Of a DNA stretch of 64,000 nucleotides, positions 1 through 64,000 are shown piece by piece (position 1 is the first letter of the stretch; the number at the start of each line of letters is the position of its first letter). The notes under the pieces were generated by a model. The model saw only the letters and a list, made by a program, of their open reading frames with translations, was not told the origin of the DNA and made no database searches. The stretch covers positions 248,001 to 312,000 of the forward strand of contig JAKQNR010000024.1 of NCBI GenBank assembly GCA_029565685.1, read 5' to 3'. The DNA is from a bacterium (GTDB lineage: Bacteria > Zhuqueibacterota > Zhuqueibacteria > Residuimicrobiales > Residuimicrobiaceae). The position numbers were made by a program, and so were the translations under genes.

Positions 1-1890
<1,890 letters not shown>

Positions 1891-1912
1891 GAGAACGGAA
1901 AGCTGATCGTTT

Positions 1913-4339
<2,427 letters not shown>

Positions 4340-4429
4340 AAACGTGTTGATCATCGCCTGGGTGGTGATGATGCTTGGCATCATTTCTTAAAATCCGAGA
4401 AAGACTCTGTAAAGAAAGGTAGTATACGC

Positions 4430-5575
4430 GTGACGGGTTTTGAGGAGGGGAAGCGGAGACTGGCGACGGCGCTGGTTGAACGCGTGGTGAACGGCAAGGA
4501 GCATTGGACCTGCCGGCAGCTGTTGCAAGAGCCCATGCCGGAGTTTGCTAAAGAGAATATTATCGCCCTGGCTCAACGGCGGCTCAAACAGGAAAAACCG
4601 TTTTCATGGAATCCGACCGCTGACTTTGACGTCAACGATGTTGAGGTGCGCACCAGTTTTGAAAAGCTGATCGCCGCCCTGGTGCGCAGCATGCGCCTTT
4701 CGCATGCCGAGCTGGAACACTGTTTGCGCGAGGCGGTGTATTTGCGCTTCGATGTGTTGTTGAAACCGCAAAGCACCATTGAGGGGCTTCTGTTTCGTCC
4801 GGCGGAACGTCTCGACAAAAAAATCGCGCTGTACAAGCTGGACCTGCTCGGCGGCGACCTGCCCTTTATCCTCCGCTTGAAAGAAAAAATCACCGCCAGC
4901 CCGGAGAACCACCTGTCCAAACTGGTATTCGCGTTGATGGCCAAAGAGATCTCCGACGCCTTGTACACCTGCCGAAACAAGACCGCCGTGATGAAGGATT
5001 TTGAACTGCTGGAGGACCTGTTTCGATTGAAAGAAGAGTTGAAGCCAAAGGGCGTAGAGGCCAGTTTGCTGCCGGATTTTTTACAGTCGCGCGGCCTCAG
5101 CGAACTTCTCGGCCAGGTGGAGAAAAAAATTCAACAGGGCAAGACCTTCTGGCAAAAGCAAGATTTTCAGGACCTGTTCGATTTTGGCAAAACCGCGGGA
5201 CGGTCCGCCTATGCGATCTCGGATCTCATCGAAGAAGAGGAGCGGATGCTGCCGCGGATCGTCTTTCAAGAGGAGGAAAAAGGACCGGTCTATCAATCCC
5301 AGCGGGAACACCAACCACCCGGCCCTTATCCGTCTATCCAGTCGCTCATCGATTCTAAAGATTATAAAGTGCTCGTGCAAAAAATATTCGAACGCGATGA
5401 ACGCGCGTTTCGGTCCTTCATCGACAAGGTGGATCAAGTCGACAAATGGCGCGACGCCAAACAGTTGATCGATTGGGAGCTGAACAAACGGCGGCTTGAT
5501 CCCTATTGCAAAGAGGCGGTCAAGCTCGGCGACATTGTGTTCGCCAAGTATTTCAACAACAGCGGTTATCTGTGA
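4430..5575 (+). CDS. conserved hypothetical protein (381 aa, GTG start)
   Basis: Long ORF with no competing plus-strand gene; no family recognised. Confidence 0.7.
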   Translation: MTGFEEGKRRLATALVERVVNGKEHWTCRQLLQEPMPEFAKENIIALAQRRLKQEKPFSWNPTADFDVNDVEVRTSFEKLIAALVRSMRLSHAELEHCLREAVYLRFDVLLKPQSTIEGLLFRPAERLDKKIALYKLDLLGGDLPFILRLKEKITASPENHLSKLVFALMAKEISDALYTCRNKTAVMKDFELLEDLFRLKEELKPKGVEASLLPDFLQSRGLSELLGQVEKKIQQGKTFWQKQDFQDLFDFGKTAGRSAYAISDLIEEEERMLPRIVFQEEEKGPVYQSQREHQPPGPYPSIQSLIDSKDYKVLVQKIFERDERAFRSFIDKVDQVDKWRDAKQLIDWELNKRRLDPYCKEAVKLGDIVFAKYFNNSGYL

Positions 5576-5619
5576 AAGCGGCGCGGTTTGTTCGGTCTTC
5601 AGGGCATAGTCGCCACGTC

Positions 5620-5651
5620 AAAAAAAATCCGAGCAACCACGCTCACTCGGA
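5620..5651 (-). terminator. Rho-independent terminator of the patatin-like gene
   Basis: Minus strand: TCCGAG-(12 nt)-CTCGGA followed by TTTTTTTT, just downstream of the 5694..8351 stop. Confidence 0.7.
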
Positions 5652-5693
5652 GCGCGCTCTGGCCGGCCAAGCCCCAGAGACCACAAGCCAACG

Positions 5694-8351
5694 CTAGAAG
5701 ACATAGCCGAAAGAAAAATAGACGCGCGGTCGATGATGGCTGGCCTGCCCATAGCTGACGGAGAGCGGGCCGAGCGGCGTGCTGAATGACAGGGCCACGC
5801 CGCGGCCGGTGATGAAATCCGTGGCTTTCACTTTAACGGCATTTTTCCAAGTCCCGCCAAAATCAATGCGCAGCGAAAGAAACATCTCCCACAACGGCTT
5901 GTAAGGGATAAAGTAGCGATATTCTCCGCTTAACAGAATGGCATGCCGTCCCTGCATCTCTCCATCGCGCAATCCATAAAAAGTCGTTTCTCCGCCCAGG
6001 CGGAATTGTTCAGAAAAAGGTGTCGTGAGATCCGAAGTGCCCCAGTATACTTTTTGACAAAACGTATTTCTCTGTTTAAACGTCCAATACCCCGCCAGGT
6101 AGTTTTCCACCTTGAAAAACGAAAGCCCTGCGCCGAGAAATTTGCCGCTAGAGACCTCGTACATGAATTCATGGTATTTCCCGGAGAAGGGAAACGGCAC
6201 CCGGTCGCGCGTGTCGACAATAGAGTTCAGCCCCAGGGTGTTGATGTGCAGGTCGCCTGCATCATACCCGCCGCCCTGAAGGCTGCGGATGGCGATGTGC
6301 TCTGAGCGGGCGACCGCCCACAGCGTGCCAAACCGTCCTAATTGACTGCCCAGACGGAAATGGCCGCCAGAGGAATGACGTTCATACTGGCCGCGTTCGA
6401 CAAATTGCTCATAGTAATAATTTTTATTTTTTCGGTGATAAACCTGCATCTGGCTGGTCAGGTAGGTTCTGAAAATTCGGTTGGCATTAAACGTCAGCAT
6501 CGCCGCTTGATCTTTTCTGCCGTATCCTCCATGCAGGGTTATCTCATTGCCGCTGCCAAAGAGGTTTTCGTGCGCGAATTCGATAAAGCCGCGGCCCAAT
6601 CGTTCGTCGTCGTAGCGGGCGCCGAGGCGGAGCAGATAATACTTTTTTTCATCAAAGTGCAGGGCCAGATTCCAACTCGAATCGACGCGATGGGTTCGCA
6701 GCACGACGGAATTAAACAACCCGGAGCCGTAGAGATTAGCCAACCCCTGTTTGGTTTGCTCAAGTTGAAAGTATTCCCCAGGTTTCAGGGTGAACTCGCG
6801 TGCGATGACCATGTCGCGCGTGGTCCGATTGCCGGTAAAAAACAGCCTGGAAATCATCCCTTCCGCGATCGTCACATGGGCGGTTTGCGCGGCCGCGTCG
6901 TAGCGCACCTTTTGAATGGCTGCCAGAGAGTATCCCTGACGCCGGTATCTCTGCAACAGGGCGGTGCAGGCCTTTTGCCAGCCGTGAAGGTTCAACGGCT
7001 GGTGAATCTGGTTTTCGAACAGCGGCAGCAAAACTGAATCTGGCAGTGCGGTGTTTCCGGAAAAGCGGACCTGATGAAGCCAGGGCCTGGGAAACAGATG
7101 ATAGCATAAAACCGTATCGGTGCGTTCCACGCGAATGTCGGCGAAACAACTGTCCAGCTGGCCTTGTTCATAAAGGGCCGTCAGGTTGTCGCGGATTTGA
7201 GCCGGGGTGAAGAGTCGACCGGCGGCGGTGTCCAGAGAGGCGGGAAGCAGGGCGCCGGAAGGCGCAAGGATTCGCTGGCGATGAATATAAAAAGAGGGGG
7301 GACTGGATCGGGGCGCCGTTGGCGTCATCAGCGCCCGCAACGCGGGAAGTGCCGCGCGCGCACGGCGTCGGCCCTCCTCGTATAATTCCGGAAGTCGCTC
7401 GGTATCGGTCGAGAGCATCTGCATGTCCTGAAAATCGATCACAATGTCCGCCAGCTCGAGCTGACGGCGCTTGTGTTCTTTTTGCATAATGGTGGTGACC
7501 TGATCCGCTATTTTCCAAGGCGTTTCCAGATCTTGACGCGTGTGCAGGTTCGAGGTGGCGTTGACCGCGATGACGATATCCGCACCAGCTTCCCGGGTCT
7601 CCTCCACCGGCAGGTTGTCCACCAACCCACCATCGACCAGCAGCCGGTTTTGATAAGAGACGGGATGCAGCAGCAGCGGAACAGCGATGGATGCGCGCAT
7701 GGCCTCTACAAGATCGCCATGGGTGAGCACCACCTTGTCGCCGAGGATCAAGTCCGTAGCAACAATGCGCAGGGGTATGCGTAGGCTGTTGAAATCATTC
7801 TCATGGAACGGAGCCTTCAGCAGCATGTCGGTTAAGGCGTCCGACAGTTTCTGTCCGGGCGCCAGCGCTTCGGGCAGCACCACTTTCCAGCCATCCAGGC
7901 GCAGCTGCAAAATAGCGCGATGACGTTTTTGTTTTTCTGCGAGAAATTGAAAAGCCCGATTGGGCACATCGCTCCATATTTCCTTCCAATTCATGGCCAG
8001 AAAAAGCTCCCAGATTTCATCCGCGGAATAGCCGGAGGCATAGAGGCCGCCGACGACGGAGCCGATGCTGGTTCCGCAGATGAGATCAATGGGGATGTGA
8101 TGGTCTTCCAAGCATTTTAGAACGCCGATATGCGTAACACCGCGCAAACCGCCGCCACTCAGCGCCAGACCAATTCTGGGTCTGGCGATCTGAACGGCCG
8201 GCAGCGGGAACAGGGGCGCTCGAGCCGGCGTCCAGCGGAGGTTGACGCGATAGAGAACGCGCTCCGGCTGAGCCAAACCCTGCGATGCAAAGAAAAGGGC
8301 TGCGAGAAAACTGACGCTCAGAATCCGTCCGATGTGTCGGCCTACAGACAT
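5694..8351 (-). CDS. patatin-like phospholipase fused to POTRA and BamA/Omp85-type barrel (type Vd-like)
   Basis: Signal peptide; GLALSGGGLRGVTHIGVL oxyanion motif, GTSIG nucleophile elbow, DGG dyad; C-terminal surface-antigen barrel ending in aromatic F (VYFSFGYVF). Confidence 0.88.
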   Translation of the reverse strand: MSVGRHIGRILSVSFLAALFFASQGLAQPERVLYRVNLRWTPARAPLFPLPAVQIARPRIGLALSGGGLRGVTHIGVLKCLEDHHIPIDLICGTSIGSVVGGLYASGYSADEIWELFLAMNWKEIWSDVPNRAFQFLAEKQKRHRAILQLRLDGWKVVLPEALAPGQKLSDALTDMLLKAPFHENDFNSLRIPLRIVATDLILGDKVVLTHGDLVEAMRASIAVPLLLHPVSYQNRLLVDGGLVDNLPVEETREAGADIVIAVNATSNLHTRQDLETPWKIADQVTTIMQKEHKRRQLELADIVIDFQDMQMLSTDTERLPELYEEGRRRARAALPALRALMTPTAPRSSPPSFYIHRQRILAPSGALLPASLDTAAGRLFTPAQIRDNLTALYEQGQLDSCFADIRVERTDTVLCYHLFPRPWLHQVRFSGNTALPDSVLLPLFENQIHQPLNLHGWQKACTALLQRYRRQGYSLAAIQKVRYDAAAQTAHVTIAEGMISRLFFTGNRTTRDMVIAREFTLKPGEYFQLEQTKQGLANLYGSGLFNSVVLRTHRVDSSWNLALHFDEKKYYLLRLGARYDDERLGRGFIEFAHENLFGSGNEITLHGGYGRKDQAAMLTFNANRIFRTYLTSQMQVYHRKNKNYYYEQFVERGQYERHSSGGHFRLGSQLGRFGTLWAVARSEHIAIRSLQGGGYDAGDLHINTLGLNSIVDTRDRVPFPFSGKYHEFMYEVSSGKFLGAGLSFFKVENYLAGYWTFKQRNTFCQKVYWGTSDLTTPFSEQFRLGGETTFYGLRDGEMQGRHAILLSGEYRYFIPYKPLWEMFLSLRIDFGGTWKNAVKVKATDFITGRGVALSFSTPLGPLSVSYGQASHHRPRVYFSFGYVF

Positions 8352-8454
8352 AAATCCTCGAGAGAAAAAGCAAATTTAGATAAGCACGGTACGAAATGCA
8401 ACAGGAAAAACAGCGGCAAAAATTGTTGCTTCCAAGAAGCCGGTTTCGTACTTT

Positions 8455-9024
8455 ATGCAAATGAGACCATCCGCAAGGGGAACAACCTATCCGCTGGTCC
8501 TGGCGGCGTTGTTGACTGCCATGACGGCCGCCGGCGCGTGGATACGCATACCGGGACCGGTTGTACCCATCACCGCGCAAACACTGTTCACCTATCTGGC
8601 CGGCGCGCTGCTCAGCCGGCGGCAGGCATTTCTCAGCCAGGCGGCCTACCTGCTGCTGGGTTTGGCCGGCGTGCCGGTTTTCGCTCTGGGCGGCGGGCTG
8701 GCTTATCTGATGCAACCATCGTTCGGTTACTTGTTCGCCCTGCCGTTTGCCGCCTTGACTATCGCCCAGGTTGAACACAGCCGTCGGGCCATAACCGTTG
8801 GACGCAGGATGGTTTCCCTGGCGCTGGGAAGCGTGTGTGTTTTTTCACTGAGCGCCATTTGGCTGTATTTTTATTTTGACTGCGTGATGAAAACGCCCAC
8901 CTCGCTGCGAACGCTGTCATCTCTGTGGGTGTTGCCCTTTGTACCAGGCGAGGCGGTCAAGATCGTTGCTGCGGCGTTTATCTCGATCGCTTTGGAAAAG
9001 CGGATGAAGGAGATTGTGATATGA
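8455..9024 (+). CDS. bioY: BioY family biotin transporter substrate-binding subunit
   Basis: Hydrophobic ~190 aa; IPGPVVPITAQTLFTYLAGALLSRRQAFLSQAAYLLLGLAGVPVF is BioY-typical. Confidence 0.85.
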   Translation: MQMRPSARGTTYPLVLAALLTAMTAAGAWIRIPGPVVPITAQTLFTYLAGALLSRRQAFLSQAAYLLLGLAGVPVFALGGGLAYLMQPSFGYLFALPFAALTIAQVEHSRRAITVGRRMVSLALGSVCVFSLSAIWLYFYFDCVMKTPTSLRTLSSLWVLPFVPGEAVKIVAAAFISIALEKRMKEIVI

Positions 9025-9986
9025 TACGAACGGTTATTGGTCTGGACGGCGGCGGAACCAAAACAGTGGGTGTGCTGGTGGACGGCCAGGGTCATGTGCT
9101 GGCGCGGGCCGTGGCCGAGTCCTCCAACTTTCAAGTGGTCGGAGGAGAAATCCTGAGCCGCGTGATCAGCGACCTGGTGAACCAGCTGCTCATGAAAGCT
9201 GGACAAAGCCAACCGGTTGCTCATCTTTATGCCGGGCTCGCCGGCGCGGGAAGGCCGGCGGACCGGCAGACGATTCTCGCCGCACTGGAGGCCAAAAAAC
9301 TGGCAGAAAAAATAACGGTGGATACCGATGCGTCTGTTGCGCTCGCCGGGGCTTTTGCCGGCGGGCCCGGCATCATCGTCATCTCAGGAACCGGCGCCAT
9401 CTGCTTCGGCAAGGACAGCCGAGGCGTATGGTACCGGTGCGGTGGTTGGGGATATCTGCTCGGCGATGAGGGCAGCGGCTATTATATCGGGCAACAAGCT
9501 CTGATTGCCGCGCTTAAAGATTGGGATGGTCGCGGACTTAAAACGAGTCTTCGCCCAGCGATCGAAAACAAATATGGCATCGATTCCATCGACCTGTTGA
9601 TTTCCTCCATCTACAGTGGAAAAATCGACCGCACCGAAATCGCCAGCCTGGCGCCGTTGGTTTTTGCCAAAAGGGCGGAGGGCGATGAGGCGGCGCAGAA
9701 CATCATCGCTTCAGCAGGCCATGAGATCGGTAAAATTATAGCAGCGGTCGCCCAACGAATGGGACTGGCCGGTCATTCGGTTCGCGTCGCGTTGATCGGG
9801 TCGGTGTTTAAGCAACGAGACATTCTGATTCCTTTGATGGAAAAAGAGGCCTGTCGAGTGGTGCAGGAAATCGACTTTATGGATCCACAATTTGAACCAG
9901 CCATAGGCTCTGCTATTTTGGCGCTGCAGCAGGAACAGGGCCTTTTGGACGAGACGGTTCTTGCCCATCTTGCAGAGACAAAATAA
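9021..9986 (+). CDS. BadF/BadG/BcrA/BcrD-type ATPase, N-acetylglucosamine kinase-like
   Basis: IGLDGGGTKTVGVLVD, GISGTGAICFG-like phosphate motif, GDEGSGYYIG; ATGA overlap with the bioY stop gives start 9021. Confidence 0.82.
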   Translation: MIRTVIGLDGGGTKTVGVLVDGQGHVLARAVAESSNFQVVGGEILSRVISDLVNQLLMKAGQSQPVAHLYAGLAGAGRPADRQTILAALEAKKLAEKITVDTDASVALAGAFAGGPGIIVISGTGAICFGKDSRGVWYRCGGWGYLLGDEGSGYYIGQQALIAALKDWDGRGLKTSLRPAIENKYGIDSIDLLISSIYSGKIDRTEIASLAPLVFAKRAEGDEAAQNIIASAGHEIGKIIAAVAQRMGLAGHSVRVALIGSVFKQRDILIPLMEKEACRVVQEIDFMDPQFEPAIGSAILALQQEQGLLDETVLAHLAETK

Positions 9987-10023
9987 ACGGCTGCGATTTA
10001 CCGGCACTACAAGGGATTCGGCT

Positions 10024-11211
10024 ATGACGCTTATCGAGCTGGCAAAAAAGACGCCCAAGTTGGTGGTTGGGCTTATGTCCGGCACATCGGCGGACGGCAT
10101 TGATGCGGCTCTGGTTCGTCTGTCTGATCCTCTCAATATAAACCCCATTCACCTTTTAGGCCACGTCACCTTTCCCTATCCGCTTGCTTTAAAGGAAAAG
10201 ATTCTGCAAGTTTCCTCCCATGAGATGGTTGCGGCTGACGAGCTGTGTGGATTAAATATGTTGTTGGCGCAAGAGTTCAGCCAGGCGGTTTTTTCTCTGT
10301 GCGAAAAGCTGCATGTACGCATCGATGAACTTGACCTGATCGGAAGCCATGGTCAAACGATACGGCATCTGGCCGAACCTACGCCGCTTTTGGGAAAATC
10401 GATCACTTCGACCTGGCAGATCGGGGATCCTTCGGTTATCGCGAAGCTTACGGGTGTGACCACGGTTGGTGATTTCAGGTTGGCGGATATGGCGCTGGGC
10501 GGACAAGGGGCGCCGCTGGTGCCGATCCTGGATTATATTCTGTTCCGATCGCAGCATGAATCCCGCTTGTGCCTGAACCTTGGGGGCATCAGCAACGTTA
10601 CTTTTTTGCCCAGAGGGGCTTGTCCTGAGGCGGTTCTTGCTTTTGACTGCGGTCCGGGCAATATGTTGATGGACGGCGCGGCCAGGCAGTTTTTCGGCCA
10701 GCCATTCGACCGGGACGGAATTCTGGCATCCCGGGGCAGGGTGGATGAACAATTGATCCACAGCTGGCTGCAAGACCCCTATTATCATCGACCGCCGCCC
10801 AAATCCACGGGAAGAGAGCGGTTCAGCAGCCAGTATCTGAGCAGGCTCAAACAGCAGGCAGACGCCCGTGGCTTGAGCGCGACCGATTTTATGGCTACGG
10901 TAACGGCGTTGACGGCAGACGCGGTGTTCGCTCAATATAAAGCCTTTATTCGGCCCAAGGGAGAAGTGCAACGGATCATCGTAAGCGGCGGCGGCTGCCG
11001 CAATCCGCAGCTGATGCAGCGGCTGAGCGGTCATTTTACGGCACAGCGGGTACAGTGCAGCGATGAGGCTGGTTGGCCCTCTGAGGCTAAGGAGGCGGTC
11101 TGTTTTGCATGGTTGGCCAATGAAACAGTCAGCGGTCGCAGCGGCAATCTGCCGTCAGCCACAGGAGCCCGGCGGGCGACCATTTTGGGTAAGATTTGCC
11201 CTGCGGCATAA
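10024..11211 (+). CDS. anmK: anhydro-N-acetylmuramic acid kinase
   Basis: VVGLMSGTSADGIDAALVRL, GSHGQTIRH, FDCGPGNMLMDGAARQ; AAGGGA Shine-Dalgarno before ATG at 10024. Confidence 0.93.
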   Translation: MTLIELAKKTPKLVVGLMSGTSADGIDAALVRLSDPLNINPIHLLGHVTFPYPLALKEKILQVSSHEMVAADELCGLNMLLAQEFSQAVFSLCEKLHVRIDELDLIGSHGQTIRHLAEPTPLLGKSITSTWQIGDPSVIAKLTGVTTVGDFRLADMALGGQGAPLVPILDYILFRSQHESRLCLNLGGISNVTFLPRGACPEAVLAFDCGPGNMLMDGAARQFFGQPFDRDGILASRGRVDEQLIHSWLQDPYYHRPPPKSTGRERFSSQYLSRLKQQADARGLSATDFMATVTALTADAVFAQYKAFIRPKGEVQRIIVSGGGCRNPQLMQRLSGHFTAQRVQCSDEAGWPSEAKEAVCFAWLANETVSGRSGNLPSATGARRATILGKICPAA

Positions 11212-11244
11212 AAAAAGCCTCCGGAAGCGATTGACCAGGAGGCT
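11210..11244 (-). terminator. Rho-independent terminator for the 11263-12167 minus-strand genes
   Basis: Minus strand: AGCCTCC-(15 nt)-GGAGGCT followed by a T run. Confidence 0.7.
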
Positions 11245-11262
11245 GTCTGTATGATCCGGCAA

Positions 11263-11661
11263 TTATTTTTTCATGATGCTGTAAAAGACCTGAAAGCCCT
11301 TCCAAAAGGCCGATAGATATCGAATGGTGCGAACCATGGGGATTGCCGCTCGATCGGCTTCGGTCAACAAATTCTCTTCGAAGTGGCGCACGCGCAGCGT
11401 CATGTCTTTGACGGTGTTGACGCTCTGTTCGACGGTCTCAACCTGGCGCTGCACGGAATCCATGATTTGCTGCGTTTTCTGTGAAACGCGGCTGAGGTCG
11501 TGCGAAACCGGAACGAGTTGCGTTTTAGCGGAGTCGATGAGAGAAGTGGCGGCCTTCACCAGACGAATGACATAGAGCAGCGCGATGATGGCGACGATTC
11601 CGACGATCACCATGACGGCTGCAATCACAGCCACGCTGATGGTTAGAGTCATAAGCGGCAC
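11263..11661 (-). CDS. DUF948-like membrane protein
   Basis: N-terminal TM helix followed by coiled coil (DLSRVSQKTQQIMDSVQRQVETVEQSVNTVKDMTLRVRHFEENLL). Confidence 0.65.
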   Translation of the reverse strand: MPLMTLTISVAVIAAVMVIVGIVAIIALLYVIRLVKAATSLIDSAKTQLVPVSHDLSRVSQKTQQIMDSVQRQVETVEQSVNTVKDMTLRVRHFEENLLTEADRAAIPMVRTIRYLSAFWKGFQVFYSIMKK

Positions 11662-11681
11662 TCTCCTAGGATGTTAGTTCG

Positions 11682-12167
11682 TTAACGGCCCAGTTCTTTT
11701 TTTGCCGCATCTATGCCCGCATTAAGCGCGGTGGTTATTTTATCTTTTTTTTTTGCTAGATCGGCCTTGGTCGTGTCCACCAAGCCACGGGCCGAACCGG
11801 TAAAATCTACGGCTTTTTCCTCAGCGCGGTTGAGAATTTCCTCGGCCTTGGCGCGCGCTTTGTTCATTTGTCGGGAAGCCTCTTCACGCAACTCCTGAGC
11901 TTTTTCGGTCGCTTCCGCAAGGATCTGTTGCGCCTTGTCCCGAGTCTCACCATATACGCGTTTGGTCCCCTCTACCGCTTCTTCGCTTTTTCGTTTGATA
12001 TCTGCGCGCAATTCTTTTCCTGATTTGGGGGCAAAGAGCAATGCGGCGATGGCGCCCAGAGCGCCGCCGATTAAAAAGCCCTTAAAAAAACTGCCACGAT
12101 CACAGCCATTTTCTGACATACTGCCTCCCTTGCTATTAAAAGGTTTAACGGACCGTTTTTCCATCAT
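11682..12167 (-). CDS. YtxH domain-containing protein
   Basis: GSFFKGFLIGGALGAIAALLFAPKSGKELRADIKRKSEEA is YtxH-typical. Confidence 0.8.
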   Translation of the reverse strand: MMEKRSVKPFNSKGGSMSENGCDRGSFFKGFLIGGALGAIAALLFAPKSGKELRADIKRKSEEAVEGTKRVYGETRDKAQQILAEATEKAQELREEASRQMNKARAKAEEILNRAEEKAVDFTGSARGLVDTTKADLAKKKDKITTALNAGIDAAKKELGR

Positions 12168-12271
12168 AACGTAAAAGTTGCAAAGTTTGTTCCATCCTGT
12201 ATCTTAAATACTTACAAATTTTCCAGGATAAAGTCAAGCATAAAAGAGAGCCGCAGTCCGATACCCCGGGA

Positions 12272-12880
12272 TCAAACGCTTAGAGCGCGCCGTTTGAGCA
12301 GATCCAGAACCAGGGCGGTGCTTCGTTCCAGGTCCAGAATGTCTGTATCAACGACCAATTCCGGATTCAGCGGCTCTTCATAGGGAGCGGAGATGCCGGT
12401 GAATTCTTTAATCTCTCCAGTGCGGGCTTTTTTGTACAAGCCTTTGGGATCGCGCTGTTCCGCGACGCTAAGGGATACTTTGACGTACACTTCGATAAAT
12501 TGATCGGGCTGCAGCAGACGCCGCGCCTGTTCGCGATCCGCCCGATAGGGTGAGATGAACGCGGTCATGGTGATCAACCCGGCGTCGGCAAAAAGTTTGG
12601 CCACTTCGCCGATACGGCGGATGTTCTCCTCCCGGTCCTGCGGAGAGAAGCCCAGATTTTTATTCAGGCCGTGGCGGATATTGTCGCCGTCCAGCACATA
12701 GGTGAGGTGGCCGGCCTCATACAATTTTGCTTCAACCGCATGCGCCAGTGTGGATTTGCCCGAGGCGGGCAGGCCGGTAAACCAAAGGACCATCCCTTTT
12801 TGGCTCAAAAGCTTTTCACGATCCGCGCGCTGAATGGACGCCGTGTGCCAGGTGATGTTGGAAGCCTTTTGCTCGGTCAT
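12272..12880 (-). CDS. cysC: adenylyl-sulfate kinase
   Basis: P-loop GLPASGKSTLAHAVEAKL, LDGDNIRHGLNKNLGFSPQDREENIRRIGEVAKLFADAG. Confidence 0.95.
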   Translation of the reverse strand: MTEQKASNITWHTASIQRADREKLLSQKGMVLWFTGLPASGKSTLAHAVEAKLYEAGHLTYVLDGDNIRHGLNKNLGFSPQDREENIRRIGEVAKLFADAGLITMTAFISPYRADREQARRLLQPDQFIEVYVKVSLSVAEQRDPKGLYKKARTGEIKEFTGISAPYEEPLNPELVVDTDILDLERSTALVLDLLKRRALSV

Positions 12881-12883
12881 GGG

Positions 12884-14062
12884 TCACTTGCCTTTCTGAG
12901 TTTGATAAAATTTTTGCAGAACCGAGAGCACCTGCGGCCGGCTGAATTCAGCAGGAATGGGTTCGTTGTTGGTCAACATCTCGCGCAGCCGTGTGCCGCT
13001 GATCAGCAGATGATCCTCCCGCCCGTGCGGACAAGTTTTTGAGGACGCCATGGATTCGCAGCGGCGGCACCAAAAGGTCCAGTCGATCTTGAGCGGCTGA
13101 ATGACGAGATCATCCGGTGCGATTTCATCAAATATTTTTTGCGCGTCAAAGGGACCATAATAGGCGCCCACGCCGGCATGATCCCGGCCGACGATCAGAT
13201 GGCTGCAGCCAAAGTTCTGCCGGATGATCGCATGCAGCAGCGCTTCACGCGGGCCGGCATAACGCATCTCCATTGGATAGACGCGCAACAGGGTGCGATC
13301 CTGCGGATAATAGTCCTTGAGCAGGACTTGATAACATTCCATGCGTACGTCCGCCGGAATGTCGCCTTCTTTTAATTTGCCCACCAGGGGATGGATCAAC
13401 AGCCCATCGCAGAGTTCCAGTGCGATTTTTGTGCAGTATTCGTGACTGCGATGAATGGGATTGCGCGTTTGAAACGCCGCGATGGTTTGCCAGCCGTGCG
13501 CCTGAAACAGCGCCCGGGTTTCCGCCGGCCGAGCGAACTGCGCACCATACCATTGCGGATACGGACCCTCGCTCAGCGCGGTGATGGGACCGCCGAGCAG
13601 CACCTCCTGCTGATCGAACAGTTTGGCCACCCCCGGATGCGCTGCGTCTGTCGTGCGAAAGACCTGTTTGGCTTCAAGGGTTTTGTCATAGCGGTATTTA
13701 TCCTCGACCGCCATGGTGGCGATCAACTCACCACTCTCATCATCCACCAGAGCGACGCGGTCGCCCAGGGCCAGTCCGTTCGCCTGCTGCTGCGACACCG
13801 CCAGGGTGATGGGGATCGGCCAGAGCGTTCCGTCGGCAAGGTGCATGGATTGCAGAACGGAATGGTAATCATGCTGACGCATAAAGCCGTCCAGAGGACT
13901 AAACGCGCCGATGGCCATCATGATGAGATCAGAGGTCTCTCGGGAGGTCGTGCGGATGACCGGCAGGGCGCCGGCACGAGCCAGCTCCTGCTGCAAGGCG
14001 ACGCCGGCTAACAATCGGGGCTGCAGTGCGCCTCCGTGTGGGGGTACAAGGTGTTCTTTCAT
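12884..14062 (-). CDS. sat: sulfate adenylyltransferase
   Basis: FQTRNPIHRSHEYCTKIALE, VGRDHAGVGAYYGPFDAQ, SGTRLREML; adjacent to cysC. Confidence 0.94.
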   Translation of the reverse strand: MKEHLVPPHGGALQPRLLAGVALQQELARAGALPVIRTTSRETSDLIMMAIGAFSPLDGFMRQHDYHSVLQSMHLADGTLWPIPITLAVSQQQANGLALGDRVALVDDESGELIATMAVEDKYRYDKTLEAKQVFRTTDAAHPGVAKLFDQQEVLLGGPITALSEGPYPQWYGAQFARPAETRALFQAHGWQTIAAFQTRNPIHRSHEYCTKIALELCDGLLIHPLVGKLKEGDIPADVRMECYQVLLKDYYPQDRTLLRVYPMEMRYAGPREALLHAIIRQNFGCSHLIVGRDHAGVGAYYGPFDAQKIFDEIAPDDLVIQPLKIDWTFWCRRCESMASSKTCPHGREDHLLISGTRLREMLTNNEPIPAEFSRPQVLSVLQKFYQTQKGK

Positions 14063-14096
14063 TTAGGTTCTATTCCTGTTTTAGTTTTAGTGCGGG

Positions 14097-14348
14097 CTAG
14101 AAATAACCGAGTGATTTCAGTCGGGCTCGAATCGCCTCGATCTCTTGCGGCGACAGCGCGGTCTGATTGTTCGGGCCGGCGGCTGTTGTTGTCTGATTGG
14201 AAATCAGATCGCGCAGAACAAAAACGATAAAATCGGTCACAGAGTTGAAACCGCTGTCGCTGACTATGTGCGAAAGATGATTGTAAAGCGGCCGAGGGAT
14301 TTTGATAGTCACTTTACTTTCAGCGATTTTTTTTGCTTTTGGGCTCAT
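14097..14348 (-). CDS. small CopG/ribbon-helix-helix-like protein
   Basis: VTIKIPRPLYNHLSHIVSDSGFNSVTDFIVFVLRDL resembles an RHH fold. Confidence 0.55.
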   Translation of the reverse strand: MSPKAKKIAESKVTIKIPRPLYNHLSHIVSDSGFNSVTDFIVFVLRDLISNQTTTAAGPNNQTALSPQEIEAIRARLKSLGYF

Positions 14349-14553
14349 ATAGCACTCCGATTAGAGCTTAAATATAGGCTGATTCTGCTTTAATGTCAAG
14401 GTGATTGTTCGCCGTCAGGGACCCGGGCGATGAACAAGGTGGAGCGGTTAACCGAGTTATGGGCGTGCGGTGAAAAGATTCTCTGGCATTTTAGAAAAAA
14501 TTATTTTAATATAAAAGAAACTTTGGCATAGGCTCTTTTATGAAGAGGTGCAC

Positions 14554-17079
14554 GTGGCTAAAAAGAAGAACGTCAAATCAGCGGAGAGCAAACCGGCGCC
14601 GGTGGAAAAAGAGACCTGGATCACTCGACATCCGGTCGTCAGTCTGATGATTCTCAGTTTTACGTTACTGCTCCTTTTTTTTAGTCCGCTGATGTTCGGC
14701 GGCAAGGCGGTGATGGCGCCGGACGCCCTGAGCTCCGGAGCGTTAACGCCGTTTGTTCAGGATGCGCAACAGCGCGGCATAACGCCATTATGGATTCCGT
14801 ACCTCTTTGGCGGCATGCCCTCTTTTGGCAGCCTGTTGAGTGCGCCGGGGATCAATCCCCTTGATGATTTTTTCCGCGCGGTCTTGAACGCCGTTCAGGC
14901 GCCGGCCTTCACCTTTATTCTGCTCAACTATCTTCTGCTGGCCCTGTTGTTGTACGTGCTGTTGCGCGACGGCAAGGTGGCTCCGGCCGCCGCCCTGTTC
15001 TGCAGCGTGGCGCTCATGTTCATGCCGCAGTTTGTCGCGTTCACCACCTATGGCCATAACACCAAATTTCTCGCCTTGGTGCTGATCCCGATGATCCTCT
15101 GGCTGGTGCGTCGAATGCTGGAGGACAAGAGTTTACTCTATTTCTGTCTGGCGGCGTTGGCCATCGGCTTTCAAATGGTGCGCGCACACATTCAGGTCAC
15201 CTATTACACATTTATCGCGATATTCATCTATTATCTGTTTCATGAAATCGCCGAATATCGGGAAAAAAAGCAGATCAAGCCGGTGCTGTTATCGACCGCG
15301 CTGCTGGCCGGCGCGGTGTTGGCCGGACTTTTGCTCTCCGCCAAATTGTATGTATCGGTGTTGGATTATCAGCGCTTTTCTATCCGCGGCGGCGGCCTCG
15401 GCGGCGGCGGCCTTGACTACGGCTATGCCTCCGGCTGGTCTTTTCATCCGCTGGAGATGATTACGTTTTTCATTCCGGCGTTTATGGGATTCGGCGGCGA
15501 CACCTACTGGGGCAAGATGCCGTTCACCGACTATCCGCTTTATTTCAGCGTGATCGTGATGCTTCTGGCCGGCGTTGCCTTTATCCTTCGCCGCAAACGC
15601 ATGACCTGGTTCATGGGCATCGTCGTCCTGTTCTCTCTGCTGGTCTCCTTCGGCAATCATCTGCCCCTTCTCTATGGCCCGCTGTTCAAAGTCCTGCCGT
15701 TTTTCGACCGGTTTCGTGTTCCCAGCATGATTCATATTCTGCTCGACATTGGCATGGTGGTGCTGGCCGGGTACGGTCTTCAGGGGATTTTCGATTTCCG
15801 CGCCAGCGGTCAAAAGCAGGCGGAGGCGGGAAAAAGATTGTTCCGCTATCTGAACGGTTTTTGCGCGTTCGTGGGTTTATTGTTGGTGTTTTTAGTCTTT
15901 AGCAAGTCAGTTTATTTGAACATGGCTGGCAGCGGACAGATGCCTTTGAACGAAGCGCAGCGAATGCTGGCGTACAATAAATCCGTACTCGATGGATTCA
16001 AGTCGGTCGCTCTGGTGTTGGTGACGGTATTTTTGATTCGCGGTTTTCTCAAAGGCAGGCTCTCCACTCTGGGCTTGAGTGCGATATTGTTGATCCTGGT
16101 TGTGGTGGACTTGTGGATGGTGGACAGCAAGATCGTTCAGCCTCGGCCGGCAACCGAAAAGGTCGATTATTTTAAAAACACAGCGGCAGTGGATTTCATT
16201 AAAAAAGACACCGGCGTCTTTCGCGTGTTTCCGGTTCTGGATGAAAAATCCGGCAACTGGTATGCGTTCCACTTTATTCAGAACATTATCGGTTATTCAC
16301 CCGCCAAGCTGCGCATCTATCAGGAGTTTCTCGAGGAGACCGGCTTTAACAGCCAGGACCGCTATGGCTTGAACGGATTCATCTCCAAGTACTGGCGGAT
16401 CGTCACGCGCGATGGCCAGCTGACCCCGCAGGCGGTGCCGATTGATCAGCTCGGGCGGGAGCGGCTACAGTTCGAATCAGGCATGCTCGACATGCTGAAC
16501 GTCAAATATCTGATCGTCAACCATCTGACCCTTCCGGATCCGCGCTACAAAATGGTCTATACGCCGTCGCCGTGGATCTATGAAAACACCACCGTCTTGC
16601 CGCGGGCGTTTTTTGTCGATTCGACGATCACGTTGACCGGCCGCAAGGCGATCTTTGATTATATGCGCAGCGGCCGCTTTGATCCGCACCGGATCGCCAT
16701 TCTCGAGGAAAAACCGGCGGCTCCGATCGTCGCTGGCGCCGGCAACACGGTGCAGCTGACTTCTTTCGACATTCATGAGATTCGTTTGTCGGCCAAGGTG
16801 ATGCAGACGGCCCTGATGGTGTTGAGCGAAATATATTATCCGGCGGGCTGGAAGGCCTATGTGGATGGCCGGGAGACCAAGATCTACAAAACCAACTATA
16901 TCCTCCGTTCCGTTCAACTGCCGCCCGGGGAGCACGAGATCGTTTTCAAGTTTGCGCCGGCCTCCTACCGTCTGGGCGCATGGATCAGCGTCACGACGCT
17001 GTTGCTGCTGTTGGGCTTGCTCGCCGTACAGCTGTTCCTGCGGCGGGAAAAGCTGTGGCGAAGAGCGCGGACGGCGTAG
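14554..17079 (+). CDS. YfhO family membrane protein (putative glycosyltransferase-type)
   Basis: ~13 TM helices; GGMPSFGSLLSAPGINPLDD and C-terminal SEIYYPAGWKAYVDGRETKIYKTNYILRSVQLPPGEHEIVFKF typical of YfhO; SD AAGAGG favours GTG at 14554 over 14548. Confidence 0.8.
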   Translation: MAKKKNVKSAESKPAPVEKETWITRHPVVSLMILSFTLLLLFFSPLMFGGKAVMAPDALSSGALTPFVQDAQQRGITPLWIPYLFGGMPSFGSLLSAPGINPLDDFFRAVLNAVQAPAFTFILLNYLLLALLLYVLLRDGKVAPAAALFCSVALMFMPQFVAFTTYGHNTKFLALVLIPMILWLVRRMLEDKSLLYFCLAALAIGFQMVRAHIQVTYYTFIAIFIYYLFHEIAEYREKKQIKPVLLSTALLAGAVLAGLLLSAKLYVSVLDYQRFSIRGGGLGGGGLDYGYASGWSFHPLEMITFFIPAFMGFGGDTYWGKMPFTDYPLYFSVIVMLLAGVAFILRRKRMTWFMGIVVLFSLLVSFGNHLPLLYGPLFKVLPFFDRFRVPSMIHILLDIGMVVLAGYGLQGIFDFRASGQKQAEAGKRLFRYLNGFCAFVGLLLVFLVFSKSVYLNMAGSGQMPLNEAQRMLAYNKSVLDGFKSVALVLVTVFLIRGFLKGRLSTLGLSAILLILVVVDLWMVDSKIVQPRPATEKVDYFKNTAAVDFIKKDTGVFRVFPVLDEKSGNWYAFHFIQNIIGYSPAKLRIYQEFLEETGFNSQDRYGLNGFISKYWRIVTRDGQLTPQAVPIDQLGRERLQFESGMLDMLNVKYLIVNHLTLPDPRYKMVYTPSPWIYENTTVLPRAFFVDSTITLTGRKAIFDYMRSGRFDPHRIAILEEKPAAPIVAGAGNTVQLTSFDIHEIRLSAKVMQTALMVLSEIYYPAGWKAYVDGRETKIYKTNYILRSVQLPPGEHEIVFKFAPASYRLGAWISVTTLLLLLGLLAVQLFLRREKLWRRARTA

Positions 17080-17091
17080 GGAAAAAACGCC

Positions 17092-18285
17092 ATGTCGCTG
17101 CGACAGACCATTTATATGTTGTCCGGAACCCTGCGGCGGCTTTTTTTCGTCGTGCTGCTGGCTTGCGTGCTAGGCACCATCTATTACACCCAGCGGCTGG
17201 TCAACGAGCTGCGCAAAGAATCACGGCAAATTGTTGAATTTTATTCACAAACCTATCAGCTCATCGTGCAGACGGAAAACATGGAAGTGCTGGATTGGTT
17301 CTTGGCCAACAATATCCTGCAAAAGATGGATTTTCCGCTGATCATGATCGACAACCATGGCAACATCTCTTCCTGGCGCGGCATCGGCGTGCCGGAAGAG
17401 GACCGCTCTCCCCAGGCCATGGAAAAAGCGAAAAAGATTTTTGCCAAGATCAAGGATCAGAACGAGCCGGTGCGCTATATGTACAATGGCGAGGTGTTCC
17501 AGTCCATTTATTACGGCGATTCCCGTCTGATCACGCGACTGGAGTTGTTGCCTTACCTGACGTTCAGCGGCACCGGATTGTTGATTTTGATCGCCTTTAT
17601 CGGTTTCAACAACATCAAGAAGAGTGAACAACGATTCATTTGGGTGGGGATGGCGAAAGAGACGGCCCATCAACTGGGCACGCCGATCTCGTCGCTGCTG
17701 GGGTGGCTGGAATTAATGAAAACCGGCGACATGTCGCCGGACAAGATCAACCGGCTGGCTCAGGATATGGAGATGGATGTGCGCCGCCTGGAGAAAATCG
17801 CAGCGCGGTTTTCCAAGATCGGATCCGCCACCAACCTGGAAAAGCAGGACGTGCATCAGGTGCTGCGCGAAGTGGCGGCCTATTTCCGCAAACGGCTTCC
17901 GCAGGCCGGCCGCGAGATCCGTCTGGTGGAGGATTATGGGGACCTGCCCCTGGTGCGGCTCAACCGCGAGCTGTTCGAATGGGCTGTCGAAAACTTGATT
18001 AAAAACGCCATCGATGCGGTGCAGGGGAAAAACGGCGTTATTGAGATCGTCACCGGCCGGTTGGCGGACAGCAAGCGAGTGTTCATCGAAATCCGCGATA
18101 ACGGCTGCGGCATCACCGCCAAGCGGCGCGATGATGTCTTTAAGGCGGGGTACAGCACTAAAAAGCGCGGCTGGGGCCTGGGGCTCAACTTTGGCAAACG
18201 CATCATCGAAGAGTATCACGGCGGCAAGTTGTACATCAAGGAATCGCATGCTGGCAGGGGAACGGTTATGCGGATTGTGCTATGA
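17092..18285 (+). CDS. membrane sensor histidine kinase
   Basis: N-terminal TMs; AKETAHQLGTPISSLLGWLEL H-box, NLIKNAIDAV, DNGCGI, GWGLGLNFGKRIIEEYHGG. Confidence 0.88.
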   Translation: MSLRQTIYMLSGTLRRLFFVVLLACVLGTIYYTQRLVNELRKESRQIVEFYSQTYQLIVQTENMEVLDWFLANNILQKMDFPLIMIDNHGNISSWRGIGVPEEDRSPQAMEKAKKIFAKIKDQNEPVRYMYNGEVFQSIYYGDSRLITRLELLPYLTFSGTGLLILIAFIGFNNIKKSEQRFIWVGMAKETAHQLGTPISSLLGWLELMKTGDMSPDKINRLAQDMEMDVRRLEKIAARFSKIGSATNLEKQDVHQVLREVAAYFRKRLPQAGREIRLVEDYGDLPLVRLNRELFEWAVENLIKNAIDAVQGKNGVIEIVTGRLADSKRVFIEIRDNGCGITAKRRDDVFKAGYSTKKRGWGLGLNFGKRIIEEYHGGKLYIKESHAGRGTVMRIVL

Positions 18286-19031
18286 AAACGAAAAGTTTGC
18301 AGGGACGCGTGGCCCTGGTAACCGGCAGCTCGCGCGGTCTGGGGCGTCATCTGGCCCTAGCCCTGGCTGGCCAGGGGGCGGACGTGTTCATTCACGGCCG
18401 GCGGAACAGTCCTGCGGGGGAACAAGCGGTGGCGGAAGTGCGCGCCAAGGGCGTACGCAGCCGGCTGGTGACGGGGGACGTCCGTCAGTGGCATCAAGTG
18501 CGCGAGCTTATGTCTACAGTGGTGGCTGAATACGGTCGGTTGGATATTTTGATCAACAATGTCGGCGATTTTCTTTTCAAGCCCCTGTTACGCCTCACCG
18601 TGGAGGAGTGGCGCGACATGATCGACAGCAATCTGCACAGCGCCTTTTATGGCTGCAAGGCGGCGTTGCCGACGATGCTGCAGCAGGGGTGGGGCCGCAT
18701 CATCAACGTCGGCGTGGCCAACGCGGATCGCATACACGCCTATGCCGGCGCAGCGGCCTACGCCATCGCCAAGAGCGGTGTACAGATACTGACCCGGTCG
18801 TTGGCCGTGGAAGTGGCGGCTCAGGGCGTCACGGTGAACATGGTGTCCCCCGGCCTGATGGATGACAGCTCCCTGAACGACGAGGCGAGGGAGCGCCAGA
18901 TTCATGCAGTGCCTATGCAGCGTTTGGGAGTCGCCACGGACCTGGTCGGCGCTGTGCTCTTTCTCGTGAGCGAGGAAGCGGAGTATATCACCGGTGCGAA
19001 TATTACGGTGAGCGGCGGATGGGGGCTGTAG
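18282..19031 (+). CDS. SDR family oxidoreductase (FabG-like)
   Basis: VTGSSRGLGRHLALAL, INNVGD, YAIAKSGVQILTRSLAVEVAAQGVTVNMVSPG; ATGA overlap with the kinase gene. Confidence 0.88.
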   Translation: MKTKSLQGRVALVTGSSRGLGRHLALALAGQGADVFIHGRRNSPAGEQAVAEVRAKGVRSRLVTGDVRQWHQVRELMSTVVAEYGRLDILINNVGDFLFKPLLRLTVEEWRDMIDSNLHSAFYGCKAALPTMLQQGWGRIINVGVANADRIHAYAGAAAYAIAKSGVQILTRSLAVEVAAQGVTVNMVSPGLMDDSSLNDEARERQIHAVPMQRLGVATDLVGAVLFLVSEEAEYITGANITVSGGWGL

Positions 19032-19038
19032 CCGCGTC

Positions 19039-19848
19039 TTATCGTTGAATGGCCTCCTCGTGATCCGGATAGCGATTGGGTTTTGTCTTTTTTACGGCGC
19101 TCCCTGTTTCAGGGGCGTCGTTTTTTTTATTCCCGCCGTTCTTCCCACTGTGAGCGGCTGCTTGGCCGTTGTTCAGACGCATTTTCAAGCCGCTGTCCGA
19201 TATCCAGACGAAGACGGTTTCTCGATAATTGGGCAAGACCGCCTCTGAACTGACGGATTTCACCCGCACCAGTCCCAGGGCTTTGCAGATGGATGACAAC
19301 GTGCGCCACAGAGCGTTCTGGTCGTCCTTGATCAGTGTATAGCTGTTGGCGCGTGCGCCGGCGTTGGTCTTGGTGACATACTGGCCGAGGATATGAGTGG
19401 ACCGGTACATTTTTTTCAAGCCAAAAGCGGACAGCCAGCGATGCCAGTGAAGGATCTCTCCCTTCAGCAGCCAGCGCTGGCCTTTGATGACATAGTTGCC
19501 GGTGTGGGTCGACTCGCCTTTTTCGATAAAGGTCACTGCCAGTTTGAAATCGCCGAGATGAGCTTCCGCCTGTTGCGCAGTGATTTTCGCGATGGGTTCA
19601 TCGGTGGAAAAGGGCGTGTACAGCACCAGATAGCGAAAAACGACAAATAGAAAAATTCCGGCGGTCAAAAGGATCAATAGGGTCAGGCAGCCCAGGGAGG
19701 GCTTGCCGTCTTTTTTTTTGCTCATTGAAAGTTTGAGCTTTCGTAAAAACCCGGCCACCGCGAGGCAGAAATAGGCGGCAAAAATCGTGATCACCAGCAG
19801 AAGCAGATAGACGGTCCAGGTGTTCATATGTCCGAGGGTTTCTTGCAT
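19039..19848 (-). CDS. hypothetical membrane protein
   Basis: Two N-terminal TM segments; no family recognised. Confidence 0.6.
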   Translation of the reverse strand: MQETLGHMNTWTVYLLLLVITIFAAYFCLAVAGFLRKLKLSMSKKKDGKPSLGCLTLLILLTAGIFLFVVFRYLVLYTPFSTDEPIAKITAQQAEAHLGDFKLAVTFIEKGESTHTGNYVIKGQRWLLKGEILHWHRWLSAFGLKKMYRSTHILGQYVTKTNAGARANSYTLIKDDQNALWRTLSSICKALGLVRVKSVSSEAVLPNYRETVFVWISDSGLKMRLNNGQAAAHSGKNGGNKKNDAPETGSAVKKTKPNRYPDHEEAIQR

Positions 19849-19890
19849 GGATTGATCCTGTGTTTAGGTGGTGTCCAACGCGGGGCCGGA

Positions 19891-20847
19891 TCACCGCGCT
19901 CCTGCGAGTTTTTCTTTCACCGCGGCAAAGAGCAGCGGGATCAGGATCTCATGGTGACCGATCAGTTCAAAGTACCGGCCGCCGGTGGCGGTTGGGCGTT
20001 GCAGCACGTTGACGCGCGGCCGGTAATGGGAGATCATATCGAACGCGGCTGTGGCGAACCCATGGGCCGGGTGGCCCAGGTTGCGCGCTACGGTCAACGC
20101 TTTTAAAAAGACTTCGGGCAGAATGACGGCTGAGCCGAACAGCAGCACCACGGAGCCGGGTTGCAGCTGGCACAGTTGCCCGGCCAATATTTTAAAGTCC
20201 GTATAGCTGGTTAGTCCGATCGCTGCGCCGTCTGCATTGGGGTGCTGATGGACGATGTCGGTGCCCAGCGCCACATGGACCGTGATCGGACAGTGGTGGT
20301 GCACGGCGCCGGCCAGCAGACTGAACGCTTGGTACGGCGGGGCGTCCGCCAGAATGCGCTCTCCCAGCAACTCGCCGTATCCTTTGCCGGAGGCTGCGCC
20401 GCGATGGATGGTCTCATTGATGATGACGCCGGTTTCGCGGGCCATGCCGAAAAGCCCGTTTTGCAGCCCTTCAGCCACATCCTCTGAGGTGGCGCCAAAG
20501 TAGGCAAGCTCCACATCATGGATGCTGCCGGCGCCGTTGAGCGCCAGTCCGGTGATAAGTCCGTTTTGCACCGCATCAAGCAGAACCGGATTCAGCCCCA
20601 CCTTGATCACATGTGCGCCCATGAGTACAATGACCGGCTTTTGCTGCCGTCGCGCCTCGACGATGAGATCCGCCAGCAAAAGGAGATCGCCGGCCTTGAG
20701 CTGTTTGGGCAGATGGTCGATAAATTCCAGAAAGGAAGAGCCTGCGGCATGAGGGAGTGCGAACGTCGTCGGCGTGACTTTGCTCGATCGTTCTTGGATG
20801 GAATAAGTCTTGATATTGGCGAGATCCAGTGGGCTTGTGTTTTTCAT
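19891..20847 (-). CDS. conserved protein of uncertain function; possible deoxyhypusine synthase-like fold
   Basis: Glycine-rich conserved-looking motifs (VLMGAHVIKVGLNPVLLDAV, LNGAGSIHDVELAYFGATSEDVAEGL); family assignment tentative. Confidence 0.6.
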   Translation of the reverse strand: MKNTSPLDLANIKTYSIQERSSKVTPTTFALPHAAGSSFLEFIDHLPKQLKAGDLLLLADLIVEARRQQKPVIVLMGAHVIKVGLNPVLLDAVQNGLITGLALNGAGSIHDVELAYFGATSEDVAEGLQNGLFGMARETGVIINETIHRGAASGKGYGELLGERILADAPPYQAFSLLAGAVHHHCPITVHVALGTDIVHQHPNADGAAIGLTSYTDFKILAGQLCQLQPGSVVLLFGSAVILPEVFLKALTVARNLGHPAHGFATAAFDMISHYRPRVNVLQRPTATGGRYFELIGHHEILIPLLFAAVKEKLAGAR

Positions 20848-20883
20848 CGCACGCTCTGTAAAAAATGACCGGCTTGAGAACGA

Positions 20884-21648
20884 TCAGTGGTTGATCTTTT
20901 TTAATTCCATGGTAATGGCGCCGAAAGATATCTTGCTTTTGATTTTGACCGGGATTCGGCGGGCGTCATGGCTCAACCAGATCCACATTTTTCCTTTTTG
21001 TTCAATGATGCTTCCGGCCCGCAATCCGGGTTCGATCAGAAAACAGTAAAACTTGCCCGCAGGCACCTTGACCCCTTCCATTTTTTTCACCTGCACGTTC
21101 AGCGGATAATACTTTTTATCTTCATAGTTGTCGATGGCAAAAACCGTTTGGGGCTGCAGATCCAGCGTGCGCAGATAATAGAGGATGGAAAGCACATCTT
21201 GGGTGTAAGGTGCGATCTTGATGGTGTCCCCGCCGCTGTAGGCCCAGCCGCCGACTGGATCAAAGCGAGCACTGCGGTTCGCTCGGTATTTACCTTCGTG
21301 GATGCGCTTTTCATACCGCCAAGGGAACAGGCCGAGAACGTCCAGATAGGACTCGACGCGGTCTTCTACGTGGAAAAATTTTGAAAAAAAAGGGCTGGTT
21401 TTGATTTCGGAGATGAGATGATAACAGTCGCGCGATTGATAAGAGACAAGTTGTGGAATGTGCATGCGAGCTTCGCCGGCAGAGACCCTGCCGAATCGGA
21501 CCTCATATACCAGATCCTCGCCCACGCTGAATGCAGAGTTTTCGATCGAACGGTATTCGTTTGGTCGAAAAGCCGCTGTTTCGTTTTGGCTGAATGCCCG
21601 AACGACTAAAAAAAACATCGAGCACAGGCTGTATTTTCTAAAGGTCAC
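20884..21648 (-). CDS. DUF3108 domain-containing protein
   Basis: Signal peptide; FSVGEDLVYEVRFGRVSAGEARMHI and IWLSHDARRIPVKIKSKISFGAITMEL. Confidence 0.72.
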   Translation of the reverse strand: MTFRKYSLCSMFFLVVRAFSQNETAAFRPNEYRSIENSAFSVGEDLVYEVRFGRVSAGEARMHIPQLVSYQSRDCYHLISEIKTSPFFSKFFHVEDRVESYLDVLGLFPWRYEKRIHEGKYRANRSARFDPVGGWAYSGGDTIKIAPYTQDVLSILYYLRTLDLQPQTVFAIDNYEDKKYYPLNVQVKKMEGVKVPAGKFYCFLIEPGLRAGSIIEQKGKMWIWLSHDARRIPVKIKSKISFGAITMELKKINH

Positions 21649-22735
21649 CTGCGGACTCCTTCCTGACGAAGGCAGCGGCTGGGAAGGTCGGCTGGGCCAG
21701 CTTTTTTTGCGCCAGAGCGAAAACCTGATCCACAGAGATCAGCTCCATACAATCCAGATAGCGGCACCCTTCCTTCTGGCAGTTCGTGCAGTAGGATACC
21801 TCGGGCATCAACACCGAATCCGCGCGATGATAGGGACCCCATCGATCAGGAGAACAGGCGGCAATCGGACAATAAAGGCCGATCACCTCGGCGCCCATGG
21901 CAACCGCCAGGTGGAGGGGACCGGTGCTGTTGCTGATCAACAGGCGGGCGTGTTTCAGCAGCACCGCCAATTCTTTGATCGGCAGTTTTCCGTCGACCCG
22001 GATCACCGAGGACTCGATGCCGGCTGTGACCCGGTCGATCAGCGGCCGTTCGCTCGCCGTGCCGGTGACCAGGACCGGGAGGTTCAGCTCTCGGTGCAGC
22101 CGGGTGATCAGCTGATGGTATGAGTCAGCCGGCCAATTGAGCGCCGATCCTCCGCTGCCCGGGTGCACTACGATGTAGGGCGATTGGATCGACAGGCCAA
22201 AGCGGTGGAGCCTCTGGCTGACGCGCTGGTAGGCCTCTGCTGTAAGGGTAAAATTGAAATGCACGTCATCCAGACGGGCTCCAGCGGCTTCTGCCAGCTG
22301 CAGATTGAGTTCCAGCTCGTGCATTCCGCTGTTTTTACGGTGCTGGTACACTCGGCGGTTGAACAGAAAAGAGTAGGCGCGGTAGCCGGTGCCGATGCGC
22401 AGCGGAATGCCGGCCAGCCTGCCGGCCAGAGCCAGGCGGCCGGTGGGATGCAGGAGCACCATGGTGTCGAAGCGGTGTCCGCGGAGCGTTTTGACCAGAG
22501 AGAACAGACTTTGTTCTTTCGGATCGTCGAGTATAACAAGATCGACGTCGCTGTGTCCGTCCACCAGGTCGGCCGTATAGCGGTTCAGCAGCATGGCGAC
22601 GAAACTGCCGGGGAACGTGCGTTTAAAAGCCGTTGAGACCGGGGTGGAGAGAATCACGTCGCCAAGTCGGTCGGTGCGAACGAGGAGAATGCGCTGTGGA
22701 ACACGGGGATTTGTTTTTTTCTTGTCGGTCTTCAT
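21638..22735 (-). CDS. glycosyltransferase family 9 (heptosyltransferase-like)
   Basis: RILLVRTDRLGDVILSTPVSTAFKRTFP, VVHPGSGGSALNWPADSYHQLI, ISNSTGPLHLAVAMGAEVIGLY. Confidence 0.87.
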   Translation of the reverse strand: MKTDKKKTNPRVPQRILLVRTDRLGDVILSTPVSTAFKRTFPGSFVAMLLNRYTADLVDGHSDVDLVILDDPKEQSLFSLVKTLRGHRFDTMVLLHPTGRLALAGRLAGIPLRIGTGYRAYSFLFNRRVYQHRKNSGMHELELNLQLAEAAGARLDDVHFNFTLTAEAYQRVSQRLHRFGLSIQSPYIVVHPGSGGSALNWPADSYHQLITRLHRELNLPVLVTGTASERPLIDRVTAGIESSVIRVDGKLPIKELAVLLKHARLLISNSTGPLHLAVAMGAEVIGLYCPIAACSPDRWGPYHRADSVLMPEVSYCTNCQKEGCRYLDCMELISVDQVFALAQKKLAQPTFPAAAFVRKESAGDL

Positions 22736-22757
22736 GCGTCACCAGGGTGGAGGACCA

Positions 22758-23405
22758 TCAAACCGCATCCAATACGGTATTAATTTCCAACTTGCTGACC
22801 GCGCCCTGGCGTATGATTTTGACCGGCGTTTTGGTCACGTCTACGATTGTAGAGGGGATTGTGCCCGGCGTTCTGCCGCCGTCGATGATCAAGTCCAGCT
22901 TTTTATCGAACAGGGCGAGGACTTCGCCAGCGGTGTCTGCCGGCGTCTGCTGGTTGAGGTTGGCGCTGGTGGACACGATAGGAAAGCCGCACCCCTTGAG
23001 AAGCGCCAAGCAGATGCGGCAATCGGGTATGCGCACTGCGATGGTTTTAGAGCGGCGAAATTCCGACCGCTGTAGATGCGGCGCTGATTTAAAAATAATG
23101 GTCAACGGCCCAGGCCAGAAATTTTCCATCAACCGTTCCGCGCTTTCTGGGATTTCGGCGACCACGTCCCGGACCTGCAGCGGATCCGCGACGATGAGGA
23201 TAAAGGCCTTGTCGTGTCGGCGTTTTTTCATGGCGTAGATGCGATCGACCGCCTCCTGATGAAAAAAATTGCAGCCGATGCCGTAAACGGTCTCCGTCGG
23301 ATAGCCGATGACGCCGCCGTTTTTGAGCACACGTACCGCTCGACCCACGAGATCTTCCTGGGGTTTAACCGGATCGATTTTGAGTATTTCTGTTATGGCG
23401 TTCAT
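22758..23405 (-). CDS. L-threonylcarbamoyladenylate synthase (TsaC/Sua5/YwlC)
   Basis: LKNGGVIGYPTETVYGIGCNF, KKRRHDKAFILIV, FWPGPLTIIFK, STSANLNQQ. Confidence 0.9.
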   Translation of the reverse strand: MNAITEILKIDPVKPQEDLVGRAVRVLKNGGVIGYPTETVYGIGCNFFHQEAVDRIYAMKKRRHDKAFILIVADPLQVRDVVAEIPESAERLMENFWPGPLTIIFKSAPHLQRSEFRRSKTIAVRIPDCRICLALLKGCGFPIVSTSANLNQQTPADTAGEVLALFDKKLDLIIDGGRTPGTIPSTIVDVTKTPVKIIRQGAVSKLEINTVLDAV

Positions 23406-24427
23406 CTCTTGTTTATCATTTTTTGTAGCTGGTCATAAACCATGGTAACCGTTATCCCCTCTAGACAGGCGTGGGTTTTGATCGGGCATCGCTGGCTGCC
23501 GTGGGTGGTGCAGGGGCGACAATCGAGCGGCTTTTCCAGGACCACCGACTCTCGGCTGTAGGGACCAAAGCCAAAAGCAGGCACAGTGGGTCCAAAGAGC
23601 GCCAGAGTCAGGGTGGCTGTGGCTGACGCCAAATGCATGGGTGCGCTGTCGTTGGTGACCAGGATTCTGCAGCGCCGCAGCAGTTCCGCCGAAGCCCGCA
23701 AAGACAACTGCCCTGAAGCATCCACTACCTGCGGCGGAAGGTCCTCAGCGATGCGCTGGCAGAGCGGGCGATCCTCCTCGCCGCCGACGAGGAACACGGT
23801 ACATTGGTCCGCAATCAATCGTGCGGCCAGGTCCCGATAATGGCTCTCTGGCCAGCGTTTGGTGGGCCAGACAGATCCGGGCGCCAGGGCCACCCAGCAG
23901 GCGTTTTTCTGCGCCTTGGCCGTAAGGCGATCCACAGCCGTCCGGTTTTCTTCATCCGGATATATTTCCGGCGGCTGAGCATCAGCATGAATGCCGAGCG
24001 CAGAGAGCAGGCTTAGGTTTCGCACGGTTTCATGCTGATTCGTGTCGTACCGGCAGCGGTGGGTGTACCACCATGCGCCGCTGTTTTTGTCAAAGCCGAT
24101 GCGTGTCGGAGCTCCGCTGCTGTGCACCAACAGCGCAGTGCGCCATGAACGATGCGGCGCCAGCACCACATGGTATTGGCTGTGCTTGAGCTGCTGCATC
24201 AGTCTGATCAGGCCGGCCAGCCCTTTTTGGCTGTCATGTTTATCATAAGCGATGAGGCGATTCACATGCGGATTGTTCCGCAGCACATCCCCGGCTGCCG
24301 GAGTTGTCAAGCACTCGATCCACGCTTGGGGAAAGCGCTGTTTCAATGCGCTGAACAGCGGAGTCACCAGGATCACATCGCCGATAAACGCGGTTTGGAT
24401 GACCAGGATTTTGGGCTGGTCAGGCAT
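23402..24427 (-). CDS. lipopolysaccharide heptosyltransferase II-like (GT9)
   Basis: ILVIQTAFIGDVILVTPLFSALKQRFP, APGSVWPTKRWPESHYRDLA, VTNDSAPMHLASA; start MPDQPK at 24427 giving an 8-bp overlap with the upstream gene. Confidence 0.85.
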   Translation of the reverse strand: MPDQPKILVIQTAFIGDVILVTPLFSALKQRFPQAWIECLTTPAAGDVLRNNPHVNRLIAYDKHDSQKGLAGLIRLMQQLKHSQYHVVLAPHRSWRTALLVHSSGAPTRIGFDKNSGAWWYTHRCRYDTNQHETVRNLSLLSALGIHADAQPPEIYPDEENRTAVDRLTAKAQKNACWVALAPGSVWPTKRWPESHYRDLAARLIADQCTVFLVGGEEDRPLCQRIAEDLPPQVVDASGQLSLRASAELLRRCRILVTNDSAPMHLASATATLTLALFGPTVPAFGFGPYSRESVVLEKPLDCRPCTTHGSQRCPIKTHACLEGITVTMVYDQLQKMINKR

Positions 24428-25307
24428 CGGGCTTGGTCTTCCAGCGTCGGTGCATCCAAAACCAGTGATCAGGCCATCGTCGGACGTACTTTTCCAGGAG
24501 CTGAACATGACGTTGCGTCAGGATGCGGATGTTCTCCTCCGTTACGCCGTTCAGATCCGAGTGATCAATAGTCTCCAAGTAGATTGTGTGCGTGCCGTCC
24601 GGCTGGCGAACCGCAGCTCCGAAATGCATCGGCACGCCGGTTTTTAACGCCAAAATGGCAGCCCCTTTGGCGGTGGAGGCGGGTCGGCCCAAAAAATTGA
24701 TGAAAACGCCCTCCCGGTGAGCGTCCTGATCTCCGAGAACAGCGACAAATTTTTTTTCTCTCAACGCCTTGACAAATCCGCGCACTGCGATTCCCAACGG
24801 AAAGGTTTCAATGTTTTTTTTCGTCCGCGCTCGAGCGATATAATGATCCACCAGTGGATTGCGCTGTTCTTTGACAAGCGCGCTCATCGGAATACCTGCG
24901 TCGGTGATCGCGGCTGCCATCAATTCCCAGTTGCCAAAGTGGCCGCTCATGCAGATCGCGCCGCCAGGCGATTTTTTGGCGGACTCGATAAATCCCGGCG
25001 GTTCAAAGCGCACCCGCTGTCTCAAAGCTTCGCCAGAGGTGTTCGGCAGTATAATAAACTCGATGATCGTTTGGCCGAACTGAACGAACGTGTTACGTGC
25101 GAGGCAATACCGGGCCTGCTCAGACTGTTCTGGAAAGGCGTGGCGTAGATTTTCCAGCACCACTTTTTTACGGATGGGTACGATATAAAAACAGAAATAG
25201 CCCAAACCCCGTCCGAACGCCAGGGCCCACTTCCACGGCAGCAGGTTGATCATCCCAGAGACGAGGAGGATAAGCAAGTATTCTAAATAGTTTTGCAGTT
25301 TCTTCAT
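24420..25307 (-). CDS. LpxL/HtrB-type lysophospholipid acyltransferase
   Basis: SGHFGNWELMAAAI (HX4E), HFGAAVRQPDGTHTIYLE, YVRRWPDHWFWMHRRWKTKP. Confidence 0.88.
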   Translation of the reverse strand: MKKLQNYLEYLLILLVSGMINLLPWKWALAFGRGLGYFCFYIVPIRKKVVLENLRHAFPEQSEQARYCLARNTFVQFGQTIIEFIILPNTSGEALRQRVRFEPPGFIESAKKSPGGAICMSGHFGNWELMAAAITDAGIPMSALVKEQRNPLVDHYIARARTKKNIETFPLGIAVRGFVKALREKKFVAVLGDQDAHREGVFINFLGRPASTAKGAAILALKTGVPMHFGAAVRQPDGTHTIYLETIDHSDLNGVTEENIRILTQRHVQLLEKYVRRWPDHWFWMHRRWKTKPDA

Positions 25308-25316
25308 TACCGGAAT

Positions 25317-26312
25317 TTACGCATCCGGATCGTTATTTTCAATAAAAGTTTCACCCGTTGCGCTCCTGGGACCGGATTCCTCCGGTGTTGCGTCGCTGGC
25401 GGAGGGGGATGCCTCCAGAGGCGCCTCCCACTCTTGAACCGTCCGCTGATTGCGCCGGCGGATCCAGAGAAAGGCTGCGGCTGCGAGCAGAAGGATGAAA
25501 AGCCAGAGGAAGGTATCCCATTCGGCGAGCCAGTGATAGGAATAGCGGTCTTGGATGTACTGCTGCCATTCCAGCTCAAAGGCGGAAAAGGGGCTTCCCG
25601 TGGCCTGCACAAAGATCGCCTCCAGGGACTCTCTGCGCTGCAGGCCGTCCAACAGGATCTGCAAGCCGTCCAGATCATACAGGCTGAGGAAATAGGTGAC
25701 GACCGAATAACTCTCCTGATAGGCCAGCGCGGCTTGACTCGGGTGGAATGAAAGTACCGCATCAATTTGGCCAAGGGGGATCAGGGAGCGGGTTAAAAGG
25801 GCTTTGGACAGGGCAAGCGGAAAATCCCAGTCCCGGGGTTCTTCATAAAACAGGGCCAGGCCTTCATCGAGCCAGCGCGGCGCCGGCTGACCCTTGATCC
25901 GCTCGTGGAGGAGCAGGTGGACCATCTCGTGAATAAGGGTTTTGCCAAAATCGTTCTCCGGCCGATCCCAGCGCGGTGATTTCATTACCAGCGTACGCAT
26001 CGTTGGAACGGCATAAGCGCCGCTCCATTTTGGCAATCCGGAAATCAGATAATGGTTATAGTATTCACGGGATGGGGCGACGACGATCACATAAGGGCCG
26101 GCGGCCTGCATCGCCAGATCGCGCTGGATGTCGGGCAATTTGGCGTCGAGAAGTCTTGGCATGTCCCTGGCCAGCGCGGAATCCTGCGGCTGAAACTGGA
26201 TGATCCAGGGCGGCTGGATCTGGGTTTGCAGCGACAGGAACGGGGCGTCATGCCCGCTGGCCGAAACCGGCAGAAAAGCGAAAAGTACAACGCGTACTAG
26301 GACTAACATCAT
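25317..26312 (-). CDS. putative peptidase MA-like zinc metallopeptidase, membrane anchored
   Basis: LIHEMVHLLLHERIKGQPAPRWLDEGLALFYE (HExxH gluzincin-like), N-terminal signal and C-terminal TM; likely start MMLVLVRVVLF at 26312. Confidence 0.72.
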   Translation of the reverse strand: MMLVLVRVVLFAFLPVSASGHDAPFLSLQTQIQPPWIIQFQPQDSALARDMPRLLDAKLPDIQRDLAMQAAGPYVIVVAPSREYYNHYLISGLPKWSGAYAVPTMRTLVMKSPRWDRPENDFGKTLIHEMVHLLLHERIKGQPAPRWLDEGLALFYEEPRDWDFPLALSKALLTRSLIPLGQIDAVLSFHPSQAALAYQESYSVVTYFLSLYDLDGLQILLDGLQRRESLEAIFVQATGSPFSAFELEWQQYIQDRYSYHWLAEWDTFLWLFILLLAAAAFLWIRRRNQRTVQEWEAPLEASPSASDATPEESGPRSATGETFIENNDPDA

Positions 26313-26385
26313 AACGGCCACTCGACGTTCCTTGTCAGGACCGGCGCCGAAGAAGATCGGGAGGCCACCGAACCGCACCGTTGAA

Positions 26386-27459
26386 TCAATAATTCTGCGA
26401 GGGTTTATGGCTTCTTTTGCGAAAAAAAACGGTGAGCAGCGATTGCCGGTCTTTGGATCGTTTGATGGTTGACTGGGGCGTATCCGTGGGGCGTTCTGCG
26501 GCCGCGTCGGCAATGCCAATCAGTCCTTTTTCCAATAGACGCCGGCAGGTAGTCAACGTCTGGCCGGCGGTTTCCAGTTGGTGCAACAAAGAGGCTACAG
26601 TCTGAGGGTGCTGAAGATGACGGATCCACCCGGACTCCTGTTCGCTTAATTCCCGAGGTTGCGAATCGGTTGTGGCTGCACATACCGCGGTCTCCAGCGA
26701 TGGAATCAAAGCGGTCAAAAGCCGGCTTGCCTCCAGCAGTTCAGCGCTCCATTGCAACACCTTCGCGGCCGGGTAGGGAATGGAGCATTCTTCGAGAATT
26801 TCGGGCTGCAGTTGCACATGAAATCCGCCGCTGGACTGCAGCAGCAGCTTGATCAGCGCGCTTTCGCCGCGCTCCTTTTCCCAGCGTGCGTCCCAGATCG
26901 AACCGTTATTGATTAGGACGTGTCCTGGCTGCGGACCGACGGTTAACTGAATCCGGCCGGTCTTTTTGCCGCGGACCAAAAGCCGCAGCAGGCTGAGCAG
27001 GTTGAAATCATCCAACCGGCCGGACAAGGCGCAGTCGGCGTAAAGAGATCCGTCGGCCGATCGCAGCGATTCTTGCAATACGGTATTGATCCGCGCCGCC
27101 ACTTCTTCTGGATAAAAGGGTTTGAGGATGTAATCATCCACATCCTGGGACATGCTCTTGATCCGTTCATCCAGATCGACTTCGCGGGTCAAGACGATGA
27201 TGGGCAGGTCTTTGCTCCGCGAGCTTTCCTTTATTTGGCGGAAAAAATCAAAGCCGTCCATATCGGGCAATGTGCGTTCAGAGACTAGCAGCTGGATGTC
27301 TTGCTGTTCGCAGCAGGTCAAAGCTTCCGCCGCCGTGTCAGCCACGGTAGCCGAAACATTGTATTCCTTCAGACACTGAACGATTTGTTCCAGCTCCGGT
27401 CCAGGTTGATCGACGAGGAGCACCCGGGCGGGGTCGATTCGAGTCGGCGATGCGCCCAT
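26386..27459 (-). CDS. response regulator receiver plus DUF4388 (PATAN) domain
   Basis: VLLVDQPGPELEQIVQCL receiver, VLTREVDLDERIKSMSQDVDDYILKPFYPEE, GRLDDFNLLSLLRLLVRGKKTGRIQL. Confidence 0.8.
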   Translation of the reverse strand: MGASPTRIDPARVLLVDQPGPELEQIVQCLKEYNVSATVADTAAEALTCCEQQDIQLLVSERTLPDMDGFDFFRQIKESSRSKDLPIIVLTREVDLDERIKSMSQDVDDYILKPFYPEEVAARINTVLQESLRSADGSLYADCALSGRLDDFNLLSLLRLLVRGKKTGRIQLTVGPQPGHVLINNGSIWDARWEKERGESALIKLLLQSSGGFHVQLQPEILEECSIPYPAAKVLQWSAELLEASRLLTALIPSLETAVCAATTDSQPRELSEQESGWIRHLQHPQTVASLLHQLETAGQTLTTCRRLLEKGLIGIADAAAERPTDTPQSTIKRSKDRQSLLTVFFRKRSHKPSQNY

Positions 27460-29559
27460 TTAAATCGTCAAGCTCCTTGTCAGTCTATTTTTTCTGCTGA
27501 CGATCCGTTTGCGATAATAGGTTTCAATCAGGCGAAAGATGAAGCGTTTGCAGGTAATAGGATCAAACTCGACATGTGTAGCCAAGAGCTGATCGTCGGG
27601 CAAACCCAAGCGATCGCGCCAGTCGTGTTCCGAAAAGCCAGAGGAAATGGACAGCTGCGCCGGGATGATGATTATGGACGGCACGGCCAAGATCCCTTTC
27701 AACGCCTGAATAAGGTAGCGTTTATAGTTCCAATCGCCGGGCATGGTATCGATGAGCAGCAGATAGCCGAGCAAGGATCGGGAAAAATATTCGAGCACGC
27801 CGGTGAACTCTTTTTCAACTGACAGGCTGAGGATGTTGAGCGAATGTCCGCCCTTGAATTCCGCAGCACCGTAAAGAAGGTTTGACCAATCGGGGTTCTC
27901 GTAGGTCTTGATGTACACGCGGTTTGAGGTGAGGCTGGCGACCATTTGCCGACGGACCTCCTCATTGGATCCGAGGACGAGGACATGACCATAGCCGGGG
28001 ACAAAACGTTCAGCGTTTTGTTCTTTGCTCCGGCGTAAAGGTTGACTGGGGGGCTCGGACGGCGGCGGCGCAAGGTCCCGGGGGGCGGTCGGCTGTTCGG
28101 AAGGGAACGCCGGTTCGCCGGGCAGGGCTAAAAGCGCATCGGCCGGATGTTCCTGCTCCAGCATTTCCAGGGTGGGGAACAGCAGTTGACTGTCGTCCTC
28201 AACCGGTTCGCGGCCGGCGGGAGGGTTTTGAAAAGCGGGCTGTTTTTCCGCCGCGCTGCGCAGTTCATAAAACAGATCTTTATCATATCCAGAGTCGCTG
28301 CGCCATCGGGTTAGGTCCTTGGTCAGCAATTCGCTGATGCCGTCATCGGCAAAGTCATGCTGTACAGCCAATTCGGCCTCCTCCTCCTTATCCTTAGGCT
28401 GCTGCTCCGGGGGAGAGCTCTCGAGCTGTTCCTGATCCAGGCTGTTCAACGCATCCTGTTGCAGGCTGGCCACCGTTTCTTCCTCAGCCTCCTCAGGCCA
28501 GGTGTCGGCGAGCGATTCTTCGGGTTCCATGGGTGTTGCTTTTAGCTGCAAGGGTCTCTCTGCCGCCGATTCGCCGCGGTCCGCAGCCGCAGACGAGGCC
28601 TCTGGTTGCTTTTGGCTGACGCGGAGAAATCCGAGCTGATATAATTTAAGAATTCGGCTGAGAGAGGTTATTTCGTCGTAAGTGCTCTCGTTGATGATCC
28701 GGCCGAGCGTTCGTTTGCCGTCAAACAGGGAGATGAAATAGTCCAAGTCTCCGGCTAGGGTTTTTTGCGAAACGATTTTTTTAAAATTGCTGGTAGTGAC
28801 TAAAACACTGTCGAGCGAAGGAAGTTGCTGTAAAAGTTCTTCGCGCTGTTCCATCCTTTGGGCTCCTTGCGATAAGTGACCCTCCTGCCGTACGGCAACG
28901 GTTTCTTCAGCTGGAGTGAAGCGCATGGAGAAGCGGCCCTTTCCCCAAGACATCATTTTATCAAATGCAGCGCCGGACTGCAGGTCGCCGGAAACGGCGT
29001 GGACCAGGATGCCGTTTTGGATGTCCATCTGCCCGTTTAGATTGTTATCGTTATAGATCGTCAGTGTGCCGGTTTTCTTTTCATCCTTTAGAATCTGCAA
29101 GAGATCGCTGAGACTGAAATCCTGCAGCCGGCCGGAAAAGGAGGGCGTCGGCTGGGCGGTCGATTGCCGCCGTTCCAGGCGATCCAGCACCATCTGAACC
29201 CTGGCGGCGATTTCACGCACGTGCACCGGTTTAACGATAAAATCTTTGCCGCCGCGTTTAAAGCTGGTCACCCGATTCCAGACATCGTTTTTTGCTGTGA
29301 GAAAAAAGACAGCGGTATCTTTGCAGGGGGCGCTCTGCAGGGCTTCGAGAATTTTCAGACCGTCGATCTGCGCGCCGGACAGATCAGTGAGGATGGCGTC
29401 ATAGCTTGTTTGTGCAATCAGACGAACGGCCGTTTCGTCGATAGAGGCTTCATCGACCTGATAGCCGGCCTCGGTAAAATGATTTTTAAGAATACGAAGA
29501 TTTTTGGGATCGCCGTCGACGATCAGCAGTTTGCGATTTTTCATTTCTTCAGACGCCAA
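27460..29559 (-). CDS. receiver - DUF4388 (PATAN) - disordered linker - C-terminal degenerate GTPase-like domain
   Basis: KLLIVDGDPKNLRILKNHF receiver, SGRLQDFSLSDLLQILKDEKKTGTLTIYN PATAN, acidic Q/E/P-rich linker, VLVLGSNEEVRRQMVASL...YLLLIDTMPGDWNYKRYLIQAL. Confidence 0.78.
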   Translation of the reverse strand: MASEEMKNRKLLIVDGDPKNLRILKNHFTEAGYQVDEASIDETAVRLIAQTSYDAILTDLSGAQIDGLKILEALQSAPCKDTAVFFLTAKNDVWNRVTSFKRGGKDFIVKPVHVREIAARVQMVLDRLERRQSTAQPTPSFSGRLQDFSLSDLLQILKDEKKTGTLTIYNDNNLNGQMDIQNGILVHAVSGDLQSGAAFDKMMSWGKGRFSMRFTPAEETVAVRQEGHLSQGAQRMEQREELLQQLPSLDSVLVTTSNFKKIVSQKTLAGDLDYFISLFDGKRTLGRIINESTYDEITSLSRILKLYQLGFLRVSQKQPEASSAAADRGESAAERPLQLKATPMEPEESLADTWPEEAEEETVASLQQDALNSLDQEQLESSPPEQQPKDKEEEAELAVQHDFADDGISELLTKDLTRWRSDSGYDKDLFYELRSAAEKQPAFQNPPAGREPVEDDSQLLFPTLEMLEQEHPADALLALPGEPAFPSEQPTAPRDLAPPPSEPPSQPLRRSKEQNAERFVPGYGHVLVLGSNEEVRRQMVASLTSNRVYIKTYENPDWSNLLYGAAEFKGGHSLNILSLSVEKEFTGVLEYFSRSLLGYLLLIDTMPGDWNYKRYLIQALKGILAVPSIIIIPAQLSISSGFSEHDWRDRLGLPDDQLLATHVEFDPITCKRFIFRLIETYYRKRIVSRKNRLTRSLTI

Positions 29560-29662
29560 ATCGGGAGGTGCCGAAACGCATAATTGACCGATACAATGTA
29601 TTTAAAAATTCATAACCGGTCAAGGGTTTTTCTAAGTAAAACCGTCCTTGCGGAGCGCGGGT

Positions 29663-31372
29663 CTAATCGATAAACAGATCGACATGAGTAAAACTCTGTA
29701 CATCGACCAGCCCCCGATCGGTTAATTTCAGCTGCGGAATCACCGATAGGGCCATAAACGATAACGTCATGATGGGGTCCGCCAGAGTCACGCCCAGCGT
29801 CCGGCAAGCGGCGACCAGAGAACGGGTGCGGCTGCTGACCTCCTCCAACGGTTTATCGGACATGAGACCGGCGATGGGGAGTTCGAGGGATTCGATCACC
29901 CGGCCGTCGTTCACCAGGGCAATGCCGCCGCCCATTTTGTTGATCGTGGTAACCGCTTTGATCACGTCGTTATCGCTGACGCCGATGGCGATGATATTAT
30001 GGCTGTCGTGGCTGATGGAGGTGGCCAGGGCGCCGTGTTTGAGTTGAAATCCATGCACCAGGCCTTTGCCTATACGGCCGGAAGCCCGGTGACGTTCGAC
30101 GACGTAGAGACGTAAGAGATCCCGGCTGATGTCAGAGACCACCTGTCCGTCATGAACCGTAGGCTCCATCACCAGGCTGTTGGTGACAATCTGGTCCGGC
30201 ACGATGCCGATCACGCGGCAGCGTCGGCCGCGGCTGGGGATGATGAATTCGTCGCCTTCCAGCCATTTGATATTCACCGAACTGCGCAGCGTGGCTGGGG
30301 GGCGGCTGGCAAGGTCGTACACAGGGACGCCGTCCCGGGCGACCAATCGGCCGTTCTTATACACTCGACGGATAGTGAGGTCGGAAAAATTATCGAACAG
30401 CACCAAATCCGCCGTTCTTCCCGGTCCGATCGCCCCCAGCTTGTGCAAGCCAAAGTATTCGGCGGCATTGAGCGTGGCCAGACGGATGGCGGTGATAGGC
30501 GACAGGCCTGCGTGAATAGCGGATTTTACCATAAAATTGATGTGCCCTTCGCCGAGGATGTCGTTGGGGTGACGGTCGTCGGTGCAAAAAAAGCAACGCC
30601 GCTCATTTTCCGGCTTGATCAGCGGCAGCAGATCGAGCAGGTTCCTGGTCCCCGAACCCTCACGGATCATGACAAACATGCCGCGAGCCAGTTTTTCCCG
30701 TGCCTCTTCCACCGTGGTGCACTCGTGGTCCGATTGCACGCCCGCGGCGATGTAGCCGTTCAGATCCCTGCCGGACAGCGCCGGCGCATGGCCGTCGACC
30801 CGTTTGTCGGGTACGATTTTAATCTTATCCAGCACATCCGGTTCTGCATTGAGCACGCTGGGATAATTCATGACCTCCGCCAGACCCAGCACCCACTTTT
30901 CCCGCAGGAACGGAAAGAGGTCGAAGGCCCGAAGCTCGGAACCGGCCGTCTCCAAAGGAGATGCAGGCACGCACGAAGAGAGCATAAAGAACACATTGAG
31001 CGGATTGTATTTGCTGGCTTCCATCATGTAGCGGATCCCCTCGTAGCCAAAGATATTGGCGATTTCGTGAGGATCTGCGATCACCGAAGTCGTGCCCAGG
31101 GGCACCACGGCTCTGGCGAATTGCGGCACCTCCACCATCGAGCTTTCGATGTGCACATGGCCGTCGATAAAACCCGGCGACAGATACAGATATTTGAGGT
31201 CCGTCTCCTCCTCTCCGGCATAGCCCTTGCCGATGCCGACAATCGTATCCCGATAGATGGCAACATCGGCCTCTTCGATCTCGCCGGAGAAGACATTGAT
31301 CACCCGGCCGTTCTTTAGCACCAGAGTGGATTTGATCTGCCCGCGTGCAGCTTGGATGATCTCCTTGAGCAT
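29663..31372 (-). CDS. ade: adenine deaminase
   Basis: LSPGFIDGHVHIESSMVEVPQFARAVVPLGTTSVIADPHEIANIFG, RGMFVMIREGSG, HDSHNIIAIGVSDNDV. Confidence 0.95.
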   Translation of the reverse strand: MLKEIIQAARGQIKSTLVLKNGRVINVFSGEIEEADVAIYRDTIVGIGKGYAGEEETDLKYLYLSPGFIDGHVHIESSMVEVPQFARAVVPLGTTSVIADPHEIANIFGYEGIRYMMEASKYNPLNVFFMLSSCVPASPLETAGSELRAFDLFPFLREKWVLGLAEVMNYPSVLNAEPDVLDKIKIVPDKRVDGHAPALSGRDLNGYIAAGVQSDHECTTVEEAREKLARGMFVMIREGSGTRNLLDLLPLIKPENERRCFFCTDDRHPNDILGEGHINFMVKSAIHAGLSPITAIRLATLNAAEYFGLHKLGAIGPGRTADLVLFDNFSDLTIRRVYKNGRLVARDGVPVYDLASRPPATLRSSVNIKWLEGDEFIIPSRGRRCRVIGIVPDQIVTNSLVMEPTVHDGQVVSDISRDLLRLYVVERHRASGRIGKGLVHGFQLKHGALATSISHDSHNIIAIGVSDNDVIKAVTTINKMGGGIALVNDGRVIESLELPIAGLMSDKPLEEVSSRTRSLVAACRTLGVTLADPIMTLSFMALSVIPQLKLTDRGLVDVQSFTHVDLFID

Positions 31373-31498
31373 GAAAGGATCCTCACAATCCCAGCGGATG
31401 TAAAAGGGGATGGGTTTGCTTGAAAATTAGCAAATATCGGTCAACAAGTCAAGGCCAACCCTTAGAGGCCATATATTTGCAGCGCAAGAAAAAAATGC

Positions 31499-31527
31499 TT
31501 GCGTCTTAACCCACTTTTTAATATAAT
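31499..31527 (+). promoter_or_regulatory. candidate sigma70-type promoter for the hydrogenase block
   Basis: TTGCGT - 17 nt - TATAAT, about 180 nt upstream of the first ORF of the block. Confidence 0.4.
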
Positions 31528-31706
31528 GAACCGGATCATCATTTGATTCATTTTAGAATCATCCTCCTACGCGCTGAAGGGCTTTGACCGACCAGGCAGT
31601 GCATCCGCCCTATTGTTGATTTTGTACACACCGGGACCCATTTAGTCAAGCAGTAACAGTTTTCTCTCGAACGAATCAGACCGCATTCTCAGGAGGAGCC
31701 GATCCG

Positions 31707-33662
31707 GTGAATGTACCAACCGTTTGTCCGTTTTGTGGCTGTGGTTGCGGCTTGATATTAGAGGTTGAGCAGAATCGCGTGTGCGCAGCCTTTCCTCAAC
31801 GATCCCACCCCGTGAGTCGCGGCACGCTTTGTATCAAAGGCTGGAACAGCCACGAGTTCATTCATCATCCGCAGAGACTGACCCATCCCCTGATTAAAAA
31901 GAACGGCGTGTTCAAGCAAGCCTCCTGGTCACAGGCGATCGCTTTTGCCGCCCAAGGCCTGCAACGCGTGCAGGAGCGTTATGGCGCCCATGCGTTGGGT
32001 GTCGTGGGCTCGGTGAAAAGCACCAATGAAGAACAGTATCTGCTGGCCCGATTCAGTCGTTCGGTTCTGCAGACCGCGAACCTGGACACTGCGATGCGTC
32101 TGCACGCCAGTCCAACGGTTCGCGGCCTGTTGCCGCACTGGGGCTATGGCGCCGCAGGCGCTGCAATGACCGACTTGGAATCAGCCAAGGCCATTCTCAT
32201 TGTAGGCGCCAATCCCAAAGCGCAATCAGCCAATCTCGGATCGTTCATTCTGCAAGCGGCGAAAAGAGGCAGTCGGGTTTTGCTGATAGACAGCCGTGAA
32301 CAGGATCATTCGCGATTTTACGGCCAGCAGATTCGACCGCGCCCCAACACGTATCTTTTGATATTGCAGGCCATGCTGCAGACTATTATAAGCAACGGGT
32401 GGCAGCGGCCGGCGGCTGCTCTGTCGAGCGGATGGAAAGAGAAATTAGCCGCCTACTCCGCTGAGCGCGCCGCCGCGGCAGCCGGAGTTACCGCTCAGGA
32501 GATTCGCTCGCTGACGGAAAGCTTCGCCACGGCAGAAACCGCGGTCATCGTCTATGGAGACGGAATAACTCAGCACGCCGACGGCCTGGCCTGTGTGCAT
32601 GCATTGTGGAATCTAGCGGTGATCACCGGCAACCTGGATAAAGCGGGATGTGGTCTTTTGCCGTTGATGAACAGCAACAATATGCAGGGCAGCATCGATA
32701 TGGGAATGGCCACGGAACTGTTGCCCGGTCATGCATTTCTCACCGATCGCTCGGCCGCCGATCATTTCAGCCGTATATGGAATTGTTCGTTGCCGGAAGA
32801 GCCGGGCAAAACACTGCCAGAGATGGTGCGGCAGGCAGGAACGTCGCTGCGCGCACTGTATGTGGTCGGTGAAAATCTGGCGGCCAGCATGGCCGCCGCC
32901 CCGGCGCTGGCACGGTTGGATTTCTTGGTTGTTCAGGATCTGTTTTTGACAGAAACCGCGCAGGCAGCGCACGTCGTTTTACCTGCGTGCAGTTTTGCCG
33001 AAAAGGAGGGAACGGTCACCAACCTGGAGCGGCGGGTTCAGCGCATCCGTAAAGCCATCGCCCCATTGGGTGAGAGCAAACCGGATGCGGAGATTATCAC
33101 GCTGTTGGCGAATAAGCTTGGATCGGCCTGGCCGGACCGCGATGCATTGAGTTGGTTCGGCGAGATGCAAAACGCGCATCCCGCCTATGGACAGCTGGAT
33201 GTGGAGTCGGTTTCTCATCCCGGGGGAGCGGTGTGGCCCGTGGTCCGCAACGGCAGCCGATATGCCTACGCTCCTATCGAAGCCCCGACGGCGCCGGGAG
33301 ATGAACCCGATGCCGAGTTTCCCTTTCTCCTAACCATGGGCCCGGGGCGTTTGCATCGCATGACCGGCACCCTCATCCAACATTCCTTCACTCTGGAACG
33401 GGAAGAGCCCTTCGGCCTGCTGGAGGTGAACCCGGAGGATGCCAAAGCCCTGAAATGCCGCAGCGGCAGCGCCGTCAGAATCAAAACCCGCCAGGGGGAA
33501 TGGGTAGGGCAGGCCGCAGTAACGCGTGCCGTGTTAGCCGGAACGCTGCATCTTTCCGTTTTCGACCGCGAAGGGAAAGCGCTCGCTTTGCTCGGAACGC
33601 TAATGGATCCCAGGACGAAAATTCCGCTTAAAGTGTGTGCCGCCAGATTGGAGATGGCCTGA
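31707..33662 (+). CDS. molybdopterin oxidoreductase family protein (formate dehydrogenase alpha-like)
   Basis: N-terminal CPFCGCGCGLILEVEQNRV...GTLCIKG [4Fe-4S] motif, MopB fold motifs, C-terminal molydop_binding; lacks Cys/Sec at the usual metal-ligand position (RLHASPTV). Confidence 0.85.
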   Translation: MNVPTVCPFCGCGCGLILEVEQNRVCAAFPQRSHPVSRGTLCIKGWNSHEFIHHPQRLTHPLIKKNGVFKQASWSQAIAFAAQGLQRVQERYGAHALGVVGSVKSTNEEQYLLARFSRSVLQTANLDTAMRLHASPTVRGLLPHWGYGAAGAAMTDLESAKAILIVGANPKAQSANLGSFILQAAKRGSRVLLIDSREQDHSRFYGQQIRPRPNTYLLILQAMLQTIISNGWQRPAAALSSGWKEKLAAYSAERAAAAAGVTAQEIRSLTESFATAETAVIVYGDGITQHADGLACVHALWNLAVITGNLDKAGCGLLPLMNSNNMQGSIDMGMATELLPGHAFLTDRSAADHFSRIWNCSLPEEPGKTLPEMVRQAGTSLRALYVVGENLAASMAAAPALARLDFLVVQDLFLTETAQAAHVVLPACSFAEKEGTVTNLERRVQRIRKAIAPLGESKPDAEIITLLANKLGSAWPDRDALSWFGEMQNAHPAYGQLDVESVSHPGGAVWPVVRNGSRYAYAPIEAPTAPGDEPDAEFPFLLTMGPGRLHRMTGTLIQHSFTLEREEPFGLLEVNPEDAKALKCRSGSAVRIKTRQGEWVGQAAVTRAVLAGTLHLSVFDREGKALALLGTLMDPRTKIPLKVCAARLEMA

Positions 33663-34720
33663 TGCCGATTATCGAAAAGTGGCTGATCAGCAAAACGCAT
33701 CTGTTCGAGCGGCTGGAGAGTCTGAGCCGCGAGCAGACCGTCATCGCGCCGGTGCGTCAGAGCGATGGAGAGGTCTCGTTTCAGCCGATCCGTTCTGCCG
33801 ATGAAATAACGCTGGAGTATGTGAACGAGTTGCATCCGCCAAAACGTTTTTTACAGCCGGTTTTTGAACCTTTGTTCACTTTTAATTTAGGCGGCGCCAG
33901 GCCGCAGCTGACCGCCGCGCCTCCTCCCTCACCGCAGATCCTGTTCGGCGTTCGTTCCTGCGATGTGCAGGGATTCCGGCATATGGATGGATTTTTCAGC
34001 GGCGCGTTTAAGGATGATCTCTATTGGCAACGGCGGAATCAAACAACGGTGATCAGCATGGCCTGTCTGCAGCCGGCGGACACCTGTTTCTGCATCTGCT
34101 GCAACGGAGGGCCATACCTGTCCGACGGCTTTGATTTGCAACTCACCGACCTAGGAGAACTGTTTTTAGCCGAAGTGGGCTCCAGCAAGGGCGCCGCCAT
34201 CGTGCAGACCTGCGACCGGCAATCGGCCGGCGACAAAGAGGAGCGGCATAGGCAGGCGCTCATGCAGGCCTGCGATGAAAAAATGATCCCCACCGCGTAC
34301 CTCGCCAAAGCGGTGATCGCCATCACCAATCAGCGGGTGGATGAGAAACTATGGGAAGAGATGGGGCTGGAGTGTTTTAGCTGCGGCGGCTGCACCCATG
34401 TCTGTCCCTGCTGCACCTGTTTTGAGGTGCTCGACCACAGAGAGACCGAGAAAACCGGCCTGCGCTTCCGCTGCTGGGACTCTTGTCAGTATGCGGGTTT
34501 CACCCGGGAGGCGTCGGGACACAATCCGCGCGCTCAAAGCAAAGAGCGGGTCAAGCGGCGCTTTTATCATAAATTGAGTTTCGCCTATATCCAAGCGGAC
34601 GGTCATCCCGGCTGCGTTGGCTGCGGGCGATGTATTACCGTGTGTCAGGCTTTCGGGTTGCTGGATATGGCGGCGGTGGTGAAAAGGATCCGACGCGAAG
34701 GCCAGATGGTGGCGGAATAG
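33662..34720 (+). CDS. sulfhydrogenase beta/HydB- or AsrA-like [4Fe-4S] protein
   Basis: FGVRSCDVQGFRHMDGFF, FSCGGCTHVCPCCTCFEV, GHPGCVGCGRCITVCQA; ATG overlaps the preceding stop. Confidence 0.85.
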   Translation: MPIIEKWLISKTHLFERLESLSREQTVIAPVRQSDGEVSFQPIRSADEITLEYVNELHPPKRFLQPVFEPLFTFNLGGARPQLTAAPPPSPQILFGVRSCDVQGFRHMDGFFSGAFKDDLYWQRRNQTTVISMACLQPADTCFCICCNGGPYLSDGFDLQLTDLGELFLAEVGSSKGAAIVQTCDRQSAGDKEERHRQALMQACDEKMIPTAYLAKAVIAITNQRVDEKLWEEMGLECFSCGGCTHVCPCCTCFEVLDHRETEKTGLRFRCWDSCQYAGFTREASGHNPRAQSKERVKRRFYHKLSFAYIQADGHPGCVGCGRCITVCQAFGLLDMAAVVKRIRREGQMVAE

Positions 34721-34792
34721 ACTCCAGCTCATGGCCCGCTTTCCGCCGGCCAGTTTGATTTGAGGGCGATTTGGAATTCTAATCCCAGACAG

Positions 34793-35626
34793 ATGAACGG
34801 TATGCAAAAACTCTATCTTCCTCAGCTTGCCGTGATCGATCAGATCGTCGATGAAACGGCGGACACCAAAACGTTCACCATGCACTTTGACAATCCGCAC
34901 TACAACGCCGAGTTCCGCTATTTATCCGGTCAGTTTGTGGAAGCGTCGGTGCTAGGCGTCGGCGAAGCGCCGTTTGGCTTCTGCTCCAACCCCAACCGCA
35001 CCGGAACGTTCGCCGTCACTGTGCGCGCCATCGGCCGGGTGACCCGTGCCATGCACGCCATGCATCCCGGCGATCTATTGGGAATACGGGCGCCGTTGGG
35101 CAACCACTTTCCCCTGCAGGAAGTCCAGGGCTATGATATTCTTTTCGTCGCCGGCGGCATCGGATTGCCGCCGCTCAGATCACTCATTGAACCCATGCTG
35201 GACATGCGCGAAAAATTCGGCCGTTTCACCATTCTCTACGGCGCACGCACGCCGGCGGACCGGGTCTATAAAACGCGGCTGGAGGAATGGGCGCAGCGCA
35301 AAGATCTGACGCTGCTGCAGACCGTGGATGTGCCGGATGAAACCTGGAATGGTCCGGTGGGCGTGGTTACCACTCTGTTTGAACGAACGCACATCGATCC
35401 AGCCGCAACCGTGGCGTTTACCTGCGGGCCGCCGGTGATGATCCGTTTCGTGATTCAGGACTTGTTGGCCATGGGATTTCCTGAGGATCATATCATCTCC
35501 ACATTGGAACGCTATATGAAGTGCGGAGTGGGCAAATGCGGCCACTGCGCCATCGGCCATAAATACATCTGTGTGGATGGGCCGGTTTTTTCCTGGCGGC
35601 AGATTAAAAAGCTGCCGGAGCGATAA
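34793..35626 (+). CDS. FAD/NAD(P)-binding sulfhydrogenase gamma/HydG- or AsrB-like protein
   Basis: Ferredoxin-reductase fold: FSVT-like FAD site, VAGGIGLPPLRSLI, TCGPPVMIRFV, C-terminal CGVGKCGHCAIGHKYICVDGPVF [2Fe-2S] motif. Confidence 0.85.
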   Translation: MNGMQKLYLPQLAVIDQIVDETADTKTFTMHFDNPHYNAEFRYLSGQFVEASVLGVGEAPFGFCSNPNRTGTFAVTVRAIGRVTRAMHAMHPGDLLGIRAPLGNHFPLQEVQGYDILFVAGGIGLPPLRSLIEPMLDMREKFGRFTILYGARTPADRVYKTRLEEWAQRKDLTLLQTVDVPDETWNGPVGVVTTLFERTHIDPAATVAFTCGPPVMIRFVIQDLLAMGFPEDHIISTLERYMKCGVGKCGHCAIGHKYICVDGPVFSWRQIKKLPER

Positions 35627-35656
35627 GCAGCTGACGCAGGACGAACAAGAGAGGCT

Positions 35657-36157
35657 ATGAGCGGTCTGTTGAGGCAAGAACTGCAGAGGCTGTTGGCCGG
35701 CAAAAAAACGGTGGTGTTAGGGATCGGCCGCGAGGGATGCGGCGACGATGCCGTTGGCCCGCTGCTGGCGCAGCGGCTCGGCCGCGGCGATCGGGTGACC
35801 GCCTTGGTGGCTGAGGAACTGCCGGAAAACTATACGGAACCCATCAGGCGCCTGGCGCCGCAGACGATTCTGTTGGTCGATGCGGTGGATTTTAACGGCT
35901 TTGCCGGCCAGGTGGTGCTGCTGCGCGAGGAAGAGTTGACCGCGGTCTCCTGCTCAGCGCATCATGCCTCCCTGCGGCCGCTCATGCGCTATTTGTCGTT
36001 GACCACCGGCGCCCAGATCAGGTTGCTGGGCGTACAACCCGACGCCTGCAGGCCGCAAACCGCTTTGAGCCAGCCGGTTTCGGAAACGCTGTCCGTGTTG
36101 CACTCCTTGCTGTCGCATGGTGAGACCGAAGAGGAAACGTCTAGATGGACACCCTGA
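35657..36157 (+). CDS. hydrogenase maturation protease (HycI/HoxM family)
   Basis: VVLGIGREGCGDDAVGPLLAQRL, LLVDAVDFNGFAGQVVLL; inside the hydrogenase block. Confidence 0.85.
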   Translation: MSGLLRQELQRLLAGKKTVVLGIGREGCGDDAVGPLLAQRLGRGDRVTALVAEELPENYTEPIRRLAPQTILLVDAVDFNGFAGQVVLLREEELTAVSCSAHHASLRPLMRYLSLTTGAQIRLLGVQPDACRPQTALSQPVSETLSVLHSLLSHGETEEETSRWTP

Positions 36158-37605
36158 TCATCCTGCTGTTTGTGATACCCCTTATGGGCGTCGTGCTTGC
36201 AGCCTTTGGCCGTTCTTCCCAGGCTGACCGTTTGGCGCTGCCAGCCATCTCTGCGACGCTGATAGTGTTGCTGTTGCTGCTTGCGACGGCCGATCTGGCT
36301 ACGCCGGTTGTGCGCGTGGCGATTTCCTGGAATTGGCTGCAGGATATGCAGCCGCCGCTGAGCTTTGGATATCAGTTGGATCCATTGAGTTGGTTGTTGT
36401 TGACCGTCGTTGTGGTGCTGGGTTTTCTGGTTTTTATTTTTTCCAGGACCTATCTCAGCGATCAAAACAAAGAACACCCGGATGCTGAGGGAAAAGCGCG
36501 CCATCATGCTTGGTTGATGCTGTTTGTGGTCGCCATGATCGGTGTGGCGGTGTCGCCCAATCTACTGCAGCTGTTTTTCTTTTGGGAGACGACGACGCTC
36601 TGCTCGTGGGCGCTCATCTCTCACTACCGGAATGCCGAGTCCCTGCGCGCCGGCTTTAAAGCGCTGTTGATGACGTTCGGCGGCGGTATCTTTTTTGCTC
36701 TGGGTCTGGTTTTGCTTTTTGCGCAAACGCGCAGCTTTGAATTCTCCGCCCTGCGCGATTTGCCGCAAACGTGGCGGTTTTGGGTTTTCGGCTGCTTTGC
36801 AGTGGCCGCCTGGGCCAAATCCGCTCAAGTGCCGTTCTTCACCTGGCTGCCCGATGCCATGGCCGCGCCTACGACCGTGTCCATGTATCTGCATGCAGCG
36901 GCGATGGTCAAAGCCGGCGTGTTTCTGATCGCCCGCCTCACCCTGGCGAATCAGGAGCTGTCTTTCGGCGCGGGCGTCCTGCTGGCTGTTATGGCGGTGG
37001 TCACGATGATCACCGCGCTGTTGCTGTTTTTCTACCAAAACGATTTAAAGAGGTTGCTGGCCTATTCCACGATCGCCCATCTCTCCTACGTATTGTTTGG
37101 TTTGGGCCTCGGGGTTATGGGCAGCGGTCTTGGCTGGTATGCCGGCGTCATGCATATCATGAACCACAGCGCGGCCAAAGGGCTGCTGTTTCTCTGTGTC
37201 GGCGCGGTTTCCTATAAAGCGGGAACGCGTCAAATCAGCGAACTGAGTGGATTGGCCCGAACCGCGCCGTTGATCGCCGGTGCGTTTTTTGTCGGCATGC
37301 TGGCGCTTCTCGGCGTGCCGCCGTTTTCCTGCTTTTACAGCAAATTTTATCTGCTCACCGCTGCGGTGAATCTGGGCGGTGTGGCGGGTTTCACTTTACT
37401 TATACCATTTATCCTGGAGATGGTCGTCGCGTTCGCCTGGTTTCTGCATATCGGACACAAGGTGTTTTTCGGCCCAGTCTCAGAGTCGGCCGGCCGGGCA
37501 GCCAATCCGCCCCTGTCCATGAGCGTGGTACTGATCCTGTTAATGCTGCTCACCCTGGCTGCCCCCTATTTTGCGTTGCACCTGATGCGCTGTATCGGCA
37601 TGTAA
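36145..37605 (+). CDS. proton-conducting antiporter-like subunit (HyfD/NuoN/NuoM type)
   Basis: Multi-TM; WAKSAQVPFFTWLPDAMAAPTTVSMYLHAAAMVKAGVFL, DLKRLLAYSTIAHLSYV. Confidence 0.87.
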   Translation: MDTLIILLFVIPLMGVVLAAFGRSSQADRLALPAISATLIVLLLLLATADLATPVVRVAISWNWLQDMQPPLSFGYQLDPLSWLLLTVVVVLGFLVFIFSRTYLSDQNKEHPDAEGKARHHAWLMLFVVAMIGVAVSPNLLQLFFFWETTTLCSWALISHYRNAESLRAGFKALLMTFGGGIFFALGLVLLFAQTRSFEFSALRDLPQTWRFWVFGCFAVAAWAKSAQVPFFTWLPDAMAAPTTVSMYLHAAAMVKAGVFLIARLTLANQELSFGAGVLLAVMAVVTMITALLLFFYQNDLKRLLAYSTIAHLSYVLFGLGLGVMGSGLGWYAGVMHIMNHSAAKGLLFLCVGAVSYKAGTRQISELSGLARTAPLIAGAFFVGMLALLGVPPFSCFYSKFYLLTAAVNLGGVAGFTLLIPFILEMVVAFAWFLHIGHKVFFGPVSESAGRAANPPLSMSVVLILLMLLTLAAPYFALHLMRCIGM

Positions 37606-37638
37606 TCTTAACCGGCGCTGGAAGAGGAGTGTCGCCCT

Positions 37639-39693
37639 ATGACTGGTTTTTTTATCGCTCTGATGTTCTATTTAACCGGCGCTGTGTTAGCTTGGCTCTT
37701 CAGCAGCAAACGCCGATGGGTGGGCTCCATCACTTTAGCGGCCCATCTGCTGGCCGCCCTGTCCCTGGCGGACGTGGTCATAGCAGCTTTTCGTCGCGGC
37801 ACGGTGACGATGGAATACCCGCTGTGGACCATCGCGGGAATTCATGCTGAACTTTTTTTCAAAATAGATCCGCTCAGCGCGCTGTTTCTCGCCATCATCG
37901 CTCTGGTCGCCATTTTGGTGCCGCTGTACGGCCGCGGCTATATGAAAATGCCGGAATATGATGAGTACAATCTGGCTGGTTTTTACCCGGTTCTCTCGCT
38001 TTTTTTTGTCGGAGTCTGTTGCGTGGTGGCGGCGGCTGACTTGTTTTTCTTTTTTATTTTTTGGGAGATCATGACCCTATGCTCCTATGGGCTGGTGGTC
38101 TTTGAGAAAAAAGACCGGGAAAAAGGCCGGGCTGGATTGAAATATTTCATCATCACCCACATCGCCACGGCGCTGATGTTTATAGCAGCCATGATCCTTT
38201 ATCGCGAGAGCGGTTCTTTTTCCTTTCAAGGTCAGAGCGATGCCATGACCTCCCTCTTGGCCACGCGGCCGTATTTATTACACCTGGTGTTGTTGTTTTT
38301 CTTTATCGGCTTTGCGACAAAAGCAGGCATTCTTCCCATGGGCGATTGGTTGCCGGGCGCCTATGCAGCCGCCCCCACGCCGGCCACCGCTGCATTCGCC
38401 GGCAGTATGACCAAACTCGGCGTGTATGGCATTTTGCGTATTTTTGTCGACTTGCTGCCCATCAGCGCTTCCACGCAGATTTGGGGCGCCATCATAGCCG
38501 TGTTCGGCACGATCTCTATTTTTATCGGCACGCTGACTGCGCTGGTTCAGGACGACGGTAAAAAACTCCTTTCCTTTCATGTCATCGGACAGATGGGCTA
38601 TATGTTTCTCAGCATCGGCATCGGCATTTATTTTCTCCCCGTGCAGCCGCTGTTGGCGCTGGCCGGGCTGTGCGCCGGCATCTTTCATCTGATCAACAAT
38701 GTGTGCTACAAATCATGTTTGTTTTTCAATGCAGGGTCGGTGTACTGGAAGGTAAAAACCTTCAACATCAACCTGGTGGGGGGACTGGCGCGTCTTTTGC
38801 CGATAACCGCGATGTGGACGCTATTGGCCTCTTTTGCCATCGCTGGGCTGCCGCCATTGAACGGTTTTGCCAGTAAATGGCTGATCTATCAGACCGCCAT
38901 CGCAGGTTCAAACATCGCCCCGCTGTTTATGTTGTTGGCGGTTTTCGCCTTGTTTATCAGCGCAGTCACCCTGGCGTCTTTTATTAAATTTTCCACTGCG
39001 CTTTTCTACGGCAAATATGCGGATCATGGCAGCGGGGCCCAAACCGGCGAAGTGCCGCCGGGCATGCAGCTGAGCCAGGGATTGCTGGTAGCCGCTTGCA
39101 TCGGCCTGGGGCTTTTTCCACTCTGGCCGCTGCACTGGATCAGCCAGGCGGTGTCCGGCCTTTTGCCGTCGGCGTTTTTGCCGCCAGCCTCTGCCCTGGC
39201 CGGCGAACAGACGTTGCATGGAATGGCGCTGCGGTGGGGCGCAGGCTTAACCGCAGCCTGGAATCCTTTATCCCTGCTGCTGGTTTTTATCCTCTGCTTC
39301 GCGCTGGTTTATGGCCTGTATCGCTTGACCAAACCGGTCCGCCGGGTGGAGACGACCTGGTACTGCGGAGAAGAACAGGCGGATGATCAAGTGCGCTATC
39401 AGGCCCACAGTTATTACCTGGCCTTCAAGCAGCTTTTCACTCTGCAGGTGGGCAGATATCAACGGCCGGGCGTGTATCCTACCATTCACTATCCCAAGAT
39501 TGTTTTTTCCGACACCGGCCGGCTAAAAAAGCTGCTCGACCTGGATCACTGGTTCTATCATCCTTTGGCTGATACTTTTCAGAAAATGGCTTATCGTTTC
39601 AGCGCCACTCACAGCGGCATCCCGCACGTCTATCTGCTCTGGTTGCTGCTGGGAGCTGTCAGCGCTGTGGTTTTACTGTTCGTGTTAAAATAA
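37639..39693 (+). CDS. hydrogenase-4 subunit B-like antiporter subunit (HyfB/NuoL type)
   Basis: Multi-TM 684 aa; GFATKAGILPMGDWLPGAYAAAPTPATAAFAGSMTKLGVYGILR, C-terminal WYCGEEQADDQVRYQAHSYYLAFKQLF. Confidence 0.87.
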   Translation: MTGFFIALMFYLTGAVLAWLFSSKRRWVGSITLAAHLLAALSLADVVIAAFRRGTVTMEYPLWTIAGIHAELFFKIDPLSALFLAIIALVAILVPLYGRGYMKMPEYDEYNLAGFYPVLSLFFVGVCCVVAAADLFFFFIFWEIMTLCSYGLVVFEKKDREKGRAGLKYFIITHIATALMFIAAMILYRESGSFSFQGQSDAMTSLLATRPYLLHLVLLFFFIGFATKAGILPMGDWLPGAYAAAPTPATAAFAGSMTKLGVYGILRIFVDLLPISASTQIWGAIIAVFGTISIFIGTLTALVQDDGKKLLSFHVIGQMGYMFLSIGIGIYFLPVQPLLALAGLCAGIFHLINNVCYKSCLFFNAGSVYWKVKTFNINLVGGLARLLPITAMWTLLASFAIAGLPPLNGFASKWLIYQTAIAGSNIAPLFMLLAVFALFISAVTLASFIKFSTALFYGKYADHGSGAQTGEVPPGMQLSQGLLVAACIGLGLFPLWPLHWISQAVSGLLPSAFLPPASALAGEQTLHGMALRWGAGLTAAWNPLSLLLVFILCFALVYGLYRLTKPVRRVETTWYCGEEQADDQVRYQAHSYYLAFKQLFTLQVGRYQRPGVYPTIHYPKIVFSDTGRLKKLLDLDHWFYHPLADTFQKMAYRFSATHSGIPHVYLLWLLLGAVSAVVLLFVLK

Positions 39694-39706
39694 CAAAGGG
39701 CCTCCT

Positions 39707-41389
39707 ATGACATCCAACGAGCTGATCGAACAGTTGCGCACCCGCTTTGGACCCGCTATTCAGCATGCGGAGAAAGTGCAGTCCAACCTCATCATGGCGA
39801 CTGTGGACCGCACGGACTCGGTGGAGGTGAACCGGTATGTCTTTCATGATCTGCAAGCCAGGTTTGTCGTCGCGGTAGGAACAGACTTTCGCGATGTAAC
39901 CGGCCAGTTTTTGGTCGATTACGTCTATTCTCTGGCTGACAGCCATCAGTTTTTGGCCATTCGGTTGCCTCTCCCTGCCGATGATCTTTGGATCAACGCC
40001 ATCACTGGTAAGGCCGATATCCCGGCCGCCAACTGGGCTGAGCGTGAGATTCAGGATATGCTGGGAATCGTGCTTCGTGACCATCCGGATCCGAGAAGGC
40101 TAATGCTGGCGGACGACTGGCCGCAGGATCTGCATCCCTATCGACGCGACATGCCGCTGCAGACCTATCCTGCATCGGTGCAAAACGCGCCGGAGATGAA
40201 AAAACCGCCGGAAGGGGCTACCTTGGTGCCCATCGGTCCTTTTTTCCCAGTGCTGGAAGAGCCGACGCAAATCCGTCTGTTCGTGGAAGGAGAAAAGGTG
40301 GTGGGCGGCGATTACCGCGGCTTTTACAACCATCGCGGCGTGGAAAAGATCGCCGACAGCCAGCTGAACTATAACCAGGTGCCGTTTCTGGCTGAACGCA
40401 TCTGCGGCATATGAGGGTCTGTGCACAGTACGGCGTACTGTCAAGCAGTAGAACAAGCAGCAGAAATAACCGTCCCGGCGCGCGGCCGCTATATCCGTAC
40501 GATCCTGCTCGAATTGGAACGGATTCAAAGCCATCTTTTATGGTTGGGCATCGCCGGACACATCATTGGCTTCGACACGGTGCTGATGCAGGCGTGGCGC
40601 ATTCGCGAACCGGTGATGTGGCTGTGTGAAAAGATCACCGGCAACCGCAAATTGTTGGGTATGAATCTGGTCGGCGGTGTCCGCCGTGATATTCCCCAGG
40701 AGATTCATGCAGAGCTCTTGCAAGTGCTGGCCGGCATCGATAAAGAGTGTAAAAAGGTCTTGGACGCCATCACCACGGACACAACGCTGTTTATGCGTTG
40801 TGAGAACGTGGGCAGGATCAGCGCCGCGGATGCAGTGGCATTGTCTCTGCTGGGACCGACCGCAAGGGCGTCCGGAATCGGCCGTGATATCCGCGTGGAT
40901 CACCCCTACGCCGCCTATGCCGAAGTGGGGTGCCAGGTGATAGTGGAGACGGGGGAGGACATTTGGTCCCGCGTAGTGGTGCGGATGAAAGAGACGTTGG
41001 AAGCGGTCCGCATCATTCGCGATTGTCTCGCTTTGATGCCCAAGGGATCCATTATGGCCGACGTCACCGATCGCATCCCAGCCGGCCGTATCGGCCTCTC
41101 TTCTGTGGAAGCGCCCAGAGGCGAGACGCACCATTTTGTCATTACCGGCGAAGACAGCCGGCCTTATCGCTGGAAGGCGCGCGCTCCCACGTTCCAGAAC
41201 CTGCAGGGCATTCCGGTCATGGTTCAGGGCGAGAACATCGCCGATGTACCCATCGGCCTGGGCAGCATGGATCCCTGTTTCTCCTGCACCGAGCGATGGG
41301 AGACCGTGGATCTGCGCAGTGGGCGGGTGCGCGTCTATAGCAAAGCCGAACTACAGGAGCTGTGCAGAAAACGTTATTCAATTCGTTGA
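39707..41389 (+). CDS. group 4 [NiFe] hydrogenase large subunit (HycE/HyfG-like, NuoC-NuoD fusion), predicted selenoprotein with Sec encoded by TGA 40412-40414
   Basis: ORFs 39707..40414 and 40421..41389 are in the same frame; joined product reads ...PFLAERICGI-U-GSVHSTAYCQAVEQ... (L1 RxCGxCxxxH) ...GSMDPCFSCTERWETVDLRSGR... (L2 DPCxxCxxR) plus a cleavable C-terminal tail; hairpin downstream of TGA. Confidence 0.9.
40412..40447 (+). promoter_or_regulatory. candidate bacterial SECIS element (UGA plus downstream hairpin)
   Basis: UGA GGGUCUGUGC ACAGUAC GGC GUACUGU CAA GCA: 7-bp perfect stem 40425-40431/40435-40441, GGC apical loop 40432-40434 (18-20 nt after UGA), lower UGC/GCA pairing. Confidence 0.75.
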
Positions 41390-41395
41390 GCAATA

Positions 41396-41417
41396 CGCCT
41401 CTTTGATGACAGAGGCG
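41396..41417 (+). repeat. intergenic inverted repeat/hairpin between hydrogenase large subunit and NuoH-like gene
   Basis: CGCCTCT TTGATGAC AGAGGCG, 7-bp perfect stem 7 nt after the large-subunit stop. Confidence 0.6.
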
Positions 41418-41441
41418 AAGACCTTTGAACCGGGAGTTCGC

Positions 41442-42359
41442 ATGTCCAGCTCTGTGCTGCAAACGGTCGCTCAGAGTGCGATCAATGTTCTGCTGGTGTT
41501 GCTGCTGTCCCCTCTGTTGGAGGGGGGGGTGCGCAAACTGGTGGCGCTGGTGCATTCGCGCATCGGTCCGCCGGTGTATCAGCCCTATCTGGATCTCCTG
41601 AAGCTCATGTCCAAGGAAGAGATCGTCAGTTCTTCGGACGGGCTCTTCCGCTACAGCCCGATGATCTGCTTGGCGCTGGTGCTGGCGGCCGCGGTGTTGA
41701 CGCCCATCGGCGCTGCGCCGCCGATGCAGATGAGCGGCGACGCCATCACTTTTGTATACCTGATCACTTTTTCTTCTGTGATGATCATGATGAGCGGCAT
41801 CAGTTCCGCCAGCCCCTACGGCGTGATCGGTTCCGCCCGGGAGATGATGATGATCCTCATGGTGGAGCCGGTGATGCTGATCGCTCTGATCACGCTGGGT
41901 GTAAAAAGCGGCTCCATGCAATTCAGTGACATGATGACGTATCAAGCGGGTCAGGGTCCGGCCCTGTCCACCGTCATTGCGGCCGTGGCGCTGTTCCTGT
42001 CTCTTATTGCTCAGATGGCACGGCTTCCTTTTGACATAGTGGAGGCGGATCAGGAGATTATGGAAGGACCGTTCGTCGAACAGAGCGGAACAAAACTGGC
42101 GTTTTTCAAGTGGGCTTTCTACGCCAAAGAGCTGATCTTCGCGGCGCTGTTCGTTTCTCTTTTCATTCCCCGGCCGGTCTTCGCCGGGTATGGGCTGAAC
42201 CTGCTTTTCGGCTTGCTTAAAATGGCCGTGGTGCTGCTGCTGGTCGGCGTGGTGCATGTGGTGAATCCGCGCTTGCGCATCGATCAGGCGGTGCGCTATT
42301 TCGGCGTTTTGATATTTGTCGCATTGATCGGCCTGACCTTCGCCCTGGTGGGCGCCTGA
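41442..42359 (+). CDS. NuoH/HyfC/HycD-like membrane subunit
   Basis: LVALVHSRIGPPVYQPYLDLLKLMSKE, RLPFDIVEADQEIMEGPFVEQSG; start at 41442 with upstream GGGAG (41406 is an alternative). Confidence 0.88.
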   Translation: MSSSVLQTVAQSAINVLLVLLLSPLLEGGVRKLVALVHSRIGPPVYQPYLDLLKLMSKEEIVSSSDGLFRYSPMICLALVLAAAVLTPIGAAPPMQMSGDAITFVYLITFSSVMIMMSGISSASPYGVIGSAREMMMILMVEPVMLIALITLGVKSGSMQFSDMMTYQAGQGPALSTVIAAVALFLSLIAQMARLPFDIVEADQEIMEGPFVEQSGTKLAFFKWAFYAKELIFAALFVSLFIPRPVFAGYGLNLLFGLLKMAVVLLLVGVVHVVNPRLRIDQAVRYFGVLIFVALIGLTFALVGA

Positions 42360-42393
42360 TCCATCGGTTTCCTATTCACAATCGGGAAGCATT

Positions 42394-42888
42394 ATGTTCA
42401 AAGCCAAACTTAAAGAAGCGATCATCTGTTTTTCCAACCCGCGGGTGACCCTGCCCTATCCCTTCGGCCCCGGCAACCCGGTGGTGGAGGGATTCCGCGG
42501 CAAGCTCGATATCGATGAAACCAAATGCATCGGCTGCGGAGGTTGCGCCAATGTGTGTCCTTCCCGTTTGATCCGTTTTTACGACGACGGAACGGTCACG
42601 CGCATGCAGTTCGTTCTCGATCGTTGCACCTATTGCGGTCGCTGCGCCGAGGTGTGCCCGGAAAAAGCGATCACCATGACGCAGCAATTCGAGACCGCCA
42701 CGGATGATAAGAGCGATCTGTACATTGAACAGACGCTGTACATGGCGACGTGTGCCCGCTGCGGCCGCTGTTTTGAAACCACGAACAGCATTGATAAAAT
42801 TCCGACACGACGTCAGCGTCAGGGCCGCAATTATCTTGGGCCGGCCATGCCGCACGGCGCCCCGGCCGGGGCGGAGGGACAGTCATGA
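42394..42888 (+). CDS. HycF/HyfH/NuoI-like ferredoxin subunit
   Basis: CIGCGGCANVCP and CTYCGRCAEVCPEKAI motifs plus C-terminal CARCGRCF. Confidence 0.88.
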   Translation: MFKAKLKEAIICFSNPRVTLPYPFGPGNPVVEGFRGKLDIDETKCIGCGGCANVCPSRLIRFYDDGTVTRMQFVLDRCTYCGRCAEVCPEKAITMTQQFETATDDKSDLYIEQTLYMATCARCGRCFETTNSIDKIPTRRQRQGRNYLGPAMPHGAPAGAEGQS

Positions 42889-43550
42889 CCGAACACACAT
42901 TGATCACGCTGACCCTGGCGGTGCTGATCACCTCCATCGCCGCCATCGAGATTCGCGCCATGCGTACCACCTCATTCGCGTATCTATTGCACTCGATTTT
43001 TCTCTGCGCCATCATCATCACCTATGCGATCCTCAATGACAATGACAGTCTGTACCTGTGGGCCGGCACCTGTTTTCTGACCAAGGTGCTCCTCATCCCC
43101 TGGTTGCTGTTTCGATTTGTTAAAAACGTGCCGCCGATCGAACATAAACCGATCATCGGGTTTGCGCTGTCCGTTGCTCTCCTGACTCTGTTGATGGTGG
43201 TTCTGTTCTCCCTTTTCCGCAAGGTCATCATTTTGATGGCGCCCACCGCCGCAGCGCAGCAGGAGCCGGTGCGCTCTTTGCTGGCCGGCGCCTGCACCAT
43301 TTTCTGTCTTGGGCTCTGGGGCCTGCTGACCCGCCGCGATGTAGTAAAGACAGTGATCGGGCTGGCGCTGCTGGAGAACGGCGTGCACCTGGTGTTGCTG
43401 GCCTTGGCGCCTCAGCTGAAAGAGACCACGATGATCGGCATTTTAACCAATGTGGTGGCCGTCGTTTTTCTGTTGCTCTATCTCAGCACACAAATCTATC
43501 ATGTGTTCGGAACCACGGATTCAGCCCGGTTGTCGGAGTTAAAGAGATAA
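42885..43550 (+). CDS. HyfE-like (NuoK-related) membrane subunit
   Basis: Multi-TM 221 aa; AIIITYAILNDNDSLYLWAGTCFLTKVLLIPWLLFRFV; overlaps the preceding stop. Confidence 0.82.
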   Translation: MTEHTLITLTLAVLITSIAAIEIRAMRTTSFAYLLHSIFLCAIIITYAILNDNDSLYLWAGTCFLTKVLLIPWLLFRFVKNVPPIEHKPIIGFALSVALLTLLMVVLFSLFRKVIILMAPTAAAQQEPVRSLLAGACTIFCLGLWGLLTRRDVVKTVIGLALLENGVHLVLLALAPQLKETTMIGILTNVVAVVFLLLYLSTQIYHVFGTTDSARLSELKR

Positions 43551-43560
43551 CGAGGTTTTC

Positions 43561-45066
43561 ATGCCAACGGCCCATTCTTCGTTGTTGCCTTTACTGTTGA
43601 TCCTGCTGCCGATCTGCGGCGCGTTGTTTACAGTGCTGTTCGGCTGGGTTAAAGTCAGGAACGCCCGGGAGATCAACACACTGGTGATTCTGGCCGTACA
43701 GCTTTACGGCACTCTGCGTCTTGCGCTGCTGGTTTTCAACGGCCGTGTGGTCCATTGCCTGGGCAACGCCATTTGCATCGACGGCCTGAGCGCACTTATG
43801 GTGATCCTGGTCAACGCGCTGGTCTTTCTGGTTGCGCTCTATTCGGTCCGCTATATGCAGCACGAGGCGGCGGCCGGCGTGATCAGCGACGGCCGGCTGA
43901 CGCTCTATTACAGCCTGTTGCTGCTGTTCACCGGCACCATGAACTGGACGGTTACCACGAATCATCTGGTGATGCTCTATGTGGCTATGGAAGCTTCCAC
44001 CCTGGCCACAGCGTTGCTGGTGGCGTTCTACCGCAACCGGCCCTCTTTGGAGGCGGGTTTTAAATATGTCCTGCTGGTTGTGGTGGGAATGACCTTTGCG
44101 CTGTTCGGCGTGGTGCTGATGTTTTCCGCCGCGTACCCGCATCTGGGTTCAGCAGGTTTGTTGATCTCCGAAGTGGGGCGCATTGCCGCGGTGATTCCGA
44201 AAAACATCGCTCTTTTGGCCATTGCGTTTTTGACCGTAGGCTTTGCCACCAAAGCGGGCCTGGTGCCGTTTCATGCCTGGTTGCCCGACGCCCATTCAGA
44301 AGCGCCCGCGCCCATCAGCGCCCTGCTTTCAGGTTTGATCATAAAGCTCGGCGCCTATGCGCTGACGCGCACGGTAACGATCTTTGCGCCGACCTACCAC
44401 GCCATCGTGGTTTTTATCGCCATTCTCAGCACCTTGAGCATGGTTGTGGGCATCGTCATGGCGCTGGCGCAGGACGATTTGAAGCGGATGCTGGCTTTCA
44501 GCAGCGTCAGCCAGATCAGTTATGTTTTTGAGGGGCTGGGCCTGGGCACATATCTGGGCATCTACGGCGGGCTTTTTCACCTGGTGAACCATACGATCAT
44601 CAAGGCCTTGTTGTTTCTCAGCGTCGGCGCCCTGATGTACGCAACCCAGGGCCGAAGGCGCATCTCCGAACTGGCCGGCGTGGGCAAACGGATGCCGATC
44701 ACCGCTTTTTCTTTCATCGTCGGCGCGCTGGCCATCAGCGGCCTGCCGCCGATGAACGGTTTTGCCAGCAAGTTTACCCTTTTTCTCGCCATCGGCGAGG
44801 TCGGGCTCTATTGGGCGCTGGCCTTGTCGTTGTTCACTGGATTGTTGACGCTGGCCTGCCTGATGCGGGCCGCCTACCTGGTGTTTTGGCAAGCCGGCGA
44901 CAACGGAACCGTGCACACAGTCAAAAAGGCGCCCTGGCCGATGTCCGTGGCTATGCTGGTACTGGCCGGACTGTGTCTACTGATCGGGCTGTATCCGAAC
45001 CTTTTGTATCCGATCCTGCACCAGGCGACCACTGCGGTGCTGGCCATTTGGAGCGTGGGGCAGTAG
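43561..45066 (+). CDS. HyfF/NuoM-like antiporter subunit
   Basis: GFATKAGLVPFHAWLPDAHSEAPAPISALLSGLIIKLGAYAL, DLKRMLAFSSVSQISYVFEGLGLG. Confidence 0.87.
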   Translation: MPTAHSSLLPLLLILLPICGALFTVLFGWVKVRNAREINTLVILAVQLYGTLRLALLVFNGRVVHCLGNAICIDGLSALMVILVNALVFLVALYSVRYMQHEAAAGVISDGRLTLYYSLLLLFTGTMNWTVTTNHLVMLYVAMEASTLATALLVAFYRNRPSLEAGFKYVLLVVVGMTFALFGVVLMFSAAYPHLGSAGLLISEVGRIAAVIPKNIALLAIAFLTVGFATKAGLVPFHAWLPDAHSEAPAPISALLSGLIIKLGAYALTRTVTIFAPTYHAIVVFIAILSTLSMVVGIVMALAQDDLKRMLAFSSVSQISYVFEGLGLGTYLGIYGGLFHLVNHTIIKALLFLSVGALMYATQGRRRISELAGVGKRMPITAFSFIVGALAISGLPPMNGFASKFTLFLAIGEVGLYWALALSLFTGLLTLACLMRAAYLVFWQAGDNGTVHTVKKAPWPMSVAMLVLAGLCLLIGLYPNLLYPILHQATTAVLAIWSVGQ

Positions 45067-45112
45067 GCTGAACAGACCCCACTGGTTCTTTGTTGAAGAC
45101 TAGAGGCGCATC

Positions 45113-45628
45113 ATGCTGAAAAATCTGGCCACCAAAGCTTTTCCCAAATCCCTGTGGGTCTACCACACCAACTGCGCGGCCTGCAACGGTTGCGACATTG
45201 AGATCATCAACGTGCTCACGCCCTATTATGATGCGGAACGGTTTGGCATCAAGCTGGTTGGTTCGCCGCGCCATGCCGACGTATTGCTGGTAACCGGCGG
45301 CGTGAGTCGGCAAATCGCACCGGCTCTGCGCCGACTTTTTCGCGCCACGCCCAATCCCAAGCTGGTTTTCGCCATCGGCTCCTGCGCCTGTGGCGGCGAT
45401 GTATTTTATGACAGCTATAACATGTACGGCGGCGTTGATAAGGTCATCCCGGTCCAATTTTATGTGCCAGGTTGTCCGCCCCGGCCAGAGGCGATTTTAT
45501 ACGGTGTGGCTGTAGCGCTGGGGCTGGCGCCCAAACAGGTTTCCGCCAAAAAGAAAGAGGATCTACCCCTTTTCGAAGAGGACTCGCTGCCTATGATCTC
45601 TCCGGCCGGAACTGCACGGTCTGAATGA
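45113..45628 (+). CDS. [NiFe] hydrogenase small subunit (HycG/HyfI/NuoB-like)
   Basis: NCAACNGCDIEIINVLTPYYDAERFG, AIGSCACGGDVF, PGCPPRPEAI. Confidence 0.92.
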   Translation: MLKNLATKAFPKSLWVYHTNCAACNGCDIEIINVLTPYYDAERFGIKLVGSPRHADVLLVTGGVSRQIAPALRRLFRATPNPKLVFAIGSCACGGDVFYDSYNMYGGVDKVIPVQFYVPGCPPRPEAILYGVAVALGLAPKQVSAKKKEDLPLFEEDSLPMISPAGTARSE

Positions 45629-45644
45629 AGACCGATCACGGGGG

Positions 45645-47627
45645 GTGTTTAAAGGGAAGGATACCGCCATTCCCGTCGTCGAAACCATCAAAGATCGCTG
45701 CCGACGCTGCTACTCGTGCATCCGCAATTGCCCGGCCAAAGCCATTCGGATCGAGCGGGGCCAGGCTATGGTCATACAGGAGCGCTGTATCGGATGCGGC
45801 CGTTGTGTGCGCGTTTGTGCGCAAAAGGCGAAAAAAATAGAAAGCGGTGTGGAACGGACCGAGCAGTTCCTGCAGAGCGGCGAACCGGTGTATGCGATTT
45901 TAGCGCCCTCCTTTCCGGCCGCCTATCCGGAGGCCAAGGCGGAACAGATCGTGGCGGCGGTGGCGGCCGCGGGATTCAGCAGGGTGTTCTCCGTTGCTGT
46001 AGGCGCGGATCTGGTGGCGCGTGCGTTTCGCGAGCTTTATCAAAAACAAAGCTATGCGACGCTGATCACCACCTCCTGCCCGGCAGTGGTCAGCTATATA
46101 GAAAAACACCAACCCTCCTTGCTGCTGTTTACCGCGCCGATCGTATCGCCCATGATAGCGACCGGGCGTTTGCTTCGCAGCATGTATTCCTTCACCGGCC
46201 CCATTGTCTTTATCGGACCGTGCATCGCAAAAAAAAAGGAGAAAAGCGACCCTAAAGTCAGCGGAGTGATCGATGAGGTGCTGACTTTTCACGAACTGAA
46301 CCAGCTGCTGGACATGAAACGAATAGCCATCGCGGAACAGGGTGAACGGGAACTGGATCAGCCCTGGCCGCAGCTGGGCAGCATCTTTCCGGTCTCCGGC
46401 GGGCTGTTGCGCAGCACCGAGCTGGCTCACGATCTGCTGAGCAACGAAGTGATTGTGGCAGAAGGCCCGGAACGGGTGTTGGAGGTGCTGCGGCATGTGG
46501 AGCAGGGGACTGTGGAGGCGCGCATTCTTGATCTTTTGTTCTGTCAGGGATGCATCGATGGCCCGGCAATGAACAGCGGCCTTTCGGTATATCTGCGCAA
46601 GGATATTGTTGCCAATTACTGCCGTCGCTGGCTGGATAAGAAAAAGACGGCACCGGCGCTCGAAGCGGTGGACATGACCCGCCGGTTTACGCGCGAGGCG
46701 CATTACCTGCCGCTTCCCTCTGAAGAAGATATTGCCAAAATTTTTCTTCAGATCGATAAGCACAATCCCTCGGACGAGCTCAATTGCGGGGCCTGCGGCT
46801 ATTCCAGCTGCCGCGAAAAGGCCATCGCGGTGTATCAGGGCCGCGCCGAGGTGGAGATGTGTTTGCCGTTTTTAATCGAACGCCTGGAAAAGATGAACCG
46901 GGAGGTTCTGGATGCGCAGGAACGGTTGATCCACGCCGCCCGGTTGACCTCCATGGGCGAGGTGGCGGCGGGCGTGGCGCATGAGATCAACAATCCTGTG
47001 GCCGGAGTGCTCACCTATGTCAAGCTGATGAAGAAAAAAGTGCAGGAGCAGCTGCCGGAGCCGACGCTTTCGGGTATCCTGCGTTATCTGGAGATCATGG
47101 AGACCGAGATGCGCCGCGTCTCCGAAATCGTCAAGGAACTGCTTGATTTCGCCCGTCCAACCGATCCGGACGTGACTCGGATATCGGTGACCGAATTGAT
47201 GAAGAAATCACTTTTTTTGTTGAGTCATCAGTTCGAACTGCAGAACATTCACATCACCGAAACATATCCAGAGCCGGATGAATTTATCCAGGCGGATCTG
47301 AAGCAGATGCAGCAGGTGCTGTTGAATATTCTGATCAATGCAGCGCAAGCGATGCCGAAAGGCGGCGCGCTGTTCGTACGCAGCCGGCAGAGAGGCGTGG
47401 ATCAAGTTGAAATAGAAATTCAGGACACCGGCGAGGGCATTCCCCAGGAACATCTGGGAAAAATATTCGATCCGTTTTTTACCACCAAACTGGAAAAAAA
47501 AGGCACCGGGCTCGGTCTTTCGGTGGTCTACAGCATCGTCGTCAAGCATCATGGGACAATCCATGTGCAGAGCCAGGTTTCCGTCGGCACGACGTTCACG
47601 CTCCGGCTGCCGCGGGCGGTCCCCTAG
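45645..47627 (+). CDS. [FeFe]-hydrogenase-like sensory protein fused to histidine kinase (paralog 1)
   Basis: 2x[4Fe-4S] ferredoxin, H-cluster-like motifs TTSCPAVV / [11 protein letters not shown] / [10 protein letters not shown], FeS domain [26 protein letters not shown], His[11 protein letters not shown], HATPase [25 protein letters not shown] start. Confidence 0.88.
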
Positions 47628-47684
47628 GCGGACGCCTGCGGACCGCTGGCGGAATAGAGAGAAACCCAAGGAGGACCTTTGGTT

Positions 47685-48176
47685 ATGTCAAAAGAGGATA
47701 TCGTACTCATCGTGGATGATGAAAAAGTGATGCGCGATTCATTAGTCGAATGGCTGCAAGAGGACGGGTTCGGCGTCGCCGCCGCCGAGTCGGGGATGGA
47801 AGCGCTGCAGATGCTCGATCAGGTCGATCCGACCGTGATTGTGGCGGACATAAAAATGCCGGGCATGGATGGCATCACGTTGGTGCGCAAGCTCAAAGAA
47901 CGACGTCCGGGATTGCCGGTCATCATGATCACCGCTTTTGCCACCGTTGAAAACGCGGTGCAATCCATGAAGGAGGGCGCGTACGATTTCATCACCAAAC
48001 CGTTTCCGCCGGAAAAACTTTCGCATGTGCTGCGCCATGTCATCGAGCATCAGCACCTGCTGCGTGAAAACCTCTTGCTGCGTAAAGAGAACCGCCATGT
48101 GATGCAGATGGTGATCACCACTCTGGTGGTTTTTGTCGTGCTGTTGTTCGCTCTCTATTTTATTTTCGCCAAATAG
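47685..48176 (+). CDS. response regulator receiver with C-terminal transmembrane helix
   Basis: VLIVDDEKVMRDSL, VADIKMPGMDG, ITAFATVENAVQSMKEGAYDFITKPF, C-terminal VITTLVVFVVLLFALYFIFAK; AAGGAGG upstream. Confidence 0.88.
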   Translation: MSKEDIVLIVDDEKVMRDSLVEWLQEDGFGVAAAESGMEALQMLDQVDPTVIVADIKMPGMDGITLVRKLKERRPGLPVIMITAFATVENAVQSMKEGAYDFITKPFPPEKLSHVLRHVIEHQHLLRENLLLRKENRHVMQMVITTLVVFVVLLFALYFIFAK

Positions 48177-48187
48177 AATGCGCGCGC

Positions 48188-50173
48188 ATGCAGCATATTG
48201 TCACGACAATCGAAACGCGGTGCAAACGCTGCTATTCCTGCGTTCGTCGGTGCCCGGCCAAAGCCATCCGCGTGGAGAATGGACAGGCCAAGGTGATGGC
48301 CGAGCGCTGCATTGCGTGCGGTTATTGCGTCCAAGTGTGCCCGCAAAAAGCGAAAAAAATCCGCGACGGCTTAACCCCGGTATGGAATATGCTGGCCGGC
48401 GAGCAGCCAGTGATCGCCCTGTTGGCGCCGTCGTTTCCAGCCGCCTTTACCGAGGTGCGGCCGACCCAAATGGTTAAGAGTTTGCGCCGGCTGGGCTTTG
48501 CTCAGGTATGGGAGGTGGCGCTGGGCGCTGACGGAGTGGCGCAGCAATACGCCGAGCTCGTGCACCAGGATGTGATGCCCATGCTGATCAGCTCGCCCTG
48601 TCCGGCGGTGGTCAATTATATTGAAAAATATTTTCCCGAGTTGGTGCTGGTCTTGGCCCCGGTGGTTTCGCCCATGATCGCGGTGGGACGGCTCCTTCGC
48701 AGCCGCTTCGGTCCCGACAGCCGCTTGGTGTTCATCGGGCCCTGTATCGCCAAGAAAAAAGAGATGATGGATCCTCAGGTGGCCGGCGTAATCGATGAGG
48801 TGCTGACCTACGAGGAGATCTTGGCCATGCTGGAGTTGGCGGAGATCGATCCGGCAGAACAGGAGGATGCACCGTTCGACAGTCCGGAGGCCGGCTTGGG
48901 CCGCGCATTTCCGCTCTCCGGGGGATTGCTCGAGAGCGCCGCTCTGCAGTACGGCGTGCTGCATGAGGAAATTGCGGTGACCGAAGGCCGTGACCGGGTG
49001 TTGGAAGCCATCGCCAAGACTGCAGAGGGCAAAATCGAAGCGCGGTTTCTCGATCTGCTCTTTTGCGAGGGATGCATCAACGGCCCGCAGATGGCGAACA
49101 CGCTCTCCGGGTTTGTTCGCCGGGACAAGGTTATCGGCTATTGCAAAACCCGGAAGCAGAACTCCGACGTAGCGGCGGCGTTCAACGGAGTGGATCTGCA
49201 CCGGACTTTTACGCCTGAACATCTGAGCACGCCGACGCCTTCGGAAGAGGATATACGTCGTGTTTTAGCGGTCACCGGCAAAGTGTTGCTCGAGGATGAG
49301 CTGAATTGCGGCGCCTGCGGTTATCCCAGCTGCCGCGAAAAGGCTATTGCCGTGCTTCAAGGTTTTGCGGAAGCGGAGATGTGTTTGCCCTATATGGTGG
49401 ATAAGCTGGAGTCGATCCAGGAGGAACTGACCCGGGCCAATTTAGAGCTAAAGGACTCGCTCACCACCCTGCAGAAGACTCAACAACAGCTGGTGCAGTC
49501 GGAAAAGCTCGCTTCAGTCGGTCAGTTGGCCGCGGGGGTTGCCCATGAACTCAATAATCCACTGGGCGGCATTCTCATCTACTCCGGTCTTTTGTTGGAG
49601 CAGGTGGATAAAGAGAGCCGGCAGGCCAAAGATCTGCAGCGGATCATGGCCGAGACAGACCGCTGCCGTCGCATTGTCCGCGGCCTGTTGGATTTTTCAC
49701 GGCAAACCCGCATTGACGCGGCGATCGTCAATCTCAATAAAATTTTGAGCAGCACTCTGGCCCTGGTAACCGAGCAGGCGATGTTCCTCAACATACAGGT
49801 GGTGCAGCAATTGGAGGACTCGTTGCCCAATGTGTTAGTCGATGTGGGCCAGATCCAGCAAGTCTTTCTCAACATTATTTTAAACGCCGCGGATGCTATG
49901 AACGGCAGAGGCACCCTGAGCGTGCGCAGTAGAACCTCGCCAGAGGGGGATTGCGTGCTGGTTTCTTTCACCGACACCGGCAGCGGCATGACTGCGGAAA
50001 TCATTTCGAGAATTTTTGAGCCGTTTTTTACCACCAAGCCGCGGGGCCAGGGCACCGGGCTGGGACTGGCCATCGCCTACGGCATCGTGCAAAGGCATCA
50101 TGGCGATATTCTAGTAGCCAGTCAACCGGGGATGGGCAGCACGATCACGGTCAAATTGCCGACCGCCGCCTGA
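48188..50173 (+). CDS. [FeFe]-hydrogenase-like sensory protein fused to histidine kinase (paralog 2)
   Basis: Same architecture as 45645..47627: [88 protein letters not shown], HATPase. Confidence 0.88.
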   Translation: MQHIVTTIETRCKRCYSCVRRCPAKAIRVENGQAKVMAERCIACGYCVQVCPQKAKKIRDGLTPVWNMLAGEQPVIALLAPSFPAAFTEVRPTQMVKSLRRLGFAQVWEVALGADGVAQQYAELVHQDVMPMLISSPCPAVVNYIEKYFPELVLVLAPVVSPMIAVGRLLRSRFGPDSRLVFIGPCIAKKKEMMDPQVAGVIDEVLTYEEILAMLELAEIDPAEQEDAPFDSPEAGLGRAFPLSGGLLESAALQYGVLHEEIAVTEGRDRVLEAIAKTAEGKIEARFLDLLFCEGCINGPQMANTLSGFVRRDKVIGYCKTRKQNSDVAAAFNGVDLHRTFTPEHLSTPTPSEEDIRRVLAVTGKVLLEDELNCGACGYPSCREKAIAVLQGFAEAEMCLPYMVDKLESIQEELTRANLELKDSLTTLQKTQQQLVQSEKLASVGQLAAGVAHELNNPLGGILIYSGLLLEQVDKESRQAKDLQRIMAETDRCRRIVRGLLDFSRQTRIDAAIVNLNKILSSTLALVTEQAMFLNIQVVQQLEDSLPNVLVDVGQIQQVFLNIILNAADAMNGRGTLSVRSRTSPEGDCVLVSFTDTGSGMTAEIISRIFEPFFTTKPRGQGTGLGLAIAYGIVQRHHGDILVASQPGMGSTITVKLPTAA

Positions 50174-50208
50174 GACGGCCGGCTGAATTTTAACCGCAGG
50201 AGTTCTTC

Positions 50209-50658
50209 ATGAGCGAAGCCATTAAGATACTGCTGATCGACGATGATGTGGATTTCATCCTGATCAATCGGACGATTCTAGAGGCCAACGGCTATGAGGT
50301 CGATGCCTGTTTCGACGCCCGTTGCGCTTTGGAGAAAATCAAGACCTGGAAACCGGATCTCATCTGTCTGGATGTGATGATGCCGACCGGCACCGAGGGG
50401 TTTCACCTCGCCTATAAAATACGCCGGGATCCCGAGTGCCAGAACATTCCAATATTGATGATCACCTCCATCCATGATTACAGCGATTTCCGCTTTTCCA
50501 CAGAGGACGGGGATTTTTTACCGGTGGACGAATTCATTGAAAAGCCGATTCGCGCCGAGGTGTTGTTGAAAAAAGTGCGAGAGCTTCTAGCGACCCGCGG
50601 GGCGGCCTCGGCAAAACCTCCGCAGGAGGACAAGGGCATCGGCTTGAAGAAAAAATGA
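50209..50658 (+). CDS. single-domain response regulator
   Basis: ILLIDDDVDFILINRTIL, CLDVMMPTGTEGF, FIEKPIRAEVL. Confidence 0.85.
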   Translation: MSEAIKILLIDDDVDFILINRTILEANGYEVDACFDARCALEKIKTWKPDLICLDVMMPTGTEGFHLAYKIRRDPECQNIPILMITSIHDYSDFRFSTEDGDFLPVDEFIEKPIRAEVLLKKVRELLATRGAASAKPPQEDKGIGLKKK

Positions 50659-50697
50659 GTTTCGCCTGACCCCTTCAGGCGGGAAAAGAGAACGTCT

Positions 50698-51114
50698 ATG
50701 ACGGCCGCTGAGAAAAAAATATTGCTCGTTGATGATGATCCGGCGTTTCTAGAGATCAACCACCTGATCCTGGAATCAGCCGGCTATCAGGTGGCGGAGG
50801 CCGGCTCCGTGGACCAGGCGTTGCGCTTGCTCCAGAGCGACCGCTTCGATCTGTTGGTTCTGGATTTGATCATGGAGAGTATGGACTCCGGATTCACCAT
50901 CGCTTATGCCGTGCGCAATGACGAACGGCTGCGCGACCTGCCCATCCTGCTGTTGACGTCGGCACAGGAACGCACTGGTTTCACCTTTGAGATGGAACGA
51001 GATCAGGAATGGATGAAAGTGGATGAGGTGGCGGCCAAACCGCTGCGTCCCACTGAACTGATTGAACGGGTGGAGCGGCTGCTGGCTAAAACGAAAAAGG
51101 AAACGCATGGATAA
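50698..51114 (+). CDS. single-domain response regulator
   Basis: ILLVDDDPAFLEINHLIL, LVLDLIMESMDSGF, AAKPLRPTELIERVE. Confidence 0.83.
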   Translation: MTAAEKKILLVDDDPAFLEINHLILESAGYQVAEAGSVDQALRLLQSDRFDLLVLDLIMESMDSGFTIAYAVRNDERLRDLPILLLTSAQERTGFTFEMERDQEWMKVDEVAAKPLRPTELIERVERLLAKTKKETHG

Positions 51115-52609
51115 TCAGGTGCGCCTGTTAATCGTTGACGATGAAGAGATCATTCGCATCGGCTGCCAGCGTATCCTGGAAGAGACCTATGCGACCGTAG
51201 AGGTGGCGGAGAACGGTCGGTTGGGCTGGGAGCGGCTTCAGCAAGAGCCCTTTGATCTGATCCTGCTTGACCTGATGATGCCCGAGATGGGCGGCTTGGA
51301 GGTGTTGGAGAAGGTGCAGGCGCTCGATCCGGAGATGGTGGTGATCATGATCACCGGTTTTGCCACCATTGAGACCGCAGTGGATGCGATGCGCAAGGGG
51401 GCTTACGATTATCTGCCCAAACCGTTCACGCCGGAGGAGCTGCGCACCAAGGTGAGCCGCGGGTTGGAGAAACGGCGGCTGATCCTGCAGGCCCGTGCGC
51501 TGATTCTAGAACGCGATCGCAATCTGTTGGAATGCGCGAACGAAAAATCGCGCACCATGACCATCATCAACTGCCTGAGCGAGGGACTGATCGCGACCAA
51601 CCGGACCGGGCAGATCGTGCTGATGAACCCGGCGGCGATCAAGATGCTGCGGCCCCAGGTCGATTCGGTGATCGGCCGCACGGTGTCCGGCCTGCTGGGC
51701 CATCCGGAACAAGAGAAGGCGATCGCGGAAATGCTGGCGACCGTGACCGCCACCGGCGCCATCACTCAGATGGAAATGCAGACGTGCGATGAGCGCGTGC
51801 TGGAATCACACGTCAGTCCGATCCTGGATGACCACGGCGAGTGCCTCGGTACGGTTACGGTGCTTTTAGACATCACCCAGGATAAAAAAATTGAAAAGAT
51901 GAAGTCCGATTTTGTCCGCCTGGTGTCGCACGAATTAAAAGCGCCGGTGGCCGCCATCGCCGGGTATCTGAACCTCATCATCGACGGCTTGACGGCGAGC
52001 CAACCAGATAAAGAGAAGGACATCATCTTGCGTTCGCGCGACAAAGCCAATGCGCTTCTGGATCTGATCAACGATCTGTTGGATCTGTCGCGCAGCGAGC
52101 GCAACCGCAGCGCGGGCGTGCAGAAACGACTGGACCTAGGCGCGGTGTTGACCGAGACCGTCAAATTCTATCACAATGAAGCTCAGCTTCGGCATCTCGA
52201 GCTGGCCTTGCACCTGCCCACCACTATCCCGCCGGTGGTCGGCGATGCCGAGGCGCTGGGCCGGGTGTTCGCTAACTTGATCGGCAATGCGATTAAATAC
52301 ACGCCGGAGGGCGGTCGTGTGGATGTGGAGCTCATTCAGCGCGACGGTTGGCTGGCGATTGCCGTGCGCGATACCGGCATGGGCATTGCCCCGGATGAGA
52401 TAAAAAAAATATTCGACGAATTTTACCGCAGCCGTCAGGTGATCCTGCAAAAGATCCCTGGCACTGGTTTGGGATTGTCCATCGCCAAACAGATCGTTGA
52501 GGCCCATCGCGGTTACATGGAGGTGGAAAGTGCGGTGCATCAGGGTTCGGTGTTTCGCGCCTGGTTTCCGATCGCCGATGCCCTGCCGACGGCTGCGCCC
52601 GTTGTCTGA
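51107..52609 (+). CDS. receiver - PAS - histidine kinase hybrid
   Basis: LLIVDDEEIIRIGC receiver, PAS-like NCLSEGLIATNRTGQIVLMNPAA, H-box FVRLVSHELKAPVAAIAGYLN, HATPase NLIGNAIKYTPEGG / GTGLGLSIAKQIV; start 51107 overlaps the preceding gene. Confidence 0.88.
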   Translation: MDNQVRLLIVDDEEIIRIGCQRILEETYATVEVAENGRLGWERLQQEPFDLILLDLMMPEMGGLEVLEKVQALDPEMVVIMITGFATIETAVDAMRKGAYDYLPKPFTPEELRTKVSRGLEKRRLILQARALILERDRNLLECANEKSRTMTIINCLSEGLIATNRTGQIVLMNPAAIKMLRPQVDSVIGRTVSGLLGHPEQEKAIAEMLATVTATGAITQMEMQTCDERVLESHVSPILDDHGECLGTVTVLLDITQDKKIEKMKSDFVRLVSHELKAPVAAIAGYLNLIIDGLTASQPDKEKDIILRSRDKANALLDLINDLLDLSRSERNRSAGVQKRLDLGAVLTETVKFYHNEAQLRHLELALHLPTTIPPVVGDAEALGRVFANLIGNAIKYTPEGGRVDVELIQRDGWLAIAVRDTGMGIAPDEIKKIFDEFYRSRQVILQKIPGTGLGLSIAKQIVEAHRGYMEVESAVHQGSVFRAWFPIADALPTAAPVV

Positions 52610-52646
52610 ACAGCGCGCAGGCCGAAGAAAAAAACTGTTGACATGA

Positions 52647-53018
52647 ATGGTTGACATCAATACCTTGTTGGGTCGAGAGATGGTGATTCGCGATCTCGAA
52701 CAGCTGCTGCAAAGCCAGGTGTTGAGCGGGCAGGATCGGCTGCAGACGCCCGTACAGGGCGTGCTGGTATCGGATATTCTCAGCGATGTGATGGTAAAAG
52801 CCGGCCAGGGCTGGCTATGGGTAACCCATCAGACCACCGTGAACGTGATCGCCATAGCATTCTTTAAAGGATTGGCCGGAGTGATCCTGCCCGACCATCT
52901 GCAGCTCAGAGACGATGCGCTGGCCAAAGCGGTGGAAAAAGAAATACCGGTTTTGTCATCCGCCCTGAGCGCTTATCAGGTAATCGGCAAGCTGTACAAA
53001 ATGGGGCTGCAGGGATGA
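52647..53018 (+). CDS. DRTGG-like domain protein
   Basis: ~120 aa; LLGREMVIRDLEQLL, VLVSDILSDVMVKAGQGWLWVTHQTTVNVIAIAFFKGLAGVILPDH resembles small DRTGG-type proteins; family call by eye. Confidence 0.6.
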   Translation: MVDINTLLGREMVIRDLEQLLQSQVLSGQDRLQTPVQGVLVSDILSDVMVKAGQGWLWVTHQTTVNVIAIAFFKGLAGVILPDHLQLRDDALAKAVEKEIPVLSSALSAYQVIGKLYKMGLQG

Positions 53019-53089
53019 GCGGATCGGCGCCCAGCGCGAACCGTGGACGCCGGTGCAGAATCGATGACATGTTCTATTGGAGGGACAAG

Positions 53090-53563
53090 ATGGCCAATCT
53101 ATTTCTCGCGAGCGAAATTCTGGAGATGAATGTGCAGGAAGAACGCAACGGCGCTGCCTTTTACGCCCGTTTGGCGGAGAAATCGGCCCATCCGCTTGTA
53201 AAAAAACACGCAGCAGAGATTGCCGAGCAGGAGCGACATCATGAAACGTTGTTCACCAGGATGCTGCAGGAATGTGAACAGGTGGAACCCAATGAAGCGT
53301 ATCCGGGCGAATACGACGCTTACCGCCAGGCCTTGCTAAAAAATAAAATGTTCGCCGACGAGCAGGATGCGGCGGAAAAGGCGGAACAGTGGACTGATAA
53401 AGAGGCCCTGACTTTTGCCCTGAAAACCGAACAGGCGACGCTGAATCTGCTGAAAGAGTTGACCAAGCATATCGATCCCCGGGAATTGCCGTTAATCCAG
53501 ATCACAGTGGACGAAGAAGCGAATCACGTCAAGGTGTTGAACGAGCTGCTGCAGAAGATTTGA
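53090..53563 (+). CDS. rubrerythrin-like ferritin-family diiron protein
   Basis: EERNGAAFYARLAEKSAHPLVKKHAAEIAEQERHHETLFTRML and DEEANHVKVLNELLQ (ExxH motifs); ggaggg SD before ATG 53090. Confidence 0.82.
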   Translation: MANLFLASEILEMNVQEERNGAAFYARLAEKSAHPLVKKHAAEIAEQERHHETLFTRMLQECEQVEPNEAYPGEYDAYRQALLKNKMFADEQDAAEKAEQWTDKEALTFALKTEQATLNLLKELTKHIDPRELPLIQITVDEEANHVKVLNELLQKI

Positions 53564-53638
53564 GCAGGGCGGAGGGAGGATCTTTTTTTAGGAGAATCGG
53601 CAGCGCCGGATCATTCAGCTTGCCCCCCAATAAAAACG

Positions 53639-54544
53639 GTGTGGATTTTCATGTTTTTTCTTTTTCTTGCCACGTTGCCGATGACGATCAACACCAACGT
53701 TGTGTTTCCCATCCAATTGCCGCGCCAGGTGGAACATTGGAGCCGACCGGACTCGGCGCAAACCATAACTGCACAGACAATTTTCGATTATATGGATGGC
53801 GCCGGCGAGCTCTACCTTGGCTTCCGGTTCGACAGCTTGCAGGTCGTCGAGTATACCGCGGAGGGTTCGTACAACCTCCTGGTCGAGATCTATTACATGC
53901 AAGAGTCCGACGACGCTTTTGGCTTGCTCTCGCTGGATTTGGATGGCGAGCGCATCGACTGGGGCGCTGCTCCGGAAGCGTCCAGCCCATCCGCCTTGTA
54001 TGGCGCCGGGTTGCTGCGTCTTTGGGCAGGCCCTGTCTATGCCAGGGTGATGGCCTTTCAGGAAACTGAAACGGCCAGACGGGCGGTGCTTGAATTGGGC
54101 CGCGTCATCGCCGCTCAATGCCGGTCCGCCCGACCGCCGAAGTTGATTCAAATGGTGCAGCCGCTCTTCACGAATGCCCCGCTGAAATATTTCCGTTCTC
54201 ATTTGGTCCTTAATTCGATCTTTTACCTCGCCAGTCAAAACATTCTCGATCTTGATCTTTCCGTCGAAGGCGTCTACGCCCACGAAGGGCAGATGAAAGT
54301 GTTGTTGCTGCACTATCCTGAGGCCCGCCGGGCGGCCGCTGCGGCGCAGTTTTTTTTGCAAAGCTATCTGCCAGATCACCAATCCGCCCGCTGCGGCGGA
54401 TTCTATCCGCTTGAATCCGGGTATTGCGCCTGTTTTCATGCCGGCGTTTACCTCATTCTTCTCTTCGACTGCCCAGACATCGACAGTGGACGCCAATGGG
54501 TGCAAACCATTGAATGCCGTTTACGCACAGGAGACCGCTTATGA
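53639..54544 (+). CDS. DUF6599-like secreted protein
   Basis: Signal peptide; IFDYMDGAGELYLGFRFDSLQVVEYT. Confidence 0.6.
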   Translation: MWIFMFFLFLATLPMTINTNVVFPIQLPRQVEHWSRPDSAQTITAQTIFDYMDGAGELYLGFRFDSLQVVEYTAEGSYNLLVEIYYMQESDDAFGLLSLDLDGERIDWGAAPEASSPSALYGAGLLRLWAGPVYARVMAFQETETARRAVLELGRVIAAQCRSARPPKLIQMVQPLFTNAPLKYFRSHLVLNSIFYLASQNILDLDLSVEGVYAHEGQMKVLLLHYPEARRAAAAAQFFLQSYLPDHQSARCGGFYPLESGYCACFHAGVYLILLFDCPDIDSGRQWVQTIECRLRTGDRL

Positions 54545-55413
54545 ACGATCGTTTGATTACGCGCAGAGATTTTGCCCGCACCAGCCTGGCAGCCGCAGCG
54601 GGCGCATCCTTGACCAGCGCAGCCACGCTGCGAGCAAAGCCGCGGTCCAGCCGCGTTGTCATTGTTCGCGAGGAGGCTGTGCTGGATACTGCGCACAAGG
54701 TGAACAAGGCCATTCTGCAAAAGATGCTGGATCAAACCGTCATGGCTGTGACCGGCGGCAACGCCGCAGCCGATGGCTGGAAAGCGATCGCCGCGGTGAA
54801 AGATAAAGTCGGCCTGGTGCCCACCCCGCACCTCAACCCCACGCATCCGGAACTCATCGAGCTGGTCGCCTCGTCGTTGCAGAACCAGGCCGGCCTGCCG
54901 GCGGAGCGGATCGTCAACGCGCAGGGACGAAATCTCGAGATAGTGAAATCGTGCACCGTGCTGATCGCCCTGCCGGCTCTCAAAGCGCATTGGCTCACCG
55001 GCATCGGCACGGTGTTGAAGAACTATATCATGTTTTCGGGAAATCCGCAAGCGTATCATGACAGCAGGAACGTCAAGCTCGGGGAGATCTGGAAATTGCC
55101 GGAGGTTGAGGGTAAAACGAAATTGGTGCTGGTGGATGCCCTCTACCCGTTATGCGACAAGGGACCGCAACCGGATCCGCGCTATAAATGGCATTACAAC
55201 GGATTGATCGCCGGTACAGATCCCGTTGCCGTGGAAACCGTATGTCTGAACATTATCACCAAGAAACGCGAATTAATCAAGGGGGAGCCCTGGCCGCTGA
55301 CTCCTCCCCCGCTCTGCGTGGAGGCTGCGGACAAGCTGTATGGCCTGGGCACCAGTTCGATGGACGAGATCAGTCTCGAACGGATCGGCTGGAGAAAAGA
55401 GCTGCTTGTCTGA
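54541..55413 (+). CDS. DUF362 domain protein with Tat-type signal
   Basis: MNDRLITRRDFARTSLAAAAGASL twin-Arg; LIALPALKAHWLTGIGTVLKNYIMF, IAGTDPVAVETVCLNII; ATGA overlap with the upstream gene. Confidence 0.78.
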   Translation: MNDRLITRRDFARTSLAAAAGASLTSAATLRAKPRSSRVVIVREEAVLDTAHKVNKAILQKMLDQTVMAVTGGNAAADGWKAIAAVKDKVGLVPTPHLNPTHPELIELVASSLQNQAGLPAERIVNAQGRNLEIVKSCTVLIALPALKAHWLTGIGTVLKNYIMFSGNPQAYHDSRNVKLGEIWKLPEVEGKTKLVLVDALYPLCDKGPQPDPRYKWHYNGLIAGTDPVAVETVCLNIITKKRELIKGEPWPLTPPPLCVEAADKLYGLGTSSMDEISLERIGWRKELLV

Positions 55414-55684
55414 GTTAAAAGGCAGGGTGGGGACCCTTCACTCTGTTTACCAGTCCTTCTTTTTTTTCTGCACCGTTGCCCGGCGTATAAACCGCAGCGG
55501 CCTCAGCAAGATCTCCGGATTCATTCGCTCTTTTCGTCTCGCTGCCGCGGAGTGTGATCACGGAAAAGGAACACGATTGATGTTTCGGCGCCAGAATCGC
55601 TCGGAAGGCTGCTGACGTCGTTCTAAATATTCGTTGTGGTTCATATGGTTCACTGAACGGAAAAAAATATTGTCTGGAGACCCT

Positions 55685-57418
55685 ATGCACACCATCGATT
55701 ATTCGATCATCGGTTTTTATTTTGTTGTGTTGATCCTGTTAGGCTGGGTATTGCGCAAACGAGCCAGCCACGGCCTGGATGAATATTTTCTCGGCGGCAG
55801 AAAGATACCCTGGTGGGTGCTGGGCGTCTCCGGCATGGCCTCCAATCTGGATATGACCGGGACCATGGTCATCATCTCATTTTTTTACATCCTTGGCGCC
55901 AAGGGATTTTTAATCGAGCTGCGCGGGGGAGTGTGCCTGGCAATGGCGTTTTTTATGGTCATTCTGGGAAAATGGCACAGCAGGGCCGGCGTCATGACCG
56001 TTGCGGAATGGATGGAATTCCGTTTCGGCAGAGGAAAACAGGGGGAACTAGCCCGCCTGTTGAGCACCCTTGCCACGGTGATCACCACCATCGGCATGGT
56101 CGCCTATTTTTTTGTCGGCACCGGCAAATTTCTTTCCATGTTTCTCCCCTTTTCGCCGCAAGTCTGTTCCTTGATCATGATCGCTGTCGCCTTATTCTAT
56201 ACGACGCTAAGCGGCATCTATGGCGTGGCCTATACCGATTTGTTTCAATCCCTGCTCATTGGTTTTGCGACCGTCTTTATTTCCGTCAAAGCGTTTATAA
56301 GCGTGGATTATGCCGCGGTTCAGGCTATGACGCCGCCGGGTTGGACTAATGTCATTCCCTCCTGGCGCATGGCCATGCCCTCTGGATATGAAATATATAA
56401 TCTTCTCGGACTTTCGGTGATTTTTTATTTTCTTAAAGTTTTTATCGAAGGATTCGGCGGTCCGCAAGGGTATACGGCGCAACGTTATTTTTCGGTCAAA
56501 TCGGATCGCGAGAGCGGCCTTCTGTCCATGCTTTGGATATCGCTGTTATCCTTTCGTTGGCCGTTCATCATGGCTATCGCGCTGCTCGGCTTTACACTGG
56601 GGCCCCAAGTCACCGATCCCGAGATGGTGCTTCCCATGGTATTGGTTCATCTGATTCCAACCGGAATCAAGGGACTTATGATCGCCGCTCTGATCGCCGC
56701 CGCCATGTCGACTTTTGATTCGACCATCAATGCCGGCGCTTCCTATTTGATCAATGATATCTATCGAAAACATATCACTCCCAGGGCGACGGAGAAGCAG
56801 CTGGTACGTGCGAGCTATATTGCGTCCATTGTCATCGTGATCCTTGGGATAGCTATCGGCCTGGTCACCCCCACCATTAACGCCATATGGGGCTGGATTA
56901 CCATGAGCCTTGGTGCGGGCATGTTTATTCCGCTTTTGGTCCGCTGGTATTGGTGGCGCCTGAACGGCTATGGATTTGCGATGGGAACCGCGGTTGGGAT
57001 TATCGGCGCGATCCTGCAAAAAGCCCTGTTCCCCTCTTGGCCGGAATGGATGGCTTTTCTGGCGGTCAGTTTTATCTCCCTTTGCGGCATGATGATCACC
57101 ACCCTGCTGACGGAAGCCACCCCGATCGAGGTGTTGAATAATTTTTACAGCAAAACCAGGCCGTTCGGTTTTTGGCATAAAATCAGGCAAGGGTTTGATC
57201 AGCGCGTTATTTTCTCGATTCGGAAAGAAGCGCGCGGTGATCTGCTCGCACTGGCCTTTGCCATACCATGGCATCTCGCTCTGTTCTTAACGCCGGTGCA
57301 TCTGGTGTTGCATTACTGGTCCCGGTTTTTCCTGTTTCTTTCGATTCTGGCGATTTCCTCCATCGGATTGTATTTTTTTTGGTACAGGAATCTGGACCGG
57401 GATTATCTCAAAGAATAG
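55685..57418 (+). CDS. sodium:solute symporter (SSS) family transporter
   Basis: LDEYFLGGRKIPWWVLGVSGMASNLDMTGTMV, IYGVAYTDLFQSLLIGFATV, ~13 TMs; start MHTIDYS at 55685. Confidence 0.88.
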   Translation: MHTIDYSIIGFYFVVLILLGWVLRKRASHGLDEYFLGGRKIPWWVLGVSGMASNLDMTGTMVIISFFYILGAKGFLIELRGGVCLAMAFFMVILGKWHSRAGVMTVAEWMEFRFGRGKQGELARLLSTLATVITTIGMVAYFFVGTGKFLSMFLPFSPQVCSLIMIAVALFYTTLSGIYGVAYTDLFQSLLIGFATVFISVKAFISVDYAAVQAMTPPGWTNVIPSWRMAMPSGYEIYNLLGLSVIFYFLKVFIEGFGGPQGYTAQRYFSVKSDRESGLLSMLWISLLSFRWPFIMAIALLGFTLGPQVTDPEMVLPMVLVHLIPTGIKGLMIAALIAAAMSTFDSTINAGASYLINDIYRKHITPRATEKQLVRASYIASIVIVILGIAIGLVTPTINAIWGWITMSLGAGMFIPLLVRWYWWRLNGYGFAMGTAVGIIGAILQKALFPSWPEWMAFLAVSFISLCGMMITTLLTEATPIEVLNNFYSKTRPFGFWHKIRQGFDQRVIFSIRKEARGDLLALAFAIPWHLALFLTPVHLVLHYWSRFFLFLSILAISSIGLYFFWYRNLDRDYLKE

Positions 57419-57568
57419 AAGGGAGGAGCAGACCGGCTTATTTTTTGAGCGGGAAGAACGATCCAAGGCAGGAACAGCGATCATATGCAGTGAATGATTC
57501 AACCTCCTGCGCAAGACTTGCCGAAAAACAAGAGCCTGCGCAGGCTTGCATAACTGGGAGCGCGCGCA

Positions 57569-58867
57569 TCAGGGATGGGCTTTTATCCCATGGATTGTAA
57601 TTTTACGCACCAGCACGGCCTTGCGCTGGTTCCCCTGCTCATCCTTATACTGAAAATCGCAATAGGCCAGCAAAAGTTGATTGGAGCCGATGGGCAGCAT
57701 GCTTGTATATCCATCCGTACTGGCCTCTCGGTTGTGTGGATCGCTCTTCAGCAGGCAGACGGGATCGGTCCACTCACGGCCGGTCCCGTCCAGAGAGAAC
57801 GTCAACCAGATGCCCGGACGGCCATAGGTAAGCGCCAGTACGCCGCACTCCAGGGGAGTGAGGCAGGGCATCACGCCGAAATGGCCGAGCCGGTCGAGGC
57901 TGACCGGTTTTTCCCACGTCTCCCCACGGTCTTGGGAAAAGGTGATCATCATGGAAACTTGACGATGGTCGCTCCGCCGCAAGACGCACACCAGCTCCCC
58001 GTTTTTTGTTTGCGCAAGCATCGGTTCGGTCATCGGGTGGATTCCCTGCTCATCCACCGCAATGGTGGACCGCCGCCGCCAACTCCGGCCGTTGTCATTT
58101 GAAACCATACAGGATACGGACCAATGAGGCGGTACCGCGCCATCCGCCAGTAAATAGTTGGTACGATAATCAGCGTATAAAAGTTCGTTGCCGACCAGTA
58201 ACGGCGGGCGTTCAAAGGTGGTGCGGGCCACCAGAGGGCTTTCCTCGCTTTCCGCCAGAGTCCAGATCAGTGCATCTGTGCTGTCGTATCGCACCATGTC
58301 CGGTTGCCAACGCTTGGATTCAGGAGACCAGCGTACCGCAGTCATGTTCACAAAAAAATCTTTTATCGGCACGGGGCAGTCGGCCAGACGGTAGAAATAG
58401 TACCCTGTGTAAGAAAAGACCTTGGCCAACGGATTGGGCAGAGTCAAGTCGGCGTGCTTGATATTGATCGGCACGGCTGACGGCAGGCAGAGATAGTGCC
58501 CATCGAACAGTGGACAGGACAATCCATTCGCCGGCAATCCCTCAGCGGCGAAGGGTTGCCAGCTCGTGCCCAGGTCTGCGGAGATGAACGTCGGCGAGGC
58601 CATGCCGTAAGCTTTGACGGCGTCGGCGCCCACGTGATAGCGGAGTAGGATTTTCCCCTCCGGGTAGGGGGAGATGGAGACAAATTGATGATAGCCCCAT
58701 CTTTTTTCGTTCACCTGGGAGGTGGAGACGACGACCGGTGCGTCGAGAGTGGCGTACACCCCTTGTGCGAGGGTCACTGTTTTCGCTTCTCGCGATGTGC
58801 TGGTGCACAGCAGTCCATTGATACAGAGTGACAATCCGAATAGAATGGCGGGATGTTTTGTTTTCAT
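57569..58867 (-). CDS. sialidase/BNR-repeat-like secreted protein
   Basis: Signal peptide; Asp-box-like SNDNGRSWRRRS, SQDRGETWEKPV and ADLGTSWQPF. Confidence 0.72.
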   Translation of the reverse strand: MKTKHPAILFGLSLCINGLLCTSTSREAKTVTLAQGVYATLDAPVVVSTSQVNEKRWGYHQFVSISPYPEGKILLRYHVGADAVKAYGMASPTFISADLGTSWQPFAAEGLPANGLSCPLFDGHYLCLPSAVPINIKHADLTLPNPLAKVFSYTGYYFYRLADCPVPIKDFFVNMTAVRWSPESKRWQPDMVRYDSTDALIWTLAESEESPLVARTTFERPPLLVGNELLYADYRTNYLLADGAVPPHWSVSCMVSNDNGRSWRRRSTIAVDEQGIHPMTEPMLAQTKNGELVCVLRRSDHRQVSMMITFSQDRGETWEKPVSLDRLGHFGVMPCLTPLECGVLALTYGRPGIWLTFSLDGTGREWTDPVCLLKSDPHNREASTDGYTSMLPIGSNQLLLAYCDFQYKDEQGNQRKAVLVRKITIHGIKAHP

Positions 58868-58895
58868 CTTTTTTTATTCCAGCGATTACGCTTCC

Positions 58896-60395
58896 TTAAA
58901 TCTGAACCGCATCCTTCTCGTTTTTCTGCCAGGTTTCGATCATCCGGCGCAAGCGTGCGATCTCTTTTTTATACCCAACCGCTGTATAGAGGTTGGTTGT
59001 TTCATATGGATCCTGCTGTAGATTGAACAGCTGATGTTTATCGCTCCGCGCCAGACAAAGCTTCCAACCCTCTTGGGTAATGACCGTGCGTATGGGGACG
59101 TTGTGAACGCGCATCGCCTCCTGGTCGCTGACGCCGAGATGGCCGACCGGCGCTCGTCCTTCTGCGCCGTTCCACTGGATGAAAACAGGTTCCTGGGCGG
59201 GACGACCGTTGCGCAGGATGGGAAGCAGGTTTTTGCCCGGCAGCTCTGTGCGGCGGCCCAGCAGCGCCAGTAAGGTGGGCGCCAGATCGATGTGGCTGAA
59301 ACGGCCGGGGGCGCGGTGGTGACGGCGTCCCCACGACGGAACGCGCATAAGCCACGGCACAGCGATGGATTCTTCATACATCACCGTCTTGGCCAACAGC
59401 TGATGGCTGCCCATCATGTCCCCATGATCGCTGGTAAAGACAACCACGGTGTGGTCGGCCAGCTGCAGCCGTTCCAGTTCGGCGAGGATGGCGCCGACGC
59501 TGCGGTCCACCAGCGAGACCAGTCCATAGTAGCGCGCCATCAACGTGCGCCAGCCTTTTTCGCTTTTCAGGTCATGGCCGCCGAAACCCTGCTGCAGGTA
59601 CTGCTCGCGCAGCAGACGATAACGCAATGGTTCATTTTCTTCCAGCGGATCATAAAAATTTTCCGGCAACGGGATGGAATGGGGATCATAAAGATCGTTC
59701 AGCGGTCCGTAGAAGGGCATATGCGGTTCGAGAAAGTTGACGCACAATATAAACGGATCGCGCCGATGGCGTTGGAGAAAATCGATGGCGTGCGCCGCCA
59801 GAAAAGCGGGTTTACCGTGCTCCATCGGCAGCTTGCTGGCAAAATCACGGCTGTAGTAACCGTCCACGGCGTCCGGCTCATACGCCAGCCCATGCAAATA
59901 GTTCCAATAGCTGCTGCGCAGGGATTTGTCCCGATGCGCGCGGTAATATTTTCGATAACCATCCTCAATGCTGACCCATTCCTCAAACCCGTGTTGAGCA
60001 AAGATTTCATCGCCTAAATGCCACTTGCCCATGTAGCCGGTGCGATAGTCGGAATCATGGAGCAGCTCGGGCAAACAGGCTATGGAATCGGGCAGGAGTA
60101 GGTTATTGGCCGTACAGCTGTGCTGATGCGGCCAAAGGCCGGTCATGGCGGTAGCGCGCGATGGGGTGCAGACCGGTTGGCTGACATAGGCGTGCTCCAA
60201 CACCAAGCTTTCATGAGCCAGCTGGTCGAGGTGCGGCGTCTGGATCCACGAATTGCCATAGACCGCCAGGGTGTCGCGCCGTTGTTCGTCGGTCCAGAGA
60301 AAAAGCAGATTGGGTTTATCCTTTCTGCTGCAGGCGAGGATATACGGGGCTGAAAACAGCGCCGCGCTGTTCCTGAGAAACGTGCGTCGGTTCAT
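58896..60395 (-). CDS. sulfatase (formylglycine-dependent family)
   Basis: KPNLLFLWTDEQRRDTLAVYGN, VCTPSRATAMTGLWPHQH (CxPxR), FTSDHGDMMGSHQLLAKTVMYEESIAVPWLMR. Confidence 0.93.
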   Translation of the reverse strand: MNRRTFLRNSAALFSAPYILACSRKDKPNLLFLWTDEQRRDTLAVYGNSWIQTPHLDQLAHESLVLEHAYVSQPVCTPSRATAMTGLWPHQHSCTANNLLLPDSIACLPELLHDSDYRTGYMGKWHLGDEIFAQHGFEEWVSIEDGYRKYYRAHRDKSLRSSYWNYLHGLAYEPDAVDGYYSRDFASKLPMEHGKPAFLAAHAIDFLQRHRRDPFILCVNFLEPHMPFYGPLNDLYDPHSIPLPENFYDPLEENEPLRYRLLREQYLQQGFGGHDLKSEKGWRTLMARYYGLVSLVDRSVGAILAELERLQLADHTVVVFTSDHGDMMGSHQLLAKTVMYEESIAVPWLMRVPSWGRRHHRAPGRFSHIDLAPTLLALLGRRTELPGKNLLPILRNGRPAQEPVFIQWNGAEGRAPVGHLGVSDQEAMRVHNVPIRTVITQEGWKLCLARSDKHQLFNLQQDPYETTNLYTAVGYKKEIARLRRMIETWQKNEKDAVQI

Positions 60396-60461
60396 CCGGC
60401 CTCCAATCGATTCAGCGGGTAGGCGGGGGGAAGAGGGCGTTGACGATAAACCCGCTGAGGG

Positions 60462-61301
60462 TTATAGCAGCTGCCGGCAGATCTCGGTCAGCAAACTCGC
60501 CAAGCGGTCGGCTGCTCTGTGGGCTGTGTCTGTCACTTCTTCATGGGTTAATTTCTTTTTACTGATGCCGGTGCCGGGATTGGTGATCAGCGAAAGGCCC
60601 AGCACGCGGAGATGGCGCTGACGGGCGGCGATCACTTCCGGAACCGTGGACATGGAGACCGCATCGCCGCCGAGCTTTTGCAGCATTTTTACTTCCGCGG
60701 CGGTCTCATAGGCCGGTCCGGCCATCCAGCAAAAAACGCCCTGTTGCAGTGGAATCTGCAGGTGGCGTCCAGCGGCCAGGGCGATTTGGATCAACTCTGG
60801 ATCATAACACTGGTACATATCGGGAAAGCGCGGGCCCATTAGATTTTCCGGCCGACCGATCAGCGGATTGCCGAAGGCGCAGTTCATTTGGTCGGTGATG
60901 ATCATCAAATCGCCGGCCTGGTAAGAAGGATTCAGTGCGCCGCTGGCAGTAGTGATGATCAGGGTTGTAATGCCCAGACTCGCCAGCAGATGCACGGGAT
61001 AGGTCACTTGCTCCAGGGTATAGCCTTCATAATAATGGATGCGGCCTTGGACGCCGATGAGGGGGGTGTTCTCCAGCTTGCCGATGAACCAACGGCCATG
61101 GTGGCTGGGCACGGTCGAACGCGGGTAATGCGGAATATCAACGGTGTTAAGGATGACCGGATCGCGGATGGCCTCTGCAAACCTGCCCATGCCGGAACCC
61201 ATGATGACTGCGACAGAGGGGGGGACGCCCAATCCCATAGTCTGGAGATAGGCGACGGACTCGAGGATTTTTTGTTTAAGCAAAAGGGCCATGGCGTTCA
61301 A
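60462..61301 (-). CDS. purine-nucleoside phosphorylase (trimeric type)
   Basis: VIMGSGMGRFAEAI, GRIHYYEGYTLEQVTYPVHLLASLGI, IITTASGALNPSYQAGDLMIITDQMNC. Confidence 0.92.
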   Translation of the reverse strand: MNAMALLLKQKILESVAYLQTMGLGVPPSVAVIMGSGMGRFAEAIRDPVILNTVDIPHYPRSTVPSHHGRWFIGKLENTPLIGVQGRIHYYEGYTLEQVTYPVHLLASLGITTLIITTASGALNPSYQAGDLMIITDQMNCAFGNPLIGRPENLMGPRFPDMYQCYDPELIQIALAAGRHLQIPLQQGVFCWMAGPAYETAAEVKMLQKLGGDAVSMSTVPEVIAARQRHLRVLGLSLITNPGTGISKKKLTHEEVTDTAHRAADRLASLLTEICRQLL

Positions 61302-61343
61302 GCAGATTGTTTTTGCGGCGCCTGTTGAAGGCGGGGTTTAGGA

Positions 61344-61934
61344 TTATTTTACATCCTCACCGACGTCCGTGGACTCTTCATACACTCTATGGCAGAAGCG
61401 GCAGCGCGCCTCATAGATCTCTGCAGCGCCGACCACCACCCGTTTTGAATCGTGGCTCAGCCTCTGTGTTCGGTTGGCCGGGTTGCCGCATTTAACGCAG
61501 ATGGCCAGCGTCTTGTGGATGTCCTCGGCCACTGCGAGCAGTTGCGGAATTGGCTCGAACGGTTTGCCGGTGTAATCCTGGTCTAGGCCGGCGACGATCA
61601 CTCGTTTGCCGGAATCAGCCAGTTTCTGGCACACCTCCACCAGCTCCAGTCCGAAAAATTGCGCCTCATCAATGCCGATCACCGCAGCGTCGCCGGCTTT
61701 TTCCAGGATTTCCCGGGCCGAGCTTACCGTGATAGAGGGCAGCTTGAGAGAGCTGTGCGAAACAATATGCTCGACGGAATACCGGTCATCGATGGCCGGT
61801 TTAAAGATGGCGGTCTTTAATTTGGCGATCTCGGCGCGCTTAAGTCGGCGGATCAACTCTTCGGTTTTGCCGCTGAACATGCTGCCGCAAATCACCTCGA
61901 TCCAACCAATCCCTTTGGCGATGGTATTCAGCAT
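61344..61934 (-). CDS. tdk: thymidine kinase
   Basis: [45 protein letters not shown], Zn-binding CVKCGNPA and CRFCH; start [11 protein letters not shown]. Confidence 0.94.
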
Positions 61935-61984
61935 AATTGTTCTTCCTGGTGAGATTTTTTTACAGCGGTTCCCCGCCACACGGG

Positions 61985-62596
61985 CTAAGTGGGCAACTTG
62001 AGCAAAATTTTATCTATCGTCAACGCGCTTTCCTCTTCGCCCGAAACCACTAGGTCCGCGTGCACCCGGCTGGGGAACACATGGCGCAAATACATAGGGC
62101 GCACCGTAGCCAAATATTGGTCGATGACCGATTGGACGGAACGGCCCCGGCTGGTGGTGTCGCGCTGCAACCGCCGAATAAAGCAGAGGTCCATGGCGGT
62201 GTCGACAAAGATTTTAAGATCCAGCAACGGCAACAGCTCTGACACGGCGAGAAGCAGAATGCCGTCGAGAATGATCCAGTCGGAGGGCGACACCTTTACG
62301 GTCTCAGGTCTGCGATTGTGCGTGGTGAAATCATACAAAGGATGTTCGACGCTGTGGCCGTCGCTAAGGGCCTGCAGATGGCGGATGAGAAGAGTAAATT
62401 CTATGGCTTTCGGATCGTCATAGTTGATCCCTTGTCGTTGTTCGAACGTCAGGTCCGAACGGTCGCGATAATAATAGTCCTGTGAAAGCAGCAGCGGCCG
62501 GCGATCATGCAGCGCAGCAACCAGCCGCTCCGCCAGAAAGGTTTTGCCTGAACCGGAGCCGCCGGCAACCGCGATGATATAGGGCTTACGTCTCAT
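61985..62596 (-). CDS. udk: uridine kinase
   Basis: [66 protein letters not shown]. Confidence 0.9.
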
Positions 62597-62985
62597 TGTA
62601 AAAATCCTTCGTCGAACGCATGCGGCAACAGCTCCTGAAGCGTCCAGATCTGAAATTCATCTTCAGCAGCGAGGACGACTTTAATGTTTTTAGCGTAATC
62701 CCACAGCGCCTGGCGGCAAGCGCCGCAGGGCGGGCACAAGGGCGGTTTGGGCGTGGCGATGGCAATCGCCTGGAATTCCGTGACGCCCTCAGAGAGCGCC
62801 TTGGCCAGCGCCACGCGCTCCGCGCACAGGGTGAGTCCATAGGAGCTGGATTCGATATTGCAGCCGGTAAAGATCGATCCATCTTTGGCCAGCAGGGCTG
62901 CACCCACGGGAAATCCGGAGTAGGTTGCTTGAGCCCGAAGGATCGCCTGCTTGGCGTGAGCTATGAGACCGGCATAGAGGGACAA
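62593..62985 (-). CDS. cdd: cytidine deaminase
   Basis: FPVGAALLAKDGSIFTGCNIESSSYGLTLCAERVAL, PPCGACRQALWDY. Confidence 0.94.
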   Translation of the reverse strand: MSLYAGLIAHAKQAILRAQATYSGFPVGAALLAKDGSIFTGCNIESSSYGLTLCAERVALAKALSEGVTEFQAIAIATPKPPLCPPCGACRQALWDYAKNIKVVLAAEDEFQIWTLQELLPHAFDEGFLQ

Positions 62986-62996
62986 AAGCGCCTCCT

Positions 62997-63028
62997 AAAA
63001 AAAATCCAAGTCAAAGCGACTTGGATTT
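62997..63028 (-). terminator. Rho-independent terminator after ssb
   Basis: Minus strand: AAATCCAAGTC-GCTTT-GACTTGGATTT followed by T run; 11-bp perfect stem. Confidence 0.8.
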
Positions 63029-63095
63029 AAGGTAAGAAAATAACCGTTCAATGCAAATGATTTATTGCACCACGGCCGAGGCGGCCCGACGGAGC

Positions 63096-63539
63096 TTAGA
63101 AGGGCAGGTCGTCCACATCCGCTGGCAAGGGTTCGCTGAAATTCGCTTCCCCGACGGCTGGCGGCGGTTCATGGCTGACTGGCTCGCGATCGCCCTTGGC
63201 TTCGAGGAACTGAATCGAATCCGCCTGGACCTCTGTGGCATAACGCTTGTTGCCGTCCTTGTCGTTCCAGGAACGGGTCACCAGCTTGCCCTCCACATAG
63301 ATGCGGTGTCCCTTTTTGCAGTATTGGCCCACCAGCTCGGCTTGTTTGCGCCACACCACCACCCGGTTCCATTCGGTCTGCTCCTGTATTTTACCGTCCT
63401 GATCCTTGTAAGAGGTGTTGGTTGCCACGCTCAGAGTGGCCACCGCCGCTCCGGAAGGGGTGTATTTCACCTCCGGATCCTGGCCGAGCCGGCCGATAAG
63501 CATGACTTTGTTCAAGGTGCCTTTACTGTCGTACGCCAT
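63096..63539 (-). CDS. ssb: single-stranded DNA-binding protein
   Basis: LNKVMLIGRLGQDPEVKYTPSGAAVATLSVATN, acidic C-terminal tail DVDDLPF; GGAGG SD before ATG at 63539. Confidence 0.95.
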   Translation of the reverse strand: MAYDSKGTLNKVMLIGRLGQDPEVKYTPSGAAVATLSVATNTSYKDQDGKIQEQTEWNRVVVWRKQAELVGQYCKKGHRIYVEGKLVTRSWNDKDGNKRYATEVQADSIQFLEAKGDREPVSHEPPPAVGEANFSEPLPADVDDLPF

Positions 63540-63707
63540 GACACACCTCCATATGAGATAATAGTTTGAAAGGAGCAGTGACCCTAAGTTCAGTCTACAA
63601 AGAAATATTAAATTTGTCAAGCGGTATTTAACGAAACGCTGATTTCTTGGCTCTGAACTCGGAAAAGTGTTTCAAGTGAGCGGAAAGTTATGTAAATTTA
63701 TCGTTAA

Positions 63708-64000
63708 ATGAAACAATTTTTGGAAAAAGCCATGAATGGGTACCGGTTTGTCCTTGTCCCCGTAGCAGAGATCGCCGCAGAGGATGAAACCTTTCGTGTT
63801 GCGCTGGATCCGCCGGAGGCGTCACTACGCGCCAGCGTGGCGGCGCATGGGCTGCTGCAGCCGTTGCGGCTGCAACTACGCGCCGACGGCCGCTACAGGC
63901 TGGTCTCCGGATTTAAACGTTTTCATCTGGTGCATGAGCTTGGCTGGGAACAGGTTCCGGCCTTGGTGGTGAGCGAACGGCAAAACGATCTGGCTCTTTA
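63708..64000 (+). CDS. ParB/Sulfiredoxin-like N-terminal domain protein (3' truncated by window edge)
   Basis: ATG at 63708, open to window end; LRASVAAHGLLQPLRLQLRADGRYRLVSGFKRFHLVHELGWEQVPALVV matches ParB N-terminal pattern. Confidence 0.6.
   Translation, partial: MKQFLEKAMNGYRFVLVPVAEIAAEDETFRVALDPPEASLRASVAAHGLLQPLRLQLRADGRYRLVSGFKRFHLVHELGWEQVPALVVSERQNDLAL

Follow-up and report, generated by a model that had tools for sequence, protein, structure and literature searches.

The window analysed here, a 64,000-nucleotide stretch of contig JAKQNR010000024.1 (positions 248,001 to 312,000), comes from a 5.28 Mb genome of an uncultured bacterium, probably of the class candidate division KSB1, assembled in 52 contigs and 91.8% complete. 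It encodes two kinase paralogs, HydS-HK1 and HydS-HK2, within a cluster of hydrogenase and signalling genes with the following features.

31707..35626, + strand: FdhF-like molybdopterin protein and sulfhydrogenase beta/gamma-like (NAD(P)-linked) subunits, upstream
35657..45066, + strand: hydrogenase-4-type remainder, with HycI protease and HyfD-, HyfB-, NuoH-, NuoI-, HyfE- and HyfF-like subunits
39707..41389, + strand: fused NuoC/D-type [NiFe] large subunit, read through an in-frame TGA at 40412-40414
45113..45628, + strand: [NiFe] hydrogenase small subunit, NuoB/HyfI-like; its adjacency to HydS-HK1 is conserved in relatives
45645..47627, + strand: HydS-HK1, 660 aa, GTG start (ORF, Pfam, motifs, CpI alignment)
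47679..48176, + strand: receiver-only response regulator (REC; ORF, Pfam)
48188..50173, + strand: HydS-HK2, 661 aa (ORF, Pfam, motifs, CpI alignment, AlphaFold2 model)
50209..50658, + strand: receiver-only response regulator (ORF, Pfam)
50698..51114, + strand: receiver-only response regulator (ORF, Pfam)
51107..52609, + strand: REC-PAS-HisKA-HATPase hybrid kinase; the ORF opens at 51062, and ATG 51107 is preferred
52647..53018, + strand: DRTGG-domain protein (weak Pfam match), recurring in HydS and HydABC neighbourhoods
53015..53563, + strand: rubrerythrin-like protein at the cluster end, conserved in relatives

Everything from 31707 to 53563 lies on one strand and the gaps are mostly short; therefore, the region is probably a single operon. 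The [NiFe] hydrogenase preceding the kinase pair is of the Hyf type (group 4), and the in-frame TGA, located in the L1 motif of the large subunit, is a probable selenocysteine codon. HydS-HK1 begins 17 bp past the stop of the small-subunit gene, in agreement with the first-pass annotation, which had placed the pair directly downstream of the hydrogenase. The pair had also been called a tandem; the two paralogs are indeed near each other, but the receiver gene at 47679-48176 separates them. This receiver has a better start at ATG 47685, following an AGGAGG sequence, and a hydrophobic C-terminal segment, read by eye, that is probably a membrane anchor. The genes nearest the kinase pair encode receivers and another kinase, with no DNA-binding regulator among them.

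HydS-HK1 and HydS-HK2 are 48% identical and share one domain order: two [4Fe-4S] ferredoxin clusters, an [FeFe]-hydrogenase H-domain, a Cx2Cx4Cx16C Fe-S domain, HisKA and HATPase. All of these were matched by Pfam in both proteins (Fer4, Fe_hyd_lg_C, FeS PF04060, HisKA and HATPase_c), so the previous description of two ~660-aa paralogs with this composition holds at the same ORF boundaries. The C terminus consists of HisKA and HATPase with no PAS domain, and the H, N, G1, F and G2 boxes of the kinase are intact in both. The main motifs, with residue numbers in each protein, are as follows.

HydS-HK1: ferredoxin clusters C19-C29 and C48-C58; L1 TTSCP (142), L2 GPCIAKK (191), L3 CQGC (300); FeS domain Cx2Cx4Cx16C (381), HisKA phospho-acceptor His446, HATPase
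HydS-HK2: L1 SSPCP (135), L2 GPCIAKK (184), L3 CEGC (293); FeS domain (374), His453, HATPase

The AlphaFold2 model of HydS-HK2 (mean pLDDT 88.9, 55 sequences) has one long helix, residues 400-472, that connects the sensor and its Fe-S domain to the kinase. In a Foldseek search against the PDB, the sensor half matched solved [FeFe] hydrogenases and the kinase half matched ZraS. The Fe_hyd_lg_C matches of the two kinases (E = 1e-42 and 2e-50) are far beyond chance and, together with the confident fold, exclude chance or mis-annotation as the origin of this architecture. Within the genus, dN/dS is 0.06-0.09 for the HydS kinases and 0.026 for HydA; thus, both are under strong purifying selection. 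A third HydS-kinase paralog (C41) adjoins a catalytic HydA elsewhere in the same genome.

To compare active-site residues, the HydS and HydA sequences were aligned to CpI, with the numbering taken from a PDB alignment. Both window proteins keep the cluster ligands C300, C355, C499 and C503, as well as K358, E361, S323, P324 and the 230-232 motif. Position 299 holds Ser or Pro in place of Cys, and the Met residues 353 and 497 have become Gly and Leu; residue 501 in L3 is deleted, and the proton-path residues E279, E282 and S319 are replaced or missing. The L1, L2 and L3 motifs (TTSCP or SSPCP, GPC, CxGC) had therefore been read correctly in the first-pass annotation. Changes at C299 and M353 are a usual feature of those sensory enzymes that have been characterised (PMC8163306, PMC10055695), and with an intact kinase fused to the H-domain and linkage to a hydrogenase operon they bear out the earlier assignment of a sensory rather than catalytic H-domain. 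The CxGC form of L3, which had been listed as a further difference from catalytic enzymes, is present in both proteins but is not general to sensory enzymes. Leu497 and the one-residue L3 deletion occur in nearly all kinase-fused HydS, whereas shorter, PAS-type-length homologs retain Met497 and a CxxxC L3 (the latter at loci L083, L084 and L091). By this alignment, a short L3 characterises the kinase-fused HydS and related branches with a long C terminus. Most kinase-fused members share the residue pattern of the window pair, with position 299 differing in some. In CpI, the M497L exchange reportedly leaves the enzyme without a [2Fe] cluster that is properly integrated (PMC10055695).

The genome collection contains no fewer than 574 loci that encode relatives of the window kinases. 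The window pair belongs to a known and widespread kind of protein, the kinase-fused group-C sensory [FeFe]-hydrogenases (HydS; BfuT elsewhere). In other phyla, the relatives mostly lie beside group A3 HydA, NuoE and NuoF, which is the BfuT arrangement. What is new is a well-supported KSB1-class clade (n = 24, support 0.957), comprising both window proteins and homologs, whose genomic partners are [NiFe] hydrogenase operons and not [FeFe] hydrogenases. The order small subunit, HydS kinase, receivers was found in several families of the class, so the link to the hydrogenase operon is conserved well beyond this genome. Two HydS copies split by a receiver also occur in genomes G004 and G006, and both copies are present in G001. 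A homolog from Dehalococcoidales lies beside MvhG/MvhA-like (group-3 [NiFe]) genes and a REC-AAA-HTH (NtrC-like) regulator.

HydE, HydF and HydG are, to our knowledge, the only machinery that makes the [2Fe] subcluster. None of the three had a match above cut-off in this 91.8% complete genome; the best match to the HydF model, close to the window (L001), is an MnmE-like GTPase and not HydF. Nor were they found in the genomes of the same genus or of the six-genome family. Among 60 relatives, HydG was present in 4, HydF in 3 and HydE in 4, and the positive genomes were always drawn from G006, G020, G023 and G028. HydS-type matches were full in 30 of the same 60 and partial in 1. HydG accompanied HydS in 3 of these 31 relatives versus 31 of 50 genomes with HydS that were found via other loci (Fisher P 2e-6, for genomes that are not independent of one another and, in the case of the 50, of unrated completeness). 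The joint loss of all three genes recurs in many relatives that are 90-98% complete, including the 5-contig genome G017, and extends through the genus, the family and most HydS-carrying genomes of the class; consequently, one incomplete assembly does not explain it. In six other genomes, HydS is the only [FeFe]-like (PF02906) protein while HydG and HydF are absent. The accessible portion of a paper on the Zhuqueibacterota reports [NiFe] and [Fe-Fe] hydrogenases and no [FeFe] maturases.

The residues of HydS itself do not decide whether the [2Fe] unit was lost. The four cysteine ligands are kept in every HydS labelled for HydG status, so that the Fe-S ligands are conserved whether or not the genome has HydG. 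A230, P231, S323, P324 and K358, which contact or fix the [2Fe] unit, are almost invariant in the HydS of HydEFG-less genomes; among all HydS aligned, A230-P231 is changed only in the two Dehalococcoidia orphans, in whose genomes no second PF02906 protein occurs. With so little drift elsewhere, residue drift was discarded as a proof of [2Fe] loss.

The catalytic HydA poses a related puzzle: if no H-cluster is made, it should drift, yet its pocket is mostly kept. Across the 16 HydA sequences listed for HydG-less genomes of the KSB1 class, positions 230, 231, 279, 282, 298, 299, 319, 323, 324, 353, 355, 358, 361, 417, 497, 499 and 503 are invariant, and E279, E282, C299, S319, M353, K358 and M497 are kept without exception. 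All 16 have Ser at position 300. Ser replaces Thr at position 297 in two (the HydA next to C41 and its G001 homolog) and Pro at position 301 in one (C4:37721, L012; L1 = TSCSS); the other variable positions are 232 (Ala/Ser), 325 (Gln/His/Met), 418 (Gly/Ala) and 501 (Gly/Asn). Ser300 is also the majority residue in HydG-positive genomes (20 of 32) and occurs in A. woodii HydA1 in the PDB alignment; therefore, Ser300 alone is no sign of loss. Leaving aside L1 and some second-shell positions, these residues give the picture of a functional HydA pocket. Our literature searches on HydA without HydEFG returned nothing on point.

The assumption for kinase-fused [FeFe]-type sensors is that they detect H2 with an H-cluster, and direct physiological evidence has been called scarce (PMC8924675). 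The first-pass annotation had suggested H2/redox sensing that controls the adjacent operon and had named an absence of hydEFG from a complete genome as the finding that would speak against it; the absence found here speaks largely against H2 sensing through an H-cluster. Control of the adjacent operon is at most putative, with no DNA-binding regulator among the nearest genes. The sensor-kinase role itself is well supported and is not touched by this absence; an intact kinase is fused to a sensory H-domain in both proteins. We favour, at a probability of about 0.5, the reading that the HydS kinases are Fe-S redox sensors without a [2Fe] subcluster that serve the neighbouring [NiFe] hydrogenase complex. 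The missing maturases suggest that the sensor probably has no [2Fe] subcluster in this lineage, and the existence of orphan HydS kinases and the unfavourable Leu497 and shortened L3 point in the same direction.

Starting from the observed architecture, motifs, linkage, HydEFG absence and purifying selection, we infer what the kinases sense, how the change travels, which proteins they act on and what results. Both proteins would be soluble histidine kinases in which a group-C-type [FeFe]-hydrogenase, as the input half, has been repurposed for Fe-S sensing. The two N-terminal [4Fe-4S] clusters would receive electrons either from the pool of reduced ferredoxin or from the hydrogenase complex and hand them on to the H-domain cubane held by the equivalents of C300, C355, C499 and C503. 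A change at the cubane could then be relayed through the Cx2Cx4Cx16C domain and the long helix to the HisKA domain, where it would set autophosphorylation at His446/His453, and the neighbouring REC-PAS kinase and three receiver proteins may then accept the phosphate. How a change at the cluster reaches the kinase is uncertain under any reading, since in group D HydS the redox state of the C-terminal cluster was reported to be unchanged under H2 (PMC13104023).

Two features of the alignments argue against a redox sensor of this kind: the near invariance of the [2Fe]-contact residues in HydS of HydEFG-less genomes, and the pocket kept by HydA in HydG-less genomes, which would be expected if those genomes still produced H-clusters. 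Both would fit a genuine H2 sensor kinase whose H-cluster is complete and slow, like that of Thermotoga maritima HydS, and which is switched by H2 binding, its [2Fe] unit supplied by unassembled hydEFG genes or by an unknown route. We consider this possible, though as a tentative second choice. The window pair retains the four ligands, K358, E361 and the 230-232 and 323-324 motifs, its substitutions at 299 and 353 are those of known sensory enzymes, HydS is often linked to genes of H2 metabolism, and HydA encoded in the same genomes retains the proton path and a largely intact pocket. However, the three maturases are jointly missing even from the 90-98% complete relatives, the kinase-fused branch as a whole combines Leu497 with the shortened L3, and in some genomes without HydG and HydF no [FeFe]-like protein other than HydS exists. 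Because HydA and HydS keep most of their active-site residues in maturase-less genomes, one may also ask whether KSB1-class bacteria build H-clusters without HydE, HydF and HydG through an unknown assembly route, which we regard as unlikely.

The H-domain could instead be a protein-interaction module, one that binds the [NiFe] complex or HydA and uses its Fe-S clusters to signal assembly state. The fact that in many genomes the gene immediately follows that of the small subunit, and the conservation of Fe-S ligands irrespective of HydG, would suit such a module, but the intact kinase boxes lead one to expect some regulated input, and we rate docking as quite improbable. Least credible of all is that the two proteins are catalytic or ancillary [FeFe] hydrogenases that merely carry a kinase; the fold of the H-domain would allow it, but C299, M353, M497, E279, E282 and S319 are all replaced or missing and HydEFG is absent.

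If the [NiFe]-dedicated clade signals without maturases, a hydrogenase fold has been turned into a plain Fe-S redox sensor; if it responds to H2, textbooks lack a maturation route. The clade is also a caution against assigning H2 sensing or [FeFe]-hydrogenase activity in metagenome-assembled genomes on the strength of H-domain genes alone.

Among known systems, the window pair resembles T. maritima HydS (PMC8163306, PMC10055695), which has two N-terminal [4Fe-4S] clusters, an H-domain with conserved cluster cysteines, no C299, Gly in place of M353 and a C-terminal Cx2Cx4Cx16C domain, and which is usually encoded near hydrogenase genes. TmHydS ends in a PAS domain while the window pair ends in HisKA-HATPase, and an H-cluster can be installed in TmHydS whereas the window genome has no HydEFG; the L3 of the window pair is also one residue shorter than that of the PAS-type-length homologs compared here, with Leu at position 497. 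Group A catalytic [FeFe]-hydrogenases have C299, M353, M497, E279, E282 and S319, unlike the window pair. The published HydS group includes kinase-linked members (PMC5037454, PMC11406978), and the pair is comparable to HydDB groups C1 (histidine kinase-linked) and C3 (phosphatase-linked) as a kinase-linked putative H2 sensor (PMC5037454). BfuT, from the bifurcating clusters of Hydrogenedentota and Caldithrix, is likewise a HydS H-domain fused to a histidine kinase (PMC11406978, where HydE, HydF and HydG are not mentioned). The C41 paralog, directly after hydA, follows the BfuT arrangement (PMC11406978), whereas the window pair follows a group-4 [NiFe] small subunit and not BfuABC/HydABC genes. 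By analogy, the regulatory [NiFe] hydrogenase with HoxJ/HupT may be a functional parallel, in that a hydrogenase-derived sensor is coupled to a histidine kinase there as well, although the sensor folds are unrelated and the [FeFe]-type sensor and the kinase are joined here in one polypeptide.

Three catalytic-type HydA genes (G000:C41:84696, C41:96374 and C4:37721) were found in the source genome, which lacks the H-cluster maturases HydEFG over the cut-off, and all three encode Ser at position 300 (CpI numbering, used throughout). The HydA at C41:84696 additionally contains Ser297, His325 and Asn501, while the one at C4:37721 has TSCSS as its L1 motif together with Met325. In the genome of a relative, G028, both HydG and HydE are present; HydF had no match there at E 1e-40.

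Two further proteins are encoded close to hydrogenase genes:
Window 31707-33662, FdhF-like protein, member of the probable [NiFe] hydrogenase operon
L016:12169-13332, Mur-ligase-like P-loop protein, adjoining the C41 HydA/HydS cluster

The Mur-ligase-like protein was seen again in a few relatives. In the FdhF-like protein, we noticed by eye the sequence RLHASPTV where Cys or Sec would precede His. Formate dehydrogenases usually have Cys or Sec before that His, and the protein may be something other than a formate dehydrogenase. The receiver-only protein between the two HydS kinases (window 47679-48176) has a hydrophobic segment at its C-terminus and is possibly anchored to the membrane.

The [NiFe] large-subunit gene (window 39707-41389) contains an in-frame TGA at 40412-40414, at the position of the second Cys of the L1 motif (RICGI-TGA-GSVHS). 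This TGA is also kept in several relatives, and a hairpin lies directly 3' of it, with a similar one in several of the relatives having the TGA. The source genome also contains a SelB gene. Judging from these features, the L1 TGA probably encodes selenocysteine. In contrast to the [NiFeSe] enzymes, where the classical Sec is in L2, the predicted Sec of this large subunit is in L1.
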